DNA from: Rhodospirillaceae bacterium SYSU D60007
Lineage (GTDB): Bacteria > Pseudomonadota > Alphaproteobacteria > Reyranellales > Reyranellaceae
Assembly: GCA_003574685.1 (NCBI GenBank)
Contig: QOCQ01000011.1
Span: 1 to 64,000 of the forward strand
Length of the DNA: 64,000 bases
Direction: 5' to 3'
Shown: positions 1 through 64,000 of the stretch, piece after piece
How the letters are laid out: each line of letters begins with the position of its first letter
How positions within the stretch are numbered: position 1 is the first letter of the stretch
Translations under genes and position numbers: made by a program
Notes under the pieces: generated by a model
The model's database searches: none
What the model was told of the DNA's origin: nothing
The model's input: only the letters and a program-made list of their open reading frames with translations

Positions 1-187
1 GTGCTATCTGTTGTCATGGCGTGATCTCCGCCGGCGCGCTAACGCCGGTTGTTGCTTGTTGGTCCAAGCCGGAGATTACGCCTCCTTCAAATTCCAACCA
101 CTTCCGCGACAGCACCCACACACCTGTCTACCTGTCTCCAATCTGTCTCCATCTGCCTCCGGACAGCCGCAGCGAAGGCAGGTGTGC

Positions 188-511
188 TCAGTGAGCGACG
201 TGATTGAAAACTGTGGGCGCCTGCCCTGCGCCGCCCCGACGCTGCTCCACAGTGCGCGCGTAACGCACCAGGCCTTTCAGCGCCAGCTTTGCCGACGCCA
301 GATCGGCTTCGGTGGTGCCGGATCTGGCGCGTTCCAGGATGTCGAGCACGACCAGCATGCGCTGGCGCAAGGCGCGCCAGGGCACGATATCCGGAGTCAG
401 CACCAGCCACATCTCGATGGCGGAGATCGCCTCATCGATGGAGTGAAGATGCCTCGGGCCGGGCCCAATTCCCCAGGGCGCCGGCCGCAAGAACAGAGTG
501 GTCTCGTTCAT
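188..511 (-). CDS. Small DUF982-like protein, 107 aa
   Basis: No known biochemical function. The start is placed at the ATG whose complement ends at 511 because GAAGGGA lies about 10 bases upstream; an in-frame ATG ten codons earlier has no better ribosome site. The pattern resembles DUF982 proteins common in Rhizobiales: a short basic N-terminus, an R-x-L-x-S-x-x-E-A motif near residue 25, a conserved Trp and an Ala/Arg-rich helical second half. The family match is from memory of its pattern and is moderate. The C-terminal 15 residues look disordered. It stands alone and is divergent from the small-gene cluster at 741-1514. Confidence 0.55.
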   Translation of the reverse strand: MNETTLFLRPAPWGIGPGPRHLHSIDEAISAIEMWLVLTPDIVPWRALRQRMLVVLDILERARSGTTEADLASAKLALKGLVRYARTVEQRRGGAGQAPTVFNHVAH

Positions 512-740
512 TGTCCGATGATTCCCTTCTGGCGGGAACATGCCGTGGCAAGGACCTTCGTCCTTGGGTGAGAGGCTACTCCTGCGGCCGGCCGAATGGC
601 CATCATCCCGTGGTCAAAACTGCGCGAAAAGGCCGAAGACGCTACTGCCTGTCTAACTGCAGGGATTGTGCAGCCCGGCTGCGCTGAAACACTTCCGCCC
701 GTCTGACGTTACCGCTGCGCGACGAACGGTGAGAGGACAG

Positions 741-1007
741 ATGAAGAAAGAGCAATCCGCGAAGCAACCCGGCCTCACGCCAGGGCTGGGTTCCGCGCCG
801 CAGCCACCCCCGGCCGGCCCGTCAGCGAGGCGCATGGCGATCGGCAGTCCGGAACCGGTGCCCGGCGGCGCGACCGAACCTCTGATCGGAAGACCGGCAG
901 CGCCAGGGAAACCGGCCGACAAGGCGGTCCGACAGGTCCGCGAGGTAGCTGCGGCCGTGAAGCGCCGGCAGGCCGGGCAGACAAAAGCCGCGCGGCGCAA
1001 GCGGTGA
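741..1007 (+). CDS. Small basic Pro/Ala-rich protein, 88 aa, unknown
   Basis: I do not recognise this protein. It starts at ATG 741, preceded by GAGAGGAC, and ends in a strongly basic tail rich in Lys, Arg and Ala (KRRQAGQTKAARRKR), with a Pro/Gly-rich low-complexity middle. Such tails can bind nucleic acid, but that is inference. The next gene begins 20 bases downstream on the same strand, so 741-1514 may be one small operon ending with the csbD remnant. Codon use agrees with coding, but the low complexity makes the call uncertain. Confidence 0.45.
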   Translation: MKKEQSAKQPGLTPGLGSAPQPPPAGPSARRMAIGSPEPVPGGATEPLIGRPAAPGKPADKAVRQVREVAAAVKRRQAGQTKAARRKR

Positions 1008-1027
1008 CACGAGAGGAAACGAACCCG

Positions 1028-1318
1028 ATGGGTGCGCCGCGCTGCTACTACACGTTGCAGTACAATTACTGGCTCGACCGGCGCCGCCCGCTTGAGATGT
1101 TCAGCTTCCTGCCGGCGCGCAACATCAATGCCATCTACGACTTCACGGTCTGGAAGGATGGCAAGGTGGTGGCCGCCTGGGCAGGCACGGAGAGTGATGC
1201 CTTCAATGCGATGCTCCACCTCTCGGCTCACGAAGAACGGCAGGCCGATACAGGAACCGCGAGCATGCCGGTTTCGTTCGACCAGCACCTCTACATGCCG
1301 CGAAGGAGAATGACATGA
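1028..1318 (+). CDS. Uncharacterised 96-aa protein upstream of csbD
   Basis: No family recognised. The start at ATG 1028 is preferred over an in-frame GTG at 1004 because AGAGGAAA lies just upstream of 1028. The protein is soluble, with aromatic residues near the N-terminus (YYTLQYNYWLD) and a short predicted beta-hairpin region (YDFTVWKDGKVVAAW). Its stop overlaps the ATG of the csbD remnant (ATGA at 1315-1318), which indicates translational coupling and supports both reading frames being real genes. Confidence 0.55.
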   Translation: MGAPRCYYTLQYNYWLDRRRPLEMFSFLPARNINAIYDFTVWKDGKVVAAWAGTESDAFNAMLHLSAHEERQADTGTASMPVSFDQHLYMPRRRMT

Positions 1319-1514
1319 ACTGGGATCGCATCGCGGGCAACTGGAAGCAGATGACGGGCAAGGCAAAGAGCGCTGGGGAGATCTGACGGACGACGACATG
1401 GCGAAGATCAACGGTCAGCGCGAGCAGCTCGTCGGCCGCATCCAGGAGCGCTACGGCATCGCCAAGGACGAGGCCGAGCGGCAGGTGAAGGCCTGGTCCG
1501 ACTCGCTCCACTAG
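1315..1514 (+). pseudogene. csbD: csbD-family stress protein, disrupted by a one-base deletion
   Basis: CsbD-like proteins are small general-stress proteins of unknown mechanism. The start ATG at 1315 has a strong site (AAGGAG) and reads MNWDRIAGNWKQMTGKAK, the classic CsbD N-terminus, then hits TGA after six more codons. Shifting by one base after position 1368 restores the family sequence (ERWGDLTDDD, then MAKINGQREQLVGRIQERYG) up to TAG at 1514, about 66 residues in total. One G is missing between 1368 and 1369. As written, the protein would be truncated to 23 residues. A sequencing or assembly error is a real alternative because the rest of the gene is intact. Confidence 0.85.
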
Positions 1515-1552
1515 CCCTCTGTCTTCGCATCGCCCGCTGCGTTGAGTGAGCA

Positions 1553-1574
1553 GGCGGCTGATTCCTCAGCCGCC
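1553..1574 (+). terminator. Hairpin after csbD, possible terminator
   Basis: GGCGGCTGA and TCAGCCGCC form a perfect 9-bp stem with a four-base loop (TTCC), 38 bases after the csbD stop. There is no clear T-run directly after it (a weak GTTTCTTC follows about eight bases later), so it is a possible but not a canonical rho-independent terminator. Confidence 0.45.
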
Positions 1575-1819
1575 GGTCGCAGGTTTCTTCACGGTGCGGT
1601 TAGGCGTTCTGCCAATGTTCATGCAATAGTGCACTGCGAAACGCTACTTGTTCGCGGTCTATTGACGTAATGTTCACAAAACTACTGTAGTTCTATCGCA
1701 ATTGTGCAAATATACGTGAATATCGGAATCTTTTGAGAACACATCTTTAACGATAGCTTGATTTGCTTGTCTGCCGCTTGACGCAGCCGGGTGCAGCCGC
1801 CACAGATCGGCGTCGCCGG
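1575..1819. promoter_or_regulatory. AT-rich intergenic region with a candidate promoter
   Basis: No gene seen here. The stretch from about 1610 to 1770 is visibly AT-rich against its surroundings. TTGACG at 1662-1667 and TGTAGT at 1686-1691, 18 bases apart, make a plausible sigma-70-type promoter reading towards the nuclease gene at 1820. AATGTTCA occurs twice (near 1615 and 1669) and could be a regulator half-site. This is pattern-level evidence only. Confidence 0.3.
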
Positions 1820-2311
1820 ATGAAGCCTGCCTTTCTTGCCGCCCTTGTTGCTTGCTGCCTCGCATCGGCTACCTGGGCGCGCGCCGAGACCATCCTGTCG
1901 GGCATGGCGTCCGGGCTCGACGAGGACTCCATCGCCGTGCAGGGCAAGCGGGTGCGGCTGTGGGGCATCGACGCGCCCGGCCTCGAGCAGACGTGCAAGC
2001 GTGCCGGCAAGGCCTGGCCCTGCGGCCGGGAGGCGGCGCGCGCGCTCAACCGGCTGGTGACCGGCAATACGGTGCGCTGCATCGTGATCGTCGAGGACAA
2101 GCTGCGCCGCCTGGTCGTGGGCGACTGCACGCTGGGCGGCGAAAGCCTCTCGCGCTGGATGGTGCGCAACGGCTGGGCCGTGATGGCGCGCCAAACCACC
2201 GCCTATGCGAAGGACGAGGCCGAGGCGAAGGAAGCGCGCCGCGGCATCTGGTCCAGCGAGTTCGAAATGCCCTGGGACTGGCGCATCCGCCAGCGGCTGA
2301 AAGGCCGGTAG
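1820..2311 (+). CDS. Secreted thermonuclease-family (SNase-fold) protein
   Basis: Staphylococcal-nuclease-like proteins hydrolyse DNA or RNA with Ca2+. This one is 163 residues. Starting at ATG 1820 gives a clear signal peptide (MKPAFLAALVACCLASATWARA, cleavage near residue 22), so it is likely periplasmic or secreted. The SNase core shows in VRLWGIDAPGLEQTC (the conserved Asp loop) and in the GREAARALNRLV helix; the Arg-rich segment EDKLRRLVVGD corresponds to the second catalytic region. The C-terminal KEARRGIWSS followed by a short tail is typical of alphaproteobacterial members. It is convergent with the CoxL-like gene (6-base gap). Nuclease activity itself is inferred. Confidence 0.85.
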   Translation: MKPAFLAALVACCLASATWARAETILSGMASGLDEDSIAVQGKRVRLWGIDAPGLEQTCKRAGKAWPCGREAARALNRLVTGNTVRCIVIVEDKLRRLVVGDCTLGGESLSRWMVRNGWAVMARQTTAYAKDEAEAKEARRGIWSSEFEMPWDWRIRQRLKGR

Positions 2312-2317
2312 GGACTC

Positions 2318-4618
2318 CTATTTGCCCGCCGCCTCACGGATCGCCGACCACACACGCTGCGGCGTGGCCGGCATCTGGATGTTGCGCACGCCCAACGGCC
2401 ACAACGCGTCCATGATGGCGTTGAGCATGGTGGGCGTGGAGCCCACCGTGCCTGACTCGCCCACACCCTTGACTCCCAGCGGATTGCCTTTGGCGGGCAC
2501 CGACTCGTCCAGCGCATTGTTGAACGTCGGCAGGTCATCGGCCCGCGGCATGGCATAATCCATGAACGAGCCGGTCAGAAGCTGCCCGCTTTCGGCGTCG
2601 TAGACCGCACCCTCCAGCAGCGCCTGGCCGATGCCCTGCGCCGTGCCGCCATGGATCTGGCCGAACACGATGGGCCGGTGCAGCGGTCGGCCGACATCGT
2701 CCACGGTGGTGTAGCGCGCGATCTCGACCTTGCCCGTATCGGGATCGATCTCGACCTCCGCCACGTGGGCGCCATTGGGCCAGGCGATGCCCTCCACGCT
2801 GCTGACGTTCTCGATAAAGATGCGCTTCTCCGGCTGGCGCGCCGCCAGCTCAAACAGGCCGATGGTACGGTCCGTGCCGACGATACGGAAGCTGCCGGCT
2901 TCGTACTGGATGTCACCGGCAGCCGCCTCAAGCGCATCCGCCGCCAGCTCGCGGCCCTTGTCGAGCAGCTTCTGCGTGCCGGCGGCCACCGCCGAACCGC
3001 CGATATAGGCCGAGCGCGATCCCATCGAGCCCACGCCGCCGACGCGGTCGGAGTCGCCCATCGCGATCTCGATTTTGCCGGCGTCGATGCCCAGCAGCTC
3101 GGCGGCAAGCTGTGTGAAGCTGGTCTGCAAGCCCTGCCCCATGCCCTGCGTGCCCATCCAGATACGCAGCTTGCCGCCGCCCAGCACCTCGTAATGCGCC
3201 ATCTCGCTCAGCACATTGGCCGAGGTCCACTCGACGTAGGTCGCGAGGCCACGACCATAGAGCTTGCCGCGCTTCTCGGCCGCCTGCTTGCGGGCGGCAA
3301 AGCCGTCCCAGTCCGCGGCCTCCAGCACTTTGGTCAGGAACAGGTCGAAATCGCCGGAATCGTATTTCTCGCCCATCGCCGTGGTGTAGGGCATCTGCGC
3401 CGGCTTCACGAAGCTGCGCCGCCGCAGCTCGGCGGGATCGATGCCGGTTTGCCGGGCGGCTGTGTCCATCAGCCGCTCCAGATCAAGGATGCACTCCGGC
3501 CTGCCGGCACCGCGATAGGCGCCGATGGTCGCCGTATTGCTGAGCACGCAGGCCAGCCGCAGATCAAGCGTCGGGATGTCGTAGGTGCCGGTCACGACCT
3601 TGGGCCCGACGAACAACGGGATCACGACACCAGCCCGCGACGGGTACGCGCCGATATTGGCCCAGGCCTCCAGCCGCAGGCCCAGAATCCGGCCGTCCTT
3701 GTCGAGCGCCAGGGAAGCCTTGTGAAGCTGGTCGCGGCCAGCGGTGGTGCCCGCGAACTCTTCGCCGCGTTCGGCCCGCCACTTCACCGGAAGCTTCAGC
3801 ACCTTGCAGGCCCATACCGCCACCGACTCGTCGGGCTGAATGCCCACCTTCATGCCGAAGCCGCCGCCGATGTCGCGCACCAGCACGCGCACCGTCTCCT
3901 TCGGCATGTTCAGGATGGTCTCGCACAGCGTATCGCGCGTCACGGACGGGTTCTGGCTGGCGATGTGCACCACGATGCGATCGCACTCCCACTCGGCCAG
4001 CACCGCGCGTGGTTCCATGGCGTTGACGATCAGCCGCTGGTGCTCGATCTCCAGCGACACAACATGCGCTGCGGCCCTGAAGGCGGCATCGGTCTTCGCC
4101 TGGTCGCCGAAGCGGTTGACACCGATCACGTTGCCCGGTGCGTCGTGCCACACCAGCGGCGCACCTTCCGCCAGCGCCGCTTTCGTGTCGGCCACTGCCG
4201 GAAGCATGTTGTATTCGACCTCCACCAGCTCGGCCGCGTCCTGTGCGTGGGCTCGTGTTTCGGCGATCACGGCAACGACCGGCTCGCCGACATGACGAAC
4301 CACATCGTGGGCCAGTGAGCGGCGCGGCGGCATCTCGGGCTTCTGGCCGTCGGGACGCGGGAACATCGCCGGAAATGCGAAGGTGCCGACGCCATCCTTC
4401 TCCATATCGGCCCAGGTGAAGACCGCGACCACGCCCGGCGCCGCCTTCGCCGCTGCCGTGTCAATTGACACGATCTTCGCGTGCGCGTGCGGCGAGCGCA
4501 CCAGCACCATCTCGACCTGGCCGGGCCGTGAGAGATTGTCGGCGAAACCGCCGGTGCCTGTCAGAAGCCGCTGATCCTCGACACGACTGATGTACTGCGC
4601 CTTGCCAAACGCCGCCAT
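2318..4618 (-). CDS. Molybdopterin-binding subunit, form II CoxL-like (xanthine dehydrogenase family)
   Basis: Large Mo-cofactor subunit of the xanthine oxidase/CO dehydrogenase superfamily; such enzymes hydroxylate aldehydes, purines or other heterocycles. The 766-residue frame starts at ATG 4618 (GGAG upstream), preferred over a TTG ten codons earlier. Visible are the N-terminal hammerhead domain (about 15-130), GGGFG at 251-255, AYRGAGR at 367-373 and a C-terminal GVGESG carrying the likely catalytic Glu. AYRGAGR is the form II signature; true form I CO dehydrogenase has AYxCSFR, so CO oxidation is unlikely. No FAD subunit, [2Fe-2S] subunit or maturation gene lies next to it, so its partners must be encoded elsewhere. 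The substrate is unknown. Confidence 0.9.
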
Positions 4619-4762
4619 GAACTGCTCCGCGAAACTGCTCTTGCGCAAAAGGGGCCGGACTATAGCGGCTCACGTGATGAAGGAAACAGCCGCGCGCAAT
4701 GCCGCGGCCATCACATCATCTTGTCCCTGCATTCCCCGTGCCAATGTGATGGCCGGCCCTGC

Positions 4763-6361
4763 TTACGCGGCCCGCGCATCCTCGCGGATCATGTCGGCGC
4801 CCTTCTCGGCAATCATGATGGTGGGCGCGTTGGTATTGGTGGTCGTGACGCTCGGCATGACGGAAGCGTCGATCACGCGCAGCCCGGCAAGGCCATGCAC
4901 CCGCAGCCGTGAGTCGACCACGGCCTGCGGGTCCTCGCCCATACGGCACGTGCCGACGGGATGATAGACAGTAGTACCAGTGCGGCGGCCGAAATCCGCC
5001 AGCGCCTCGTCCGTGCGCACGTCGGACCCGGGCGCGGTTTCGCTGGCGGAATGACGCGCCAGCGCCGGCGCCTCGAAGATCCGCCGTGCATGGCGCAGGC
5101 CGGCGACCAGCACCCGCAAATCGTCTGCTGCCGAGAGATAGTTCGGCCGGATCACCGGATGCGCAAACGGATCGGGCGAGACGGCCATGATCGTGCCGCG
5201 GCTTTCCGGCCGCGCAATCGAGCAGGCCACGGTCATGCCCGCTTCGCGCTCCAGCGCGCCGAAGCGCAAATTGTCGTAGCTGGCCGGCGTAAACAGGAGC
5301 TGGATATCGGGGCTGGCCAGTCCCTCGCGGCTGCGCGCCAGCACCATGGCGCTGCTGACGCCGAAGGTCAGCGCGCCGCGTCCCGTCGTCAGCCAGCGCG
5401 CCACCTCGCCCGCCAGCCGGACGCCGCGCGCGAGCTGGTTGATCGAGACGGCGTCCTTCACGCGATGGGCAATGCGGGCACAATAGTGGTCGGACAGGTT
5501 GGCGCCGACACCGGGCAGGTCGTGCCTGACCTCGACGCCGATCGACTTCAGGTGTGCCGCTGATCCGACACCCGAGATTTGCAGCAGGTGCGGCGAATTG
5601 ACTGTGCCGCCCGAGAGGATCACTTCGCGCGCCGCACGTATCTCGCGCATGACGCCATCCTGCTGAAAGGCAACGCCGGTGCAGCGCTTGCCATCGAAAA
5701 TCAGGCGCGCCACGCGCGCGTCGGTCTCAATGCAAAGATTGGCGCGCCCGCGCGCACGACGCAGGAACGTCGTGGCCGTGGACCCGCGGAAGCGGCCATT
5801 GCGTGACATCTGGGAATAGCCCACACCCTCCTGCTGCGGCCCGTTGAGATCGGGGCTGAGCGCGAAGCCTGCCTGTTGCGCGGCCTCGACGAAGCGATGC
5901 GTCAGCGGCAGGATGGTACGGTAATCCTCGACCTGGAGCGGACCGCCTTTGGCGCGGTTTGGGCCATCGCCGGATACGTAGTTCTCCGATTTCATGAAGT
6001 ACGGCAACACCTCGTCCCAGCTCCAGCCGCGACAGCCGCGCTGAGCCCAGCCGTCGTAGTCGGCGGCGTTGCCGCGGATGTAGAGCATGCCGTTGATCGA
6101 GCTGCTGCCGCCCAGCACGCGCCCGCGTGGCCAGTGGATCGGCCGGTCGCCGGTGGCCGGCTGCGGTTCGGCGGTGTAGTTCCAGTTGATCACCGGATGA
6201 CGCAGCAGCTTCAGGACTCCGGCCGGCACATGGATCCAGGGATGCCGGTCGCGCGGTCCGGCTTCCAGCAGCACGACCTGCGCGCGTCCGTCCTCGCTGA
6301 GCCGGTCGGCCAGCACGCAGCCGGCCGAGCCGGCACCGATGATCACATAGTCTGCCTGCAT
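4763..6361 (-). CDS. GMC-family oxidoreductase (choline/alcohol dehydrogenase type)
   Basis: FAD-dependent glucose-methanol-choline oxidoreductase of 532 residues. The start at 6361 has a strong GGGGAGG site. The Rossmann FAD motif GAGSAG is at 9-14, GMC signature 1 ([13 protein letters not shown]) around 80-92, and the catalytic His lies in [10 protein letters not shown] near 467, with a partner Asn near 511. The substrate (choline, polyethylene glycol or another alcohol) cannot be read from the sequence. It sits 144 bases upstream of the CoxL-like gene on the same strand. It is divergent, across 110 bases, from a Liv-type transporter, which suggests the transporter may supply the substrate; that link is inference. 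Confidence 0.93.
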
Positions 6362-6471
6362 GAATGCCACCTCCCCGTTTTGCGATTGCAGCACGCACGG
6401 GCCGCGCTTTCCACACCTGGTGCCCTATTCTAAGCTGCCGTGACAAGGCGCCGGCAGCCGGGGAGGGCGTG

Positions 6472-7638
6472 ATGCTCAGAAGATCGTTCGTTTTGGGAAG
6501 CGTGCTGGCGGCACTGATGTCGGGCGGCGCTGTCGCGCAGGACGTGGTGAAGATTGGGCTGATCCTGCCCATGACGGGCCCCTTTGCCTCGACCGGACGC
6601 CAGATCGAGGCGGCCGTAAAGCTCTACATGGCGCAGCACGGAACGACCGCCGGCGGCAAGAAGATCGAGCTGATCGTCAAGGACGATACCGGCGTTGCCG
6701 ATGTCACCCGGCGGCTGGCGCAAGAGCTGGTGGTCAACGACAAGGTCACGTTCCTGGCCGGCTTCGGCCTGACACCAACGGCGCTGGCCACGGCGCCGAT
6801 CGCCACGCAGGCCAAAGTACCGCAGATCGTGATGGCTGCCGGCACGTCGGTCATCACGGAGCGCTCGCCGTTCATCGTGCGTACCAGCTTCACCCTGCCG
6901 CAGAACACGCTACCGATCGCCGACTGGGCCGTAAGGAACGGGCTGAAGAAAGTCGTTACGCTGGTCAGCGATTTCGGTCCCGGCCTGGATGCCGAGAAGA
7001 CCTTCACCGAGGTCTTCACCAAGGGCGGCGGCACGGTGCCCGAGAAGCTGCGCGTGCCGCTGCGCAATCCCGATTTCGCGCCCTTCCTGCAGCGGGCCGC
7101 CGACGCGAAGCCGGATGCACTGTTCGTGTTCGTGCCGTCGGGCGCCGGCTCCGCGGTGATGAAACAGTTCGCCGAGCGCGGGTTGGACAAGGCAGGAATC
7201 ACGCTGATCGGACCCGGCGACGTGACCGACGACGACATCCTCAACGACATGGGCGACGTGGCGCTGGGCACCATCACCAGCATGCACTACTCGGCGGCGC
7301 ACAACTCGCCGGAAAACAAGACCTACGTCGCGGCCTTTCGCAAGGCCACCAACGGCATGCGGCCGAACTTCATGTCGGTCGGCGGCTGGGACGGCATGCA
7401 CCTGATTTACCAGGCGCTGGCGAAGACAGGTGGCAATACTGACGGGACGGCCCTGGTCAATGCCATGAAGGGCATGCAGTGGATGAGCCCGCGCGGGCCG
7501 ATCTCGATCGACCCGGAAACCCGCGACATCGTGCAGAACGTCTATGTGCGCAAGGTCGAGCGCGTCGACGGCGAGCTCTACAATGTCGAGTTCGCCACCT
7601 TCGAAGCCGTCAGGGACCCCGGCAAGGAGAAGAAGTAG
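6472..7638 (+). CDS. ABC transporter substrate-binding protein, branched-chain (LivK) type
   Basis: Periplasmic binding protein of the HAAT family, 388 residues. ATG 6472 follows GGGGAGGG and opens a signal peptide (MLRRSFVLGSVLAALMSGGAVAQ, cleavage near 22). The mature N-terminus VVKIGLILPMTGPFASTGRQ is the characteristic first strand and ligand loop of type I periplasmic folds. It leads the five-gene operon with two permeases and two ATPases (7658-10962). Members of this family also bind aromatic acids, amides and urea, so leucine is not assured. The divergent GMC/CoxL-like genes hint at a catabolic substrate. Confidence 0.93.
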   Translation: MLRRSFVLGSVLAALMSGGAVAQDVVKIGLILPMTGPFASTGRQIEAAVKLYMAQHGTTAGGKKIELIVKDDTGVADVTRRLAQELVVNDKVTFLAGFGLTPTALATAPIATQAKVPQIVMAAGTSVITERSPFIVRTSFTLPQNTLPIADWAVRNGLKKVVTLVSDFGPGLDAEKTFTEVFTKGGGTVPEKLRVPLRNPDFAPFLQRAADAKPDALFVFVPSGAGSAVMKQFAERGLDKAGITLIGPGDVTDDDILNDMGDVALGTITSMHYSAAHNSPENKTYVAAFRKATNGMRPNFMSVGGWDGMHLIYQALAKTGGNTDGTALVNAMKGMQWMSPRGPISIDPETRDIVQNVYVRKVERVDGELYNVEFATFEAVRDPGKEKK

Positions 7639-7657
7639 GTAGCGTGAATCGGGTCTG

Positions 7658-8518
7658 ATGCTCACCATCCTCTTCGACGGCCTCGCCTACGGCATGATCC
7701 TGTTCGTGCTGGCCTGCGGGCTGGCGGTGACGCTGGGCTTGATGAACTTCGTCAACCTGGCGCATGGCGCGTTTGCGATGGCCGGCGGCTACATCACCGT
7801 GCTGCTGATGAGCCGTGCCAGCGTTCCGTTCCTGCTGTGCCTGCCCATCGCCTTTGCCATCACGGCGCTGATCGGCCTGCTGCTGGAACGCACACTCTAT
7901 GTCTGGCTCTACAGCCGCCCGCACCTCGATCATGTGCTCTTCACCATCGGGCTGGTGTTCATGTCGATTGCGGCCGTGGACTACACCATGGGCGCGCAAC
8001 AGCAGATCATCCGCCTGCCCGTCTTCTTGCAAGGGCGCCTCGAGGTGCTGGGGGTCAGCATCGGCGTGTACCGCCTGTTCGTCATTCTCGTGTGCGGCGT
8101 GCTGGTTGTCGTGCTGCAATCCATTCTCGTCTTCACGCGCTTCGGCAGCCGGCTGCGCGCCGCAGTCGACGACCAGCGGGTGGCCCGCGGGCTTGGTATT
8201 GACGTCGATGCCGTCTTTGCGATCACCTTTGCCGCCGGTTCGGGGCTGGCGGGACTGGGTGGCGCACTGGGCGCGGAAATCCTCGGGCTGGATCCGACCT
8301 TCCCGCTGAAGTTCATGATCTACTTCCTCATCGTGGTGACGGTGGGCGGCACCACCAGCATCACCGGCCCGTTTCTCGCCGCGATCCTGCTCGGCGTTGC
8401 CGATGTTGCCGGCAAATACTACGTGCCCGAGCTCGGCGCCTTCGTGATCTACGCCCTTATGGTGCTCGTGCTGTTGTGGCGGCCGCACGGCCTCTTCACC
8501 CGCCGCGGCGCACGCTGA
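7658..8518 (+). CDS. livH: Branched-chain-type ABC permease, LivH-like
   Basis: Inner-membrane permease of 286 residues with about eight hydrophobic segments. The N-terminal pattern LAYGMILFVLACGLAVTLGLMNFVNLAHGAFAM is diagnostic of LivH proteins, and the cytoplasmic loop that contacts the ATPases (RAAVDDQRVARGLGID) is present near residue 165. It begins 19 bases after the binding-protein stop. It would pair with the LivM-like permease that follows. Confidence 0.93.
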   Translation: MLTILFDGLAYGMILFVLACGLAVTLGLMNFVNLAHGAFAMAGGYITVLLMSRASVPFLLCLPIAFAITALIGLLLERTLYVWLYSRPHLDHVLFTIGLVFMSIAAVDYTMGAQQQIIRLPVFLQGRLEVLGVSIGVYRLFVILVCGVLVVVLQSILVFTRFGSRLRAAVDDQRVARGLGIDVDAVFAITFAAGSGLAGLGGALGAEILGLDPTFPLKFMIYFLIVVTVGGTTSITGPFLAAILLGVADVAGKYYVPELGAFVIYALMVLVLLWRPHGLFTRRGAR

Positions 8519-8523
8519 TCGTG

Positions 8524-9507
8524 ATGGCTGCCGACTGGGTCCGGCGCATCGCTGTGAACCACCGCGAGTGGGTGTTCTGGATCGTTGCCATCGCCCTGCC
8601 GCTGCTGTTTCCGGGCAAGCTGCTGCTGATCAACGAGATCGCGATTCTGGCATTATTCGCGCTGTCGCTCGACCTGCTGCTGGGATACGCCGGCATTATC
8701 TCCCTGGGACATGCTGCGTTTTTCGGCGTTGGCGCCTATGCCGCCGGCCTGCTCGCGAAGCACGGGCTCGCCGAACCACTGGTCGGCCTTCTCCTGTCCG
8801 CGGCGGCGGCAGCAGTGCTCGGCTTTCTCACCAGCTTCCTGGTGCTGCGAGGCTCGGATCTCACACGTCTGATGGTGACCATGGGCATTGGCCTGATGCT
8901 TCTTGAGCTTGCCAACCGCTTCGACACGATCACCGGCGGCGCCGACGGGCTGCAGGGCGTGGTCATGGCGCCCTTGCTGGGGCTGTTCGCCTTCGACCTC
9001 GCCGGCCGCACCGCCTGCGCCTACAGCATGGCGATCCTGCTGGTGCTGTTCCTGCTGGCACGCCGGCTGGTGCGCTCCCCCTTCGGCCTGTCGCTGCGTG
9101 CGGTAAAGGCAAATCGCCTGCGCGCCGTCTCCGTCGGCGTGCCGGCGGACACACGCCTGGTCACGATCTATACGATTGCCGCTGCCTATGCTGGCGCCGC
9201 CGGCGCCCTGCTGGCGCAGACCACGCAATTCGTTTCGCTCGACGTGCTCGACTTTCACCGCTCGGCCGACGTGCTGCTGGTGCTGGTTCTGGGCGGTTCG
9301 GGCTATCTCTATGGCGGCCTGATCGGGGCCGCGATCTTCAAGGTGATGCAGGACTGGCTGGCCGCGCAGACGCCGCAATACTGGCAATTCTGGATCGGTC
9401 TGCTGCTGGTTGTGATCGTCCTGGCGGGTCGCGAGCGTGTCGCCGTGGCCATACGCCGGCGCTGGACGGCGCTGACGCGACGCTTCGCAGGAGAGCCGAC
9501 ACCGTGA
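8524..9507 (+). CDS. livM: Branched-chain-type ABC permease, LivM-like
   Basis: Second permease, 327 residues. It has the LivM hallmark LLLGYAGIISLGHAAFFGVGAYAAGLL near residue 50 and the coupling loop SLRAVKANRLRAVSVGV near 195. The start at ATG 8524 lies five bases after the LivH stop; an adjacent in-frame GTG at 8521 cannot be excluded. Its TGA overlaps the GTG start of the LivG-like gene (GTGA), showing translational coupling within the operon. Confidence 0.93.
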   Translation: MAADWVRRIAVNHREWVFWIVAIALPLLFPGKLLLINEIAILALFALSLDLLLGYAGIISLGHAAFFGVGAYAAGLLAKHGLAEPLVGLLLSAAAAAVLGFLTSFLVLRGSDLTRLMVTMGIGLMLLELANRFDTITGGADGLQGVVMAPLLGLFAFDLAGRTACAYSMAILLVLFLLARRLVRSPFGLSLRAVKANRLRAVSVGVPADTRLVTIYTIAAAYAGAAGALLAQTTQFVSLDVLDFHRSADVLLVLVLGGSGYLYGGLIGAAIFKVMQDWLAAQTPQYWQFWIGLLLVVIVLAGRERVAVAIRRRWTALTRRFAGEPTP

Positions 9508-10256
9508 GCCTGGCGCTGGAAACGGTCGCTCTGTGCAAGAGCTTCGGCGCGCTCGCGGCGACCCGCGAGGTGTCGCTTCGGGTTGCACGCGGTGCCCGGC
9601 ATGCCCTGATCGGCCCGAACGGCGCCGGCAAGACTACGCTGATCAACCTGCTGACCGGCGTGTTGCGGCCCGACGCCGGACGTGTGCTGCTCGGCGGCAC
9701 TGACATCACGGAGCTTGCGCCGCACACCCGCGCCCGCCGCGGCATGACCCGCACTTTCCAGATCAATCAGCTTTTCGCCGGGCTGACGCCGCTGGAGAGT
9801 GTGGCGCTGGCCATTTTCGAACGGCATCGGTTCGGCCGGCACTGGTGGCGTCCGCTTGCCTCCCACACCGCTGTCATGGACGAAGCTGCGGCACTGCTGC
9901 AGCGCTTCGGCCTCGCCAATGCGGCGCACACGCCCGTGGCTACTCTGCCGTACGGCAGGCAGCGCCTGCTGGAGATCGCGGTCGCCATTGCTGGCCAGCC
10001 GCACGTGCTGTTGCTGGATGAGCCAGCCGCCGGCGTGCCGGAGGACGAGCGGCACGAGATCCTGTCGATCGTCAAGGGGCTGCCCGGGGATGTGGCCGTA
10101 CTGCTGATCGAGCACGACATGGACCTGGTGTTCAGCTTCGCGCGCCGCATCTCGGTGCTGGTTGACGGCTCGCTGCTGGTCGAGGGTGCACCCGACGAAG
10201 TGGCCGGCGATCCGCGCGTGCGGGCGGCCTATCTCGGCGAGGCGCCCCTTGGCTGA
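9504..10256 (+). CDS. livG: Branched-chain-type ABC ATPase, LivG-like
   Basis: ATP-binding subunit, 250 residues. Walker A GPNGAGKTT is at 37-45, the signature region reads LPYGRQRLLEIA (usual for LivG rather than LSGGQ), and Walker B is HVLLLDEPAAG. It starts with GTG overlapping the livM stop and ends inside the start region of the LivF-like gene. Paired LivG/LivF ATPases drive transport through LivH/LivM. Confidence 0.93.
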   Translation: MSLALETVALCKSFGALAATREVSLRVARGARHALIGPNGAGKTTLINLLTGVLRPDAGRVLLGGTDITELAPHTRARRGMTRTFQINQLFAGLTPLESVALAIFERHRFGRHWWRPLASHTAVMDEAAALLQRFGLANAAHTPVATLPYGRQRLLEIAVAIAGQPHVLLLDEPAAGVPEDERHEILSIVKGLPGDVAVLLIEHDMDLVFSFARRISVLVDGSLLVEGAPDEVAGDPRVRAAYLGEAPLG

Positions 10257-10962
10257 GTTGCTGTCGGTCGAGCGCTTGCGCAGCGGCTATGCCGAGGCCG
10301 TCGTGCTCGACAACGTATCGCTGTCGCTGGACGAGGGAGAAGCGCTGGCCGTGCTCGGCCGCAACGGTGCCGGCAAGACGACACTGATCGCCAGCCTGCT
10401 TGGCCTGACAACCTGGCACGCCGGCACGGTACGGCTGGCAGGACATGACATTACAAGGCTGGCGTCCAAGCGTCGGGCGCGCGCCGGTATCGGCTGGGTA
10501 CCGCAGGAGCGCAGCATCTTCCGCTCGCTCTCGGTCGAAGAGAACCTCACGGCCATCCAGCGCCCGGGGCCGTGGAGCGTACCGCGCGTTTTCGAACTCT
10601 TTCCACGACTGAGCGAACGGCGGCAGCATCTCGGTGATCAGCTTTCCGGCGGCGAACAGCAAATGCTCGCCATAGCCCGCGCGCTGGTGCTCAATCCGCG
10701 GCTGATCCTGTTCGACGAGCCGCTCGAGGGTCTCGCGCCGCTGATCGTGGAAGAGGTGCTCTCGATCCTGCGCCGCCTCCTGCGCGAAGAACGCCTGTCG
10801 GCAATCGTGGTTGAGCAGAAGGCGCGCCAGGTGCTGGCTGTCACTGACCGCGCCATCATCCTCGACCGCGGTGCCGTGGTGCATGAGGGCCCCAGCGCCA
10901 CCCTGCTGGAAGACCCGCAACTTCTCGCTGCGAAGCTTGGCGTCGGAGACAGGGCGAAATAG
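10249..10962 (+). CDS. livF: Branched-chain-type ABC ATPase, LivF-like
   Basis: Second ATPase, 237 residues from the chosen TTG start at 10249, which overlaps the livG stop and follows GGCGAGG; no ATG lies at a suitable position. Walker A GRNGAGKTT is at 37-45, the signature is LSGGEQQML, and the Walker B region is LILFDEPLEGLAP. LSVERLRSGYAEAVVLDNVSL is a typical LivF N-terminus. It is the last gene of the transporter operon and ends 6 bases from the stop of the convergent AraC regulator. Confidence 0.92.
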   Translation: MAELLSVERLRSGYAEAVVLDNVSLSLDEGEALAVLGRNGAGKTTLIASLLGLTTWHAGTVRLAGHDITRLASKRRARAGIGWVPQERSIFRSLSVEENLTAIQRPGPWSVPRVFELFPRLSERRQHLGDQLSGGEQQMLAIARALVLNPRLILFDEPLEGLAPLIVEEVLSILRRLLREERLSAIVVEQKARQVLAVTDRAIILDRGAVVHEGPSATLLEDPQLLAAKLGVGDRAK

Positions 10963-10968
10963 ACGAGC

Positions 10969-11979
10969 TCAGAGCCGTGTCGTCCGCCGTACGTCCGAGG
11001 GCGCTGCGCCAAAGCGGCGACGGAACTCCCGGTTGAAGTACGAGAGATCACCGAATCCGGTCTCGAAAGCCAGCGTGCTGATCGTGCGACCGGCCTGGCG
11101 CGGATCGGCCAGCAGGCGATGCACGTGCGCAAGACGCAAGTCGAGCACGTATCTCGACAAGGTCGTGCCTTCGCCCTCGAACAGCTTGTGGATGTAGCGT
11201 GTGCTGACACGTTGCCTGCGGGCGAGGGCGGCAGGCGACACATCCCCGCCGGTCAGGTTCTGCGCGATATCGGCCTTGATGGCACACAGCCGCGCTGCGC
11301 GTACGCCGCGGCCCAGAGCGACCTCCGCAACGTCCCGGGCCGCGCCGATCGCGAGCGCACAGAGATCATGGATGTGCGTCGCAGCGGCGGCACGCAGCGC
11401 CTGCGTTTCCAGCGCGTGCTCGTCGTCGAGCAGGTCGAGGTAGCGCGTCAGCAGACGCAGCACGTCCGAGTTTGGCGGTAGCGGCCGTACGAGCGCATCC
11501 TCGAGGCCAGGGGCCAGTGTCATCATGAGCTTGCGCGGCAGCGCAACGCTGACGAAGGAGCATGGTTCCGGCACAACATGCGTGTCGATATCTGCGTTTG
11601 ATACGAGGAGGCCTCCCCCGGGCTCCAACGTCGCTTCCCGGCCGAGCTGGGAGACGATACGGCGGCCGGTTTCGTGAATCAGCAAGAGGACGTCGTCGAT
11701 GCCATCAGCCAAGAGCCCTGGTGTGAGTTGAGCCATGCATCCGGCAGTGAACGTCATGCGCTCCACACAAACACCCGTATTGATGCCGGAGACAACGCCG
11801 GGGCTCGGCATACGGCGACTCCTTATATCCACAAGCAACGGCCCGCCGGACAGTGACGAATGCGTCCGTCGCGGAACCGCACGACCGGCTACGTCGAACC
11901 ATGTCGGGAGGCGCTGCCCCGGAGAGAGGTTCTCCGTCGCAAAGTGGAATGCCTTGAGATCCGAAATCGCCGAGCCCAT
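10969..11979 (-). CDS. AraC-family transcriptional regulator
   Basis: Regulator of 336 residues with an N-terminal AraC-binding-like (cupin-related) domain and two C-terminal helix-turn-helix motifs; the signature ALAFETGFGDLSYFNREFRRRFG lies near the C-terminus. The open frame extends upstream, but the ATG at 11979 has a GATGAGG site and begins a normal family N-terminus (MGSAISDLKAFHF). It is convergent with the Liv operon and divergent from the methyltransferase remnant. Its target is unknown; the Liv operon or the decayed gene pair are candidates. Confidence 0.9.
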   Translation of the reverse strand: MGSAISDLKAFHFATENLSPGQRLPTWFDVAGRAVPRRTHSSLSGGPLLVDIRSRRMPSPGVVSGINTGVCVERMTFTAGCMAQLTPGLLADGIDDVLLLIHETGRRIVSQLGREATLEPGGGLLVSNADIDTHVVPEPCSFVSVALPRKLMMTLAPGLEDALVRPLPPNSDVLRLLTRYLDLLDDEHALETQALRAAAATHIHDLCALAIGAARDVAEVALGRGVRAARLCAIKADIAQNLTGGDVSPAALARRQRVSTRYIHKLFEGEGTTLSRYVLDLRLAHVHRLLADPRQAGRTISTLAFETGFGDLSYFNREFRRRFGAAPSDVRRTTRL

Positions 11980-12049
11980 GGCAGCCTCATCGGCCGAATG
12001 ACCGGTACGTAATCCCACCGCACGCCGTCGACAGGATTGTGACCGATCC

Positions 12050-12065
12050 TGTTTCAGTTGAAACA
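12050..12065. promoter_or_regulatory. Palindromic operator candidate upstream of the AraC gene
   Basis: TGTTTCAGTTGAAACA is a 7-bp inverted repeat with a two-base centre, about 70 bases upstream of the AraC start and 94 bases before the methyltransferase remnant. A second inverted pair (AGGAT / ATCCT, 12033-12049) sits directly beside it. The position suits an operator for either divergent gene, but no binding protein can be assigned. Confidence 0.3.
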
Positions 12066-12158
12066 CACGCGTTCGCTCGGCTCCAGATCGCCGTTCGGTC
12101 CAGTCCAGGCGGAGGGGGCACTTCGCGCTAGTTCTGGCGACAACGCCGGGAGAGTTGC

Positions 12159-13062
12159 ATGGACACGATCGAAAGGACTGCCACGGATCTCGCCCGCCTC
12201 TCACCGGATCGCATCATGCGGCTCTGCCTCGGGTACTGGGCATCGTCTTGGGCTTCACAAACGCGGTGCGCGGGACTTTTTCGACGCGCTGGTCGCGCTG
12301 GGCATGCTCGAGCGGCACGACGCCGCCTATCACAACACGCCCGAAGTCGATCTCTATCTCGACCGCAACAAGCCTGCCTACGTCGGCGGAATGCTGCGCT
12401 GTTCGAGGTGCAGTATGCCGACCCGACCTCGGTCATGCAGTTCGTTCAGGCAATGACCAGTCTGAGTCTGCCCGTCGCGCGTGCCCTCGCCTGCCGGTTT
12501 CCGTGGTCGGACTACGATACGTTCATCGATATCGGCACCGCCGAAGGTGCTGTGCCCGTCGAGATTGCCCGGATGCACGCGCATCTCTCCGGCGGTGGAC
12601 TCGACCTGCCGCAGGTAGAGCCGCTATTCGAAGCCTATGTCAGGCGGCATGGCTTTGGTCACCGTCTGAAATTCCATGCCGGCGATTTCTTCGACGGGCC
12701 GCTTCCCTCTGCCGATGTGCTTGTGATGGGTCACATCCTGCACGACTGGGATCTGGAGGGGGAGCCCTGCCTGATGCGCGGCACGATCCCGCCGGACGTC
12801 ATCATACCGTTGCACAGCCACGCAGATCCGGAAACGTTCCTTCCGACTGCCGGCGAGGTTGAGGGACTCACGCAAACACCTGACGGATACCGTTGGATAC
12901 GCATCGGCGAGGGCGACATCTTTCATGTCCCCGGTGGCGCACGACACGCCTTTCGTAATCGCACAGCAAACCCCGCGTTCATGATCGTGGTCAGTACCGC
13001 CCGGATGGGCCGGTTCGCCCGAAGAGAATGCGCAGGTCGGGCTGCGGCTAGCTGGCCAATAG
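12159..13062 (+). pseudogene. Composite remnant: hydroxyneurosporene-type methyltransferase fused to a cupin
   Basis: A SAM-dependent methyltransferase followed by a cupin, both shortened by deletions. 12159-12240 encodes an intact N-terminus ([16 protein letters not shown]). The frame then jumps to [21 protein letters not shown] (from 12247), jumps again near 12395 to [15 protein letters not shown], and runs through the SAM-binding core (FIDIGTAEGAVPVEIA) to MGHILHDWDLE. Near 12762 it passes directly into a cupin lacking its N-terminus (MRGTIPPDVIIPLHSHADPETF). Near 13017 a last shift leads to PEENAQVGLRLAGQ and a TAG at 13062. Compared with my memory of the families, each junction lacks about 30-50 codons. 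No functional product is expected. The open frame continuing past 13062 is antisense to the TRAP permease and is not coding. Confidence 0.8.
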
Positions 13063-13070
13063 GTCTCCTT

Positions 13071-15671
13071 TCAAGCTGCTGCTGTAACGGGGACAGGCTC
13101 GCGGCGGCGGCGCTGCAGTTGCAGGAGGGCGACCAGACCCAGCAGCAGCAGCGCTGGCAGGTATACCCAGTGCTTGTCCGGCCGGTCGGCGGGCAGCAGG
13201 ACATGCTTCACCGTAAACCCGCTTTCCAGCCCTACGCGCTTGGCGGCCGAGCCGAACTTGACGGGTCCCACTGTCACCATATCGCCTGCTGCCATCAGGG
13301 TGACGCCGGCATCCGTCAGACGCTTGCGGCCTTCGCCGGCCGCGGCGACCGGCAGGCTGATCGTCTTGGTCACGTCGTCACCCTCAAGGTTGGTGCCTTC
13401 GACGACCAGCAGGAGCCGCCCGCCCACGGGCAGACGGCCGGCGATGTCGAACACCTGCCCGGCGGGCGCCTCGGCATAGGGCGCGTACAGCATGTCCATG
13501 AAGAAGCCCGGCCTGAACAGGGTGAAGCATACCAGCAGCAGCAAGGCGGACTCCCACAGGCGGCTTTTGGTCAGGAACCAGCCCATCGTTGCCGCGGCGA
13601 ATACAAGGATGGCGGCCGTCGAGATGACCACGACAAGGAGGCCTTCGAACCAGCTTCCAATGTCGATCATCAGGAGCTGCGGGTTGAAGATGAACACGAA
13701 GGGCAGGATCGCCGTGCGCATGGAGTAGACCGTGCCCTGAAGACCGGTCTTGATGGGATCCTCGCCTGAAATGGCGGCCGCCGCAAAAGAGGCCAGACCC
13801 ACCGGCGGGGTCACATCGGCCATGATGCCGAAGTAGAACACGAACATATGCACGGCGATCAGCGGAATCGCGATGCCCGCCTGCGCACCCAGCTCGACGA
13901 TCACCGGCGCCATCAGCGTGGCGACAAGGATGTAGTTCGCCGTCGTGGGAATGCCCATGCCGAGAACCAGGCAGATCACCGCCGTCAACAGCAGCATGGC
14001 AATCACATTGCCGCCCGACACGAACTCGACGAAATCGGTCATCATCAGGCCCATGCCGGTGAGCGTCACGGTGCCGACGATGATGCCGGCGGTCGCCGTG
14101 GCGATGCCGATGCCGATCATGTTGCGCGCGCCGAGATTGAAACCCTCGACCAGCTCCCACAGCCCGCGGCGCGCCGCGGCAAGAGGATCCTCGCGGCGGA
14201 ACAGGGCGATGAGAGGCCGCTGCGTGACGACGATGCCGATGATGGTGGCGGTCGCCCAGAAAGCGGACAGGCCCGGCGACAGCTCCTCGACCATCAGGCA
14301 CCACAGCAGCACGACGATCGGCAGCACGAAGTGCAGGCCGGTGCGCGCCACGGCCCATGCTTCCGGCAGCTCCGTGATCGGCGCATCGGGATCATCGAGC
14401 TTGAGATCGGGATACCGCGCGCCATACCACAGGGTCAGCAGGTAGAGCGCAATGCCGGCGACGGCCACGATCCAGGGGGCTGCGGCGCCGAACAGCGCCT
14501 GGATGGCGAGTACGCCGTAATAGATGGCGCACATCACCACGACGGTGCCGCTCCAGCCCAGCGCCTGCCGCAGCCAGCGCTGGGTGCGCGAGCGCTCCAC
14601 CGAGCGCATCAGGGGCCGCGAGCCGATCTTCACTGCTTCCAGATCGACGATGTAGAAGAGCGCGATATAGGAGATCACCGCCGGCAGTACGGCATGCTTG
14701 ACGATCTCCGAATAGGGCAGCCCCACATACTCGGTCATCAGGAACGCCGCTGCGCCCATGACAGGCGGCATGATCTGGCCGTTGATCGATGAGGCGGTCT
14801 CGATGGCACCCGCCTTCACTCCGGAAAGCCCGGTTCGCTTCATCATCGGGATGGTGAAAATGCCGCCGGAGACGACGTTGGATACCGACGAGCCGGACAC
14901 GACGCCGTTCAGCGCCGACGACACCACGGCGACCTTGGCCGGGCCGCCACGCAGGTGCCCCAGCAGCGCCACCGAGATCTGCATCATGTAGTTGCCGCCG
15001 CCGGCCTTCTCGAGCAGCGAGCCGAACAGCACGAACAGGAAGACGAAGCTGGTCGAGACCCCCAGCGCCACGCCGAACACGCCCTCCGTGGTCAGCCACT
15101 GGTGCTGGAGGAACTTGGTGAGCGAGGAGCCCTTGTGCTGGATCACCTCCGGCATGTACGGGCCAGCGAAGGTGAAGGCGATGAACACCGCCGCCACCGC
15201 CACCATCGGCGGACCCAGCGAACGGCGCGTGGCCTCCAGCAGCAACAACAAGCCGCCGCCGGCTATGACAAGATCGTACCAGGTCGGCGTGCCGGGCCGC
15301 TGCGACAGCGCCACGTAGAACGTGAAGAGATACGAACCCGCAAAGGCGCCGGCCAGAGCGAAGATCCAGTCCAGCGCCGGTATGTACTGCCGTGGCGAGC
15401 GCCGGAAGGCCGGATAGCAGGTGAAGGCGAGGAAGATCGCGAAACCGAGGTGAATGGCACGCGCTTCGGTGTCGTTGAGGATGCCGAAGCCGAAGAGGAA
15501 AGGCAGCGGCGAGGCGTACCAGACCTGGAACGCCGACCAGGCCACGGCGACGACCAGCAACAGCGTTGCGACATGTCCTGCGGGCTCCCGCCCGCCGGTG
15601 TCGGCCTCAGCGACAAGCTGCTGCAGTTCCTGTTCGCTCGCGGGTCGGTGCGGCAAGCCATCCGTGGTCAT
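13071..15671 (-). CDS. TRAP transporter, fused 4TM/12TM permease with DUF3394 tail
   Basis: Fused small (DctQ-like) and large (DctM-like) membrane subunits of a TAXI-type TRAP transporter, 866 residues. The start at 15671 has a near-perfect AGGAGGGGG site; the longer open frame upstream is not coding. Many hydrophobic helices are visible, with conserved DctM segments such as GVVSGSSVSNVVSGGIFTIP and GMGIPTTANYILVA. The last 170 or so residues, including SGFTVKHVLLPADRPDKHWVY, match the DUF3394 extension, followed by a basic tail. Transport is driven by an ion gradient rather than ATP. It is the last gene of the rpiR-aminotransferase-TAXI operon. Confidence 0.93.
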   Translation of the reverse strand: MTTDGLPHRPASEQELQQLVAEADTGGREPAGHVATLLLVVAVAWSAFQVWYASPLPFLFGFGILNDTEARAIHLGFAIFLAFTCYPAFRRSPRQYIPALDWIFALAGAFAGSYLFTFYVALSQRPGTPTWYDLVIAGGGLLLLLEATRRSLGPPMVAVAAVFIAFTFAGPYMPEVIQHKGSSLTKFLQHQWLTTEGVFGVALGVSTSFVFLFVLFGSLLEKAGGGNYMMQISVALLGHLRGGPAKVAVVSSALNGVVSGSSVSNVVSGGIFTIPMMKRTGLSGVKAGAIETASSINGQIMPPVMGAAAFLMTEYVGLPYSEIVKHAVLPAVISYIALFYIVDLEAVKIGSRPLMRSVERSRTQRWLRQALGWSGTVVVMCAIYYGVLAIQALFGAAAPWIVAVAGIALYLLTLWYGARYPDLKLDDPDAPITELPEAWAVARTGLHFVLPIVVLLWCLMVEELSPGLSAFWATATIIGIVVTQRPLIALFRREDPLAAARRGLWELVEGFNLGARNMIGIGIATATAGIIVGTVTLTGMGLMMTDFVEFVSGGNVIAMLLLTAVICLVLGMGIPTTANYILVATLMAPVIVELGAQAGIAIPLIAVHMFVFYFGIMADVTPPVGLASFAAAAISGEDPIKTGLQGTVYSMRTAILPFVFIFNPQLLMIDIGSWFEGLLVVVISTAAILVFAAATMGWFLTKSRLWESALLLLVCFTLFRPGFFMDMLYAPYAEAPAGQVFDIAGRLPVGGRLLLVVEGTNLEGDDVTKTISLPVAAAGEGRKRLTDAGVTLMAAGDMVTVGPVKFGSAAKRVGLESGFTVKHVLLPADRPDKHWVYLPALLLLGLVALLQLQRRRREPVPVTAAA

Positions 15672-15711
15672 GGTCCCCCTCCTGCCTGCCGCACTCCCCC
15701 GCTTCGCGCGG

Positions 15712-16686
15712 CTACATCCAGCCTTTCTCCTTGTAGTACTTCGCAGCGCCCGGATGCAGCGGCGCCGAGAGGCCGTCCTTGACCATGCTCTTCGGGTCGA
15801 GATTGGCCAGCGCCGGGTGCAACTTCTTGAACTCGTCAAAATTGTCGAACACCGACTTGACCAGCGCGTAGACGGTTTCATTCGGCGTCTTTGCCGAGGT
15901 CACCATCGTCGCCAGCACGCCGTAGGTTTTGGTCGGCTGCGGGTTGTTGTTGTACATGCCACCCGGGATCGTGGCGGCGGCGTAGTAGCTGTTGGCCTTG
16001 AGCAGCTTTTCGACCGCCGGACCCTCCAGCGGAACGAGCTTCGCCCCGCAGGTCGTCGTCGGATCCTGGATGTTGGCCGAGGGATGGCCGACCGCATAGA
16101 AGAAACCATCGATCTTGTTGTCGCACAGCGCCGGTCCGTGCTCGTCGGCCTTCAGCTCCGATGCCAGCGCGAAGTCGGAGAGCTTCCAGCCCATCGCGCC
16201 CAGCAGTTCCTCCATCGAGGCGCGGGTCCCCGACCCCGGATTGCCGACGTTGAAGCGTTTGCCCTTGAAGTCCTCGAATTTCGTGACACCGGCCTCCTTG
16301 CGCGCCAGCACGGTGAAGGGCTCGGGGTGCAGCGAGAAAACCGCGCGCAGATCGGCGTACGGCCCCGCGTCCTTAAACTGCTTCACACCCTTGAGCGCGT
16401 TGAAATGCACATCCGACTGGGCGACGCCGAAATCGAGCTCACCGGCCTTGATGGTGTTGACGTTGTAGGCCGAGCCGCCGGTCGACTCCACCGAGCAGCG
16501 GATGCCGTGCGTCTTGCGGTCCTTGTTCAGCAGCCGGCAGATGGCGCCGCCGGCGGCATAGTAGACGCCCGTAACCCCGCCGGTGCCGATGGTCACGAAC
16601 TTCTGTTGCGCCTGCGCCGGCCCGGGCAGCGTCGTGGCCAGCGCCACAATGGCCGCCGCCGACATGGCGGCAAAGGTCTTCACCAT
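15712..16686 (-). CDS. TAXI-family TRAP transporter solute-binding protein
   Basis: Periplasmic receptor of 324 residues with a signal peptide (cleavage near ALPGPAQAQ, residue 26). The mature start [27 protein letters not shown] is the TAXI signature, and the ligand-binding region [28 protein letters not shown] follows. TAXI receptors bind glutamate, 2-oxoglutarate and other small acids; the ligand here is unknown. It lies 40 bases upstream of the fused permease. The aminotransferase immediately upstream suggests an amino compound or its keto acid as substrate. Confidence 0.94.
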
Positions 16687-16722
16687 TTCACCTCTCCTTC
16701 TCCTCGATGCCGGTCCTGTCAG

Positions 16723-18057
16723 CTAACGGTGCAGACCGGCGATGGCGGCATCGACGGCGCCGCCCAAAAGCTCGACAATCGTCTGGACATCCTGCGGCTG
16801 CACGATGAACGGCGGCGCCAGCAGCACATGATCGCCGCGTGCGCCGTCGATGGTGCCACCCATGGGGTACACGAGCAACCCGCGCGTCATCGCCTCGGCC
16901 TTGATTCGCGCATTGAGCTTCAGCGCCGGATCGAAAGGCCGCTTGTCGGCGCGGTCCTCCACCAGCTCGATCGCCTGGAACAGGCCCCGCCCGCGGATAT
17001 CGCCGACATGGTGGTGGTTTCCGAAGCGCTCGCGCAGCCGGCGCTGCAGCAGCGCTCCCTGCTGCACGACGTTGTCGAGCAGGCGATCGCGGCGGATGAC
17101 CTGCTGCACGGCGAGTGCGGCGGCGCAGGCAAGGGGATGGCCGATATAGGTGTGCCCGTGCTGGAACAGGCCCGAGCCGCCACTGATGGCATCAAAAACC
17201 TTGCCGCCCACCAGCACGGCGCCGATTGCGGCATACCCGCCGCCCAACCCCTTGGCGATGGTCATCAGGTCGGGCGCAATCCCTTCCTGTTCGCAGGCAT
17301 GCAGGGTGCCCGTGCGGCCCATGCCGCTCATCACCTCGTCGAGGATCAGCAGCACGCCATGGCGATCGCAAACCTCACGTACCTTGCGGAAGTATCCCGG
17401 CGCCGGCGGCACGGCGCCTGACGTTGCGCCCACCACCGTTTCGGCCACGAAGGCGATCACCGTGTCCGGGCCGAGGGCCCGGATCTTCTCGTCGAGTTCA
17501 TCGGCCAGACGCTGGCCGTACTGCCCGGGCGTTTCATCGTCGCGCTGTCCCCGATAGGCGTAACAGGGGGACACGTGGTGCGTCTCGATCAGCAGCGGCG
17601 CGAACTGCTTACGACGCCATTCATTGCCGCCCACCGCCAGCGCACCCAGCGTGTTGCCGTGATAGCTCTGGCGGCGCGCGATGAAATGGCGGCGCTGCGG
17701 CTCGCCCTTCTCGACGAAGTATTGGCGCGCCAGCTTCAGCGACGCCTCGATGGCCTCGGATCCGCCGGACACCAGATAGACATGCGACATGCCCGCGGGC
17801 GCATGCGCGACCAGATCGGCGGCCAGTTCCTCCGCGGCATCCGTCGTGAAGAAGCTGGTATGCGCATAATCGAGCCGATCGAGCTGCGCGTGCATGGCCG
17901 CGACAACATCGGGATGGCCATGCCCCAGGCAAGAGACAGCCGCGCCGCCGCTGGCGTCGAGGTAGGCCTTTCCCTCCTTGTCGTGGATGTAGAGGCCGCG
18001 CGCGGTGGCAGCGCGGGGATAGTCGTGGCGAATAAGGCGATGCAGGATTCTGGTCAT
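16723..18057 (-). CDS. Class III (PLP) aminotransferase
   Basis: Fold-type I, subgroup III aminotransferase of 444 residues. Visible are SGGSEAIEASLKLAR (97-111), the cofactor Asp in LILDEVMSGMGRTG (Asp240) and the Schiff-base Lys269 in TIAKGLGGGY. The start at 18057 overlaps the rpiR stop (ATGA), giving tight coupling. These enzymes act on omega-amino acids, amines or taurine-like compounds, so the specificity is open. Clustering with a TAXI-TRAP importer suggests it acts on the imported compound. Confidence 0.92.
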   Translation of the reverse strand: MTRILHRLIRHDYPRAATARGLYIHDKEGKAYLDASGGAAVSCLGHGHPDVVAAMHAQLDRLDYAHTSFFTTDAAEELAADLVAHAPAGMSHVYLVSGGSEAIEASLKLARQYFVEKGEPQRRHFIARRQSYHGNTLGALAVGGNEWRRKQFAPLLIETHHVSPCYAYRGQRDDETPGQYGQRLADELDEKIRALGPDTVIAFVAETVVGATSGAVPPAPGYFRKVREVCDRHGVLLILDEVMSGMGRTGTLHACEQEGIAPDLMTIAKGLGGGYAAIGAVLVGGKVFDAISGGSGLFQHGHTYIGHPLACAAALAVQQVIRRDRLLDNVVQQGALLQRRLRERFGNHHHVGDIRGRGLFQAIELVEDRADKRPFDPALKLNARIKAEAMTRGLLVYPMGGTIDGARGDHVLLAPPFIVQPQDVQTIVELLGGAVDAAIAGLHR

Positions 18058-18947
18058 GGCGTGATCCGTCGTCCTTCGCTGCCGAGCGCGTAAACGTCCA
18101 GCGCCGCCAGCTCGGATTCGGTTGCGGTAATGGCAATCAGCGCCTGCTCGCCGCGCCGGGTGGCGAACAGCGCTACCAGCAGCTCGGCTACGGCGAAGGC
18201 TGGCAGCATGGTGTGGAAGAAGGAGGGCGACTCGGTGGGCACAATGATGGCGCAACCCGCGCTGCGCGCCAGTGGTGCAGCGGCGCTGTCGGTGATCGCC
18301 ACCACATCAAGCCCTCGCCCCGCAGCATGGCGAGCGAGTTCGAGCGTGGTACGCACATAAGGTTTAACGCTCACGGCCAGCAGCGCATCGCCCGGTCGCG
18401 CGCCGCGCAGCGCATCGGCCCCGGTGCCGCCCGCGCCTTCCAGCAGATGACAATCGGCGCCGACAAAGGCGGCGACGTAGGAGAAATGAAAGGCGATGCT
18501 GAAGCTGGAGCGCTGCCCCACCGCATAGATCCGCCGTGCGCCGCCCAGAATGCGCGCCGCCGTGCGGATCTGCGCCAGCACATCCTCCTCCGCGAGCCGC
18601 TGCAGGCTGGCACCGCTTGCGGCCAGTATGTCGGCAAGCAGCCGTCCCTCCCCTTCAGCCTTGCCGCGAGCGACCAACGCACCGCCGCGATCGGCAAAGC
18701 CGATGGCGCGACGGCGCACCGCCTGCGCGTAGAGATCACGCACCTCGTCGTAGCCATCGTAACCCAGCCGCTGCGCCAGCCGGGTCAGGGTCACCGGTGG
18801 CACACCGGCCCGCTGCGCCTGGCCGCGCATGGAAAGCAGGGCCACGTCATCCGGATGATCCAGCACCCAGCGCGCCGCGGCGCGCAGACGCGGCGGCAAG
18901 GTGTCGAACGTTGCCAGCAATCTGTCCTGCAGGGGTGCTTCGGGCAT
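18054..18947 (-). CDS. MurR/RpiR-family transcriptional regulator
   Basis: Regulator of 297 residues: N-terminal RpiR helix-turn-helix (about 1-80, with QRAGVPPVTLTRLAQRLGYDGYDEVR) and a C-terminal SIS domain (about 125-260) that binds a phosphorylated sugar or related effector. ATG 18947 is chosen; a GTG directly before it is an alternative. It is the first gene of the operon with the aminotransferase and TRAP system, so it probably regulates that operon. The upstream spacer contains two copies of ATTGTTTCA about 30 bases apart (near 18983 and 19015), possible operator half-sites. Confidence 0.9.
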   Translation of the reverse strand: MPEAPLQDRLLATFDTLPPRLRAAARWVLDHPDDVALLSMRGQAQRAGVPPVTLTRLAQRLGYDGYDEVRDLYAQAVRRRAIGFADRGGALVARGKAEGEGRLLADILAASGASLQRLAEEDVLAQIRTAARILGGARRIYAVGQRSSFSIAFHFSYVAAFVGADCHLLEGAGGTGADALRGARPGDALLAVSVKPYVRTTLELARHAAGRGLDVVAITDSAAAPLARSAGCAIIVPTESPSFFHTMLPAFAVAELLVALFATRRGEQALIAITATESELAALDVYALGSEGRRITP

Positions 18948-19020
18948 CACCCCGATCGTAGGTCACCCCGCCCCGTTCAGCAACGATTGTTTCAAGAATG
19001 GGTCACTTGGGCCAATTGTT

Positions 19021-19458
19021 TCATGGCGTCCGTCCAAGCATCCGGCCCGCCACCTGCTGCATGCGATTGCCCGCCCGAAGCAGCGCCAGCAGCGAGCGCG
19101 GCACCGACTCGCTGCAAAAGGCGACCTTGCGTATGTATTGAGGCACATCCCAGCGCGCCCTGGTTGCGTACCGGAACTGCATCACGTCACCCGCATTCAG
19201 GTGCCATATAGCGCCATCGCAATCCGTGATGACTGCGTGTCCGTCGAGGATGTGGATGGTCTCATTGCACTGGTAATGCCAGTAAAATGACCCGGCCGTG
19301 CAGTCCCAGAGATCGGTCCATGTGCTGCCATCGGCGCTGCGCGATAGCGAGGCACAACGTGCCGAGGGGGCACCTTCGATGATCCAGTCAGAATTAATGG
19401 GAGAGGATTTCAGTACGGCGGCTTCGACCTGCGCATGTACTACGGCCGACAGAGGCAT
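19021..19458 (-). CDS. Cupin-domain protein (Cupin_3/DUF861-like)
   Basis: Small single-domain cupin of 145 residues. The pattern TDLWDCTAGSFYWHYQCNETIHILDGHAVITD followed by LNAGDVMQF matches the Cupin_3 group, which includes ureidoglycine-aminohydrolase-like proteins; the enzymatic role is unknown. ATG 19458 is preferred, though a GTG three codons upstream lies closer to GGAA. It is 73 bases downstream of pxpC on the same strand and may be the last gene of that transcript. Confidence 0.75.
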   Translation of the reverse strand: MPLSAVVHAQVEAAVLKSSPINSDWIIEGAPSARCASLSRSADGSTWTDLWDCTAGSFYWHYQCNETIHILDGHAVITDCDGAIWHLNAGDVMQFRYATRARWDVPQYIRKVAFCSESVPRSLLALLRAGNRMQQVAGRMLGRTP

Positions 19459-19531
19459 GATCGACACTATTCCAAGTAGTAAAACACCTGTGCATTAATA
19501 ACGAAATCGTTACCGGCAGGTCAATCCCATA

Positions 19532-20566
19532 TTATCCCCAGACCACCCCGTCGATCAGATTGAGCTCGTAAAGCGCGTCGATATCGATACCGCCTTCCGG
19601 CCGTGCCGGCTGCAATCCCGCTGTGGCTTGCGCCAGCCGCTTCTCCTGCTCGCGGCGCAGGGCTTCCGCCTCGGCGACGGTAACCGCGGCAAATCGTACC
19701 CGATGACCGGGCAGCAGCCGGCCCAGGCGCGGCAGGTCGGCTGAAATCACCGTAGCGATCTTCGCGTAGCCGCCCACGGTCTGCCGGTCGGCCAGCAGAA
19801 CGATCGGCAACCCCGCCCCCGGTACCTGGATCGCGCCGGGTGCGATGCCGTCGGACACGATATCCGGCCCTTTTTCGGAATGCCCGATCGACGGCCCCTC
19901 GAAGCGAATGCCCATCCGGTCCGCTTCCTTGGACACCACGTATTCGCTGCCCAGAAACGTGGCGTGGCCTTCCTCGCTGAAATGATCCTCCTGCGGCCCC
20001 GGCACCACGCGGATGGGCCCGCTGCCATAGTCGAAGGGCGCGGCAAGCTTCTTGTCCTCTCGCGTGCTGGCGGCGGCGCGCACCAGCGGCAGCGCATCGC
20101 CGTCGCGCAGCTTGCGGCCGTCCAGACCGCCAATGGCCGCCCGTGTGTAGGTAGAACCGCTGCCCATGAAGGGCGGCAGGGCGAAGCCTCCTTCAACCGC
20201 CAGATAGGCCGTGCTGACTCCGTCCACCATCCCGACACGCAGGGCCTGCCCCCGTTGCAGGGTATGGGACCGATTGCTTTCAATTGGCTTCGCCGTCGTG
20301 TCCGGTCCCGCCATCAGCTCCAGCGTGGCAGGCCCGACCACCGCCAGTCGGATACTGTCAGCCTCAATCCGTAGCGTCGGTCCCATCACGCCGATCTCGA
20401 TGGCCGCCAGATCGTCTGCATTGCCGGCCAGCGCATTGGCCAGCCGCAGGGCAATGCGGTCCATGGCGCCGGCGACGGGCATGCCCAGGGCCTGAAACCC
20501 GATGCGCCCGCGGTCCTGCAGCGTATCGAACAGCCCGGCCCGTTCGACGATGAGGTGTGCCGTCAC
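19532..20566 (-). CDS. pxpC: 5-oxoprolinase subunit PxpC (biotin-dependent carboxyltransferase-like)
   Basis: PxpC works with PxpA and PxpB to hydrolyse 5-oxoproline to glutamate using ATP. The 344-residue sequence shows the AHS2/CT_A_B fold landmarks: LFDTLQDRGRIGFQALGMPVAGAMD near the N-terminus, and GIAPGAIQVPGAGLPIVLLADRQTVGGYAKIATV near 240. The older name is KipA/allophanate hydrolase subunit 2-like. Its ATG overlaps the pxpB stop (ATGA at 20563-20566), so the two are coupled, as expected for subunits of one complex. Confidence 0.93.
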   Translation of the reverse strand: MTAHLIVERAGLFDTLQDRGRIGFQALGMPVAGAMDRIALRLANALAGNADDLAAIEIGVMGPTLRIEADSIRLAVVGPATLELMAGPDTTAKPIESNRSHTLQRGQALRVGMVDGVSTAYLAVEGGFALPPFMGSGSTYTRAAIGGLDGRKLRDGDALPLVRAAASTREDKKLAAPFDYGSGPIRVVPGPQEDHFSEEGHATFLGSEYVVSKEADRMGIRFEGPSIGHSEKGPDIVSDGIAPGAIQVPGAGLPIVLLADRQTVGGYAKIATVISADLPRLGRLLPGHRVRFAAVTVAEAEALRREQEKRLAQATAGLQPARPEGGIDIDALYELNLIDGVVWG

Positions 20567-21306
20567 GCCTTCACCTCCAGAGTGGACCAGTCGAGCATGC
20601 CGGCCTCGACCTGGGCGGCAATGGCATCGTACTCGGACCGCTCGATCCGGCGGAATTGCAGCCGGTCGCCCGGCGCAAGCAGCACCGGCTGCTCGCGCCG
20701 CTGGTCGAACATCCAGAGCGGCGTGCGGCCCAGCACGTGCCAGCCGCCGGGGCTGTCGAACGGATAGATCGTGGTCATGTTCATCGCGATGCCGACGGAA
20801 GAGCGCGGCACCCGCACACGCGGCTGGCTGCGGCGCGGCAGCTCCAGCTCCGGCGCGAGGCCCACCACGTAGGCGAGGCCGGGCATGAAGCCCAGCACGT
20901 AGACGTGAAAATCCGATGCCGTATGGCGCGCGATCACCGCTTCCAGCGTCATTCCCGTGCGCTCGGCGACCTCCGGCAGATCGGGCGCGAATTCGGGATC
21001 ATCATAACAGCACGGGATCGCCAGCGTGCGGCTGGGCGCAGCAGCCTCCAGCCCGCCCGTGACCAGCGCCTCGATTTCGGGCTGCAGGGCGGCGCGCGTG
21101 GTGGCCAGCGGATCGTAGCAGACCATCAATGCCCGCATGCTGGGAATCGTCTCGACCACGCCCGGCAGCCGGCCGGCGGCCCGTTCTGCGGCGATACGCG
21201 CGTGCAGACCCATAACCCGCGCATTGATGTCCGGGGCAATGGTGCTGCCAAACTCGACGCTGAATGCGGTATCCCCGCAATTGAGGTAACGGACGCTCAA
21301 GCCCAC
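20563..21306 (-). CDS. pxpB: 5-oxoprolinase subunit PxpB
   Basis: AHS1/KipI-type subunit, 247 residues, partner of PxpC. The family motifs DTAFSVEFG, the central IPCCYDDPEFAPDLPEVA, and PGLAYVVGL followed by the Pro/Arg-rich PRRSQPRVRVPRSSVGIA are present. It is divergent from the cupin-pxpA pair across a 115-base intergenic region (21307-21421), which must hold both promoters. Confidence 0.93.
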   Translation of the reverse strand: MGLSVRYLNCGDTAFSVEFGSTIAPDINARVMGLHARIAAERAAGRLPGVVETIPSMRALMVCYDPLATTRAALQPEIEALVTGGLEAAAPSRTLAIPCCYDDPEFAPDLPEVAERTGMTLEAVIARHTASDFHVYVLGFMPGLAYVVGLAPELELPRRSQPRVRVPRSSVGIAMNMTTIYPFDSPGGWHVLGRTPLWMFDQRREQPVLLAPGDRLQFRRIERSEYDAIAAQVEAGMLDWSTLEVKA

Positions 21307-21421
21307 ATACTCCCTATCCCGCCACCGACATTGACCAGCGGGGCGCGAAGGCGCGTAAGATAGCGTCCGGACCGGGGCGCATCAGTATCTATATCCGCCG
21401 CGTGCTTGCAAGGAGGCCGCC

Positions 21422-21811
21422 ATGCCTGTCGTTCCCAACGCCGAGGCGCAGGAGATTCCCTGGCGTCCGGGCTATCGCAATTTCGTGCTGGCCGGCCAGG
21501 AGCAGGGCCTCGGCTGTATCGCTGGCTATAGCGTGATCGAGCCGGGGGCTGGCGCGCCGCTGCACGCGCATGACGGCGTCGACGAGATCTTCATCGTGCT
21601 CGAAGGCACGCTGGATATGCGCCTGGGCGACGAGCGTTATCGCGTCGAGGCCAACCACACGATCGCCATTCCCGCCGGCGTGCCGCACGCCTTCGTCGCT
21701 GCCGGCCCGACGCCGGTGCGCATGTTCACCTTCATGCCGCGCAACCGGGCGATCGCGGAAGCCACCACCTATTTCGAAGGCGCCCCGCCAGCCGGCGCCG
21801 GCCAGCACTAG
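21422..21811 (+). CDS. Cupin-domain protein adjacent to pxpA
   Basis: Single cupin domain, 129 residues. The metal-binding motifs are visible: PLHAHDGVDEIFIVLEGTLDM (two His and a Glu) and IPAGVPHAFVA (His). It starts at ATG 21422 after AAGGAGG and ends 11 bases before pxpA, so they are co-transcribed. No specific function can be assigned; a role in handling 5-oxoproline or its precursor is inference from position only. Confidence 0.85.
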   Translation: MPVVPNAEAQEIPWRPGYRNFVLAGQEQGLGCIAGYSVIEPGAGAPLHAHDGVDEIFIVLEGTLDMRLGDERYRVEANHTIAIPAGVPHAFVAAGPTPVRMFTFMPRNRAIAEATTYFEGAPPAGAGQH

Positions 21812-21822
21812 GAGCAGCCGCC

Positions 21823-22602
21823 ATGGCCACCGAAATCAATATCAACTCCGATCTCGGCGAGAGCTTCGGGCCGTGGAAGATGGGCAACGATCCCGACGTG
21901 CTGAAGATCGTGCGCTCGGCCAATATCGCCTGCGGCTTTCATGCCGGCGATCCCACGGTCATGGCGAGCACGGTGAAGCTCTCGATCGAGAACGGCGTCA
22001 GCATCGGCGCGCATCCCGGCTTCCCCGACCTGCAGGGGTTCGGCCGCCGGGTGATGCGTTTCAGTAACGCCGAGATCGAGACGATCATCGCCTACCAGGT
22101 CGGCGCGCTGATGGCGATTGCCGCCATGCAGGGTGCCCGGGTCACGCATGTGAAGCCGCACGGCATGCTGGGCAACATGTCGGCCGAAGACGAAGACCTG
22201 TCGCTGGCCATCGCACGCGCCATCAAGGCGGTGGACCGCGAGCTGATCTTCCTGGCGCAGGCGGTGACGGCACAAGGCACCGCGGCGCGCAAGGTGGGGC
22301 TGCGTGCGGCGGAAGAAGTTTTCGCCGACCGGACCTATACCGACGCCGGCCTGTTGACGCCGCGTCGCGAACCCAATGCCATGATCCACGACCCGCAGGA
22401 GTCGCTGCGTTCGGTCAAGCGCATGATCGAGGAACAGGCCATCTTTTCGACCAGCGGCAAGAAGGTCCCCTGTCAGATCGACTCGGTCTGCGTGCACGGC
22501 GACGGACCAACCGCCGTGACCACCGCCCGCACCGTGCGCGACGGTCTGGAAGCCAGCCAGATCCGCATCGTCCCGCTGCCCGAGCTGCGCACCATGCAGT
22601 AG
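21823..22602 (+). CDS. pxpA: 5-oxoprolinase subunit PxpA (LamB/YcsF family)
   Basis: Catalytic-family subunit of bacterial 5-oxoprolinase, 259 residues. The start ININSDLGESFGPWKMGND is the signature of the YcsF family, followed by SANIACGFHAGDP. HVKPHGMLGNM and the C-terminal VCVHGDGPTAV are also conserved. It follows the cupin by 11 bases. Together with pxpB and pxpC on the opposite strand it completes the three-subunit enzyme, here arranged divergently rather than as one operon. Confidence 0.94.
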   Translation: MATEININSDLGESFGPWKMGNDPDVLKIVRSANIACGFHAGDPTVMASTVKLSIENGVSIGAHPGFPDLQGFGRRVMRFSNAEIETIIAYQVGALMAIAAMQGARVTHVKPHGMLGNMSAEDEDLSLAIARAIKAVDRELIFLAQAVTAQGTAARKVGLRAAEEVFADRTYTDAGLLTPRREPNAMIHDPQESLRSVKRMIEEQAIFSTSGKKVPCQIDSVCVHGDGPTAVTTARTVRDGLEASQIRIVPLPELRTMQ

Positions 22603-22617
22603 ATGACGTGAAGGTCG

Positions 22618-22740
22618 CTAATAGCTCGTTGGTGGCCGGATGCAACAGCCGGAGTGAGGATCGTTAACGCCGGTGTGGTTGCAGGCGCCCAGCAGCGCAA
22701 CCAGCCCCGCAAGAACACAGACGCGCAACAACGTCAGCAT
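22618..22740 (-). CDS. Very short lipoprotein, 40 aa
   Basis: A 40-residue gene on the minus strand. ATG at 22740 is preceded by CGAGG at good spacing. The product begins MLTLLRVCVLAGLVALLGAC, a textbook lipoprotein signal with lipobox LGAC (Cys20), followed by about 20 polar residues with two adjacent Cys and a final Tyr before TAG. The mature peptide would be a 21-residue lipid-anchored segment. It lies between pxpA and the carboxyltransferase gene, antisense to neither. Function unknown; an entericidin-like role is a guess. Confidence 0.6.
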   Translation of the reverse strand: MLTLLRVCVLAGLVALLGACNHTGVNDPHSGCCIRPPTSY

Positions 22741-22937
22741 ATGAAACCTCGTGCACCCGACGCCCAGATGGGCTCAGGCCGGCACCGCCACAAGTCACAC
22801 CCGCGAGAGGAAAATCCGGCAGCGGCCGGCGGAACGCGAAGCCGCAATGCGGTGAGCGCGCACCGTGGAGGCTTCGCTCCCGGCGCCGAGTCAGTATAGA
22901 TGGACGGCACGAGGCAAAAGCGACCGAGGATCCGCGG

Positions 22938-24482
22938 ATGAGCTGGCAACCGGAACTGGATGAACTGAAGCGCCGTCAGGCGCTGGTGGCGCGCATGGGC
23001 GGGCCGGAAAAGGTGAAGCGCCAGCACGATGGCGGCCGGCTCACCGTGCGCGAGCGTATCGACCGGCTGCTGGATCCCGGCTCCTTCCGCGAGTTCGGCA
23101 GTATCGCCGGCAAGGCCGAATATGACGCCAACAACGACCTTGTCGACCTCGTGGCTTCCAACTCGGTGACCGGCCGCGGCACCATCGACGGGCGGCCGGT
23201 GGCGGTGTCGGGCGACGATTTCACGGTGCGTGGCGGCTCGGCCGACGCCACCATCAAGGAAAAGAACCTGCTGGTCGAGCGGATGGCCTGCGAGTACCGG
23301 ATGCCGATCATCCGGCTGATCGAGGGCTCGGGCGGCGGCGGTTCGGTGAAGACGATCGAAACGACGGGCCGCGCCAACGTGCCGGGCGTGATCGGCTTCG
23401 ATATCGTGACCGCCAACATGGGGGCCGTGCCCGTGGTGGCGCTGGGCCTGGGTTCCGTGGCGGGGCTGGGCGCCGCGCGGCTTGCGGCCTCGCACTACTC
23501 GGTGATGGTGAAGGGCCTCTCGGCGATGTTCGTGGCCGGACCGCCGGTGGTTGCCCGGCTGGGCCAGCCGCTGTCGAAGGAGGAGCTGGGTGGCTGGGAG
23601 ATCCAGCTCCGCGCCGGCGCGGTCGATGAGGCGGTCGATACCGAGGACGAGGCCTTCGCCAAGGCGAAGAAGTTCCTCTCCTACATGCCGCAATCGTCTT
23701 ACGAGTTGCCATCGCGCGGCCCGCAGCAGGACAATCCGAAGCGGCGCGAGGAGAAGCTGCTGTCGATCATCCCGCGCGATACGCGCAAGGTCTATCCGAT
23801 GCGCAGCATCGTGAACGCGCTGGTGGACCAGGGCAGCTTCTTCGAAATGGGCAAGCTTTACGGCCGCGCCGTGATCACCGGTCTGGCGCGGCTCGATGGC
23901 TGGCCCGTGGCCTTCATGGCCAGCGATCCCATGCACTATGGCGGCGCCTGGACGGCCGACACCTGCCAGAAGGCCACGCGCTTTATGGACCTGGCGGAGA
24001 CGTTCCGCCTGCCGATGATCTACCTCGAGGACTGCCCGGGCTTCCTGATCGGGCTCGAGGCCGAAAAGAGCGGTGTGATCCGCCAGGGCGTGCGTGCCAT
24101 GGCGGCCATGCACCAGACCTCGATCCCGTGGTGCACGGTGATCGTGCGCAACAATTTCGGTGTCGCGGGCGCGGCCCATCGCAATACCGGCCGCATGAGC
24201 TTCCGTTACGCCTGGCCATCCGGCCGCTGGGGCTCGCTGCCGCTGGAGGGCGGTATCGAGGCAGCCTATCGTGCCGACATCGATGCGGCGGACGATCCCA
24301 AGGCCAAGCTCGACGAGATCGAGGAGCGGCTCAACAAGCTGCGTTCTCCCTTCCGCAGTGCCGAGACGTTCTGGATCGAGGAGATCATCGACCCGCGCGA
24401 GACACGCGGCCTGCTCTGCGAGTTCGCGAACCTCGCCGCTCCCGCCCGCGAGGGCAAGGCCAGCTTCTGGATGCGGCCGTAA
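22938..24482 (+). CDS. Acyl-CoA carboxylase carboxyltransferase (beta) subunit
   Basis: Carboxyltransferase of the propionyl/methylcrotonyl-CoA carboxylase family, 514 residues, with two crotonase-fold halves. Landmarks are RQHDGGRLTVRERIDRLLD at the N-terminus, the oxyanion-type loop EGSGGGG near 133, and in the C-terminal half YLEDCPGFLIGLEAEKSGVIRQG. It transfers CO2 from carboxybiotin to an acyl-CoA. No biotin carboxylase or biotin-carrier gene is nearby, so the alpha subunit must lie elsewhere. The acyl specificity cannot be read reliably; propionyl-CoA is plausible. Confidence 0.9.
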   Translation: MSWQPELDELKRRQALVARMGGPEKVKRQHDGGRLTVRERIDRLLDPGSFREFGSIAGKAEYDANNDLVDLVASNSVTGRGTIDGRPVAVSGDDFTVRGGSADATIKEKNLLVERMACEYRMPIIRLIEGSGGGGSVKTIETTGRANVPGVIGFDIVTANMGAVPVVALGLGSVAGLGAARLAASHYSVMVKGLSAMFVAGPPVVARLGQPLSKEELGGWEIQLRAGAVDEAVDTEDEAFAKAKKFLSYMPQSSYELPSRGPQQDNPKRREEKLLSIIPRDTRKVYPMRSIVNALVDQGSFFEMGKLYGRAVITGLARLDGWPVAFMASDPMHYGGAWTADTCQKATRFMDLAETFRLPMIYLEDCPGFLIGLEAEKSGVIRQGVRAMAAMHQTSIPWCTVIVRNNFGVAGAAHRNTGRMSFRYAWPSGRWGSLPLEGGIEAAYRADIDAADDPKAKLDEIEERLNKLRSPFRSAETFWIEEIIDPRETRGLLCEFANLAAPAREGKASFWMRP

Positions 24483-24491
24483 GGATTTGGG

Positions 24492-24988
24492 ATGGAGATA
24501 CGGCCGGAACGCCCTGAGGACATCGACACGATTCGAACGCTCACGACGGCCGCGTTCCATCCGATGCCCTATAGCAGCGGGACGGAAGCCGCGATCATCG
24601 ATGCGCTGAGGCAAGCCGGAGCCTTGACCCTCTCACTGGTCGCCATTCACGACGGCGATGTTGCCGGGCATGTCGCCTTCTCGCCTGTCACGATCAATGG
24701 CGCGGCGAGCGGATGGTATGGTCTGGGGCCGGTTTCCGTCTGGGCCGACCGTCACGAAGAGGCATTGGTCAGGCCTTGATCAGGGACGGCCTCGATCGCC
24801 TCCGACGCATGAACGCGCAAGGATGCGTGGTGCTGGGTGATCCAGGTTACTATGAACGCTTCGGATTCGTATGCGATCCCGGGCTCCGCTATGGCGCAGC
24901 GCCTCCCGAGTACTTTCAGCGGCTGGCGTTTGGCGCCGCCATCCCAAAGGGCGAGGTCGCATTTCATCCCGGCTTCGACGCCAGGTAA
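24492..24988 (+). pseudogene. GNAT N-acetyltransferase (YhbS-like), one-base frameshift
   Basis: The first frame (from ATG 24492) encodes MEIRPERPEDIDTIRTLTTAAFHP through WYGLGPVSVWADRH and stops at 24779. The second frame continues the same domain: RGIGQALIRDGLDRLR (acetyl-CoA-binding loop), CVVLGDPGYYERFGF and a normal C-terminus ending at 24988. Joining them needs one extra base near 24753-24755, giving the usual arginine-rich R-x-x-G-x-G/A loop. About 165 residues would result. As written, the acetyl-CoA site is split and the product inactive. A sequencing error is possible because both halves are well preserved. Confidence 0.85.
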
Positions 24989-25002
24989 CAACGGCGGCGC
25001 GC

Positions 25003-25767
25003 ATGTCGGATCGTGAGGCGCGAGCCAACCGGCTTCGCGATTTCTTCGAGCTGCAACTGCGTTTCGCCGGTCACATGGCGCAGCGCACGGGCACGCCACT
25101 GGCCGAGGCCGTGATTCGCTTTACAAACTTTCATCGAAGGTTTGGTTTTGGCGATCCCGACAAGGGTGTGGCGGCTGCATGGGCGGACTACGTGACGTCG
25201 CTGCAACGACTGGCCGACCTTGAGGAACAGACGAGGTGGACGCAGGCCTTCTTCCGCGATGCGCCGGAGGAGAAGCCGCCGCCCGGCCAGCATCTGTTCG
25301 GCTGCTTCGGCTGTGAGGCGCCCGATGATCGCGGCATCGTTCGCATCCACTTCGTCAGCGTCGATGACGACGGGCTTGGCCCGCTGCACCGGTCGAAAGT
25401 ATTGCGCCGTCAGCGCGAGCTCGCCGCCATGTTTGCCTTCGTGCGCCGGCACTACCCTTCCGCGGCGCGCGTGCGTGGCATCTCCTGGCTCTATCACATC
25501 GACGCGTATCGCCGTCTCTTGCCGCCCGAATACAGCGCCTCGGCCGCGGCGCCGGTGTGGGTACGCCTGAACGGCACGTCAAGCTGGGGCCAGTTCATCC
25601 GGCATGACGGCAGCATCAAACCGGCGTTGCGCGATGCCTTCCTGCGCAACTTCGACGCCATGGATGTCGCAGCACCCTGGCGCAGCTTCCCCCTGCCCGC
25701 ACTCATCGTCACGGCACCGCTCGAAATTTTCACCGCGTTTTATGAAGGATTGGTATCCGCGCCGTAA
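25003..25767 (+). CDS. Uncharacterised conserved-looking 254-aa protein
   Basis: I do not recognise this family. The ATG at 25003 begins MSDREARANRLRDFFELQLRF 14 bases after the GNAT remnant. The protein is soluble and rich in aromatic and charged residues, with helical segments in the first 90 residues and a central GCFGCEAPDDRGIVRIHF with two Cys four apart. The middle contains VLRRQRELAAMFAFVRRHYP and GISWLYHIDAYRRLLPPEY, the latter suggesting a structured core. No signal peptide or membrane segment. Codon pattern and length support a real gene. Confidence 0.7.
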   Translation: MSDREARANRLRDFFELQLRFAGHMAQRTGTPLAEAVIRFTNFHRRFGFGDPDKGVAAAWADYVTSLQRLADLEEQTRWTQAFFRDAPEEKPPPGQHLFGCFGCEAPDDRGIVRIHFVSVDDDGLGPLHRSKVLRRQRELAAMFAFVRRHYPSAARVRGISWLYHIDAYRRLLPPEYSASAAAPVWVRLNGTSSWGQFIRHDGSIKPALRDAFLRNFDAMDVAAPWRSFPLPALIVTAPLEIFTAFYEGLVSAP

Positions 25768-25845
25768 CCCGGCTCACGATTTCGCTACTGGCGGTGATGG
25801 GGCGCAAGACCATGATGGCGGCCAACCACACGGGGGCGGCGCGCC

Positions 25846-26289
25846 ATGCCCAACACGACCCGTACCGTCATCTTCGGTTTCATCGCCGGTGCCGTCGCAT
25901 TCCTGATCTTCCATCAGGGCGGACTCTGGGCGTTGACCCAAGCCGGCGTGCTGAACGCCAGCACCTGGTCGATGGCACCCACCAAGCCGTTCGGCGTGCC
26001 GGCGGTGCTCTCCTTGATCTTCTGGACGGGGCTTTGGGGCGTCGTCGGCGCCCTCCTCGTGCCACGCCTTGGCCTGCCTGCAGTGATCGGCTGGATCCTC
26101 TTCGCCGCCATCGCGCCGACGCTGGTGGCTTGGTTCATCGTGCTGCCGCTGAAGGGCGCGCCCGTCGGCGGCGGCTTCGGCATGCCGGGTGTCGTGGTAG
26201 TGCCACTGATTCACGGCTTCTGGGGGCTTGGCGTGTGGCTCGTCATGCAGCTCCTGCAACAGATGTCGGGCCGACGCGTCACTGCTTGA
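25846..26289 (+). CDS. Four-helix integral membrane protein, 147 aa, unknown
   Basis: Small inner-membrane protein with about four hydrophobic segments (roughly residues 7-27, 47-68, 73-96 and 112-138). The sequence MPNTTRTVIFGFIAGAVAFLIFHQ opens a helix with a buried His, and PLIHGFWGLGVW lies in the last helix. Proteins of this type are annotated only as hypothetical membrane proteins. It follows the uncharacterised 25003 gene by 78 bases and is convergent with the MFS gene (6-base gap). Confidence 0.75.
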   Translation: MPNTTRTVIFGFIAGAVAFLIFHQGGLWALTQAGVLNASTWSMAPTKPFGVPAVLSLIFWTGLWGVVGALLVPRLGLPAVIGWILFAAIAPTLVAWFIVLPLKGAPVGGGFGMPGVVVVPLIHGFWGLGVWLVMQLLQQMSGRRVTA

Positions 26290-26295
26290 GCGACC

Positions 26296-27534
26296 TCAGC
26301 CACGCGGCTTGGCATCCCGCGCTGTCAGGTACACGGCAAGACCGGCGACGACGCAGAGCGCAATGGTGCCGAAGGCGGCGCGGTAGGCCTCCTCGGTGTA
26401 ACCGGCCGCCGTCGCCGGAAACAGGCCGATCACGATGCCGGTGAGCCAGGGCAGACCGGCCGAGCCCACCACCTGGGCGATGTTCACGGTCGTCACGCCG
26501 CGGCCGGCCATATGCGCGGCAAAGAGCGTGCGGCCATGCGCCACGATGACAATGCCGTAGGCCGTCACCGCGCAGTGCAGGCAAAGCAGCGGCACCGCCA
26601 CCCAGAAGCCGGCGCCTGAAATCAGCGCCAGCGGCCCCAGCGTGCAGAGGCTCAGGACGGCCCCGGCGACGACCACCCATTTGCGTGTGTTGAACAAGCG
26701 GTCCAGCGGCCCATAGGCCAGGGTGCCGGCAATCTGAACCACAGACATCGCCACCAGAACGTTGCCGCGCGCCACGGCGTCAAGCCCATGCACATCGGCA
26801 AGGTACTTGCCGGCCCATACCGACAGCACCGTGGCCATGCTGGCATAGGCGACTGTGTGGATTGCCAAGATCGGCATCAGGCCAGGGGTGCGCCAGACGC
26901 GCGCTACGCCACGCAAGGCGTCGCCCAGCGTTTCACCGCGCCCCGCCGGCACCGGTTCCCCCGGCGGCGCATCGCGCACCAGCAGGAAGAAAGCCGCGCC
27001 GATCAGCAGCGCACCGACGGCGGCAGCCAGATAGGCCGTGCGCCAGCCCCAGGCGGCGCTGGCGGCGGCCAGGGGTGTCGCAGCCAGCATCAGGCCGATC
27101 TGACTCAACGCGAACACCCAGCTCAACACGGTGGCGAGGCGGTCGCCCGCGAACCAGCGCGAACTCAGGAGCACGGCGCTCATGAAGCTGCCGGCGCAGC
27201 CCACGCCCAGCAGCAGCCGGGCAGCCAGGAATTCGGGCCCCGATGTACAGAGCGCCTGCCATACGGCGCCAACCACCGCCAGCGCCGTGAGCGCCGTGGT
27301 CACCACACGCGGCCCATAGCGATCGAACAGGATGCCGACAGGAATCTGCACGATGCCGATGGCGAGGAAGAAGGCGCCATTGGCGGCGCCGAACTGTTGC
27401 GCCGAGAGCTGCAGGTCGGCGATCAGATCGGGTGCGATGGCCGCGGTCGAGGCACGAAAGAACTGGCTGGAGATGGTCGTCAGGGCCAGCGCCGCCAGCA
27501 CGCGTGCGCGGGCCCCGGTTGTCGCCCCTTTCAT
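26296..27534 (-). CDS. Major facilitator superfamily transporter
   Basis: 412-residue MFS permease with about 12 hydrophobic helices. The loop between helices 2 and 3 reads GILFDRYGPRVVTT, the conserved MFS G-x-x-x-D-R-x-G-x-R/K motif. AANGAFFLAIGIVQIPVG and LLGVGCAGSFMSAVL are further typical segments. It lies 31 bases downstream of the DenD-like gene on the same strand, so it may import the sugar acid that enzyme oxidises (inference). Confidence 0.9.
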   Translation of the reverse strand: MKGATTGARARVLAALALTTISSQFFRASTAAIAPDLIADLQLSAQQFGAANGAFFLAIGIVQIPVGILFDRYGPRVVTTALTALAVVGAVWQALCTSGPEFLAARLLLGVGCAGSFMSAVLLSSRWFAGDRLATVLSWVFALSQIGLMLAATPLAAASAAWGWRTAYLAAAVGALLIGAAFFLLVRDAPPGEPVPAGRGETLGDALRGVARVWRTPGLMPILAIHTVAYASMATVLSVWAGKYLADVHGLDAVARGNVLVAMSVVQIAGTLAYGPLDRLFNTRKWVVVAGAVLSLCTLGPLALISGAGFWVAVPLLCLHCAVTAYGIVIVAHGRTLFAAHMAGRGVTTVNIAQVVGSAGLPWLTGIVIGLFPATAAGYTEEAYRAAFGTIALCVVAGLAVYLTARDAKPRG

Positions 27535-27565
27535 GGATTGCTGCTGGACTCGCTATGATGAGACG

Positions 27566-28570
27566 TCAGGCGGCGCGGCTTGCCAGCTTCATCTGCTCGT
27601 CAAGGTCGTCGGCGATGAAGTAGCGCACGATCTCGTCGAGGTCGCGGTCCGTCTCGAACCCGAGACGGCGAGCGCGTGCCGAATCGATGCCCTGCGGCCA
27701 GCCATCGCAGATGCGCTGGACCATCGGATCGGGCTGCCAGACCACCTTGCCGATGCGGCGATTGCCGGCATGGCGGTGCATGGTCTCTTCCAGCTGGCGC
27801 GCCGTCACGTTGATGCCGTTCAGCAGCAGTGTTCGCCCGGGCCCGAAGGCATCGGTATCGAGGTTATGGGCGCGGACAAAGGCGTCGACGGTGCGCCGCG
27901 GGCTAAGGACCGCCATGATCGTCTGCGGCGTCACCGGGCAGACGGCATCCACACCAGTCAGCGGCTCGCGCACCATCGAGCTGGCCCAGGTCGACGCGGC
28001 CTTGTTGGGCATACCGGTGCGCACGCAGATGGTCGGCAGGCGGATGGCCGTACCGCGCAGGAATCCCTTGCGGGTGTAGTCGCGAAGCAGGAACTCGCCG
28101 ATCGATTTCTGCGCGCCATACGAGGTCTGCGGCGTCAGCGGCGTGTCGTCCGTGACGGCCGGCGGCAAGTCGCCGCCATAGGCAGCCAGCGACGACGTGA
28201 AGATCAGGCGCGGATTGCTGCCCGTCGCGCGGCATGCCTCCAGCACGTGACGGGTACCGTCGAGGTTGACCTTGTAGCCAAGGTCGAAATCCGCCTCCGC
28301 CCCGGCGCTGACCACCGCCGCGAAATGGAAAACGGTGGAGGCGCCCTGGACGATCGACTGCACGGTAGCGAAGTTGGCGATGTCGCCGGCCAGCTTGTGC
28401 ACGCGCGGGTCATCGAGGCCCGGCCCGCTGGCCTTCACCACATCGAAAAGCAACAATTCGCTCACGGGCTCGGGCTGCCCGGAAGGCCCGATCAGCTCGG
28501 CCCCTTCCAGCAGACGGCGCGCCAGCTTCTTGCCGAGAAAGCCCGCGCCGCCGGTGATCAGTACCTTCAT
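27566..28570 (-). CDS. denD: D-erythronate dehydrogenase (DenD)-type SDR enzyme
   Basis: Extended short-chain dehydrogenase of 334 residues. The NAD site GGAGFLGKKLA is at 7-17, and the catalytic Tyr/Lys pair is in TSYGAQKSIGE. Features typical of DenD include FTSSLAAYGGDLP, RLPTICVRTGMPNKAASTWASSM and the C-terminal QRICDGWPQGIDSARARRLGF. DenD oxidises D-erythronate at C2; the usual kinase (OtnK), isomerase and decarboxylase genes are absent here. The start at 28570 follows GGAGGGA; an upstream in-frame ATG lacks a site. It is probably in an operon with the MFS gene downstream. Confidence 0.85.
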   Translation of the reverse strand: MKVLITGGAGFLGKKLARRLLEGAELIGPSGQPEPVSELLLFDVVKASGPGLDDPRVHKLAGDIANFATVQSIVQGASTVFHFAAVVSAGAEADFDLGYKVNLDGTRHVLEACRATGSNPRLIFTSSLAAYGGDLPPAVTDDTPLTPQTSYGAQKSIGEFLLRDYTRKGFLRGTAIRLPTICVRTGMPNKAASTWASSMVREPLTGVDAVCPVTPQTIMAVLSPRRTVDAFVRAHNLDTDAFGPGRTLLLNGINVTARQLEETMHRHAGNRRIGKVVWQPDPMVQRICDGWPQGIDSARARRLGFETDRDLDEIVRYFIADDLDEQMKLASRAA

Positions 28571-28617
28571 TCGTTCCCTCCCCACGCCCGAAGGCCTATC
28601 GCATATGACGATTTACC

Positions 28618-28740
28618 GTCGTCCTGAGCGCAGCGAAGGACCTGCGGTTGTGCCATCCGCGACGATAGGGCCAGTGAATCACCAGTGCCGCCATTCTTTG
28701 CGCGAAACACAGCAAGATCCTTCGCTTCGCTCAGGATGAC
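28618..28740. repeat. Inverted pair of 26-bp dispersed-type repeats
   Basis: The arm at 28618-28643 (core TCCTGAGCGCAGCGAAGGA) and the arm at 28715-28740 are reverse complements at 23 of 26 positions. They are separated by 71 bases and lie between the denD start and the lipoprotein stop. The core resembles intergenic repeats scattered through many GC-rich bacterial genomes (from memory). A long hairpin could form in the transcript. Confidence 0.8.
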
Positions 28741-28748
28741 GAGAAAGA

Positions 28749-29021
28749 CTACTTCTTGCTGGTCCCGCCGGTGGCTTCCAGCGTCACCTGGTCGGCGACG
28801 ATGATGTAGGTCACCGAGCCGTCGGAGGCGGCATAGGTCCATTTCTCGACGGGGCCGACCTTGTCCACCTCGGTCGGCTTGCCCAGCGCCTTCTCGAGAT
28901 CGGCCTTGGTCTTCACACCCTCGGCCTTCTTCAGGATCTCGGCCTTGCTCGGCGTCTGATCGCAACCGGCAACAACAAACGCCGTGGCCAGGGCCGCGAC
29001 AAGTACACGACGTCCGAGCAT
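28749..29021 (-). CDS. Small predicted lipoprotein, 90 aa
   Basis: Signal peptide MLGRRVLVAALATAFVVAGC with lipobox VAGC (Cys20), followed by a charged segment KAEILKKAEGVKTKADLEKALGKPTEV and a beta-rich end (EKWTYAASDGSVTYIIVADQVTLEA). The mature domain resembles small BamE/SmpA-like lipoprotein domains (helix, G-x-P turn, then W-x-Y strand), but I cannot assign it. It begins 19 bases after the aminotransferase stop on the same strand, so they may be co-transcribed. Confidence 0.85.
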   Translation of the reverse strand: MLGRRVLVAALATAFVVAGCDQTPSKAEILKKAEGVKTKADLEKALGKPTEVDKVGPVEKWTYAASDGSVTYIIVADQVTLEATGGTSKK

Positions 29022-29040
29022 GCTCTCCCCTTGCGGCCCC

Positions 29041-30369
<1,329 letters not shown>

Positions 30370-30435
30370 GATGGACTCTGTCGTTGGCGGTGAAGCGAAT
30401 TTATTCTGTCATTGCGCGCGATGCGAGGACTCTTG

Positions 30436-31545
30436 TCACGCCGCAAGTGGTCGCGGCCCTTCAGTCATACCGAGGCTGGCAGCGACGGCGGGATGCACGA
30501 TCCGGCCGCGGTGCACGTTGAGGCCGGCTCGCAGGTGTGGATCGTCGTCCAGCGCGGCCATGCCCTTGGCCGCCAGCCGCAGGCCGAAAGGCAGCGTGGC
30601 ATGGTTGAGCGCGTGGCTCGACGTCAGCGGCACGGCGCCGGGCATGTTGGCGACGCAGTAATGGATGATGCCGTCGACCACATAGGTCGGATCGGCATGC
30701 GTGGTGGGCCGGGATGTTTCGAAGCAGCCGCCCTGGTCGATGGCGACATCGACGATCACGGCACCCGGTTTCATGATCGACAGCATGCGGCGGGTCACAA
30801 TGCGCGGCGCCCGGGCACCAGGCACCAGCACCGCGCCGATCACCACGTCGGCTGCCCGCAATTCCTGCTCCACCGCCTCGGTATCCGAATAGCGGGTACG
30901 GGCACGGCCGCCGAAGATGTCATCAAGCTGCCGCAGCCGCGGCAACGAGCGGTCCAGCACGGTCGTCTCGGCGCCCAGGCCGAGCGCTACCCGCGCTGCG
31001 TGCACCCCTACCGTGCCACCGCCAATGACGACGACGCGGGCCGGCGGCACGCCGGGCACGCCGCCCAGCAGCAGGCCACGCCCCCCGCTATGGCGGCGCA
31101 AGGCCATGGCCGCCGCCTCGATCGACAGACGGCCCGCCACCTCGCTCATCGGCACCAGCAGAGGCAGGCCGCCGTGGTCGTCCGTCACCGTCTCGTAGGC
31201 GATGGCGCTGCAGCCGGACGCAACGAGCCCGCGGGTCTGGTCGGGATCCGACGCCAGGTGCAGATAGGTGAACAGGATCTGGCCTTCGCGCAGTTGAACC
31301 CATTCGGCCGGCTGCGGCTCCTTCACCTTCACGATCATGTCGGCGGCAGCGTAGATCTCCGCCGCGGTGGCAACCACACGCGCGCCAGCGGCGCGGTAGT
31401 CGTCATCGGCGGCGCCAATGCCGGCGCCGGCCTCGCTCTGCACCAGGACTTCGTGTCCGGCCGCGACGTACTCGCGGACCGAGGCGGGCGTCAGGCCCAC
31501 CCGGTATTCGTGAACCTTGATCTCTTTCGGCACACCGACGCGCAT
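30436..31545 (-). CDS. ald: Alanine dehydrogenase
   Basis: NAD-dependent L-alanine dehydrogenase (L-alanine to pyruvate + NH4+), 369 residues, the usual length. The start MRVGVPKEIKVHEYRVGLTP is diagnostic. The substrate-binding Lys75 (VKVKEPQ) and catalytic His96 (YLHLASDP) are present, as is the NAD motif VIGGGTVG. The frame is open further upstream, but the ATG at 31545 begins the family N-terminus. A divergent Lrp/AsnC regulator starts 132 bases away, the common arrangement for ald. Confidence 0.95.
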   Translation of the reverse strand: MRVGVPKEIKVHEYRVGLTPASVREYVAAGHEVLVQSEAGAGIGAADDDYRAAGARVVATAAEIYAAADMIVKVKEPQPAEWVQLREGQILFTYLHLASDPDQTRGLVASGCSAIAYETVTDDHGGLPLLVPMSEVAGRLSIEAAAMALRRHSGGRGLLLGGVPGVPPARVVVIGGGTVGVHAARVALGLGAETTVLDRSLPRLRQLDDIFGGRARTRYSDTEAVEQELRAADVVIGAVLVPGARAPRIVTRRMLSIMKPGAVIVDVAIDQGGCFETSRPTTHADPTYVVDGIIHYCVANMPGAVPLTSSHALNHATLPFGLRLAAKGMAALDDDPHLRAGLNVHRGRIVHPAVAASLGMTEGPRPLAA

Positions 31546-31638
31546 GGAGAGCCTCCGCCGCAGTGCACATTCCTTAGCGGCATATGGGGATTTCTTTCCT
31601 GAAAAGCGCATGACAAATTGAGGGATTCGTGCACGATT

Positions 31639-31652
31639 CTGTCTCCAGACAG
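31639..31652. promoter_or_regulatory. Palindrome in the ald-lrp divergent region
   Basis: CTGTCT-CC-AGACAG, 26 bases before the Lrp start codon and 93 bases before the ald start. The position suits autoregulation by the Lrp-type protein, but Lrp sites are usually longer and AT-rich, so it is only a candidate. Confidence 0.3.
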
Positions 31653-31677
31653 GTCGTTGACGCAGGATTCGGGCAAT

Positions 31678-32166
31678 ATGGAGCTGGATCGGATTGATAT
31701 CGCGCTCCTGAACGCGTTGGCCCGCAACGCGCGCGCCAGCCATGTCGAGCTGGGCGAGCAGGTTGGTCTCTCCAGCACGGCCTGCGCCCGGCGGCTCAAG
31801 CAACTCGAACAACGGGGCGTGATTTCGGGCTACCACGCCACCCTGGGCCTGAAGGAGCTTGGGTACTCCACCACCGTCATCGTGCGCATCACGCTTGAGA
31901 GCCAGAGCGAGGAGGCGCTGAACGCGTTCGAAAAGGCCGTGGCGCGCTGCCCCTCAGTGGTGCAGTGCCTGCTGATGTCGGGCGATGACGACTATCTGCT
32001 GACAGTGTTGGCCCGCGACATCGAGGACTTCGAGCACATCCACAAGGGCCAGCTCTCGACCCTGCCGCGCGTGTCGCGCATCCACTCCAGCTTCGCCATG
32101 CGCGAGGTCATCAATCGGCACGCCCCGCCGACAGCGCTGGACCGCCTGCGCCGCTCTGCGAGATGA
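31678..32166 (+). CDS. Lrp/AsnC-family regulator (AldR-like)
   Basis: 162-residue feast/famine regulator: N-terminal helix-turn-helix (about 15-50, VELGEQVGLSSTACARRLKQLEQRGVI) and C-terminal RAM ligand domain (about 70-145, VVQCLLMSGDDDYLLTVLARD). ATG 31678 is chosen because it matches the family start (MELDRIDIALLNAL). Divergent orientation from ald suggests it is the amino-acid-responsive regulator of ald. CTGTCTCCAGACAG at 31639-31652, a perfect palindrome with a two-base centre, is a candidate site just upstream. Confidence 0.9.
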   Translation: MELDRIDIALLNALARNARASHVELGEQVGLSSTACARRLKQLEQRGVISGYHATLGLKELGYSTTVIVRITLESQSEEALNAFEKAVARCPSVVQCLLMSGDDDYLLTVLARDIEDFEHIHKGQLSTLPRVSRIHSSFAMREVINRHAPPTALDRLRRSAR

Positions 32167-32578
32167 CGGGCGCCTTGCCGGGCGCCTTGAAGATCCCGCT
32201 GGCGCGCACGATGCGTTTGCCGTCGGCGGTGATGTAGCAATTGGCGAAGGCCAGCGAGCCTCCTGCCTTCTGCACATCGGCGCACGCCTCGACCCATTGT
32301 CCGAGCTGCGCAGCGCCGGCAAAGTCCGTCGTCAAATTGACCGTCAGCAGGCCGCGCTGGCCGCCGGCGCTGCCCAGGGAATACCCCAAAACCAGATCAG
32401 CCAGGGCGACCAGCAGCCCGCCATGGGCGAAGCCGCGGCGATTGCAGTGGCGCTCTTCGATTCGCAACCCCAGCAGCAGCGTCCCGTCCGGTCGGGCGCC
32501 CTGATACAGCGGCCCGACGGCATCAAGGAAAGCGCTGGAATATGCGAACGGCTCAAAGCCGTCAGGGATGGTAGCCAT
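32111..32578 (-). CDS. PaaI-family thioesterase (hotdog fold)
   Basis: 155-residue hotdog-fold acyl-CoA thioesterase. HCNRRGFAHGGLLVALADLVLGYS contains the conserved H-G-G loop with Asp, and LTVNLTTDFAGAA is the central strand. The start at 32578 (MATIPDGFEPF) is chosen for family fit; an ATG 12 codons upstream is possible. It follows the LysR gene on the same strand. Its 3' end overlaps the convergent Lrp gene by 56 bases. Substrate unknown. Confidence 0.85.
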   Translation of the reverse strand: MATIPDGFEPFAYSSAFLDAVGPLYQGARPDGTLLLGLRIEERHCNRRGFAHGGLLVALADLVLGYSLGSAGGQRGLLTVNLTTDFAGAAQLGQWVEACADVQKAGGSLAFANCYITADGKRIVRASGIFKAPGKAPVISQSGAGGPALSAGRAD

Positions 32579-32619
32579 AGGCAAACATCGCCGCGGACCG
32601 GCACAATTCTCCATCGCAA

Positions 32620-33552
32620 TCAGCGCAGTCTCGCTTGCGCCACACGCAACGATCCCCCCTCTTCTGTCCGGCCTGCCTCCACCCTGAGCCAGCGCCGCAC
32701 AGTGCGAACAGCGCCGGACCGCGCGTCTCGTGCACGGTAAAGCAGCCACCAGCTTTCGCGCGGCTCGAAGGCGGTCGCGAATGGCTCGACCAAGCGTCCG
32801 TCATCAAGATAGGGCCGCACCAGATCATCGAAGGCCAGCGCCACGCCCAGACCGCCGGCAGCCGCCTCATACAGCAGATGCAATCCATCGAAGCGCAGCG
32901 TGCGCACGGGACGGAACGGCGATACGCCCGCCTCGGCACACCAGCGCCGCCAGAAGCCGCGCGGCCGGGAAACGCCCAGCAACGCATGATGTCGCAGATC
33001 GTCCGGTGTTCTGAGTGCCCTGGGACCGCGCAGCAGCGCGGGCGCGCAGACGGGCCGGCAGCGCATCGGCAGCAGCCGCTCCGCCGACCAGCCCGGCCAT
33101 TCGCCCGTGCCGATGGCTACCGCGAGATCGATGTCGGCGCGGCCCGGCTCGGGCGCGTGCTGGACTGTCGCGATGCGCAGATCGATGCCGGGATGCGCAG
33201 CGCCAAAGGCAGCGATACGCGGCAGCAGCCACAGCGAGGCAAATGAAGGCAGCACACAGAGCGTCAGCCGCGCACCGCGCGCGGGCGGCCTTACGGCGGC
33301 ACCGGCCGCGCGCAGGGCCTCGACCGCGGGCGCTATGGCAGTCTGATATTTCTCGCCCGCAGTCGTCAGGCGCAGCGTGCGATTGAGCCGGTGGAACAGG
33401 CGCACGCCCAGCGCTGCTTCCAGTGCCGCGATACGGCGACTGATCGCGGACGTGGTCAGGTTGAGCTCGCGGGCCGCCTCAGTGAAGCTCCCGGTACGCG
33501 CTGCCGCCGCGAAGGCCTCGATCGCGCCCAGCGGCGGCAAGCGCGCAGCCAT
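32620..33552 (-). CDS. LysR-family transcriptional regulator (GcvA-like)
   Basis: 310-residue LysR protein. The winged helix-turn-helix (about 6-65) reads LPPLGAIEAFAAAARTGSFTEAARELNLTTSAISRRIAALE, and the effector domain begins near residue 90. The N-terminal LPPLGAIEAF style is common in GcvA-type regulators. It lies 8 bases downstream of the AcuI-like gene on the same strand and upstream of the thioesterase, so these form one transcript. The target genes are unknown. Confidence 0.9.
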   Translation of the reverse strand: MAARLPPLGAIEAFAAAARTGSFTEAARELNLTTSAISRRIAALEAALGVRLFHRLNRTLRLTTAGEKYQTAIAPAVEALRAAGAAVRPPARGARLTLCVLPSFASLWLLPRIAAFGAAHPGIDLRIATVQHAPEPGRADIDLAVAIGTGEWPGWSAERLLPMRCRPVCAPALLRGPRALRTPDDLRHHALLGVSRPRGFWRRWCAEAGVSPFRPVRTLRFDGLHLLYEAAAGGLGVALAFDDLVRPYLDDGRLVEPFATAFEPRESWWLLYRARDARSGAVRTVRRWLRVEAGRTEEGGSLRVAQARLR

Positions 33553-33559
33553 TGCCGGC

Positions 33560-34555
33560 TCAGGTGTTGACGTCCACCACGATCCGCCCGCGCACCTTGC
33601 CGCCGAGGATTTGCGGCGCCAGCCCGGGAAGGTCGCCGAGCTTCGCGTCCACGACCATCGCGTCCAGCTTGTCCATCGGCAGGTCGGTCGCCAGCCGCAT
33701 CCATGCCTCCAGTCGAGGCGCCATGGGCAGCATCACCGAGTCAATGCCGTAGACCGTGATGCCGCGCAGGATGAAGGGAATGATGCTGCCGGGAAATGCC
33801 GCACCGCCGGCCAGGCCGCAGGCTGCGGCCGCGCCGCCATACTTCACCATCGCAAGGGCGCGCGCGAACATCACGCCGGAGACGGTGTCGACAACACCCG
33901 CGAAGCGCTCGCCCAGCAACGGCCTGTCAGGCGCCTCGGTCAGCTCCTTGCGCTCCATGATGGCGCTGGCGCCCAGCCCCTTCAGGTAGTCCGCTTCCTG
34001 CGGCCGTCCGGTCGCCGCCACGACGGGGTAGCCGAGTTTCGCCAGGATCGCGACCGCAACGCTGCCGACCCCGCCGGCGGCGCCGGTCACCAGCACCTCG
34101 CCCCGGCCGGGCGTCACGCCATGCTTCTCCAGCGCCAGCACGCACAGCATGGCCGTATAGCCGGCGGTGCCGATCGCCATGGCGCGGCGGGTCGAGATCG
34201 GGTCCGGCAATTTCACCAGCCAGTCGCCTTTCACCCGCGCGCGGCTGGCATAGCCGCCCCAATGCAACTCGCCGACGCGATAGCCGTTCAGCACCACCCT
34301 ATCGCCCGGCCTGAATCCGGGATTGTCGGAAGCTTCCACCGTGCCCGCCAAATCGATGCCACCGACATGCGGCCAGGTCTTCACCAGGCCGCCGCCGCTG
34401 GTCAGGACCAGCCCGTCCTTGTAGTTCAGCGTTGAGAACTCGACGTTCACGGTGACGTCGCCCGGCGGCAGGCGGCTGTCGTCCAGCTCCTGGACCTTGC
34501 TGGTGACCTTGCGGTCGGCTCCCTGTTCGGACAGCAATGCACGAAACGAGGCCAT
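33560..34555 (-). CDS. acuI: Acryloyl-CoA reductase-type (AcuI/YhdH) MDR oxidoreductase
   Basis: 331-residue zinc-free medium-chain reductase. STLNYKDGLVLTSGGGLVKTWPHVGGIDLAGTV and ELHWGGYA are characteristic of AcuI/YhdH; the NADPH site is in VTGAAGGVGSVAVAILAKLGYPVVAATGR. AcuI reduces toxic acryloyl-CoA to propionyl-CoA. No DMSP lyase or propionyl-CoA pathway operon is adjacent. ATG 34555 starts MASFRALLSEQ. It is 7 bases downstream of the dihydroorotase-family gene, so they are co-transcribed. Confidence 0.88.
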   Translation of the reverse strand: MASFRALLSEQGADRKVTSKVQELDDSRLPPGDVTVNVEFSTLNYKDGLVLTSGGGLVKTWPHVGGIDLAGTVEASDNPGFRPGDRVVLNGYRVGELHWGGYASRARVKGDWLVKLPDPISTRRAMAIGTAGYTAMLCVLALEKHGVTPGRGEVLVTGAAGGVGSVAVAILAKLGYPVVAATGRPQEADYLKGLGASAIMERKELTEAPDRPLLGERFAGVVDTVSGVMFARALAMVKYGGAAAACGLAGGAAFPGSIIPFILRGITVYGIDSVMLPMAPRLEAWMRLATDLPMDKLDAMVVDAKLGDLPGLAPQILGGKVRGRIVVDVNT

Positions 34556-34562
34556 GCGGGGG

Positions 34563-35909
34563 TTATCCTTCCTTGCTGAGTGTCTCGACGAAGCGGATGG
34601 GCGCACCGGCGGGGGTGCTGGACAGTTCACCGTCGCGCATGACGATGTTGCCGCGGATGATGGTGCCCACCGGCCAGCCCGTCACGCTCATGCCGGAAAA
34701 CGGGGTCCAGCCCGATTTGGTCGCCATCCACGCGTCGGTGATTTCGCGCCGGGCGCCGAGATCCACCAGCGTCAAGTCAGCATCGTAACCCAGCGCGATG
34801 CGGCCCTTGGTCGCCAGGCCGAAGATCCGTGCGGCGCCGGCCGAGGTGAGATCCACCAGCCGCGCCAGCGACAACCGGCCGGCATTCATGTGGTCAAGCA
34901 GCAGCGGCAGCAGCGTCTGCACGCCCGGCATGCCCGACGGCGATTCGGGATACGGCTTGGCCTTCTCCTCGCGCGTATGCGGCGCATGGTCGGAGCCGAT
35001 CACGTCGACAATGCCGTCACGCACGGCGCGCCACAGCCCCTCGCGATGGCGCGCCTCGCGGATCGGCGGGTTCATCTGCGCCAGCGTGCCCAGGCGGTCG
35101 TAGCAATCCGGCGCCGCCAGCGTGAGATGCTGCGGCGTGGTTTCGACCGTGGCGATGTCCTTGTGATCGCGCAGGAAGAGCATCTCCTCTTCGGTGGTCA
35201 CGTGCAGCACGTGCACGCGCCGGCCATGCCGCCGTGCCAGCCGGATCAGGCGCTGCGTGGCGCGCAGGGCCGATTCCACATCGCGCACGACCGGGTGCAG
35301 GTGCGGCGTGGCGTCAGGCACCTTCGCCAGCGCCTTGCGCTCGTTCATCCGGTCTTCATCCTCGCAATGCACGGCCATGCGGCGGCTCCCGTGTGCGAGA
35401 ATGCGGTCCAGCGTGTCGTCGTCGGGCACCAGCAGCGTGCCGGTCGAGGCGCCCATGAACACCTTCACGCCGCAGCAGCCGGGCAGCCGCTCCAGCGCCG
35501 GCAGATGCTCGACGTTCTCTGCCGAGCCGCCCATGTAGAAGGCGTAGTCGCACCAGGCGCGGCCTTGTGCGCGCTGCAGCTTCGCCCCCAGCTCATCGAC
35601 CGTCAGCGTGCTGGGCCGCGTGTTGGGCATCTCGAAGACCGCCGTGACCCCGCCCAGCACGGCGCCGCGGGTGCCGCTCTCAAGGTCCTCCTTGTGCTCC
35701 AGCCCGGGCTCGCGGAAATGCACCTGCGTGTCGATGACGCCCGGCAGGACCGTCAGGCCCGCGGCATCGATTACAGTCCCGGCCGATGCCGTACGGAGAT
35801 CACCCAGCGCGGCGAACTTGCCACCGCGCACGCCGATATCAACGGGCACCAGGCCTGCCGTTGTCCAGGCCTGGCCGCCGCGCACGATAAGATCCCAGGT
35901 TTCGGCCAT
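34563..35909 (-). CDS. Dihydroorotase-family amidohydrolase with a QxH metal motif
   Basis: 448-residue cyclic amidohydrolase. The first metal motif reads DTQVHFREPG (Asp60, Gln62, His64) where most dihydroorotases have H-x-H. The carboxylated Lys149 (GVKVFMG), His181 (VHCED), His236 (VLHVTTEE) and catalytic Asp307 (GSDHAPHTREEK) are all present. REPG and the arginine-binding loop favour dihydroorotase (carbamoyl-aspartate to dihydroorotate). A similar QVHFREPG variant occurs in some class I dihydroorotases, from memory. No other pyrimidine gene is nearby, so a catabolic hydantoinase-like role remains open. Confidence 0.85.
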   Translation of the reverse strand: MAETWDLIVRGGQAWTTAGLVPVDIGVRGGKFAALGDLRTASAGTVIDAAGLTVLPGVIDTQVHFREPGLEHKEDLESGTRGAVLGGVTAVFEMPNTRPSTLTVDELGAKLQRAQGRAWCDYAFYMGGSAENVEHLPALERLPGCCGVKVFMGASTGTLLVPDDDTLDRILAHGSRRMAVHCEDEDRMNERKALAKVPDATPHLHPVVRDVESALRATQRLIRLARRHGRRVHVLHVTTEEEMLFLRDHKDIATVETTPQHLTLAAPDCYDRLGTLAQMNPPIREARHREGLWRAVRDGIVDVIGSDHAPHTREEKAKPYPESPSGMPGVQTLLPLLLDHMNAGRLSLARLVDLTSAGAARIFGLATKGRIALGYDADLTLVDLGARREITDAWMATKSGWTPFSGMSVTGWPVGTIIRGNIVMRDGELSSTPAGAPIRFVETLSKEG

Positions 35910-36030
35910 TGCGTGCCTCCTGCGCGGCCTTGTAGCGCGCGTGCTGGCACCGTGAAAGGCCACCCCTTGCGCAGCCTGCGCGGTTTCCCCACTTCGGGAT
36001 ATACTGCCGCGATCGAGGTGCGGAACGACC

Positions 36031-36948
36031 ATGAGCGCGTTGAGGTTTTCCACGGCCGTCCACCGCGGCGCATTGCGCGTCGAAGGCCAGGACCGGGTCC
36101 CCTTCCTGCAAGGACTGATCTCGAATGACGTGACCCGCGTCTCGCCCGAACAGGCCGTTCATGCGGCGCTACTCAGTCCACAGGGGCGGTTCCTGTGGGA
36201 CATGTTCGTGGTCGGAACTGCCGATGCGCTGCTGCTGGACGTCGAACGCGACCGCGCCGCTGACCTCATGAAGAAGCTCGGCGTCTACAAGCTGCGTTCA
36301 AAGGTGACGCTCAGAAATCCGGGCGAGGCCATGGAGGTGGTGGTCGCCTGGGGTGAAGGCGCCGCCGCCGCGCTGGGTCTTGCGCCGAAGCCAGGTGCTG
36401 CACGACATCTCGATGATGCCATCGCCTATGTCGACCCGCGCCTGCCGGCGCTGGGTGTGCGCCTGCTGGCGCCGGACGGCCATGTCGCCGCGATGCTGGC
36501 CACCCAGGGTTTTGCGACGGCTCCGTTCGACGAATACGAGGCGCTGCGCCTGTCGCTGGGCGTGCCCGATGGCAGCCGCGACCTGCCCGTCGAGAAGGCG
36601 CTGCTGCTGGAGAACGGATTCGATGAGCTCAACGGCGTGGACTGGCAGAAGGGCTGCTATATGGGCCAGGAGCTGACCGCGCGTACGAAGTACCGCGCGC
36701 TGGTACGCAAGCGGCTGCTGCCGGTGGCCGTCGAGGGCCCCCTGCCCGCGTCAGGCACGCGGGTGATGCTGGGTGAGCAGGAGGCGGGCGAGATGCGTTC
36801 GGGACTGGCGGGCCAGGCCTTGGCGCTATTGCGGCTCGAGGCAGTCGACAAGGCGGCAGCCGGCGCCGGTACCTTGAAGGCTGGCGAGGCCCTGCTGAAG
36901 CCGCAAATCCCGACCTGGCTCAATCGACCCGCGCCGGCAGAGCAATAG
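36031..36948 (+). CDS. ygfZ: YgfZ/GcvT-domain Fe-S maintenance protein
   Basis: 305-residue folate-binding protein related to GcvT; YgfZ helps assemble or repair certain [4Fe-4S] enzymes. The signature K-G-C-Y-x-G-Q-E is present at 207-214 (WQKGCYMGQELTAR), with the essential Cys209. FLQGLISNDVTRVSPEQAVHAALLSPQGRFLWDMF is the typical N-terminus. It starts 121 bases from the divergent dihydroorotase-family gene and ends directly at the DUF1028 start (no gap), so the two are one operon. Confidence 0.92.
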   Translation: MSALRFSTAVHRGALRVEGQDRVPFLQGLISNDVTRVSPEQAVHAALLSPQGRFLWDMFVVGTADALLLDVERDRAADLMKKLGVYKLRSKVTLRNPGEAMEVVVAWGEGAAAALGLAPKPGAARHLDDAIAYVDPRLPALGVRLLAPDGHVAAMLATQGFATAPFDEYEALRLSLGVPDGSRDLPVEKALLLENGFDELNGVDWQKGCYMGQELTARTKYRALVRKRLLPVAVEGPLPASGTRVMLGEQEAGEMRSGLAGQALALLRLEAVDKAAAGAGTLKAGEALLKPQIPTWLNRPAPAEQ

Positions 36949-37662
36949 ATGACCTGGTCCATTGTCGCGCGCGATCCCGAAAGCGGCGCCTTCGGCATTT
37001 GCGTCGCGACGTGCGCCTTTGCTGTGGGTGCGCGCGTGCCGCATATGAAGAGCGGGGTCGGCGCGATCGCGACGCAAGCCAATACCAACGTGCTCTACGG
37101 CACGCGCGGGCTGCGCCTGCTGCGGGCCGGCGTGCCGGCCGCCGACGCCGTGCGGCTGCTGACCGCTGCCGATGACGGCCGCGACCATCGCCAGCTTCAC
37201 ATCCAGGATGCGCAAGGCGGCATCGCGGCCCATACCGGCAGGCAGTGCGTTGACTGGTGCGGCCACCTCATCGGCGACACCTTCTCGGTGGCGGGCAACA
37301 TGCTGGCGGGACCGGCGGTGATCGAGGCGACGGCCCAGGCCTGGAGGCAGCACGCTGCTCTGCCCTTTCCGCGCCGGCTGATTGCCGCGCTGAAGGCCGG
37401 CGAGGCTGCAGGCGGCGACAAGCGCGGCAAGCAGTCAGCAGCGCTGAAGATCTGCTCGACCGAGGAATACGCCGATTTCGACTTCCGGGTGGATGACCAT
37501 CCCGACCCGCTGTCCGAGTTGGAACGTCTCGAACAAGTCAGCCGCGAACGCTTCGCCTATGCGCGCCTGTTCAGCCCACGCCGCGACGATCCCGTCGGCC
37601 TGACCGACTTCGACGAGATCACCCGCCGCGTCGAGTCGTTGAAAGCGGCAGACAAGCCGTGA
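36949..37662 (+). CDS. DUF1028 protein (Ntn-hydrolase-like fold)
   Basis: 237-residue DUF1028 member. TWSIVARDPESGAFGICVATCAFAVGARVPHMKSGVGAIATQANTN is the family signature; the region GDTFSVAGNMLAGP is also conserved. The fold is related to N-terminal nucleophile hydrolases, but the role is not established. The ATG follows the YgfZ stop without any gap, implying coupling. The stop precedes the palindromic repeat pair at 37713-37802. Confidence 0.9.
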   Translation: MTWSIVARDPESGAFGICVATCAFAVGARVPHMKSGVGAIATQANTNVLYGTRGLRLLRAGVPAADAVRLLTAADDGRDHRQLHIQDAQGGIAAHTGRQCVDWCGHLIGDTFSVAGNMLAGPAVIEATAQAWRQHAALPFPRRLIAALKAGEAAGGDKRGKQSAALKICSTEEYADFDFRVDDHPDPLSELERLEQVSRERFAYARLFSPRRDDPVGLTDFDEITRRVESLKAADKP

Positions 37663-37712
37663 GTTCCAGCACCGCCTGTCATCCCAGCACATTCGCATAC
37701 CCGCCAGAAATA

Positions 37713-37802
37713 GCCTTCATGGTGAGCTTGTCGAACCATGAAGGCACCGCAGAGCCGCCTGTGCCGGCCGCTTCATGGTTCGACAAGCTCACCATGAAGC
37801 GG
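37713..37802. repeat. Two stem-loop repeats in opposite orientation (REP-like)
   Basis: Unit 1 (37713-37745): GCCTTCATGGT pairs with ACCATGAAGGC around an 11-base loop. Unit 2 (37768-37802): CCGCTTCATGGT pairs with ACCATGAAGCGG around an 11-base loop. The loops (GAGCTTGTCGA and TCGACAAGCTC) are exact reverse complements, so the whole is also one large inverted repeat. It lies between two convergent genes (DUF1028 and HIT), a usual place for REP elements acting as terminators or mRNA stabilisers. Confidence 0.9.
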
Positions 37803-37857
37803 TTCTCTGACGACAGCCCGCTAAGCTACGCAAGCCAGGTAATCAGGGCCCTAGCCC

Positions 37858-38280
37858 TCACATGTTCTTCAGGATGCGCTCGTAGACGGCCTTGATGGCC
37901 GCCATGTCGCCGGGCTGGGGATGCCAGTTGATGTGCAGCCCGTCATCTTTCCACCGCGGCAGGATATGGATGTGGAAGTGCGGGACGCTCTGCGCCGCAC
38001 CGGGCCCGTTCGCCTGGATGAGGTTGATGCCGTCGGGCGACAGGGTCTTGCCAACCGCCGTGGCCACCCGCTTGGCCGTCGCCGCCACCTGGCCGATCGC
38101 CTCGGCGGGAATGTCATGGATGGTCGGCCAGTGCCCCTTTGCGACGGCGAGCGCATGCCCCTCGTTGGCCGGGTTGATGTCCATGAAGGCGATCGACTGA
38201 TCGTCGTCATGCAGCCTGAAACACGGGATCGTGCCGGCGACGATCTTGCAGAAGACGCAGCTCGCATCAGTCGGGTGCAT
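37858..38280 (-). CDS. HIT-family protein
   Basis: 140-residue histidine-triad nucleotide-binding/hydrolase protein. The triad HFHIHILPR (His101, His103, His105) and the N-terminal CVFCKIVAGTIPCFRLHDDD are diagnostic; the two Cys suggest a zinc site as in HINT proteins. It probably hydrolyses adenosine phosphoramidates or dinucleotides. It starts 10 bases after the sugar-ABC ATPase stop on the same strand, so it may ride on that operon without functional relation. Confidence 0.93.
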   Translation of the reverse strand: MHPTDASCVFCKIVAGTIPCFRLHDDDQSIAFMDINPANEGHALAVAKGHWPTIHDIPAEAIGQVAATAKRVATAVGKTLSPDGINLIQANGPGAAQSVPHFHIHILPRWKDDGLHINWHPQPGDMAAIKAVYERILKNM

Positions 38281-38290
38281 GGTCGTCTCC

Positions 38291-39385
38291 TCAACCGGCG
38301 CGGATGGCCTTCGCTTCGTCACTGGTGCCGTCGAACAGGTGCAGGCGGTCGGGCCGGAAGTGCAGGCCGACACGATCGCCGCCGCGAACCGGCGAGTCAG
38401 CGTCCGTGCGCGCAATGATCTGCATGCCGGCAACGTCGAGATAGATGTACTTCTCGGCGCCGGCGAGTTCAGCCACGGCGACCTGCGCCGGAATGGTGGC
38501 CTCGCCGCTGTCCGCCGTGATGCGGATATCCTCCGGACGGATGCCCAGCAACACCTGTCGCGCATCTGCCGCTGCGGTGAGACTATCGGGAAGCGGCACG
38601 GTCACGCCGTTGCGGCGGAAGCGCGCCTTTCCACCCTCCTCGTCCAGCTCACCCGCCATCAGGTTCATCGAAGGCGTGCCAATGAACTCGGCCACGAACC
38701 GGTTGGCCGGCCGGGCATACACCTCCTCCGGCGGGCCGATCTGCTGCACCACCCCCTGGCTCATCACCACGATGCGGTCCGACAGGGTCATCGCCTCAAG
38801 CTGATCGTGCGTGACATAGATCATGGTGGTGCCGACGCGGGCGTGCAGCGTGGCAAGCTCCGCCCGCATATGTACGCGCAGCTTCGCGTCGAGATTGCTG
38901 AGCGGCTCGTCCAGCAGGAATACCTCCGGATCGCGGATCAGTGCCCGGCCCAGCGCCACGCGCTGACGCTGGCCCCCGGAGAGCTGCCGCGGCTTGCGTT
39001 CGAGGAACGGCTCGATGTGCAGCATGGCGGCGATGCGAGCCACACGCTGATCGCGCTCCGCCGCGGGCACGCGGCGCTTGCGCAGCCCGTACTCGAGGTT
39101 TTCCCGCACGCTCATATGCGGATAGAGAGCATAGGACTGGAACACCATGGCGATGTCGCGATCGCGCGGCTCAAGCCCGGTAACGTCGCGATCATCGAAC
39201 AACAGCCTGCCGGACGTCGGCTCTTCGAGACCGGCGATCATGCGCAAGGCAGTGGACTTGCCGCAGCCCGACGGACCGACCAGCGACACGAAGCTGCCGT
39301 CCGCGATCTCGAAGTCGAGGCCGGCCACCGCCACCACATCGCGGCCGAAGACCTTGCGCAGCTTGTCAAAGCGAACCCGTGCCAT
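38291..39385 (-). CDS. Sugar/glycerol-phosphate-type ABC ATPase (UgpC/MalK-like)
   Basis: 364-residue ATPase. Walker A GPSGCGKST is at 37-45, the signature [15 protein letters not shown] near 135, Walker B VFLLDEPLSNLDAKLRV, and a C-terminal TOBE/OB domain (about 240-364) as in MalK/UgpC. It forms an operon with two permeases and a binding protein (39390-42552), all on the minus strand. The imported compound is probably a carbohydrate or polyol; the exact one cannot be told. Confidence 0.93.
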   Translation of the reverse strand: MARVRFDKLRKVFGRDVVAVAGLDFEIADGSFVSLVGPSGCGKSTALRMIAGLEEPTSGRLLFDDRDVTGLEPRDRDIAMVFQSYALYPHMSVRENLEYGLRKRRVPAAERDQRVARIAAMLHIEPFLERKPRQLSGGQRQRVALGRALIRDPEVFLLDEPLSNLDAKLRVHMRAELATLHARVGTTMIYVTHDQLEAMTLSDRIVVMSQGVVQQIGPPEEVYARPANRFVAEFIGTPSMNLMAGELDEEGGKARFRRNGVTVPLPDSLTAAADARQVLLGIRPEDIRITADSGEATIPAQVAVAELAGAEKYIYLDVAGMQIIARTDADSPVRGGDRVGLHFRPDRLHLFDGTSDEAKAIRAG

Positions 39386-39389
39386 CGTC

Positions 39390-40229
39390 CTATCCCTTGA
39401 CGCCGCCCGCGCCCAATCCGGTGATGAGGTATTTCTGGACGAAGGCAAAGGCGATCGCCATCGGCAATGTCGCGAGAGTTGACGCCGCCATGATCAGGCC
39501 CCATCGCGTGTCCATGGCAGAGGCGAAATTCGCCATTGCCGGCGGCAGGGTCTGAAGGTCGTGACTGCGGACCAGCACCGCCGCGAACAGGTACTCGTTC
39601 CAGGCAAACAGGAAGGCAAAGATGCCGGTCGCGATGATACCGGGAAACGCCTGCGGCAGCACCACGTCGCGCAGCGCCTCCAGCCGCGACGCGCCGTCGA
39701 TCATCGCCGCCTCCTCGAGATCGACCGGGACGGACGCGAGGAAATCGCGCATAACCCACATCACGAACGGCAGGGCGAAGGTGAGATAGGCCAGCGCCAG
39801 GCCAACCTGGCTGTTCATCAGGCCGATACGGGTGAAAACCAGCACCAGCGGGATCACCAGCAGGACGCCGGGAAACATGTAGGCCAGCAGCACGGAACGT
39901 CCGAGCAGTTCCTTGCCGCGCACCTTCAGCCGGCTGAGCGAATAGGCGCCGAGCACGCCCAGGGTGACTGCCGAAATGGTGGAAAGCGAGCAGACAAGCA
40001 AGCTGTTCAGGAACCAGCGGCCGAACTGCGTGACCTCGAACAGCTCCTCGTAGTGCTCAAGCGTGGGCAGGAAGGGAATCCAGACAGGTGGAATGCGCAC
40101 GATGTCGGAATTCAGCTTGCCCGAGCTCATCAGCATCCAGAACAGCGGAAAGCCGACGAAGAGCAGCAGCAGGATGACCAGCAGATAGGTACGGCCCTGC
40201 GCGAGGGACCGGCGGAACGACCTGGTCAT
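39390..40229 (-). CDS. Carbohydrate ABC permease, MalG-like
   Basis: 279-residue inner-membrane permease with six helices. The EAA loop EEAAMIDGASRLEALRDVVLPQAFPGI near residue 190 docks on the ATPase, and PFVMWVMRDFL precedes it as in MalG/UgpE. The ATG at 40229 overlaps the stop of the upstream permease (ATGA at 40226-40229). The ATPase gene starts 4 bases downstream. The open frame continuing upstream of 40229 is antisense noise. Confidence 0.92.
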   Translation of the reverse strand: MTRSFRRSLAQGRTYLLVILLLLFVGFPLFWMLMSSGKLNSDIVRIPPVWIPFLPTLEHYEELFEVTQFGRWFLNSLLVCSLSTISAVTLGVLGAYSLSRLKVRGKELLGRSVLLAYMFPGVLLVIPLVLVFTRIGLMNSQVGLALAYLTFALPFVMWVMRDFLASVPVDLEEAAMIDGASRLEALRDVVLPQAFPGIIATGIFAFLFAWNEYLFAAVLVRSHDLQTLPPAMANFASAMDTRWGLIMAASTLATLPMAIAFAFVQKYLITGLGAGGVKG

Positions 40230-41182
40230 TGTCGGTCCTCCCGTCGCAGGAACCGGAAGTAGACCATCATGGTCATCATCAGCAGCCCGAACATCACGAC
40301 TGCGATGGCCGAGCCGCGGCCGAAGGCACGGTCGCCGTCCAGCGCCGTTTCGTAGACGAGGATCGGCAATGTCAGGGTGGCCTGCATCGGGCCGCCATGC
40401 GTCAGCAGGAACACCACCTCGAAATTGTTGAACATGAAGATCGTGCGCAGCAATGCGATCACGATCAGCACATCCTTGATCTCGCGCAGGGTGATATCGA
40501 CGAAGCGGCTCCAGGCACCGGCGCCGTCGATACGGGCCGCCTCGTAGAGATCCTGCGGGATGACCTGCAGGCGGGCCAGCACGATCACGACGACGAACGG
40601 AAAGTACTTCCACAGCGAGACCAGCACCACGCCGGCAAAGGCGCTGTCGGGCTGGCTCAGCCACGCAATCGCATCGATGCGCGAGATCAGTCCCAGCGAG
40701 AAGAGGATGTAGTTGATGGCGCCGAACAGCGCATTGTAGAGCAGCATCCAGACGAGGATCACCGCCACGACCGGCATCATGTATGGAAACAGCACCAGCC
40801 CGCGCACGAAGGCGCGGCCCTTGAAGCTCTGGTGCAGCAGCAGCGCGACGGCGGTGCCCAGCACGATCTGCAGCGTCACGACGATGCCGGCGTAGAGCGT
40901 CGAGGTCTTCAGCGCGTGCCAGAACTGGGCATTCTGCAGCAACCACAGATAGTTGTCGAAGCCGACGAACGAGCCGCCCCCCGATGCCAGGTCGAGGATG
41001 TCGACACTGTGGAAGCTGGTCCAGATGCCATAGAGTAGCGGATAGATCAGCAGCAGCAGAAACACGACGGCGCTGGGCGCCAGCAGCACCAGGCCCAGCC
41101 AGCGGTCCGGAATCAGGGTGCGCCCGATTCCGGCAACCCGTGTTGCGACCGTCTCTTGCGGACTCGCGGCTTCGACTGTCAT
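40226..41182 (-). CDS. Carbohydrate ABC permease, MalF/UgpA-like
   Basis: 318-residue permease with six helices and the conserved coupling loop YEAARIDGAGAWSRFVDITLREIKDV near 220. LLLIYPLLYGIWTSFHSVDI is a typical first periplasmic-loop segment. It pairs with the MalG-like permease with which it overlaps. The binding-protein gene ends 59 bases upstream. Confidence 0.93.
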   Translation of the reverse strand: MTVEAASPQETVATRVAGIGRTLIPDRWLGLVLLAPSAVVFLLLLIYPLLYGIWTSFHSVDILDLASGGGSFVGFDNYLWLLQNAQFWHALKTSTLYAGIVVTLQIVLGTAVALLLHQSFKGRAFVRGLVLFPYMMPVVAVILVWMLLYNALFGAINYILFSLGLISRIDAIAWLSQPDSAFAGVVLVSLWKYFPFVVVIVLARLQVIPQDLYEAARIDGAGAWSRFVDITLREIKDVLIVIALLRTIFMFNNFEVVFLLTHGGPMQATLTLPILVYETALDGDRAFGRGSAIAVVMFGLLMMTMMVYFRFLRREDRQ

Positions 41183-41241
41183 CGCCGGATGCCTGTCTTT
41201 TCCGGAAGCGGCGTCAGCGTTGGCGCCGTCCCGGCCAATGC

Positions 41242-42552
41242 CTAGCCCTTGATGTCCTTGGCGATATCGGTGGCGGTCTTGTGCGCGGCCGATACCGCCT
41301 TTTCGACCGGATCGCCGCCGACCACGATCCGCTGCACCATGTCAGGCAGCACGTTCTTCGAGATCATCGCGTCCATCTTGTAGTTGAACGGATGATTGCG
41401 GCTCTCGAACGTATCGGACGCGCCGTAGTTGTGCGGCTCGATGAGCGTCTTCACGATCCTGGGGTTGTCGCGCACCCATTCATGCTGCTGCAGCTTGGGC
41501 ACAATCGACTTTCGCGTCGGAACGACATGCGCAATCACCGGCGCCAGCAGACGATAGAACTGGTCGGGGTCGGACAGCATGAACTTCACCAGTTCGATCG
41601 CCTGGGCGGAGTTCGGCCCCTTCATCACCGTGAACTCGTCATGCCCGGCGCCGAACTTGTACTGCTTGTCGCGGGGAATGAAGACCGTCTGGCTGACCTT
41701 CAGCAGCGCCGGATTCTGTTGATAGAGATGCGTCAGCACACGGCCCCAGTAGAAGGTGGTTGCCGACTTGCCGGTGGTGTACGCCGCCGAGGCCTCGCGG
41801 AAGCCGTAGCTCGAGGCATCGGGCGGCGAGAAGCGCTTGACCATGTCGGTGTAGTACCTGATCGCCCGCACCGTCTCGGGCGAGTCGAGGACAACGTTCA
41901 GCTTCTCGTCGAAGAAGTAGCCGCCCGCGCTCCAGATATGGGCGATGCTCTGGATATGCGTGTTCCACGTACGGCCGGCCGGGAAGGCGGCGGCATAGAG
42001 TCCCTTGTCGGGCTTGTGGATCTTCTCCGCCGCGGCGCGATAGTCGTCCCAGGTCTCCGGCAGCTTGACGCCGGCCTCCTCGAACAGATCCGTACGGCAC
42101 CACAGGACAGCCCATTGCTGGCCATAGGGAATGGATACCTGCTGTCCCTTGTACTGCCACTGCGCCAGCGCGGCGGCATCAAAGTCGTCACGACCGATTT
42201 CGTCGACCACCTTTGCAAGGTCGATCGTCAGGCCACGGCGGGCGAGGTCGATCATGAAGCCGGGCTTGCTGCCGCCAGCGATCAGGGCCGGTGGCGTGCC
42301 CGCCACCAGGTCGGCGGCGATCTTCTTCACCAGATCGTCCCACAGCCCATACTCCGGCTGGACGGAAACCTTCTTCGCGGACTTGAAGTCGGCGAAAATC
42401 GATTCCCATCCCTTGATCTGTTGCGGGTCTGCTTCCGGCGTCGAGAAACGCAGCATCGTCTGCTGCGCCTGGGCGCCTCTTCCCGGAATGGCTGCGCCGG
42501 CGGCAATCGCGCCCGTCACCGCCGCAGACTTCAGGAACTGCCGCCGATCCAT
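41242..42552 (-). CDS. Extracellular solute-binding protein, sugar type
   Basis: 436-residue periplasmic binding protein (family 1). The ATG at 42552 follows a perfect CGGAGGAAA site. The N-terminus MDRRQFLKSAAVTGAIAAGAAIPGRGAQAQ has a twin-arginine motif (RRQFLK), so export via Tat is likely. The mature protein shows the expected WESIFADFK and Trp/Tyr-rich sugar-site segments. It leads the ABC operon that runs to 38291, with the HIT gene following. Confidence 0.92.
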   Translation of the reverse strand: MDRRQFLKSAAVTGAIAAGAAIPGRGAQAQQTMLRFSTPEADPQQIKGWESIFADFKSAKKVSVQPEYGLWDDLVKKIAADLVAGTPPALIAGGSKPGFMIDLARRGLTIDLAKVVDEIGRDDFDAAALAQWQYKGQQVSIPYGQQWAVLWCRTDLFEEAGVKLPETWDDYRAAAEKIHKPDKGLYAAAFPAGRTWNTHIQSIAHIWSAGGYFFDEKLNVVLDSPETVRAIRYYTDMVKRFSPPDASSYGFREASAAYTTGKSATTFYWGRVLTHLYQQNPALLKVSQTVFIPRDKQYKFGAGHDEFTVMKGPNSAQAIELVKFMLSDPDQFYRLLAPVIAHVVPTRKSIVPKLQQHEWVRDNPRIVKTLIEPHNYGASDTFESRNHPFNYKMDAMISKNVLPDMVQRIVVGGDPVEKAVSAAHKTATDIAKDIKG

Positions 42553-42631
42553 GAGTTTCCTCCGATTCATTTTTGAGATGGCCAGCGAAAATACGGAGCA
42601 GGACCGGACGGCACAAGGTAATGCGGCCTGA

Positions 42632-43594
42632 CTAGCGCTCACGTGCGTTTGAACTGCCTTGCGTCAGGCGCATCGCTGCTTGCGCTATGCGGAAGAAGGG
42701 CGATTGTCCTGGCGCCAGCGTCAGATCGCCGGCGCGGCGCATCCCTTCGCGACCAAAGCGGTCGCGGATGGCTTCCTCGACCCAGAGCTGGGCCTGCGCG
42801 TGGCGCTGCGCGGCGAGCCGGCCGGACTGATGCAGGTGCTGGACATGGGCGTCGATGGCGCTGACCAGATCGGCGATACCAGCGTTCTGCGTGGCGGAAG
42901 CCGCCAGCACACGCGGCGTCCAGCCATTCTCGCCGGCTTCCGCCAGGCTCAGTGCACCGGCAACATCCGTGCGCGCGCGCTCGGCCAGCCTCCCGAGATC
43001 GGCCTTGGTGACGGCGACGATGTGCGGGATCTCGACGATGCCCGCCTTCATGAACTGCAGCGAATCGCCTGACCCGGGCTGCACGCAGAACAGCACCGTG
43101 TCGGCAACGCCGGCCACATCGGTTTCCGACTGGCCGACGCCCACGGTTTCGATCACCACCACGTCGTAAAGCGCACGCATGACGACCATGGCGCCCAGCG
43201 TCAGCTCGGCGAGGCCCCCCAGCCGGTCGCGTGCCGCCATCGAGCGCACGAAGATGCCGTCGTCGGCGGGGTCGGTCGTCAGCCTCGCCCGGTCGCCCAG
43301 CAAGGCGCCACCCGTGCGGCGCGAGGACGGATCGACCGCAATGACTCCCACCGTGCGGCCTGCATCGCGCCACTTCCGGATCAGCGCCGACAGAAGCGTG
43401 GATTTGCCCACGCCCGGCGGCCCGGTGACGCCGGTGACGTGTGCCCGCGGTGCAGCATACGCTTCGTCCAGCAGCGCGCGCACGCCTTCTGCCTCCGCAT
43501 TGCGTTCCAGGCGCGCGAGGGCCGCCGCCAGTGCCGCCTTGCCGCCGGCCCGCAACGCCGCGAGCGTGTCCCGTTGTGCGCCCTTTGCTGTCAA
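42632..43594 (-). CDS. meaB: MeaB/ArgK-type GTPase (methylmalonyl-CoA mutase chaperone)
   Basis: G3E-family GTPase that protects and loads B12 into methylmalonyl-CoA mutase. Walker A GPPGVGKST is at 58-66; VDPSSRRTGGALLGDRARL and VIETVGVGQSE follow as in MeaB. The start is inferred as TTG at 43594, overlapping the upstream TGA (TTGA), which gives 320 residues, the normal length; the longer frame would lie deep inside the amidohydrolase gene. No mutase gene lies in the window. Coupling to an amidohydrolase is unusual. Confidence 0.9.
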   Translation of the reverse strand: MTAKGAQRDTLAALRAGGKAALAAALARLERNAEAEGVRALLDEAYAAPRAHVTGVTGPPGVGKSTLLSALIRKWRDAGRTVGVIAVDPSSRRTGGALLGDRARLTTDPADDGIFVRSMAARDRLGGLAELTLGAMVVMRALYDVVVIETVGVGQSETDVAGVADTVLFCVQPGSGDSLQFMKAGIVEIPHIVAVTKADLGRLAERARTDVAGALSLAEAGENGWTPRVLAASATQNAGIADLVSAIDAHVQHLHQSGRLAAQRHAQAQLWVEEAIRDRFGREGMRRAGDLTLAPGQSPFFRIAQAAMRLTQGSSNARER

Positions 43595-44739
43595 TGCAGA
43601 CCGTAAAGCCTTTGCACGTTCTCTTTCGTGATCTTGCGGCGCACTGCGGGCGAGAAGTTGGCCAGGTTCTGATCGAGGATCTTGCGCGACTCCGGCCACA
43701 GGCAATCCGGATGCGGATAGTCGGCGCCCCAGATGATGTTGTCCTCGCCGATCAGCGGCACGATCGGCTCCAGGTACTGATCCTGCTGATAGGTCACAAA
43801 GCCCTGACGCCGGAAGTAGTCGCTGGGCTTCATTTTGAATCCAAGGCTGCGGGCACGGTCCTCATACTCGGTATCAAGCCGGTCGAAGACGTAGGGCAGC
43901 CACGTCACGCCCGACTCGCCGAGCACGAAGCGGAAGTCAGGGAAGCGCTCGCAGGCGCCGGACGCCAGGACCGAGACCAGCACCTCCATGGTGTCGAGCT
44001 GGAACAAGGCCGAGCGGACCAGGCGATATTCGGTGAAGTAGTCCTTTTCCATCTGCGGATTGTCAGGCGCGCGCAATGCCTTGAAGCCGGTCGAGTGGAA
44101 CGAGATCGGGAAATGGCACTCGGCGGCGGCCTGCCACAAGGCATCCCAGTCGCGGTGCCATAGCGGCGGCGTCATGCGCTTGAAGGCCAGATCGCCGCCC
44201 TTCAGGCCGAGCCGAGCACAGCGGCGGACCTCGGCGGCGGCCGCCTTGGGATCGTGGTTGGGAATGATGGCCAGCGGGAACACCCGGTTCGGATCGGCGC
44301 GCCGCGCGAAATCCGCCACCCAGTCGTTGTAGATGCCATCGCACCAGCCTCGCAGCGCGGGATCGGCGATCATCTCGTTGATCATCAGGCAGCCGTAGAC
44401 GATCTCGGCGTCCAGCCCGTCGCGATCGAGATCGGCGATGCGCAGCTCCGGCGTGGTCGGCCGCGGCTTCGCGCCGCGCCGGTAGTCCCATTCGAAGCCG
44501 ACAGCGCGCATCTCGTCCACGTGTTTGAACGACCCCTGCTGATACTTCAGGAATCCCGGTCCGACGCCGTTCCACATGCCTTTGTCCTGGGCCTCGACAA
44601 ACCAGTGCAGTCCGTCATCGAGCTCCTCGGTGCGCGGCGCCAGCAGCCGCCATTTGCCCGGCGCGGCCTGCGACCACAGATCGGGCGGGCAGTAGGTCAG
44701 GTCGATATGATTGTCGCCCGAGATGAGATTGTAGGCCAT
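43591..44739 (-). CDS. Amidohydrolase-family protein (Amidohydro_2)
   Basis: 382-residue metal-dependent hydrolase or decarboxylase of the amidohydrolase 2/ACMS-decarboxylase group. SGDNHIDLTYCPPDLW is the N-terminal metal strand (D-x-H), FPISFHSTGF carries a conserved His, and NIIWGADYPHPDCLWPES holds the catalytic Asp near the C-terminus. Such proteins often act in aromatic-acid catabolism; the substrate is unknown. The start at 44739 follows AGGAGGAG. Its stop overlaps the likely TTG start of meaB. Confidence 0.9.
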   Translation of the reverse strand: MAYNLISGDNHIDLTYCPPDLWSQAAPGKWRLLAPRTEELDDGLHWFVEAQDKGMWNGVGPGFLKYQQGSFKHVDEMRAVGFEWDYRRGAKPRPTTPELRIADLDRDGLDAEIVYGCLMINEMIADPALRGWCDGIYNDWVADFARRADPNRVFPLAIIPNHDPKAAAAEVRRCARLGLKGGDLAFKRMTPPLWHRDWDALWQAAAECHFPISFHSTGFKALRAPDNPQMEKDYFTEYRLVRSALFQLDTMEVLVSVLASGACERFPDFRFVLGESGVTWLPYVFDRLDTEYEDRARSLGFKMKPSDYFRRQGFVTYQQDQYLEPIVPLIGEDNIIWGADYPHPDCLWPESRKILDQNLANFSPAVRRKITKENVQRLYGLH

Positions 44740-44837
44740 GTCGCTCCTCCTGGCAGGAGGCTAGGGCCGTACCGCACGGACGGCAACGCTGCCGGCACCG
44801 GACACGTATTCGGCAATCACATGCCTGATGCGGTCCC

Positions 44838-47513
<2,676 letters not shown>

Positions 47514-47607
47514 CAGTCTGCTCTCGATGTTTTCATCCTGCCGAATACCCTATGTCCGTGCGGCACTATCACGTCATTTCCGTGGCCGGGAAATGTCCCG
47601 CGGGCCG

Positions 47608-49704
47608 CTAGCCCTCGATTCTCGAGAAATCGGCGACACGGTCGATGGTCGTACGAATACGCGCAAGAAGCTTGAGGCGGTTGAGACGCAATTCAGTCTG
47701 GTCGGTGTTCACCGTCACCCGATCGAAGAAAACGTCTATCGGCTTGCGGAGTTCCGCCAGTGCGGCCATGGCACCGGCAAAATCCTCGCTGTCCAGCGCG
47801 GTAGCGGCGCGCGCGTCTGCTGATGCCAGCGCGGTGGCGAGCGCTCTTTCCTCTGCCTGCTGCAGCAGCTTCTCGCCGAGCGCACCAGCGATTTTCGCGG
47901 CGAGTCCCTTCTCCTTCTTCTCCTCCGCGCGCACGATATTGGCGGCGCGGTTGTAAGCCACGAGCAAGTCGCGGCCATCGTCGGTGCCGATGAATTCCTG
48001 CAGCGCCTTTACGCGCGCCAGCAACCGCACCAGATCGTCCTCGCCGCTCAGCGCGAACACGGCGTCGATGAGGTCGTGCCGCACACCCTGCTCGCGAACC
48101 TGCACTTTCAGGCGGTCTTCGAAGAATGCCAGCAGATCATCGCGGTCGGTAGCCGCAGCATGAGCGGTCTCCGCCGCCGAGAACGCACGGATGAGGTCCA
48201 GGCGCAGGCCGTTCTCAAGGACAAGGCGGATGGCGCCGAGCGCCGCACGACGCAAGCCAAAGGGATCGCGCGAACCGGTCGGCGTCTCCTTGATCGACCA
48301 GAATCCGGTCAACGTGTCGAGCCGGTCCGCCAGGGCGACCGCGACAGAAACGGGTGCTGTCGGGCACGCATCGCCAACACCACGCGGCGAATAGTGGTCC
48401 CCGATCGCATCGGCGACTTCGCCCGGCAAACCTTCGTGCCGCGCGTAGTAGCGGCCCATGGTGCCTTGCAGCTCGGGAAATTCGCCCACCATGCCGCTAA
48501 CCAGGTCGGCTTTGCAGAGTCGGGCCGCCTGCTCGACATGATTGACGTCGACATCGCGGAAAAAGCCACTCTTTTCCTGCGCCACGATTTCCCGCGCCAC
48601 CGCGGCAATACGCTCCACGCGCTCGTACTGCGTGCCGAGCCTCGCGTGGAAGACGATCTGCTTCAGGGCCGGTAACCGGTCCTCCAGCCTGATCTTGCGG
48701 TCCTGGTCCCAGAAGAAGCGCGCATCGGCCAGCCGGGCGCGCAGCACGCGCTCGTTGCCGGCAATGATCTCGGTGCCGCCGTCCGTGGTGATCATGTTGG
48801 CCACCACCACGAACTTGTCGGCCATCGAGCCGTCTTCGCGCAGGGTCGCGAAATAGCGCTGGTGCGTGCGCATGGACGTGACCATCACTTCCGGCGGCAG
48901 GTCCATGAAGACGGCGTCGATCGTCCCCACCAGGGGCACTGGCCATTCGACCAACCCGGCGACCTCATCGATCAGGGCCTCATCGTGCTGCACCTTCACG
49001 CCGGCCTGGATGCAGAGCGTTTCCACCTTGGCGCGGATCACTGCGGCGCGTTCCACCGGGTCCACGATCACGCGCGCCGCGCGCAGTTGCCGGATGTAGC
49101 CCGCCACCTCGTCGATCGTGATCTGTCCGGACGAAAGGAAGCGATGGCCGCGCGTGCGGTTGCCGAACTTCAGCGGCGGCATGTTGCCGCCGAGATCAAG
49201 TTGCCCCGGCAGCGGCTTGCCGTCGAACACGGCCAGGATCGAATGCAGTGGCCGCACCCACGCGAAGGTGCCGCTGCCCCATTTCATCGATTTGGGCCAG
49301 GACATCGCGCGGATGGTGTCGATCAGTATCTGCGGCAGCACCGCTTCGGTCGGGCCGCCCTTGCGGCGCGTCACCGCAAACCAGAACTCGCCCTTCTCGG
49401 TGCTGCGCTTCTCCGCCTGGTCAAGGGATTGCAGCCCCGCGCCCTTGAGGAAGCCCTGGATCGCATTCTCGGGTGCCCCGACGCGCGGACCGCGCTTCTC
49501 CTCCTCGACGTCCGGACGCACACGCGGCAAGCCATCGACCACGGCCACCAGCCGCCGCGGCCCGGCGAAGCCGCGCGTTCCAGCATGGGCCAACCCCATC
49601 GCCGTCAGCCGGTCGGCCAGCAGACGCTGCAAGTCCTGCGCCGCACGCGCCTGCATGCGGGCGGGAATCTCCTCGGAAAGCAGCTCTAGCAACAGCTTGG
49701 CCAC
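47608..49704 (-). CDS. glyS: Glycine--tRNA ligase beta subunit
   Basis: 698-residue beta chain of the alpha2-beta2 bacterial glycyl-tRNA synthetase. LLLELLSEEIPARMQARAAQDL is the family start, and the C-terminal region (LRLNRLKLLARIRTTIDRVADFSRIEG) is the tRNA-contacting end. It begins 7 bases after the glyQ stop, so the two subunits are co-translated. Confidence 0.96.
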   Translation of the reverse strand: MAKLLLELLSEEIPARMQARAAQDLQRLLADRLTAMGLAHAGTRGFAGPRRLVAVVDGLPRVRPDVEEEKRGPRVGAPENAIQGFLKGAGLQSLDQAEKRSTEKGEFWFAVTRRKGGPTEAVLPQILIDTIRAMSWPKSMKWGSGTFAWVRPLHSILAVFDGKPLPGQLDLGGNMPPLKFGNRTRGHRFLSSGQITIDEVAGYIRQLRAARVIVDPVERAAVIRAKVETLCIQAGVKVQHDEALIDEVAGLVEWPVPLVGTIDAVFMDLPPEVMVTSMRTHQRYFATLREDGSMADKFVVVANMITTDGGTEIIAGNERVLRARLADARFFWDQDRKIRLEDRLPALKQIVFHARLGTQYERVERIAAVAREIVAQEKSGFFRDVDVNHVEQAARLCKADLVSGMVGEFPELQGTMGRYYARHEGLPGEVADAIGDHYSPRGVGDACPTAPVSVAVALADRLDTLTGFWSIKETPTGSRDPFGLRRAALGAIRLVLENGLRLDLIRAFSAAETAHAAATDRDDLLAFFEDRLKVQVREQGVRHDLIDAVFALSGEDDLVRLLARVKALQEFIGTDDGRDLLVAYNRAANIVRAEEKKEKGLAAKIAGALGEKLLQQAEERALATALASADARAATALDSEDFAGAMAALAELRKPIDVFFDRVTVNTDQTELRLNRLKLLARIRTTIDRVADFSRIEG

Positions 49705-49711
49705 GGTTCTC

Positions 49712-50608
49712 TCACGTCCGGCCTTCCAGCCACGCCTCGCAGCAGGCCTTTGCCAGCGCGCGCACGCGGCCGATATAGGCCTGCCGCTCGGTGACGCTGA
49801 TCACGCCCCGGGCATCAAGCATGTTGAAGGCATGACTCGCCTTGATGCACTGGTCATAGGCCGGCAGGGCCAGCTTGCCATTCGAGTTGCCGAGCAGCGC
49901 CGCACACTCCTTCTCGGCATCGGCGAAGTGACGGAAGAGCATCTCGGTATCGGCGCGCTCGAAATTGTAGGCCGACTGTTCCCGCTCGTTGCGCAGGAAC
50001 ACTTCCCCGTAGGTCACGGGCACGGCTGAGTCCGCGCGGTTGAACGGCAGTTCGTAGACGCTCTTCTTGTCGAAGAGATACATGGCCAGCCGCTCGAGAC
50101 CGTAGGTGATCTCGCCCGACACCAGCTCGACCTCGATGCCGCCGACCTGCTGGAAATAGGTGAACTGCGTCACTTCCATGCCGTCGCACCAGACCTCCCA
50201 GCCAAGCCCCCAGGCGCCGAGCGTGGGACTCTCCCAGTCGTCCTCGACCAGCCGCAGGTCATGCAGGTCGGGATCGATGCCGATGGCGCGCAACGAGCCG
50301 AAATAGCGGTCGAGGATGTCGTCCGGCGACGGCTTCAGGATCACCTGGAACTGATAGTAGTGCTGCAGGCGGTTGGGATTGTCGCCGTAGCGGCCGTCCT
50401 TCGGACGGCGCGAGGGCTGCACGTAGCAGGCGCGCCAGGGGGCAGGGCCGAGCGCGCGCAGCGTCGTCGCCGTGTGGAACGTGCCGGCGCCCATTTCCAT
50501 GTCATAGGGCTGAAGCACAACGCAGCCCTCGCCGGCCCAGTAATGCTGCAGGGCCAGAACGAGCTCCTGGAAACAGGTCGGCTTCGGACTGTCAGTCGGG
50601 CTCGGCAC
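49712..50608 (-). CDS. glyQ: Glycine--tRNA ligase alpha subunit
   Basis: 298-residue catalytic alpha chain. [35 protein letters not shown] is the canonical N-terminus, and [34 protein letters not shown] carries class II motif 2. The start is GTG at 50608, the only codon in frame giving the short N-terminal extension usual for GlyQ. The amino-acid ABC binding-protein gene is divergent, 192 bases away; no riboswitch-like element is evident between them. Confidence 0.95.
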
Positions 50609-50800
50609 GGGTTTGATTCCCCACGACTTTCCGCCGGACGCGGGTCGGTTTGGTGCGGCGCACCATATGGGCCGGTCCGGATGGGGTCAAGGCAAGCAGT
50701 GCCCTCAACGGGGCTGGAGCGCAAGGCCGCAAAGGTCCTTAATACGGGAACAGCATCGCCATATGCCATCGCCGCGATGCCTTTGTTCGGGGAGAGCATC

Positions 50801-51613
50801 ATGAACCGCTCGTTCGGGCTGGCTCTGGCCGCCGTCATTGCATCCTTGTCTGTTCTGCCGTCCACCGCGGCCGATCTCGCCGAGATCAGGAAGCGCGGCA
50901 AGATGATCGTCGCCACGAGCGGCAACCTGCCACCCAACACGTATGTCGACGAGAGGAACAACCTCACCGGCTACGACATCGAGGTCTGCCGTACCATCGA
51001 GAAGGCGCTTGGCGTGCAGGTCCAGTTCGAGCGTCTGGACTGGAAGGGCATCCTTCCCGGGCTGCAGACGGGGCGCTTCGACATGGTGTGCTCCAACGTC
51101 AATATCACGGAGGAGCGCAAGGGCATCTTCGACTACTCGATCCCCTACTCGCGCGCGGCCGTGGTGCCGGTCGTCGGCAAGGGCGTTACCGGCATCTCCA
51201 GCTACAAGGATCTTGCCGGCAGGAATGTAGGCGCGATCTCGGGCGGCAATGACGGCGAGATTCCGGCCCGTGCGATCGAGAAGCAATATGGCGCCTTCAA
51301 GTCGTTCAAGGGCTATCCCGGCTATGCGGAGATGTTCGCCGACATGCGTGCCGGCCGGATCGAGGTGATCATCGCGCCCGACCTGGCAGCGGCCGACTAC
51401 ATGAAAAAGTTCCCCGATCAGGCGTCTTTCGTCGGCGAGCCCTTCCAGGTGCGCTTCGTCGGCCTGCCGATGCAGAAGGGGTCGACGGAGCTGAAGGCCG
51501 CCGTCGACGCAGCGATTCGCAAGGCGCGAGAGGACGGCACGCTCGACAGGCTGGCGAAGCAGTTCTTCGGCATCGACGACTTCAGCAAGCAGCTCGTCGA
51601 CAAGGTGCCGTAG
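50801..51613 (+). CDS. Amino-acid-type ABC transporter substrate-binding protein
   Basis: 270-residue family 3 periplasmic binding protein. ATG 50801 follows GGGGAGAG. The signal peptide (MNRSFGLALAAVIASLSVLPSTAA) precedes ADLAEIRKRGKMIVATSGNLPPNTYVDERNNLTGYDIEV, the usual first lobe with the amino-acid site. It is followed, after two palindromic repeats, by a permease and an ATPase on the same strand, a complete polar amino-acid transporter. The ligand is unknown. Confidence 0.92.
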   Translation: MNRSFGLALAAVIASLSVLPSTAADLAEIRKRGKMIVATSGNLPPNTYVDERNNLTGYDIEVCRTIEKALGVQVQFERLDWKGILPGLQTGRFDMVCSNVNITEERKGIFDYSIPYSRAAVVPVVGKGVTGISSYKDLAGRNVGAISGGNDGEIPARAIEKQYGAFKSFKGYPGYAEMFADMRAGRIEVIIAPDLAAADYMKKFPDQASFVGEPFQVRFVGLPMQKGSTELKAAVDAAIRKAREDGTLDRLAKQFFGIDDFSKQLVDKVP

Positions 51614-51624
51614 CCGGCTGGTGG

Positions 51625-51686
51625 CGCGCCACTCCAGTGGCGCGTCATGTCCGGCCTCGGTGAAGACGCGCCACTAGAGTGGCGCG
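51625..51686. repeat. Two copies of an 18-20-base palindromic repeat
   Basis: 51625-51644 and 51667-51686 each contain CGCGCCACT and AGTGGCGCG around a two-base centre (CC in one, AG in the other): perfect 9-bp stems. They lie between the binding-protein stop and the permease start. They may form stem-loops that attenuate or stabilise the transcript, as REP elements do between binding-protein and permease genes. Confidence 0.88.
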
Positions 51687-51736
51687 CCCTCAGCGCTTGA
51701 TCGCCGCATCGCTCGCCCCGATTCCCGAGTATCGCC

Positions 51737-52441
51737 ATGAACATCGATTTCAGCACGGCGTTGCCCTACATCCCGGTCCTCATCAAGGCTGCCGGTTTCA
51801 CCATCCTGCTCACCTTGACGAGCCAGTTCTTCGGCACGGTGCTTGGCTTCTTCCTGGCTCTGGGCCGCATGTCGCGCTTCGGCGGCTTGCGGTGGGCTGT
51901 CTGGCTCTACGTCTGGGTGTTTCGCGGCACGCCGATGCTGCTGCACCTGTTCTTCATCTACTATGCAGCGCCGCTGTTCGGCCTGACGCTGGATGCGATC
52001 CCCGCGGCGATCATCGCCATGTCGCTGAGTTCCTGCGCCTATAATTGCGAGATCATCCGCTCCGGCCTGCAGGCCGTGCATCACGGCCAGGTCGAGGCGG
52101 CGCGGGCCGTCGGCATGACGTACCCCCGGATCGTCCGTCGAATCGTGCTGCCGCAGGCGGTGCGCATCATCATCCCGCCGTACATGAGCAACTTCATCAC
52201 CCACACGAAGAACTCCTCCCTGGCATCGGTGGTGACCGTTCCGGAAATCATGCTGACCGCCCAGACGATCGCCAACAGCACCTACCGGGTCATTGAAATC
52301 CTGACCCTTGCGGGCGTGCTCTACCTGTTCCTGACATCGTGTCTGACATGGCTGCAGCTCTGGATGGAGAAGCGCACGGCCTACGAGCAGCGCACCCTGA
52401 CCCTCCGCCGGCGCCGGCAGCTTGGCCTTGAGCCCGCGTGA
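51737..52441 (+). CDS. Polar amino-acid ABC permease (HisMQ type)
   Basis: 234-residue permease with about five helices. The HisMQ coupling loop EAARAVGMTYPRIVRRIVLPQAVRIIIPPYMSNFI is present near residue 118, and YVWVFRGTPMLLHLFFIYY near 60 is characteristic. Only one permease gene is present, so it probably acts as a homodimer. It starts 123 bases after the binding-protein stop. Confidence 0.93.
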   Translation: MNIDFSTALPYIPVLIKAAGFTILLTLTSQFFGTVLGFFLALGRMSRFGGLRWAVWLYVWVFRGTPMLLHLFFIYYAAPLFGLTLDAIPAAIIAMSLSSCAYNCEIIRSGLQAVHHGQVEAARAVGMTYPRIVRRIVLPQAVRIIIPPYMSNFITHTKNSSLASVVTVPEIMLTAQTIANSTYRVIEILTLAGVLYLFLTSCLTWLQLWMEKRTAYEQRTLTLRRRRQLGLEPA

Positions 52442-52456
52442 TCGGCGACACAAGCC

Positions 52457-53224
52457 ATGATGTCGCCGATGATCGACGTCCGGAACCTGCACAAGACCTT
52501 TGGCTCTGTGCAGGCCCTTGACGGCGTGTCGCTGACCGTTGGCACGGGCGAGGTTGTCTGCGTCATCGGGCCGAGCGGTTCGGGCAAAAGCACGCTGCTG
52601 CGCTGCATCAACTTCCTCGAAGAACCGACATCGGGGATCGTGAGCGTGGGCGGGCATCGCGTCGGCTATGTCGGGGACGGGACGCACGCACGCCGCATGC
52701 GCGGGCGTGAACTGGCCGCGATGCGGGCCGAGATCGGCATGGTCTTCCAGCTCTTCTACCTGTGGCCCCACATCACAGCGCTGGAGAATGTCATGCTGGG
52801 CCTCACCGAGGTGCGCGGCCTTACGGCACGCGCCGCGGCCGACCAGGCCCGGGCACTGATGCACAAGGTCGGGCTTGGCGACAAGATGACGGCCTTTCCC
52901 GAGCATCTCTCCGGCGGTCAGCGACAGCGTGTCGCGATCGCGCGCGCCCTGGCGATGGAGCCCAAGGTGATGCTGTTCGACGAGCCCACCTCGGCGCTCG
53001 ATCCGGAACTTGTGGGCGAGGTGCTGCAGGTGATGGAGCAGGTTGCACAAGAGGGCATGACGATGATGGTCGCCACCCATGAAATGGGGTTCGCGCGCCG
53101 GGTCGCAGACCGGGTGGTGTTCATGGACCGTGGGCGGATCGTCGAAAGCGGCACGCCGGACGAGCTCTTCGACCGCCCCCGCGAGGAGCGGACACGCCGG
53201 TTCCTCGAAAAAATTCTGAGCTGA
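52457..53224 (+). CDS. Polar amino-acid ABC ATPase (GlnQ/HisP type)
   Basis: 255-residue ATPase. Walker [10 protein letters not shown] lies near residue 40, the signature [15 protein letters not shown] near 150, Walker [18 protein letters not shown], and the H-loop [19 protein letters not shown] follows. These are typical of amino-acid importers. The start at 52457 is followed at once by a second ATG, so the exact first residue is uncertain by one codon. It is the last gene of the transporter. Confidence 0.94.
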
Positions 53225-53259
53225 TACGGCCCACGGTCCGACGGTTCGCCCGAGAACCC

Positions 53260-53517
53260 TCAGCCGCGGGGGCAGGTCGGCCGGTCGCAGCGGCGGGCGT
53301 TGATGCTGACGTAGTCGTCGCAGACGGGGCAGTGCCGCATCTCATCGGCCGCCCGTGACGGCGGCAGGCCGGGATTGCGCAGACCGGTGTCGCGTGGCGG
53401 CGCCGGGGAGCGCGGACGGTTGAGACGGTCTGCCTCAGCGCGTTGCCACCAGCGCCAGCCGAACCAGGCCACGCCGATGACAAGCAGCAGAACGAGGATC
53501 TTGGCGAAGAAGCCCAT
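53260..53517 (-). CDS. Small membrane protein with C-terminal zinc-ribbon-like Cys motif
   Basis: 85-residue protein: one N-terminal membrane helix (about 4-24, FFAKILVLLLVIGVAWFGWRWW), a basic Pro-rich linker, and a C-terminal HCPVCDDYVSINARRCDRPTCPRG with two pairs of Cys (C-x-x-C and C-x4-C), likely binding zinc. It resembles PP0621-type proteins. It is on the same strand as the S49 peptidase (40-base gap), and in related genomes a small protein of this kind sits between that gene and glyQ (from memory). Confidence 0.8.
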   Translation of the reverse strand: MGFFAKILVLLLVIGVAWFGWRWWQRAEADRLNRPRSPAPPRDTGLRNPGLPPSRAADEMRHCPVCDDYVSINARRCDRPTCPRG

Positions 53518-53557
53518 GGCAGCCTTGTGCGGCCCGACGGCAGCCCGGTCAAGCGCG

Positions 53558-54427
53558 TCAGAGGCCGAAACGGCCCCAGAGCGCGCGGTGCTCGATCGCC
53601 GTCAGCGCGCCCTCCGCAAGCGAACTCCCGAACCCGGGCTCGCTGTCAGACCGCACGCCGAACAGGCGCCGCAGAGGCATGAAGCCCCGCCGCTCTGCGA
53701 TCAGAGGCATGCGCACCTTCCTGCCATAACGATCGCGCAGGACGTCGCGAAGATGGCCTATGCCATCGATCAGGCCCAGCTCCACCGCGCGCCTGCCGGT
53801 CCAGAACTCGCCCTCGAACAAGGTGGCATCGTCGGCCTTGAGCCGATCGCCGCGGCGTTGCTTCACCCACTTCTTGAAATCGTCGTGAATGTCGTCCTGC
53901 AGCCGGCGGAGACGCGCCACATCGTCGGGATCTTCCGGCCGGAACGGATCGAGCTGCGCCTTCGTGGCGCCGGCAGTATGGACGCGGCGCTCGATACCCC
54001 AGCGCTCCAGCAGGCGTGGAAACCCGAAGCCGGCGCTCAGCACGCCGATCGAGCCCACGATCGACGCAGCATCGGCATGGATCTCGTCGCCGGCGCAGGC
54101 CAGCCAGTACCCGCCGGATGCGGCAACGTCCTCGATGAAGACGTGGACGGGAAGGCTTGTCTCTTCCGCCAGCGCACGGATGCGTCGCCCGATCAGCGCC
54201 GATTGCACGGGCGAACCGCCCGGCGAGTTCACCAGCAGCGCCACGGCCGTCGCGCCGCGCAGGCGAAAGGCCCGCTCCAGCCGCGCAGACACGGCGGCAA
54301 GCGACAGGCTGCGGCCCAGAACTTCGCGGGCGGCAATCACCCCCGACAGCCGCACCACCGGTACCAGCGGCGGCGGCGTGCTGCCGATATAGCGAAGGCG
54401 AGAAAACAGATCCGAGACCGCGCCCAT
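53558..54427 (-). CDS. S49-family serine peptidase (SppA/SohB-like)
   Basis: 289-residue signal-peptide-peptidase-type enzyme, probably membrane-associated. The catalytic Ser104 is in EDVAASGGYWLACAG and the general-base Lys156 in TAGATKAQLDPF, both well conserved; LLVNSPGGSPVQS near 65-73 is the oxyanion-side motif. There is no obvious N-terminal transmembrane helix, so it may associate peripherally, as in short alphaproteobacterial members. It lies 62 bases downstream of the methyltransferase gene on the same strand. Confidence 0.92.
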   Translation of the reverse strand: MGAVSDLFSRLRYIGSTPPPLVPVVRLSGVIAAREVLGRSLSLAAVSARLERAFRLRGATAVALLVNSPGGSPVQSALIGRRIRALAEETSLPVHVFIEDVAASGGYWLACAGDEIHADAASIVGSIGVLSAGFGFPRLLERWGIERRVHTAGATKAQLDPFRPEDPDDVARLRRLQDDIHDDFKKWVKQRRGDRLKADDATLFEGEFWTGRRAVELGLIDGIGHLRDVLRDRYGRKVRMPLIAERRGFMPLRRLFGVRSDSEPGFGSSLAEGALTAIEHRALWGRFGL

Positions 54428-54489
54428 GGCTCCTTATCCCAATCCAGCACGTTCTATGTCGGAAGCGGTGCGGCCGGGCGCAAGCCGGC

Positions 54490-55236
54490 TCAGCCAATCT
54501 CGAGGTGCTGTGCGCCGCGCAGGACGGCATCCGCCGCCGGCGTGTATTCGCCACCGGTGTGGTGCAGGATCATGGCCGGCAGCATACGCACCTCGCCGCC
54601 CCGACCCTGACGCAGGCGCAGAAGCAGCCGTTTCGCTGCAGCACCCTCCTGCGGCAACAGCGGCAGGATGGCGATATCGGCCGCGTGCGGGCGCAAGAGG
54701 TCGACGATTTCCGTCTGCCGGTCGGCGCGATGCACCAGGCTCAGCGTGCCGCCGGGCCGCAGCACCTTCAGGCAGAACGTCATCCAGCCCGCAAGATCGG
54801 CGGTCGACTCGACGGTGGCCAGGGCCTTGGACCTGTCCGGCGGCGGATCAGCACGCGCGGCCGGCAGGTAAGGCGGATTGGTCATCACATGATCGAAGGT
54901 GCCCAACCCTTGCGGCGGCGCAGCGACGTCGCCGGTAACGATTTCGAGGCATTCGTTAAAGCCGTTCCGCTCGGCGTTGCGCCGCGCCAGCTCCGCAAGG
55001 TGCGGCTGCAGCTCAAGTCCTATGACCTTGAGGTCGGTAACGCCGGCCGATTCCAGCCGGGCCAGCAGGCACAACGCTGCCGCGCCCACCCCGCAGCCGA
55101 CGTCGATGACCCGTTCGTCCGCTCCAGCCGGTATGGCGGCCCCCAGCAGGACCGCATCGACCGCCACGCGATAGCCGCGCGCGGGCTGCAGCAGGCGGAC
55201 GCGATTGCCCAGCAGGCCATCGTCGGAGACATCCAT
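54490..55236 (-). CDS. N6-adenine/tRNA1(Val)-type SAM methyltransferase (TrmN6-like)
   Basis: 248-residue Rossmann methyltransferase. The SAM loop VIDVGCGVGAAAL is near 43-55 and the catalytic NPPY motif of amino-methyltransferases at 120-123, fitting the tRNA1(Val) A37-N6 group. The start at 55236 (MDVSDDGLLGNRVRLLQP) is inferred from family fit; the ribosome site is weak and an upstream GTG is possible. It is divergent from ispB. Confidence 0.85.
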   Translation of the reverse strand: MDVSDDGLLGNRVRLLQPARGYRVAVDAVLLGAAIPAGADERVIDVGCGVGAAALCLLARLESAGVTDLKVIGLELQPHLAELARRNAERNGFNECLEIVTGDVAAPPQGLGTFDHVMTNPPYLPAARADPPPDRSKALATVESTADLAGWMTFCLKVLRPGGTLSLVHRADRQTEIVDLLRPHAADIAILPLLPQEGAAAKRLLLRLRQGRGGEVRMLPAMILHHTGGEYTPAADAVLRGAQHLEIG

Positions 55237-55395
55237 GCCCGCGATGATGGTGCGCGCGCGTGCCCGGCCCAAGCGAAAACTCTCGGGCCCCTTTGTGCGT
55301 CCTGCTGTCACAAGCTCACGGGACTGCACATGAATTGCACCTCGTGGCCACATATGCGACACGACATGAACGCCGGCTGCGGCGGGGAGGGAAGA

Positions 55396-56412
55396 ATGGC
55401 TGTAGTGCTGACGTTCGATGACAAGCGGCGGAAGGCGCCGAGCCTGGACGGGCTGGTCGCACTCACGGCCGCCGATCTCGAGCGCGTCAACGCCATGATC
55501 GCTGCGCGCATGTCCTCGCCGGTGGCGCTGATTCCGAAGCTTGCCGATCATCTGGTCGGCGCCGGCGGCAAGCGCCTGCGGCCGCTGATGACCATCGCCG
55601 CGGCCCAGCTCTGCGACTATCGCGGCGAGCACCACATCAAGCTCGCCGCCTGCGTCGAGTTCATCCATTCCGCCACGCTGCTGCACGATGACGTGGTCGA
55701 CGGCAGTGCCTTACGCCGCGGGCGGCCGGCCGCCAACGCCATCTGGGGCAACAAGGCAAGCGTCCTGGTGGGCGACTTCCTCTTTACGCGCGCCTTCGAG
55801 CTGATGGTGGAAGTGGGCTCGCTTGAGGTACTGGCCATCCTCAGCGGTGCCTCCAGCGTGATTGCCGAAGGCGAGGTCCTGCAACTGACCACCGCCAACG
55901 ACACCGCCACCAGTGAGGCCACCTATCTGGAGGTGATCAAGGCGAAGACCGCCAAGCTGTTCTCGGCCGCCGCCGAAGTGTCGCCCGTCGTGGCCGGCCG
56001 GCCCGCGGCGGAATGCGCGGCGCTGGCAAGCTTCGGCATGAATCTCGGCATTGCCTTCCAGCTTGTCGACGATGCGCTCGACTATGGCGGGACCGCCGCC
56101 AAGCTGGGCAAGGCCGTGGGCGATGATTTCCGCGAGGGCAAGATCACCCTGCCGGTGATCCTCGCCTTCCTCCGCGGCGACGAGGCCGAGCGCGGCTTCT
56201 GGCGGCGCGCGCTGGAGGCGCTGGAGCAGAACGACGCCGACCTGCAAAGAGCCATCGAGCTGCTGCACAGGCACAATGCGCTGTTCGATACGCTGGAACG
56301 CGCCCGCCACTACGGTGCGATGGCGCGCGATGCGCTTGGCCTCTTCGCCGACAGCCCGGTCAAGCGGGCGCTTGTCGAAACCGTGGACTTTGCCATTGAG
56401 CGCACGCACTGA
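55396..56412 (+). CDS. ispB: Polyprenyl diphosphate synthase (octaprenyl-type)
   Basis: 338-residue trans-isoprenyl diphosphate synthase making the side chain of ubiquinone. The first Asp motif LLHDDVVD (Asp98, Asp99, Asp102) and the second QLVDDALDY (Asp225, Asp226, Asp229) are intact, with GGKRLRP at 58-64. Small residues before the first motif are consistent with a long-chain product; eight to ten isoprene units is inference. ATG 55396 follows GGGGAGGGAAGA. The start lies 160 bases from the divergent methyltransferase start. Confidence 0.93.
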
Positions 56413-56428
56413 AGGCGTGCGACAGGCC

Positions 56429-56950
56429 ATGCCGATCGATCTGAAGGCCCATATCCGCGCGATCCCGGATTTCCCCAAGTCGGGCATCCTGTTCTACGAC
56501 ATTACGACCCTGCTGCTGCATCCCGCTGCCCTGAAGGAGACGGTCGACCGGCTTGCGGCGGCCGTGCGCCCGTACAGGCCCGACCTGCTGGCCGGCATCG
56601 AATCGCGCGGCTTCATCTTCGGCGCGCCGGTGGCCTATGCGATCGGCTGCGGCTTCACGATCCTGCGCAAGAAGGGCAAGCTGCCGGGCTCGACCGTGGC
56701 GCACGAATACGCGCTGGAATACGGCACCGACACCCTGGAAATGCACGACGATGCGGTGCGGCCCGGCCAGCGCGTGGTGCTGATCGACGATCTGCTGGCC
56801 ACCGGCGGCACGCTCGCCGCCGGCGCGCGACTGCTGCACCAGGCCGGCGCAGTGGTGCCGGCCGCAGCCTGCGTGATCGAGTTGACGTTCCTTGGCGGCC
56901 GCAAGAAGCTCGACGTCCCGGTAGAAACGCTGCTGACCTACGATTCGTGA
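56429..56950 (+). CDS. apt: Adenine phosphoribosyltransferase
   Basis: 173-residue purine-salvage enzyme (adenine + PRPP to AMP + PPi). [34 protein letters not shown], and the PRPP motif [13 protein letters not shown] (116-128) are all present. ATG 56429 is 17 bases after the ispB stop, suggesting one transcript. The length and motifs are standard. Confidence 0.95.
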
Positions 56951-56959
56951 GAGCCCGCC

Positions 56960-57235
56960 GTGAGAGCCCGGCTTGTCGTTGCTCAGCTGATTGCACTGCT
57001 CGTCGTGAGCGGCGAAGCGGAAGCGCAAGTGGGCAGGCGTCACGGTTACGAACCCCAGCGCCAGCACCATCTGCAACGTCAGCTCGATTGGCAGCGCCGG
57101 GAGAGCTGGCAACGCAACCAGGAGCAACTGCGCGAGCAAGGCCGGCAACAGCAGTTGCAGTGGCAGCAACGCCAGAGATTGCGGCAGCGGCAGGAGCAGC
57201 AGCGAAGTCCGCTGCAACTGCGGCGGGCGGACTAG
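56960..57235 (+). CDS. Putative secreted Gln/Arg-rich peptide, 91 aa
   Basis: Starts with GTG at 56960, 9 bases after the apt stop. A signal peptide (about 1-23, RLVVAQLIALLVVSGEAEAQ) precedes a mature region made almost wholly of Gln, Arg, Leu and Trp (repeated W-Q-R, L-R-E-Q, R-Q-R-Q). The skewed composition could be a helical, cationic surface-active peptide or a non-functional run. Its stop overlaps the end of the TonB-receptor remnant. Expression is uncertain. Confidence 0.5.
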   Translation: MRARLVVAQLIALLVVSGEAEAQVGRRHGYEPQRQHHLQRQLDWQRRESWQRNQEQLREQGRQQQLQWQQRQRLRQRQEQQRSPLQLRRAD

Positions 57236-57672
57236 AGCGCCTTGGCCAGCGTCAGGCGAAACGCGCGCGGTTCCACCGGATGGAAGTGGCGGTCATCGAC
57301 GCCGCCCGGCGCTTCGCCCTGAAGGCGTGACGTATAGAAATAATCGATCTGGCTTGCCTTGCTGTTCAGCAGGTTGAACACGTCGAGTTGCACGCGCAGG
57401 CCGTTCTCGAACGCGTAGCCGATGCGTCCGTTCAGCAGGGTCGTGGAGCGAGACCGTACGCTGTTGTCTTCGATGAGCGGCCGCGGCCCGAAATACCGCA
57501 GCCTCAGGCCGCCATACCAACCGAACTCCTCGCCCAGATCGACGCCGACCGCGAGGACCAGGCCCGGCGCGCCGGGAAGGGGATCCTGGGCGTGGGCTGC
57601 TCCGATGAGCAGATATCCGAGAATGACAGCCCCGGTGTGTACTCCGCGGCCACAACCACGCCACTTGCCCAT
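57232..57672 (-). pseudogene. TonB-dependent receptor fragment: signal peptide joined to the last ~115 residues
   Basis: The 146-residue frame begins with a start codon after GGGGGAAAC and an apparent signal peptide (TGAVILGYLLIGAAHAQD). It then runs straight into the C-terminal barrel strands of a TonB receptor: GWYGGLRLRYFGPRPLIEDN, LLNGRIGYAFENGLRVQLDVFNLLNSKASQIDYFYTS, and HFHPVEPRAFRLTLAKAL. Full receptors have 650-900 residues; the plug domain and most of the barrel are missing, consistent with a large internal deletion. It ends in Leu where outer-membrane proteins usually end in Phe. No transport function is expected. Confidence 0.85.
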
Positions 57673-57789
57673 CGGCCGTTTCCCCCAACCGGACGCGGCC
57701 GATGCTATCCGTCATGCAGAGACGGGGACAAGCGGCGGCTGGCGCCGGCGACGCAGCCGCGCGTCACCGGCGCCATGCGCGCGGGAGAA

Positions 57790-57999
57790 TCAATCCTCCA
57801 TCTTGAACGACAGTTTCAGCTTGGTGCGATAGGCGTTGATCTTGCCGCCTTCGATCTGGATGTCCTGCTCCACGACCTCGGCGATGCGAAGGTCGCGCAG
57901 CGATGAGCTCGCGCGCTGCACGGCGGCCGCAGCGGCCTTCTCCCAGGAGTCGGGGCTGGATCCAACGACCTCGACGATCTTGTACACGCTCTCGGCCAT
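57790..57999 (-). CDS. Dodecin-family protein lacking the flavin-site Trp and Gln
   Basis: 69-residue dodecin fold. VYKIVEVVGSSPDSWEKAAAAAVQRASSSLRDLR matches the family. The position that holds the flavin-stacking Trp in classical dodecins is Ile39 (LRIAEV), and the flavin-contacting Gln position is Arg58 (AYRTKLK). It therefore belongs to the subgroup unlikely to bind flavin in the usual way. The start at 57999 gives the normal length. It is 62 bases downstream of a second dodecin gene on the same strand. Confidence 0.9.
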   Translation of the reverse strand: MAESVYKIVEVVGSSPDSWEKAAAAAVQRASSSLRDLRIAEVVEQDIQIEGGKINAYRTKLKLSFKMED

Positions 58000-58061
58000 G
58001 GCTGTGACCTCCCTCGCTGGCACCGGACCGACCGTCGGCCCGGGTCGGTTGAGGTGACGGA

Positions 58062-58280
58062 TCAGGCCTTTGCGTCGTAACGCAGGCCGAGCTTGAGCGT
58101 CACCTGATAGCTGGACGCCTTGCCATCACGGATGCTGCCCCGCACCTCGATCACCTCGAACCAGTCGAGGTTGCGCAGCGAGTGCGACGCCGTGCCGATG
58201 GCATTGTTGATGGCCTCGGAAATGGACACGTCGGACGTGCCCACGATCTCCGTCTTCACATAGGTGCTCTGGCTGGTCAT
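58062..58280 (-). CDS. Dodecin (flavin-binding type)
   Basis: 72-residue dodecin, a dodecameric flavin-storing protein. Trp40 (NLDWFEVIEVRG) and Gln59 (SYQVTLKLGL), the residues that stack on and contact the isoalloxazine ring, are present. The start MTSQSTYVKTEIVGTS at 58280 is preferred over an upstream in-frame ATG. It lies upstream of the divergent paralogue at 57790 and downstream of tRNA-Pro on the same strand, which has its own terminator. Confidence 0.92.
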   Translation of the reverse strand: MTSQSTYVKTEIVGTSDVSISEAINNAIGTASHSLRNLDWFEVIEVRGSIRDGKASSYQVTLKLGLRYDAKA

Positions 58281-58380
58281 GGCTGCACTCCACCGATGGA
58301 CGGGAGAAACGCCGTGGCCGCAGCCACGCGACGGCATGCGGTGAGCAAACACCAGTTAGAGCAGTCTAACCCGGATTCGA

Positions 58381-58414
58381 CGCAAAGCAAAAGCCGACCC
58401 GGTCAGGGTCGGCT
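58381..58414 (-). terminator. Rho-independent terminator of tRNA-Pro
   Basis: On the minus strand AGCCGACCC and GGGTCGGCT form a 9-bp GC-rich stem with a five-base loop, followed by TTTTGCTTT. It lies 18 bases beyond the tRNA 3' end, in the right orientation. Confidence 0.85.
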
Positions 58415-58431
58415 CGCATCGAACAGTTGGA

Positions 58432-58508
58432 TGGTCGGAGTGAGAGGATTCGAACCTCCGGCCCCTAGCTCCCGAAGCTAGTGCTCTACCAGGCTGAGCT
58501 ACACTCCG
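58432..58508 (-). tRNA. tRNA-Pro (anticodon CGG)
   Basis: 77 nucleotides including an encoded CCA. The acceptor stem CGGAGTG pairs with CACTCCG, the D-arm is GCTC/GAGC, the anticodon stem CTAGC/GCTAG encloses TTCGGGA (anticodon CGG at loop positions 3-5, reading CCG proline codons), and the T-loop is TTCGAAT. The 5' end is at 58508 and the 3' end at 58432. Confidence 0.97.
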
Positions 58509-58585
58509 TCAGTAGCCGCGACAGGGCCTGCCGGCCGCAGCGGCGCGGGTTATAGCGTCCGGTCCCACGCCCCGCAAGGCTGCCC

Positions 58586-59053
58586 TCATGGTTCGTCCGC
58601 TCTGGCGCCCACGTTCGAAAACCTGGGGTTGTCGGGCAGCACGGCGAAGGCTGCCGTACTCTGTGCGATCGGCGCCGGATCGGACTCGGTATGGAACGTC
58701 ACCTCGCCGAATACGGTCGTGCGGCCGAGTTTCACCGCGCGGGCATGGCCGATCACGTCGCAATCGACCGCCGCACGCATGAAGTTGGTGGTGAGCGAAA
58801 TGGTCGCCATCGAGGGCAGCCGCCCCAGCGCCTCGGCGAAGGTGAAGACCAGCAGGGTATCGGCCATGGCCATCAGCGCCTGCCCCGCCACCACACCACC
58901 GGCGCGCTGGACGTGGGCGGAGCGCGGCAGACGGGCGCGCACGCCGTCGGCCGAGATCGACTCGATCCGCAGCCCCAGGTCGCCCACCCAGGCGGGAAAA
59001 TGCCCGCCGGGCGCCAGCATCTCCTGTGCCTGCTTGATGGTCAGGAAAGCCAT
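58586..59053 (-). CDS. PaaI-type acyl-CoA thioesterase (hotdog fold)
   Basis: 155-residue hotdog protein. RAGGVVAGQALMAMADTLLVFTFAEALGR contains the conserved loop with the catalytic Asp, though with Gly-Gln where many PaaI proteins have His-Gly-Gly. ATISLTTNFMRAAVDCDVIGHARAVKLGRTTVFGEV is the central strand region. It is divergent from the DUF2817 gene across 59 bases. The tRNA-Pro gene follows on the same strand, 77 bases after the stop. Substrate unknown. Confidence 0.85.
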   Translation of the reverse strand: MAFLTIKQAQEMLAPGGHFPAWVGDLGLRIESISADGVRARLPRSAHVQRAGGVVAGQALMAMADTLLVFTFAEALGRLPSMATISLTTNFMRAAVDCDVIGHARAVKLGRTTVFGEVTFHTESDPAPIAQSTAAFAVLPDNPRFSNVGARADEP

Positions 59054-59112
59054 CGCGCCATGCCCCCGTTCCGCTAGGATGCGACCGCACGATACACGAT
59101 CAGGGTTCCCTC

Positions 59113-60198
59113 ATGAGCGCCATCGCCGCGAATTTCGCCACCGACTACCAGGACGCGCGTCGCAAGTTCTGCGCCGCCGCGGCGGCGAGCGGCGGTCAGC
59201 TCCGCTCCTATCGCAATCCGACTCTGGGGCCCGACGGCGGCCGCCTCTTCATGGACACGGCGCGTTTCGGCGATGACGGCGCATCCAACATGCTGGTGCT
59301 GATGGCCGCGACGCACGGCGTGGAGGGCTTTTGCGGCTCGGGCGCGATGGTCAACTGGCTGCTGGGCGGCGGGCCCCCGCGCCTGCCCCGCAATGTCGGC
59401 GCGCTGCTGATCCACGGCGTCAATCCGCACGGTTTTGCGTGGATCCGCCGCGTCAACGAAGACAACGTCGATATCAACCGCAATTTTGTCGACCACGCCA
59501 AGCCGTATCCTCCCAACGACGGCTATGCCGAGATCGCAGGCGCGCTGAAACCGCCGGCGTGGGACGAGCCATCGCTGGCGGCTGCGCAGAAGGTGCTCGA
59601 CTCCTATGCCCAGCAGCACGGCGCCTTCGGCCTGCAAGCCGCCGTCACGGGCGGGCAATACACCCACCCGGACGGGATTTTCTTCGGCGGCCACAAGCCG
59701 ACCTGGTCGAACCGCACCATCCGGGCTGTTATCCGCAACGAGCTCGGCCACGCGCGGCGCATCGGGTGCATCGATTTCCATACCGGCCTTGGCCCGTTCG
59801 GACACGGCGAGATCATCGGCATCGGCGATCCGGCCCTTTCGGCCTTCGCACGGCAAAAAGCGTGGTACGGCGACGAGCTGACATCGCCCCAGGACGGCAC
59901 CTCGACATCTGCCGTCGTGGTCGGCGTGGTCATGGACGCCTTCCCGCAAGAGGCGCCGGATGCGGAATTCACCGGCATCGCGCTGGAGTACGGCACCTAT
60001 CCCGTGCCGGAAGTGCTGGAGGCCGTGCGGCGCGACAACTGGCTACACCAGCACGGTGATCTGAGGTCGGCGCAGGGCCGCGAAATGAAGGCTTACATGC
60101 AGGAGCGCTTCTACCCCGCCGGCGCCAAATGGGCGGAGCTCGTCTGGGCCCGCGCCGAAGAGGTCATCGGCAAGGCCGTACGCGGCCTCACGGCCTGA
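59113..60198 (+). CDS. DUF2817 protein (M14-carboxypeptidase-like)
   Basis: 361-residue DUF2817 member related to zinc carboxypeptidases. AATHGVEGFCGSGAMVNWLL carries the first metal-site His/Glu, NPHGFAWIRRVNEDNVDINRNF is the substrate Arg/Asn region, and CIDFHTGLGPFGHGEIIG contains a second His. No signal peptide is seen, so it probably acts in the cytoplasm on small peptides or amides. The last 11 bases overlap the convergent transporter gene. Confidence 0.9.
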   Translation: MSAIAANFATDYQDARRKFCAAAAASGGQLRSYRNPTLGPDGGRLFMDTARFGDDGASNMLVLMAATHGVEGFCGSGAMVNWLLGGGPPRLPRNVGALLIHGVNPHGFAWIRRVNEDNVDINRNFVDHAKPYPPNDGYAEIAGALKPPAWDEPSLAAAQKVLDSYAQQHGAFGLQAAVTGGQYTHPDGIFFGGHKPTWSNRTIRAVIRNELGHARRIGCIDFHTGLGPFGHGEIIGIGDPALSAFARQKAWYGDELTSPQDGTSTSAVVVGVVMDAFPQEAPDAEFTGIALEYGTYPVPEVLEAVRRDNWLHQHGDLRSAQGREMKAYMQERFYPAGAKWAELVWARAEEVIGKAVRGLTA

Positions 60199-61114
60199 CT
60201 GCAGAAGCTTGCTCACGCTGACCTTCCTCCTGCGGAGGCTGAGTCTTTCTTGACCGGCCGGCGGCGGCTTCGCGCCAGGCCATGTACGAGGTGGCAGCGA
60301 CGATGACGGCGGCGCCGAGAAAGGTGGGCAGATCGGCGCTGCGGCCGAAGAGGAAGTGGTCGAACAGCGCCGCCCAAACGATGCCGAGAAAGAAGGTGGG
60401 CTGCACCGCCGAGATGTCGGCCAGCCGGTAGGCATTGGTCATGAAGAGATAGCCGAGCTGGCCGAAGGCTGCCGCCAGCAGCAGCCAGCCAAGCTGCGCC
60501 GCTGTCGGCACCCGCCAGTCGAGGATGGCGAAGGGCAGGAAGCACACCGCCGCCAGCACGCTCTGCCAGAAGACGATCACGTGCGGGCTGTCGCGCGCCG
60601 TCAGCTTCTTGGCCACGAGGTTTGATGCGGCGATCACCGGCACCGAGGCCAGCATCATCAGCGTGCCCCCGTTCACCGCAGTGAATCCCGGCCGCACAAT
60701 GATCAGCACACCGACAAAGCCGACGATCACCGCGATCCAGCGCCGCGCACGCACGGTTTCGCCGAGGAACAGGACGGCGCCGATGGCCACGAAGATGGGT
60801 CCGCTGAAGCCCAGCGCCGCGGCCTCCGCCAGCGGGATCATCGCCACCGCCAGGTACCAGAGCACATAGCCGCCGGTGTGGAAGACCGCGCGCAGCCCGT
60901 GCAGGTGGAGCTGGTCGGTGCGCACCGCCTTGCGCCCTGCCCCCAGCAGCAGCACCGGCGCGATCATCAGCAGCCCCGCCGTCCAGCGCCCCCACGCGAC
61001 GTAGAGCGGCGGCAGGTCGGCGACCAGCAGCTTGATGGTTGCGTTCAGGCATTGGAAGAAGATGCCCGCGATCACCGCCAGTACCATGCCGCGCGCAGTG
61101 GATGAGGACAGCAT
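60188..61114 (-). CDS. EamA/DMT-family transporter (first of a tandem pair)
   Basis: 308-residue inner-membrane protein with ten hydrophobic helices in two EamA repeats. FHTGGYVLWYLAVAMIPLAEAAALGFSGPIFVAIGAVLFLGETVRARRWIAVIVGFVGVLIIVRPG is the classic first-repeat end. It probably exports or imports a small metabolite; none can be named. It follows its paralogue at 61119 by 4 bases on the same strand, an operon of two. Confidence 0.92.
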   Translation of the reverse strand: MLSSSTARGMVLAVIAGIFFQCLNATIKLLVADLPPLYVAWGRWTAGLLMIAPVLLLGAGRKAVRTDQLHLHGLRAVFHTGGYVLWYLAVAMIPLAEAAALGFSGPIFVAIGAVLFLGETVRARRWIAVIVGFVGVLIIVRPGFTAVNGGTLMMLASVPVIAASNLVAKKLTARDSPHVIVFWQSVLAAVCFLPFAILDWRVPTAAQLGWLLLAAAFGQLGYLFMTNAYRLADISAVQPTFFLGIVWAALFDHFLFGRSADLPTFLGAAVIVAATSYMAWREAAAGRSRKTQPPQEEGQREQASAVRP

Positions 61115-61118
61115 CGCC

Positions 61119-62072
61119 CTACTCGGCTGGCCGGACGGCCGGTGCCGTAGCGGCCGCTGTCGCGCAGCGTTGGCGGGCGATGCGCGATTCGTGCCGCGCC
61201 AGCCACAGCGTGCTCCCGAAGATCACGGCCGCGCCCGCGAGCGTCCAGCTCTCGGGTACGGCGCTGAACACCAGGAAGCCGCCCAGCGACGCCCAGACGA
61301 GATCGAGAAAACGCACCGGCTGGATCACCGACACGTCGGTGGCCGCGAGCGCGCGGTTGACACAGTAGTGGCCCGCCGTTCCCAGCACACCGCAGACCAC
61401 GAACCAGAACCACTGCTCCAGCGTCGGCGCGCTCCAGTAGATCGCCGCCAGCGGCAGGGTCATCAGGCCGACGCCGAGATGCTGCCACAGCACGATAACC
61501 TCGGAGCTGTCATGGCGGGTCAGCACCTTGGCCGTCAGGAATGAGGCCGCAAAGATCGGAGCCGCCGCCAGCATCAGGACGTTGCCCAGGGTCACACCCG
61601 AGAACTCAGCAGCGCCCCACGGCCGCACCACCACCAGCACGCCCGCGAAGCCCACCAGCACTGCCGCCCAGCGCGCCAGACTCATGCGCTCGCCCAGCAC
61701 CAGCACGGCGCCCAGGCACATGAAGATCGGCCCGGTGAAGCCCAGCGCCGTCATCTCCGCCATCGACACCATGGGCAGGGCAAAGAACCACAGCATCAGC
61801 CCGCCGCTGTGGAACAGGCATCGCAGCGCGGTCAGCCCCGGCGCGCGCGTCACCAGCGCACGCGGGCCCAACCGCCAGACCAGCGGCAGCAGGACCAGGA
61901 AGCCGAAGAAGTAGCGCAGCGAGCCGACCACCCAGGGATGCAGGTCGTGCGCCAGCCATTTCATGGCCGTGTTGAGGATGGCAAACAGCATGCCGCTGGC
62001 CGCCATCCACAGCATGCCGCGCAGCGTCGGAGGCAGGCCGCGCAACCGCGTCGCGGCCGTCAGGAAAGACAA
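61119..62072 (-). CDS. EamA/DMT-family transporter (second of a tandem pair)
   Basis: 317-residue paralogue of the preceding gene with the same ten-helix plan: FHSGGLMLWFFALPMVSMAEMTALGFTGPIFMCLGAVLVLGERMSLARWAAVLVGFAGVLVVVRPWG. The parallel arrangement and clear similarity indicate tandem duplication followed by divergence. It is transcribed first. The 252-base spacer to the divergent acyl-CoA-dehydrogenase-like gene contains an imperfect hairpin near 62093-62120. Confidence 0.92.
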   Translation of the reverse strand: MSFLTAATRLRGLPPTLRGMLWMAASGMLFAILNTAMKWLAHDLHPWVVGSLRYFFGFLVLLPLVWRLGPRALVTRAPGLTALRCLFHSGGLMLWFFALPMVSMAEMTALGFTGPIFMCLGAVLVLGERMSLARWAAVLVGFAGVLVVVRPWGAAEFSGVTLGNVLMLAAAPIFAASFLTAKVLTRHDSSEVIVLWQHLGVGLMTLPLAAIYWSAPTLEQWFWFVVCGVLGTAGHYCVNRALAATDVSVIQPVRFLDLVWASLGGFLVFSAVPESWTLAGAAVIFGSTLWLARHESRIARQRCATAAATAPAVRPAE

Positions 62073-62324
62073 CGGACAAACCTCAATCTGAACCGGCGCG
62101 CATCCTAGTGATGCGCCGGGCTGTTACCACCGTCACCCTCACGCATCAGCCATGCCCGCGTCCTTCAGGCCTTCCTCCGGAGAAGGGCGGAGGGTGGTCG
62201 TACCTGCGACACCAGCCCGAACGGAAAATTTGCAGTCTGTGCGGTTGTTCACAGACAAACCCCGCGAACGGCCTATTGTCGTGCCCAGTCAGCCCGGGAG
62301 CGGCTGAAGCAATGGGAGGCAAGC

Positions 62325-63503
62325 ATGGATGTCGCCATCCGCGAGGACAGGATCCTGCCGACCGAGATGCTGGAGCGGTTTGCCCAGCGGGCCGCCGTCT
62401 ACGATCGCGAGAACCGCTTCTTCACGGAAGATTTCGAGGAGCTCCGAAAGTCCGGCTACCTGACGGTCAACGTTCCGCGCGAGCTCGGCGGCGGCGGCCT
62501 GAATCTGCCCGAGACCTGCCGGCAACAGCGGCGCCTCGCCTGGTACGCCCCGGCGACGGCGCTGGGCGTCAACATGCATGTCTACTGGATCGGCGTCGCG
62601 GCCGATTTGTGGCGCGCCGGCGACAAGTCGCTGGAGTGGATGCTGCGCGAGGCCATCGCCGGCGAAGTGTTCGCCGCAGGGCACTCCGAACGCGGCAATG
62701 ATCTTCCGGTGCTGCTCTCGACGACAAAAGCGGAAAAGGTGTCGGGCGGGTTCCGTTTCACCGGCCACAAGATGTTCGGCAGCCTGATGCCGGTATGGAC
62801 CCGTTATGGCTTGCACGCCACGTGGGAAGATGCGGAAGGCGGGCCGAAGATCGTGCATGCCTTCATGCCGCGCGAGGCCAAGGGATACCGGATCGTCGAG
62901 ACCTGGGACACGCTGGGCATGCGCGCCACCCGCAGCGACGATGTCGCGCTGGAAGGCGCCTTCGTACCCGACAAGTATATCGGCCGCATGCTGCCCCCCG
63001 GTGGCGCCGACACGTACGTCGTCGCGATGTTCGCCTGGGCGCTGCTGGGTTTCGCCAACATTTACTATGCCATGGCACAGCACGCCTGCGACCTCGCCTT
63101 TCCGGCAGTCAGGAAGAAGACCTCGCTCGCGGTCAGCCGTTCCATGGCCTGTCACCCCGAGGTGCAGCATGCGGTAGCGCAGATGATGCTCACGCTCGAC
63201 CCTGTCGGCCCGCACCTTGAACAGGTGGCGCAGGACTGGTCGAACGGCGTTGATCATGGAGCAACGTGGCCGGCGAAGATCGTGTCGGCCAAGCATCACG
63301 CCGTCGAGGCGTGCTGGAAGATCGTCGACCTCGCCATGGAGATTTCAGGCGGCGCCGGCATGTTCAGAGGAACCGAACTGGAACGCCTGTTCCGCGACGC
63401 GCGTTGCGGCCGCTTCCACCCGGCCAATTCGGCGCTGGTGCACGAGATCGTGGCCAAGACGGCGCTGGGCATCGATCTGGGCGAGCAGCCCCGCTGGGGA
63501 TGA
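62325..63503 (+). CDS. Acyl-CoA dehydrogenase-like flavoprotein
   Basis: 392-residue protein of the acyl-CoA dehydrogenase superfamily. The N-terminal helical domain holds [22 protein letters not shown], the middle beta domain [36 protein letters not shown] and [23 protein letters not shown], and the C-terminal helices [32 protein letters not shown]. The pattern fits flavin-dependent monooxygenases (DszC-like) as well as dehydrogenases; a clear catalytic Glu was not identified. ATG 62325 follows GGGAGG. It is divergent from the DMT pair. Confidence 0.85.
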
Positions 63504-63565
63504 TCACCGTGCCGCCCCCTCCCGGTGCTATAGTCCCCGCACCGGAGGGGGATGCGGAGCCTTTG

Positions 63566-64000
63566 ATGGCGCGGGATCTGGGGCGCTGGTTGTCCGATAT
63601 CGGCCTGGGCCACCATACCGGGCGCTTTGCCGCTGACAGCATCGGCTGGGACGTCCTTGCCGAGCTGACCGAAAGCGACCTGAAGGAGCTCGGGCTACCG
63701 CTGGGCGACCGCAAGCGGCTGCTGAAGGCTATAGCCAATCTGCCCGCATCGAACGCCGCTCCAAGGCTGACGACGAACGCCGCGGAACGCCGGCAGATCA
63801 CCGTGATGTTCGTCGATCTGGTGGACTCGACTCCGCTGGCGGAGAGACTCGATCCCGAGGAGCTGCGCGAGGTCCTGCGCGGGTTCCATGCGGGATGCGC
63901 CGGCGTTATCGAGACCGAGGACGGCCACATCGCCCGTTACATGGGCGATGGCATCCTGGTCTATTTCGGCTATCCGCAGGCGCACGAGGATGATGCGGCC
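63566..64000 (+). CDS. SAM-domain class III adenylate/guanylate cyclase (runs off the end)
   Basis: The first 145 codons are visible and remain open at the window edge. Residues 1-58 form a sterile-alpha-motif domain ([43 protein letters not shown]). From about residue 76 a class III nucleotide cyclase begins: [20 protein letters not shown] with metal Asp84, and [15 protein letters not shown] with Asp128. In proteins of this layout an AAA-type ATPase and TPR repeats usually follow the cyclase; that part is outside the window. ATG 63566 follows GCGGAG. Expected product: a cAMP-signalling protein. Confidence 0.9.

Follow-up and report, generated by a model that had tools for sequence, protein, structure and literature searches.

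Positions 12159-13062 of the window analysed here, a 64,000-nucleotide stretch of Rhodospirillaceae bacterium SYSU D60007 (assembly GCA_003574685.1, contig QOCQ01000011.1, positions 1-64,000 of the forward strand), very probably hold a pseudogene, namely the remnant of a horizontally acquired methyltransferase-cupin gene pair that was recently cut by at least four deletions. Five conserved pieces, three derived from an O-methyltransferase of the Methyltransf_2 family and two from a cupin, follow one another in family order, and each is free of internal stops when read in its own frame, as set by alignment to relatives. An earlier note, made from the sequence alone, had proposed that this segment is what several deletions left of a methyltransferase-cupin pair, and family alignments support that proposal; the four junctions fall within 4 nt of the breakpoints that it placed near 12243, 12395, 12762 and 13017. 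The locus clearly illustrates how a gene pair, probably an acquired one, can die by deletion rather than by point mutation, and the block-free site is known from sister species.

Coordinates of the remnant, its junctions and its flanks in the window, followed by the other clusters of the stricter genome survey (contig:position)
Feature	Position	Strand	Description
livF-type ABC gene	10162-10962		flank of the inserted block
Inserted block	10963-13070		2,108 bp, with the livF-type ABC gene and the TRAP gene as its flanks
AraC-family regulator	10969-11979	-	divergent, within the block; PF12833 E 1.6e-18, PF14525 E 6.2e-8
S1	12159-12245	+	methyltransferase N-terminus, begins ATG; aligned to 87 relatives
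J1	12246	+	28 codons in 71 of 87 relatives, one base here; about 83 bp lost; frame change
S2	12247-12396	+	methyltransferase N-terminal (dimerisation) region, ends YVGGML; out of frame with S1 and S3
J2	12397-12398	+	32 codons in 72 of 87 relatives, two bases here; about 94 bp lost; S1 frame regained
S3	12399-12758	+	methyltransferase catalytic-domain piece LFEVQYADP...HILHDWDLE; PF00891 E 7e-18
J3	12758-12759	+	methyltransferase tail, spacer and about 38 cupin codons gone; in-frame fusion
S4	12759-13016	+	cupin core GEPCLMRGTIPP...STARMGRF; PF07883 E 4.9e-10
J4	13017	+	36-40 cupin codons gone; frame change
S5	13018-13062	+	cupin C-terminus PEENAQVGLRLAGQ, then stop
TRAP transporter gene	13071-15881		other flank of the block
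Other cluster	C2:154863		46 bp
Other cluster	C6:29490		10 bp
Other cluster	C16:27.2-29.6 kb		cluster
Other cluster	C1:356.8-358.8 kb		pair

The remnant keeps both of its ends. The ATG of S1 is preceded by what, judged by eye, is a plausible ribosome-binding sequence, and S5, which resembles the cupin C-termini SPEENARIGIALPDAS of Mesorhizobium tamadayense and PPEENARLGIALPVG of Microvirga lupini, closes with a TAG at 13060-13062, in the same place as the end of related cupins. Between these ends the gaps were sized against 87 methyltransferase relatives and three cupins, the 87 rows containing the full-length paralogue on contig C16 of the same genome three times (L002, L007, L008) as well as a few distant members. 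The losses at J1 and J2 together bring back the reading frame, and at J3 the missing methyltransferase tail amounts to 86 residues in 77 of the 87 relatives. Cupin losses were counted by hand, that at J3 against the Microvirga terrae cupin and that at J4 against the cupins of Microvirga lupini (36 codons) and Mesorhizobium tamadayense (40 codons), and about 660-730 bp are missing across the four junctions. Compared with intact homologues, the usual measure of a bacterial pseudogene, the frame is disrupted by three gaps that change it and by one fusion, just as had been described: J1, J2 and J4 shift the frame and J3 joins two genes. The further description of each breakpoint as skipping about 30-50 codons does not suit J3, where the loss is far larger. 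Nor are the breakpoints regularly spaced, as had also been thought, because the retained pieces are of uneven length (87, 150, 360, 258 and 45 nt).

In the methyltransferase part, S3 scores 65 bits against the PF00891 profile (gathering cut-off 22.3) over an incomplete catalytic domain, only profile positions 26-141 of 210 being matched, while S2 gives a weak match to PF08100 (E 0.071) that lies under the cut-off of that family. Over S3, protein identity to the nearest intact relatives does not exceed 68%, a value reached by the C16 paralogue; Mesorhizobium relatives, among the best 80 of 114 relatives in a scan of named genomes, are 63% identical. No close intact orthologue was found in the genus (4 genomes) or the family (75 genomes), this genome being counted in both, and at E up to 1e-30 the three genus-mates have no such methyltransferase; relatives of 51-57% identity occur in four other family genomes (G006, G059, G060 and G061). 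The label 'hydroxyneurosporene-type' used in the earlier note is not usable as a function, because the intact C16 paralogue scores far under the cut-off of the CrtF/BchU equivalog TIGR02716 (57.5 versus 276.1 bits); the remnant frame at 12402-13064 has no match to that model at E up to 0.01. By sequence, the closest solved structures are 22ow, named only 'Methyltransferase' (E 3.8e-29), and RedM, 8tji (E 6.2e-29).

The cupin part scores 39.4 bits against PF07883 (Cupin_2; cut-off 27.2) over profile positions 4-69 of 70, and S4 is 62% identical to a cupin on a plasmid of Microvirga terrae, with further relatives occurring in Microvirga and Mesorhizobium. This genome is the only one with such a cupin among the 75 genomes of the family (E up to 1e-8), and likewise the only one in wider samples of 385 class genomes (1e-14) and 398 phylum genomes (1e-15). 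Order, orientation and fusion suggest that the methyltransferase and the cupin were once adjacent genes. Among the genomes searched, none carries relatives of both side by side, and the remnant cupin, used as a query, has no match in any other methyltransferase locus compared. None of the cupins of Microvirga terrae, Microvirga lupini and Mesorhizobium tamadayense is part of a methyltransferase fusion; that of Microvirga terrae comes directly after a methyltransferase of another family. The Microvirga cupin as a query matches one methyltransferase locus, that of P. monticola (L055), at 27%, the match being a cupin of another type. A search by motif for cupin-like frames matched 29 of 82 loci, looked like noise and was not used, and a literature search on methyltransferases with cupins found nothing.

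Two side observations concern cupins elsewhere. In Paraburkholderia aromaticivorans (L111, 2900-4618) a cupin of a different type lies divergently beside a methyltransferase relative, and a 73%-identical copy of that cupin sits in the P. monticola locus, pairs which hint that methyltransferase and cupin may belong together more widely. The Microvirga lupini cupin (L243 at about 1489-1993; L246 at 13511-13933) also appears broken: stops interrupt the frame upstream of its core, and its N-terminal part is matched only weakly, at E 0.015, and in a different frame. An aminotransferase-NMT1-TRAP operon resembling the neighbour of the remnant lies some 3 kb away.

The damage appears to be young. The remnant is unchanged at all 43 alignment columns with 97% conservation or more, and changed at 6 of the 73 columns with 90% or more, a number equalled or exceeded in 7 of the 87 relatives, so that its changes lie in the upper tail of the family range, yet inside it. 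To this extent, that is for the methyltransferase part, the description of the remainder as almost undecayed is borne out. A branch test on the methyltransferase codons compared the remnant with the 54 other terminal branches long enough to count; the protein tree was kept fixed and had 83 sequences, after removal of duplicates and of rows lacking more than 20 codons. The ratio of change at codon positions 1 and 2 to that at position 3 is 0.150 on the remnant branch, a value reached by 18 of the 54; with position 2 alone set against position 3 it is 0.093, which 29 of the 54 reach. The surviving methyltransferase codons thus show no clear relaxation of constraint; ratios within the range of other branches point to evolution as a working gene for most of the branch, and the deletions therefore look recent. 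By a rough estimate the neutral period spans no more than about 0.04 substitutions per site, enough for a few tens of point changes, so that four deletions are many for such a period, though not impossible.

The remnant shares its inserted block with an AraC-family regulator, apparently intact, whose start codon (11979) was picked by eye; most of its length can be aligned with AraC genes in sister genomes, where no such regulator lies between the ABC and TRAP genes. In two sister species of the same genus (G001 and G003) those two genes end 2 and 13 bp apart, and the order of the genes around the site (1763-18255) is kept, at 77-91% protein identity with the TRAP gene excepted; the third genus-mate, G002, whose genome is 87% complete, has no TRAP match at E up to 1e-100 and is uninformative on the site. 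Third-position GC content is 0.69-0.78 in S2-S4 and 0.71 in the AraC frame, as against a mean of 0.82 (sd 0.06); that of S1 is 0.79, near the mean, and the other pieces are just about 1-2 sd low. Because the site is free of the block in two sisters and the other 74 family genomes gave no match to the cupin, the AraC-methyltransferase-cupin block was probably acquired horizontally, which is the simplest reading of these comparisons; loss of the block in both sisters and in the rest of the family is less likely. Since methyltransferase relatives exist in four family genomes, the case for horizontal acquisition rests on the cupin and the empty site.

The TRAP gene that borders the block has an unusual affinity of its own. 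It is 52-54% identical to its sister counterparts, which are themselves just 64% alike, and is closer to genes of Microvirga lupini (66%) and of rhizobial plasmids (67-69%) than to those of the sisters. These values are suggestive only, and the TRAP gene may have been replaced horizontally along with the block.

How common such damage is in this genome was gauged by self-comparison of 1.66 Mb (31% of the genome), with a stricter round that added proteins from 0.78 Mb of two sister genomes. Self-comparison yielded 84 clusters of frame-changing junctions, most of which look like short dispersed repeats (two were checked); the stricter search left 7 clusters in this genome and 5 in the 0.78 Mb of the sisters. 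Apart from the present locus, the clusters of the stricter survey are small frame shifts and one 540-bp in-frame gap. No second gene with at least two deletions of at least 50 bp was seen in the 1.66 Mb surveyed, a weak negative, because detection depends on a homologue within the sample and the stricter round picked up J2 alone among the four junctions of the remnant. Two of the listed clusters (G000 C16:27207-29565 and C1:356830-358796) consist of frame-broken matches, and their relatives map to C1 near 395-414 kb. The window itself contains, at 37690-37830 and 28580-28830, intergenic inverted repeats that form long hairpins (-69.9 and -99.2 kcal/mol as RNA) and look like repeats of the REP/MITE type; they gave 108 and 39 blastn alignments in the 1.66 Mb of this genome and 10 each in the 0.78 Mb of sister genomes, figures that count alignments rather than copies and include both arms.

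Against the reading as a pseudogene stands the single stop-free frame shared by S1, S3 and S4, part of a long open frame at 12159-13769 (536 codons), when a dead gene need not keep one. A frame running from 12159 through S1, a frame-shifted S2, S3 and S4 could in principle make a retained fusion protein, with the cupin core and the most conserved methyltransferase columns intact. Such a protein would, however, contain S2 read in the wrong frame, where openness is unremarkable (39 of 82 relatives are open there too), and a catalytic domain without its end, and its frame does not end at the cupin stop but enters TRAP antisense sequence. The earlier note held that homologues with the same compact layout in other genomes would mark this as a real short gene, and that layout was found in no other genome of the family, class, phylum and cupin-bearing samples searched. 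A living compact gene is therefore highly improbable, and S1, S3 and S4 probably share an open frame by chance. The long frame at 12159-13769 is an annotation trap, a stretch that looks like a novel methyltransferase-cupin fusion and probably is not one.

It is also quite improbable that the genes are intact in the real genome and that the four gaps stem from sequencing or assembly. The draft status of the genome (58 contigs) and the combination of four gaps with few point changes would suit an artefact of assembly or library; the contig, however, is 163 kb long, the genome is 99.81% complete, and, among the 40 of 91 candidates scored, the region matches elsewhere in the genome only the C16 paralogue, which, at 73%, is too different for the two to have collapsed together. 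An artefact, moreover, should recur, and the lack of a comparable multi-gap gene in the 1.66 Mb of the same genome, limited as that survey is, counts against one. A different possibility accepts the gaps as real and makes them simultaneous: incoming or broken DNA would have been cut several times and rejoined with the help of Ku, all four deletions arising at once. Several breaks within a single acquired block whose flanking genes are intact, the small amount of point decay and the presence of Ku loci all agree with this scenario, but successive deletions over a short time fit the same facts, and there is no sign of simultaneity. A single shattering event, which at about 80-450 bp lost per seam would be a miniature bacterial counterpart of chromosome shattering, thus seems unlikely; if true, it would mean that shattering and Ku-type end joining can kill foreign genes in one stroke.

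For the preferred reading, that of an acquired and recently broken gene pair, the following course of events would account for the locus. A methyltransferase-cupin pair, together with its divergent AraC regulator, would have been acquired horizontally and have settled with a branched-chain amino-acid ABC operon on one side and a TRAP-transporter operon on the other. The pair may then have become useless, a full-length relative of the methyltransferase staying on contig C16. Illegitimate recombination, of the slipped-strand or the end-joining kind, would recently have removed the missing 660-730 bp through four or more deletions, before many point mutations could build up. Strains that carry subsets of the deletions, if they exist, would show the order and mechanism of decay directly.

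Deletions of this kind arise via slipped mispairing at short repeats or via end joining. With a Mesorhizobium locus (L009) as a diverged proxy for the undeleted sequence, J1 overlaps by no more than 2 bp (CG), a length that often arises by chance, and the junction DNA of J2-J4 is ambiguous against relatives that are too diverged to prove repeats. A 22-base pattern at J1 has no counterpart in viral contigs, where one would hardly be expected. Two Ku (PF02735) loci in the genome lie over the cut-off and make end joining possible; in Streptomyces, end joining is reported to carry out mutagenic repair and is postulated to foster horizontal transfer (PMC5869714).

Erosion of bacterial pseudogenes by small deletions is a known process (PMC2916853, PMC5447742). 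Of 378 pseudogenes in Salmonella, 346 have a single lesion and the other 32 have more, short deletions being the commonest kind (PMC2916853). To call the decay seen here an odd mode, as the earlier note did, is thus an overstatement: pseudogenes with several lesions are a known minority, and the locus falls in the tail of the known distribution of lesions.

Set beside known systems, each half of the remnant is recognizable and each is cut short. The methyltransferase half resembles Methyltransf_2 enzymes (PF00891) in a catalytic-domain core that scores far over the cut-off of the family, and differs from them in lacking profile positions 142-210 and two stretches further upstream. The cupin half resembles single-domain cupins (PF07883) of Microvirga terrae, with 62% identity in the core, and of Mesorhizobium tamadayense, whose genus shares its C-terminal motif; it differs from them in lacking about 38 N-terminal codons and an internal 36-40. 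As an acquired segment, the locus is like the failed horizontal transfers described in PMC522871 in its patchy distribution, its lower third-position GC content and its block-free sister site, whereas here the regulator is apparently intact. As a decaying one, it is like the small-deletion pseudogenes described in PMC2916853 and PMC5447742, in which short deletions break an otherwise well-preserved gene in a strain- or species-specific manner; it differs in carrying at least four lesions, as against the single lesion of most Salmonella pseudogenes (PMC2916853).
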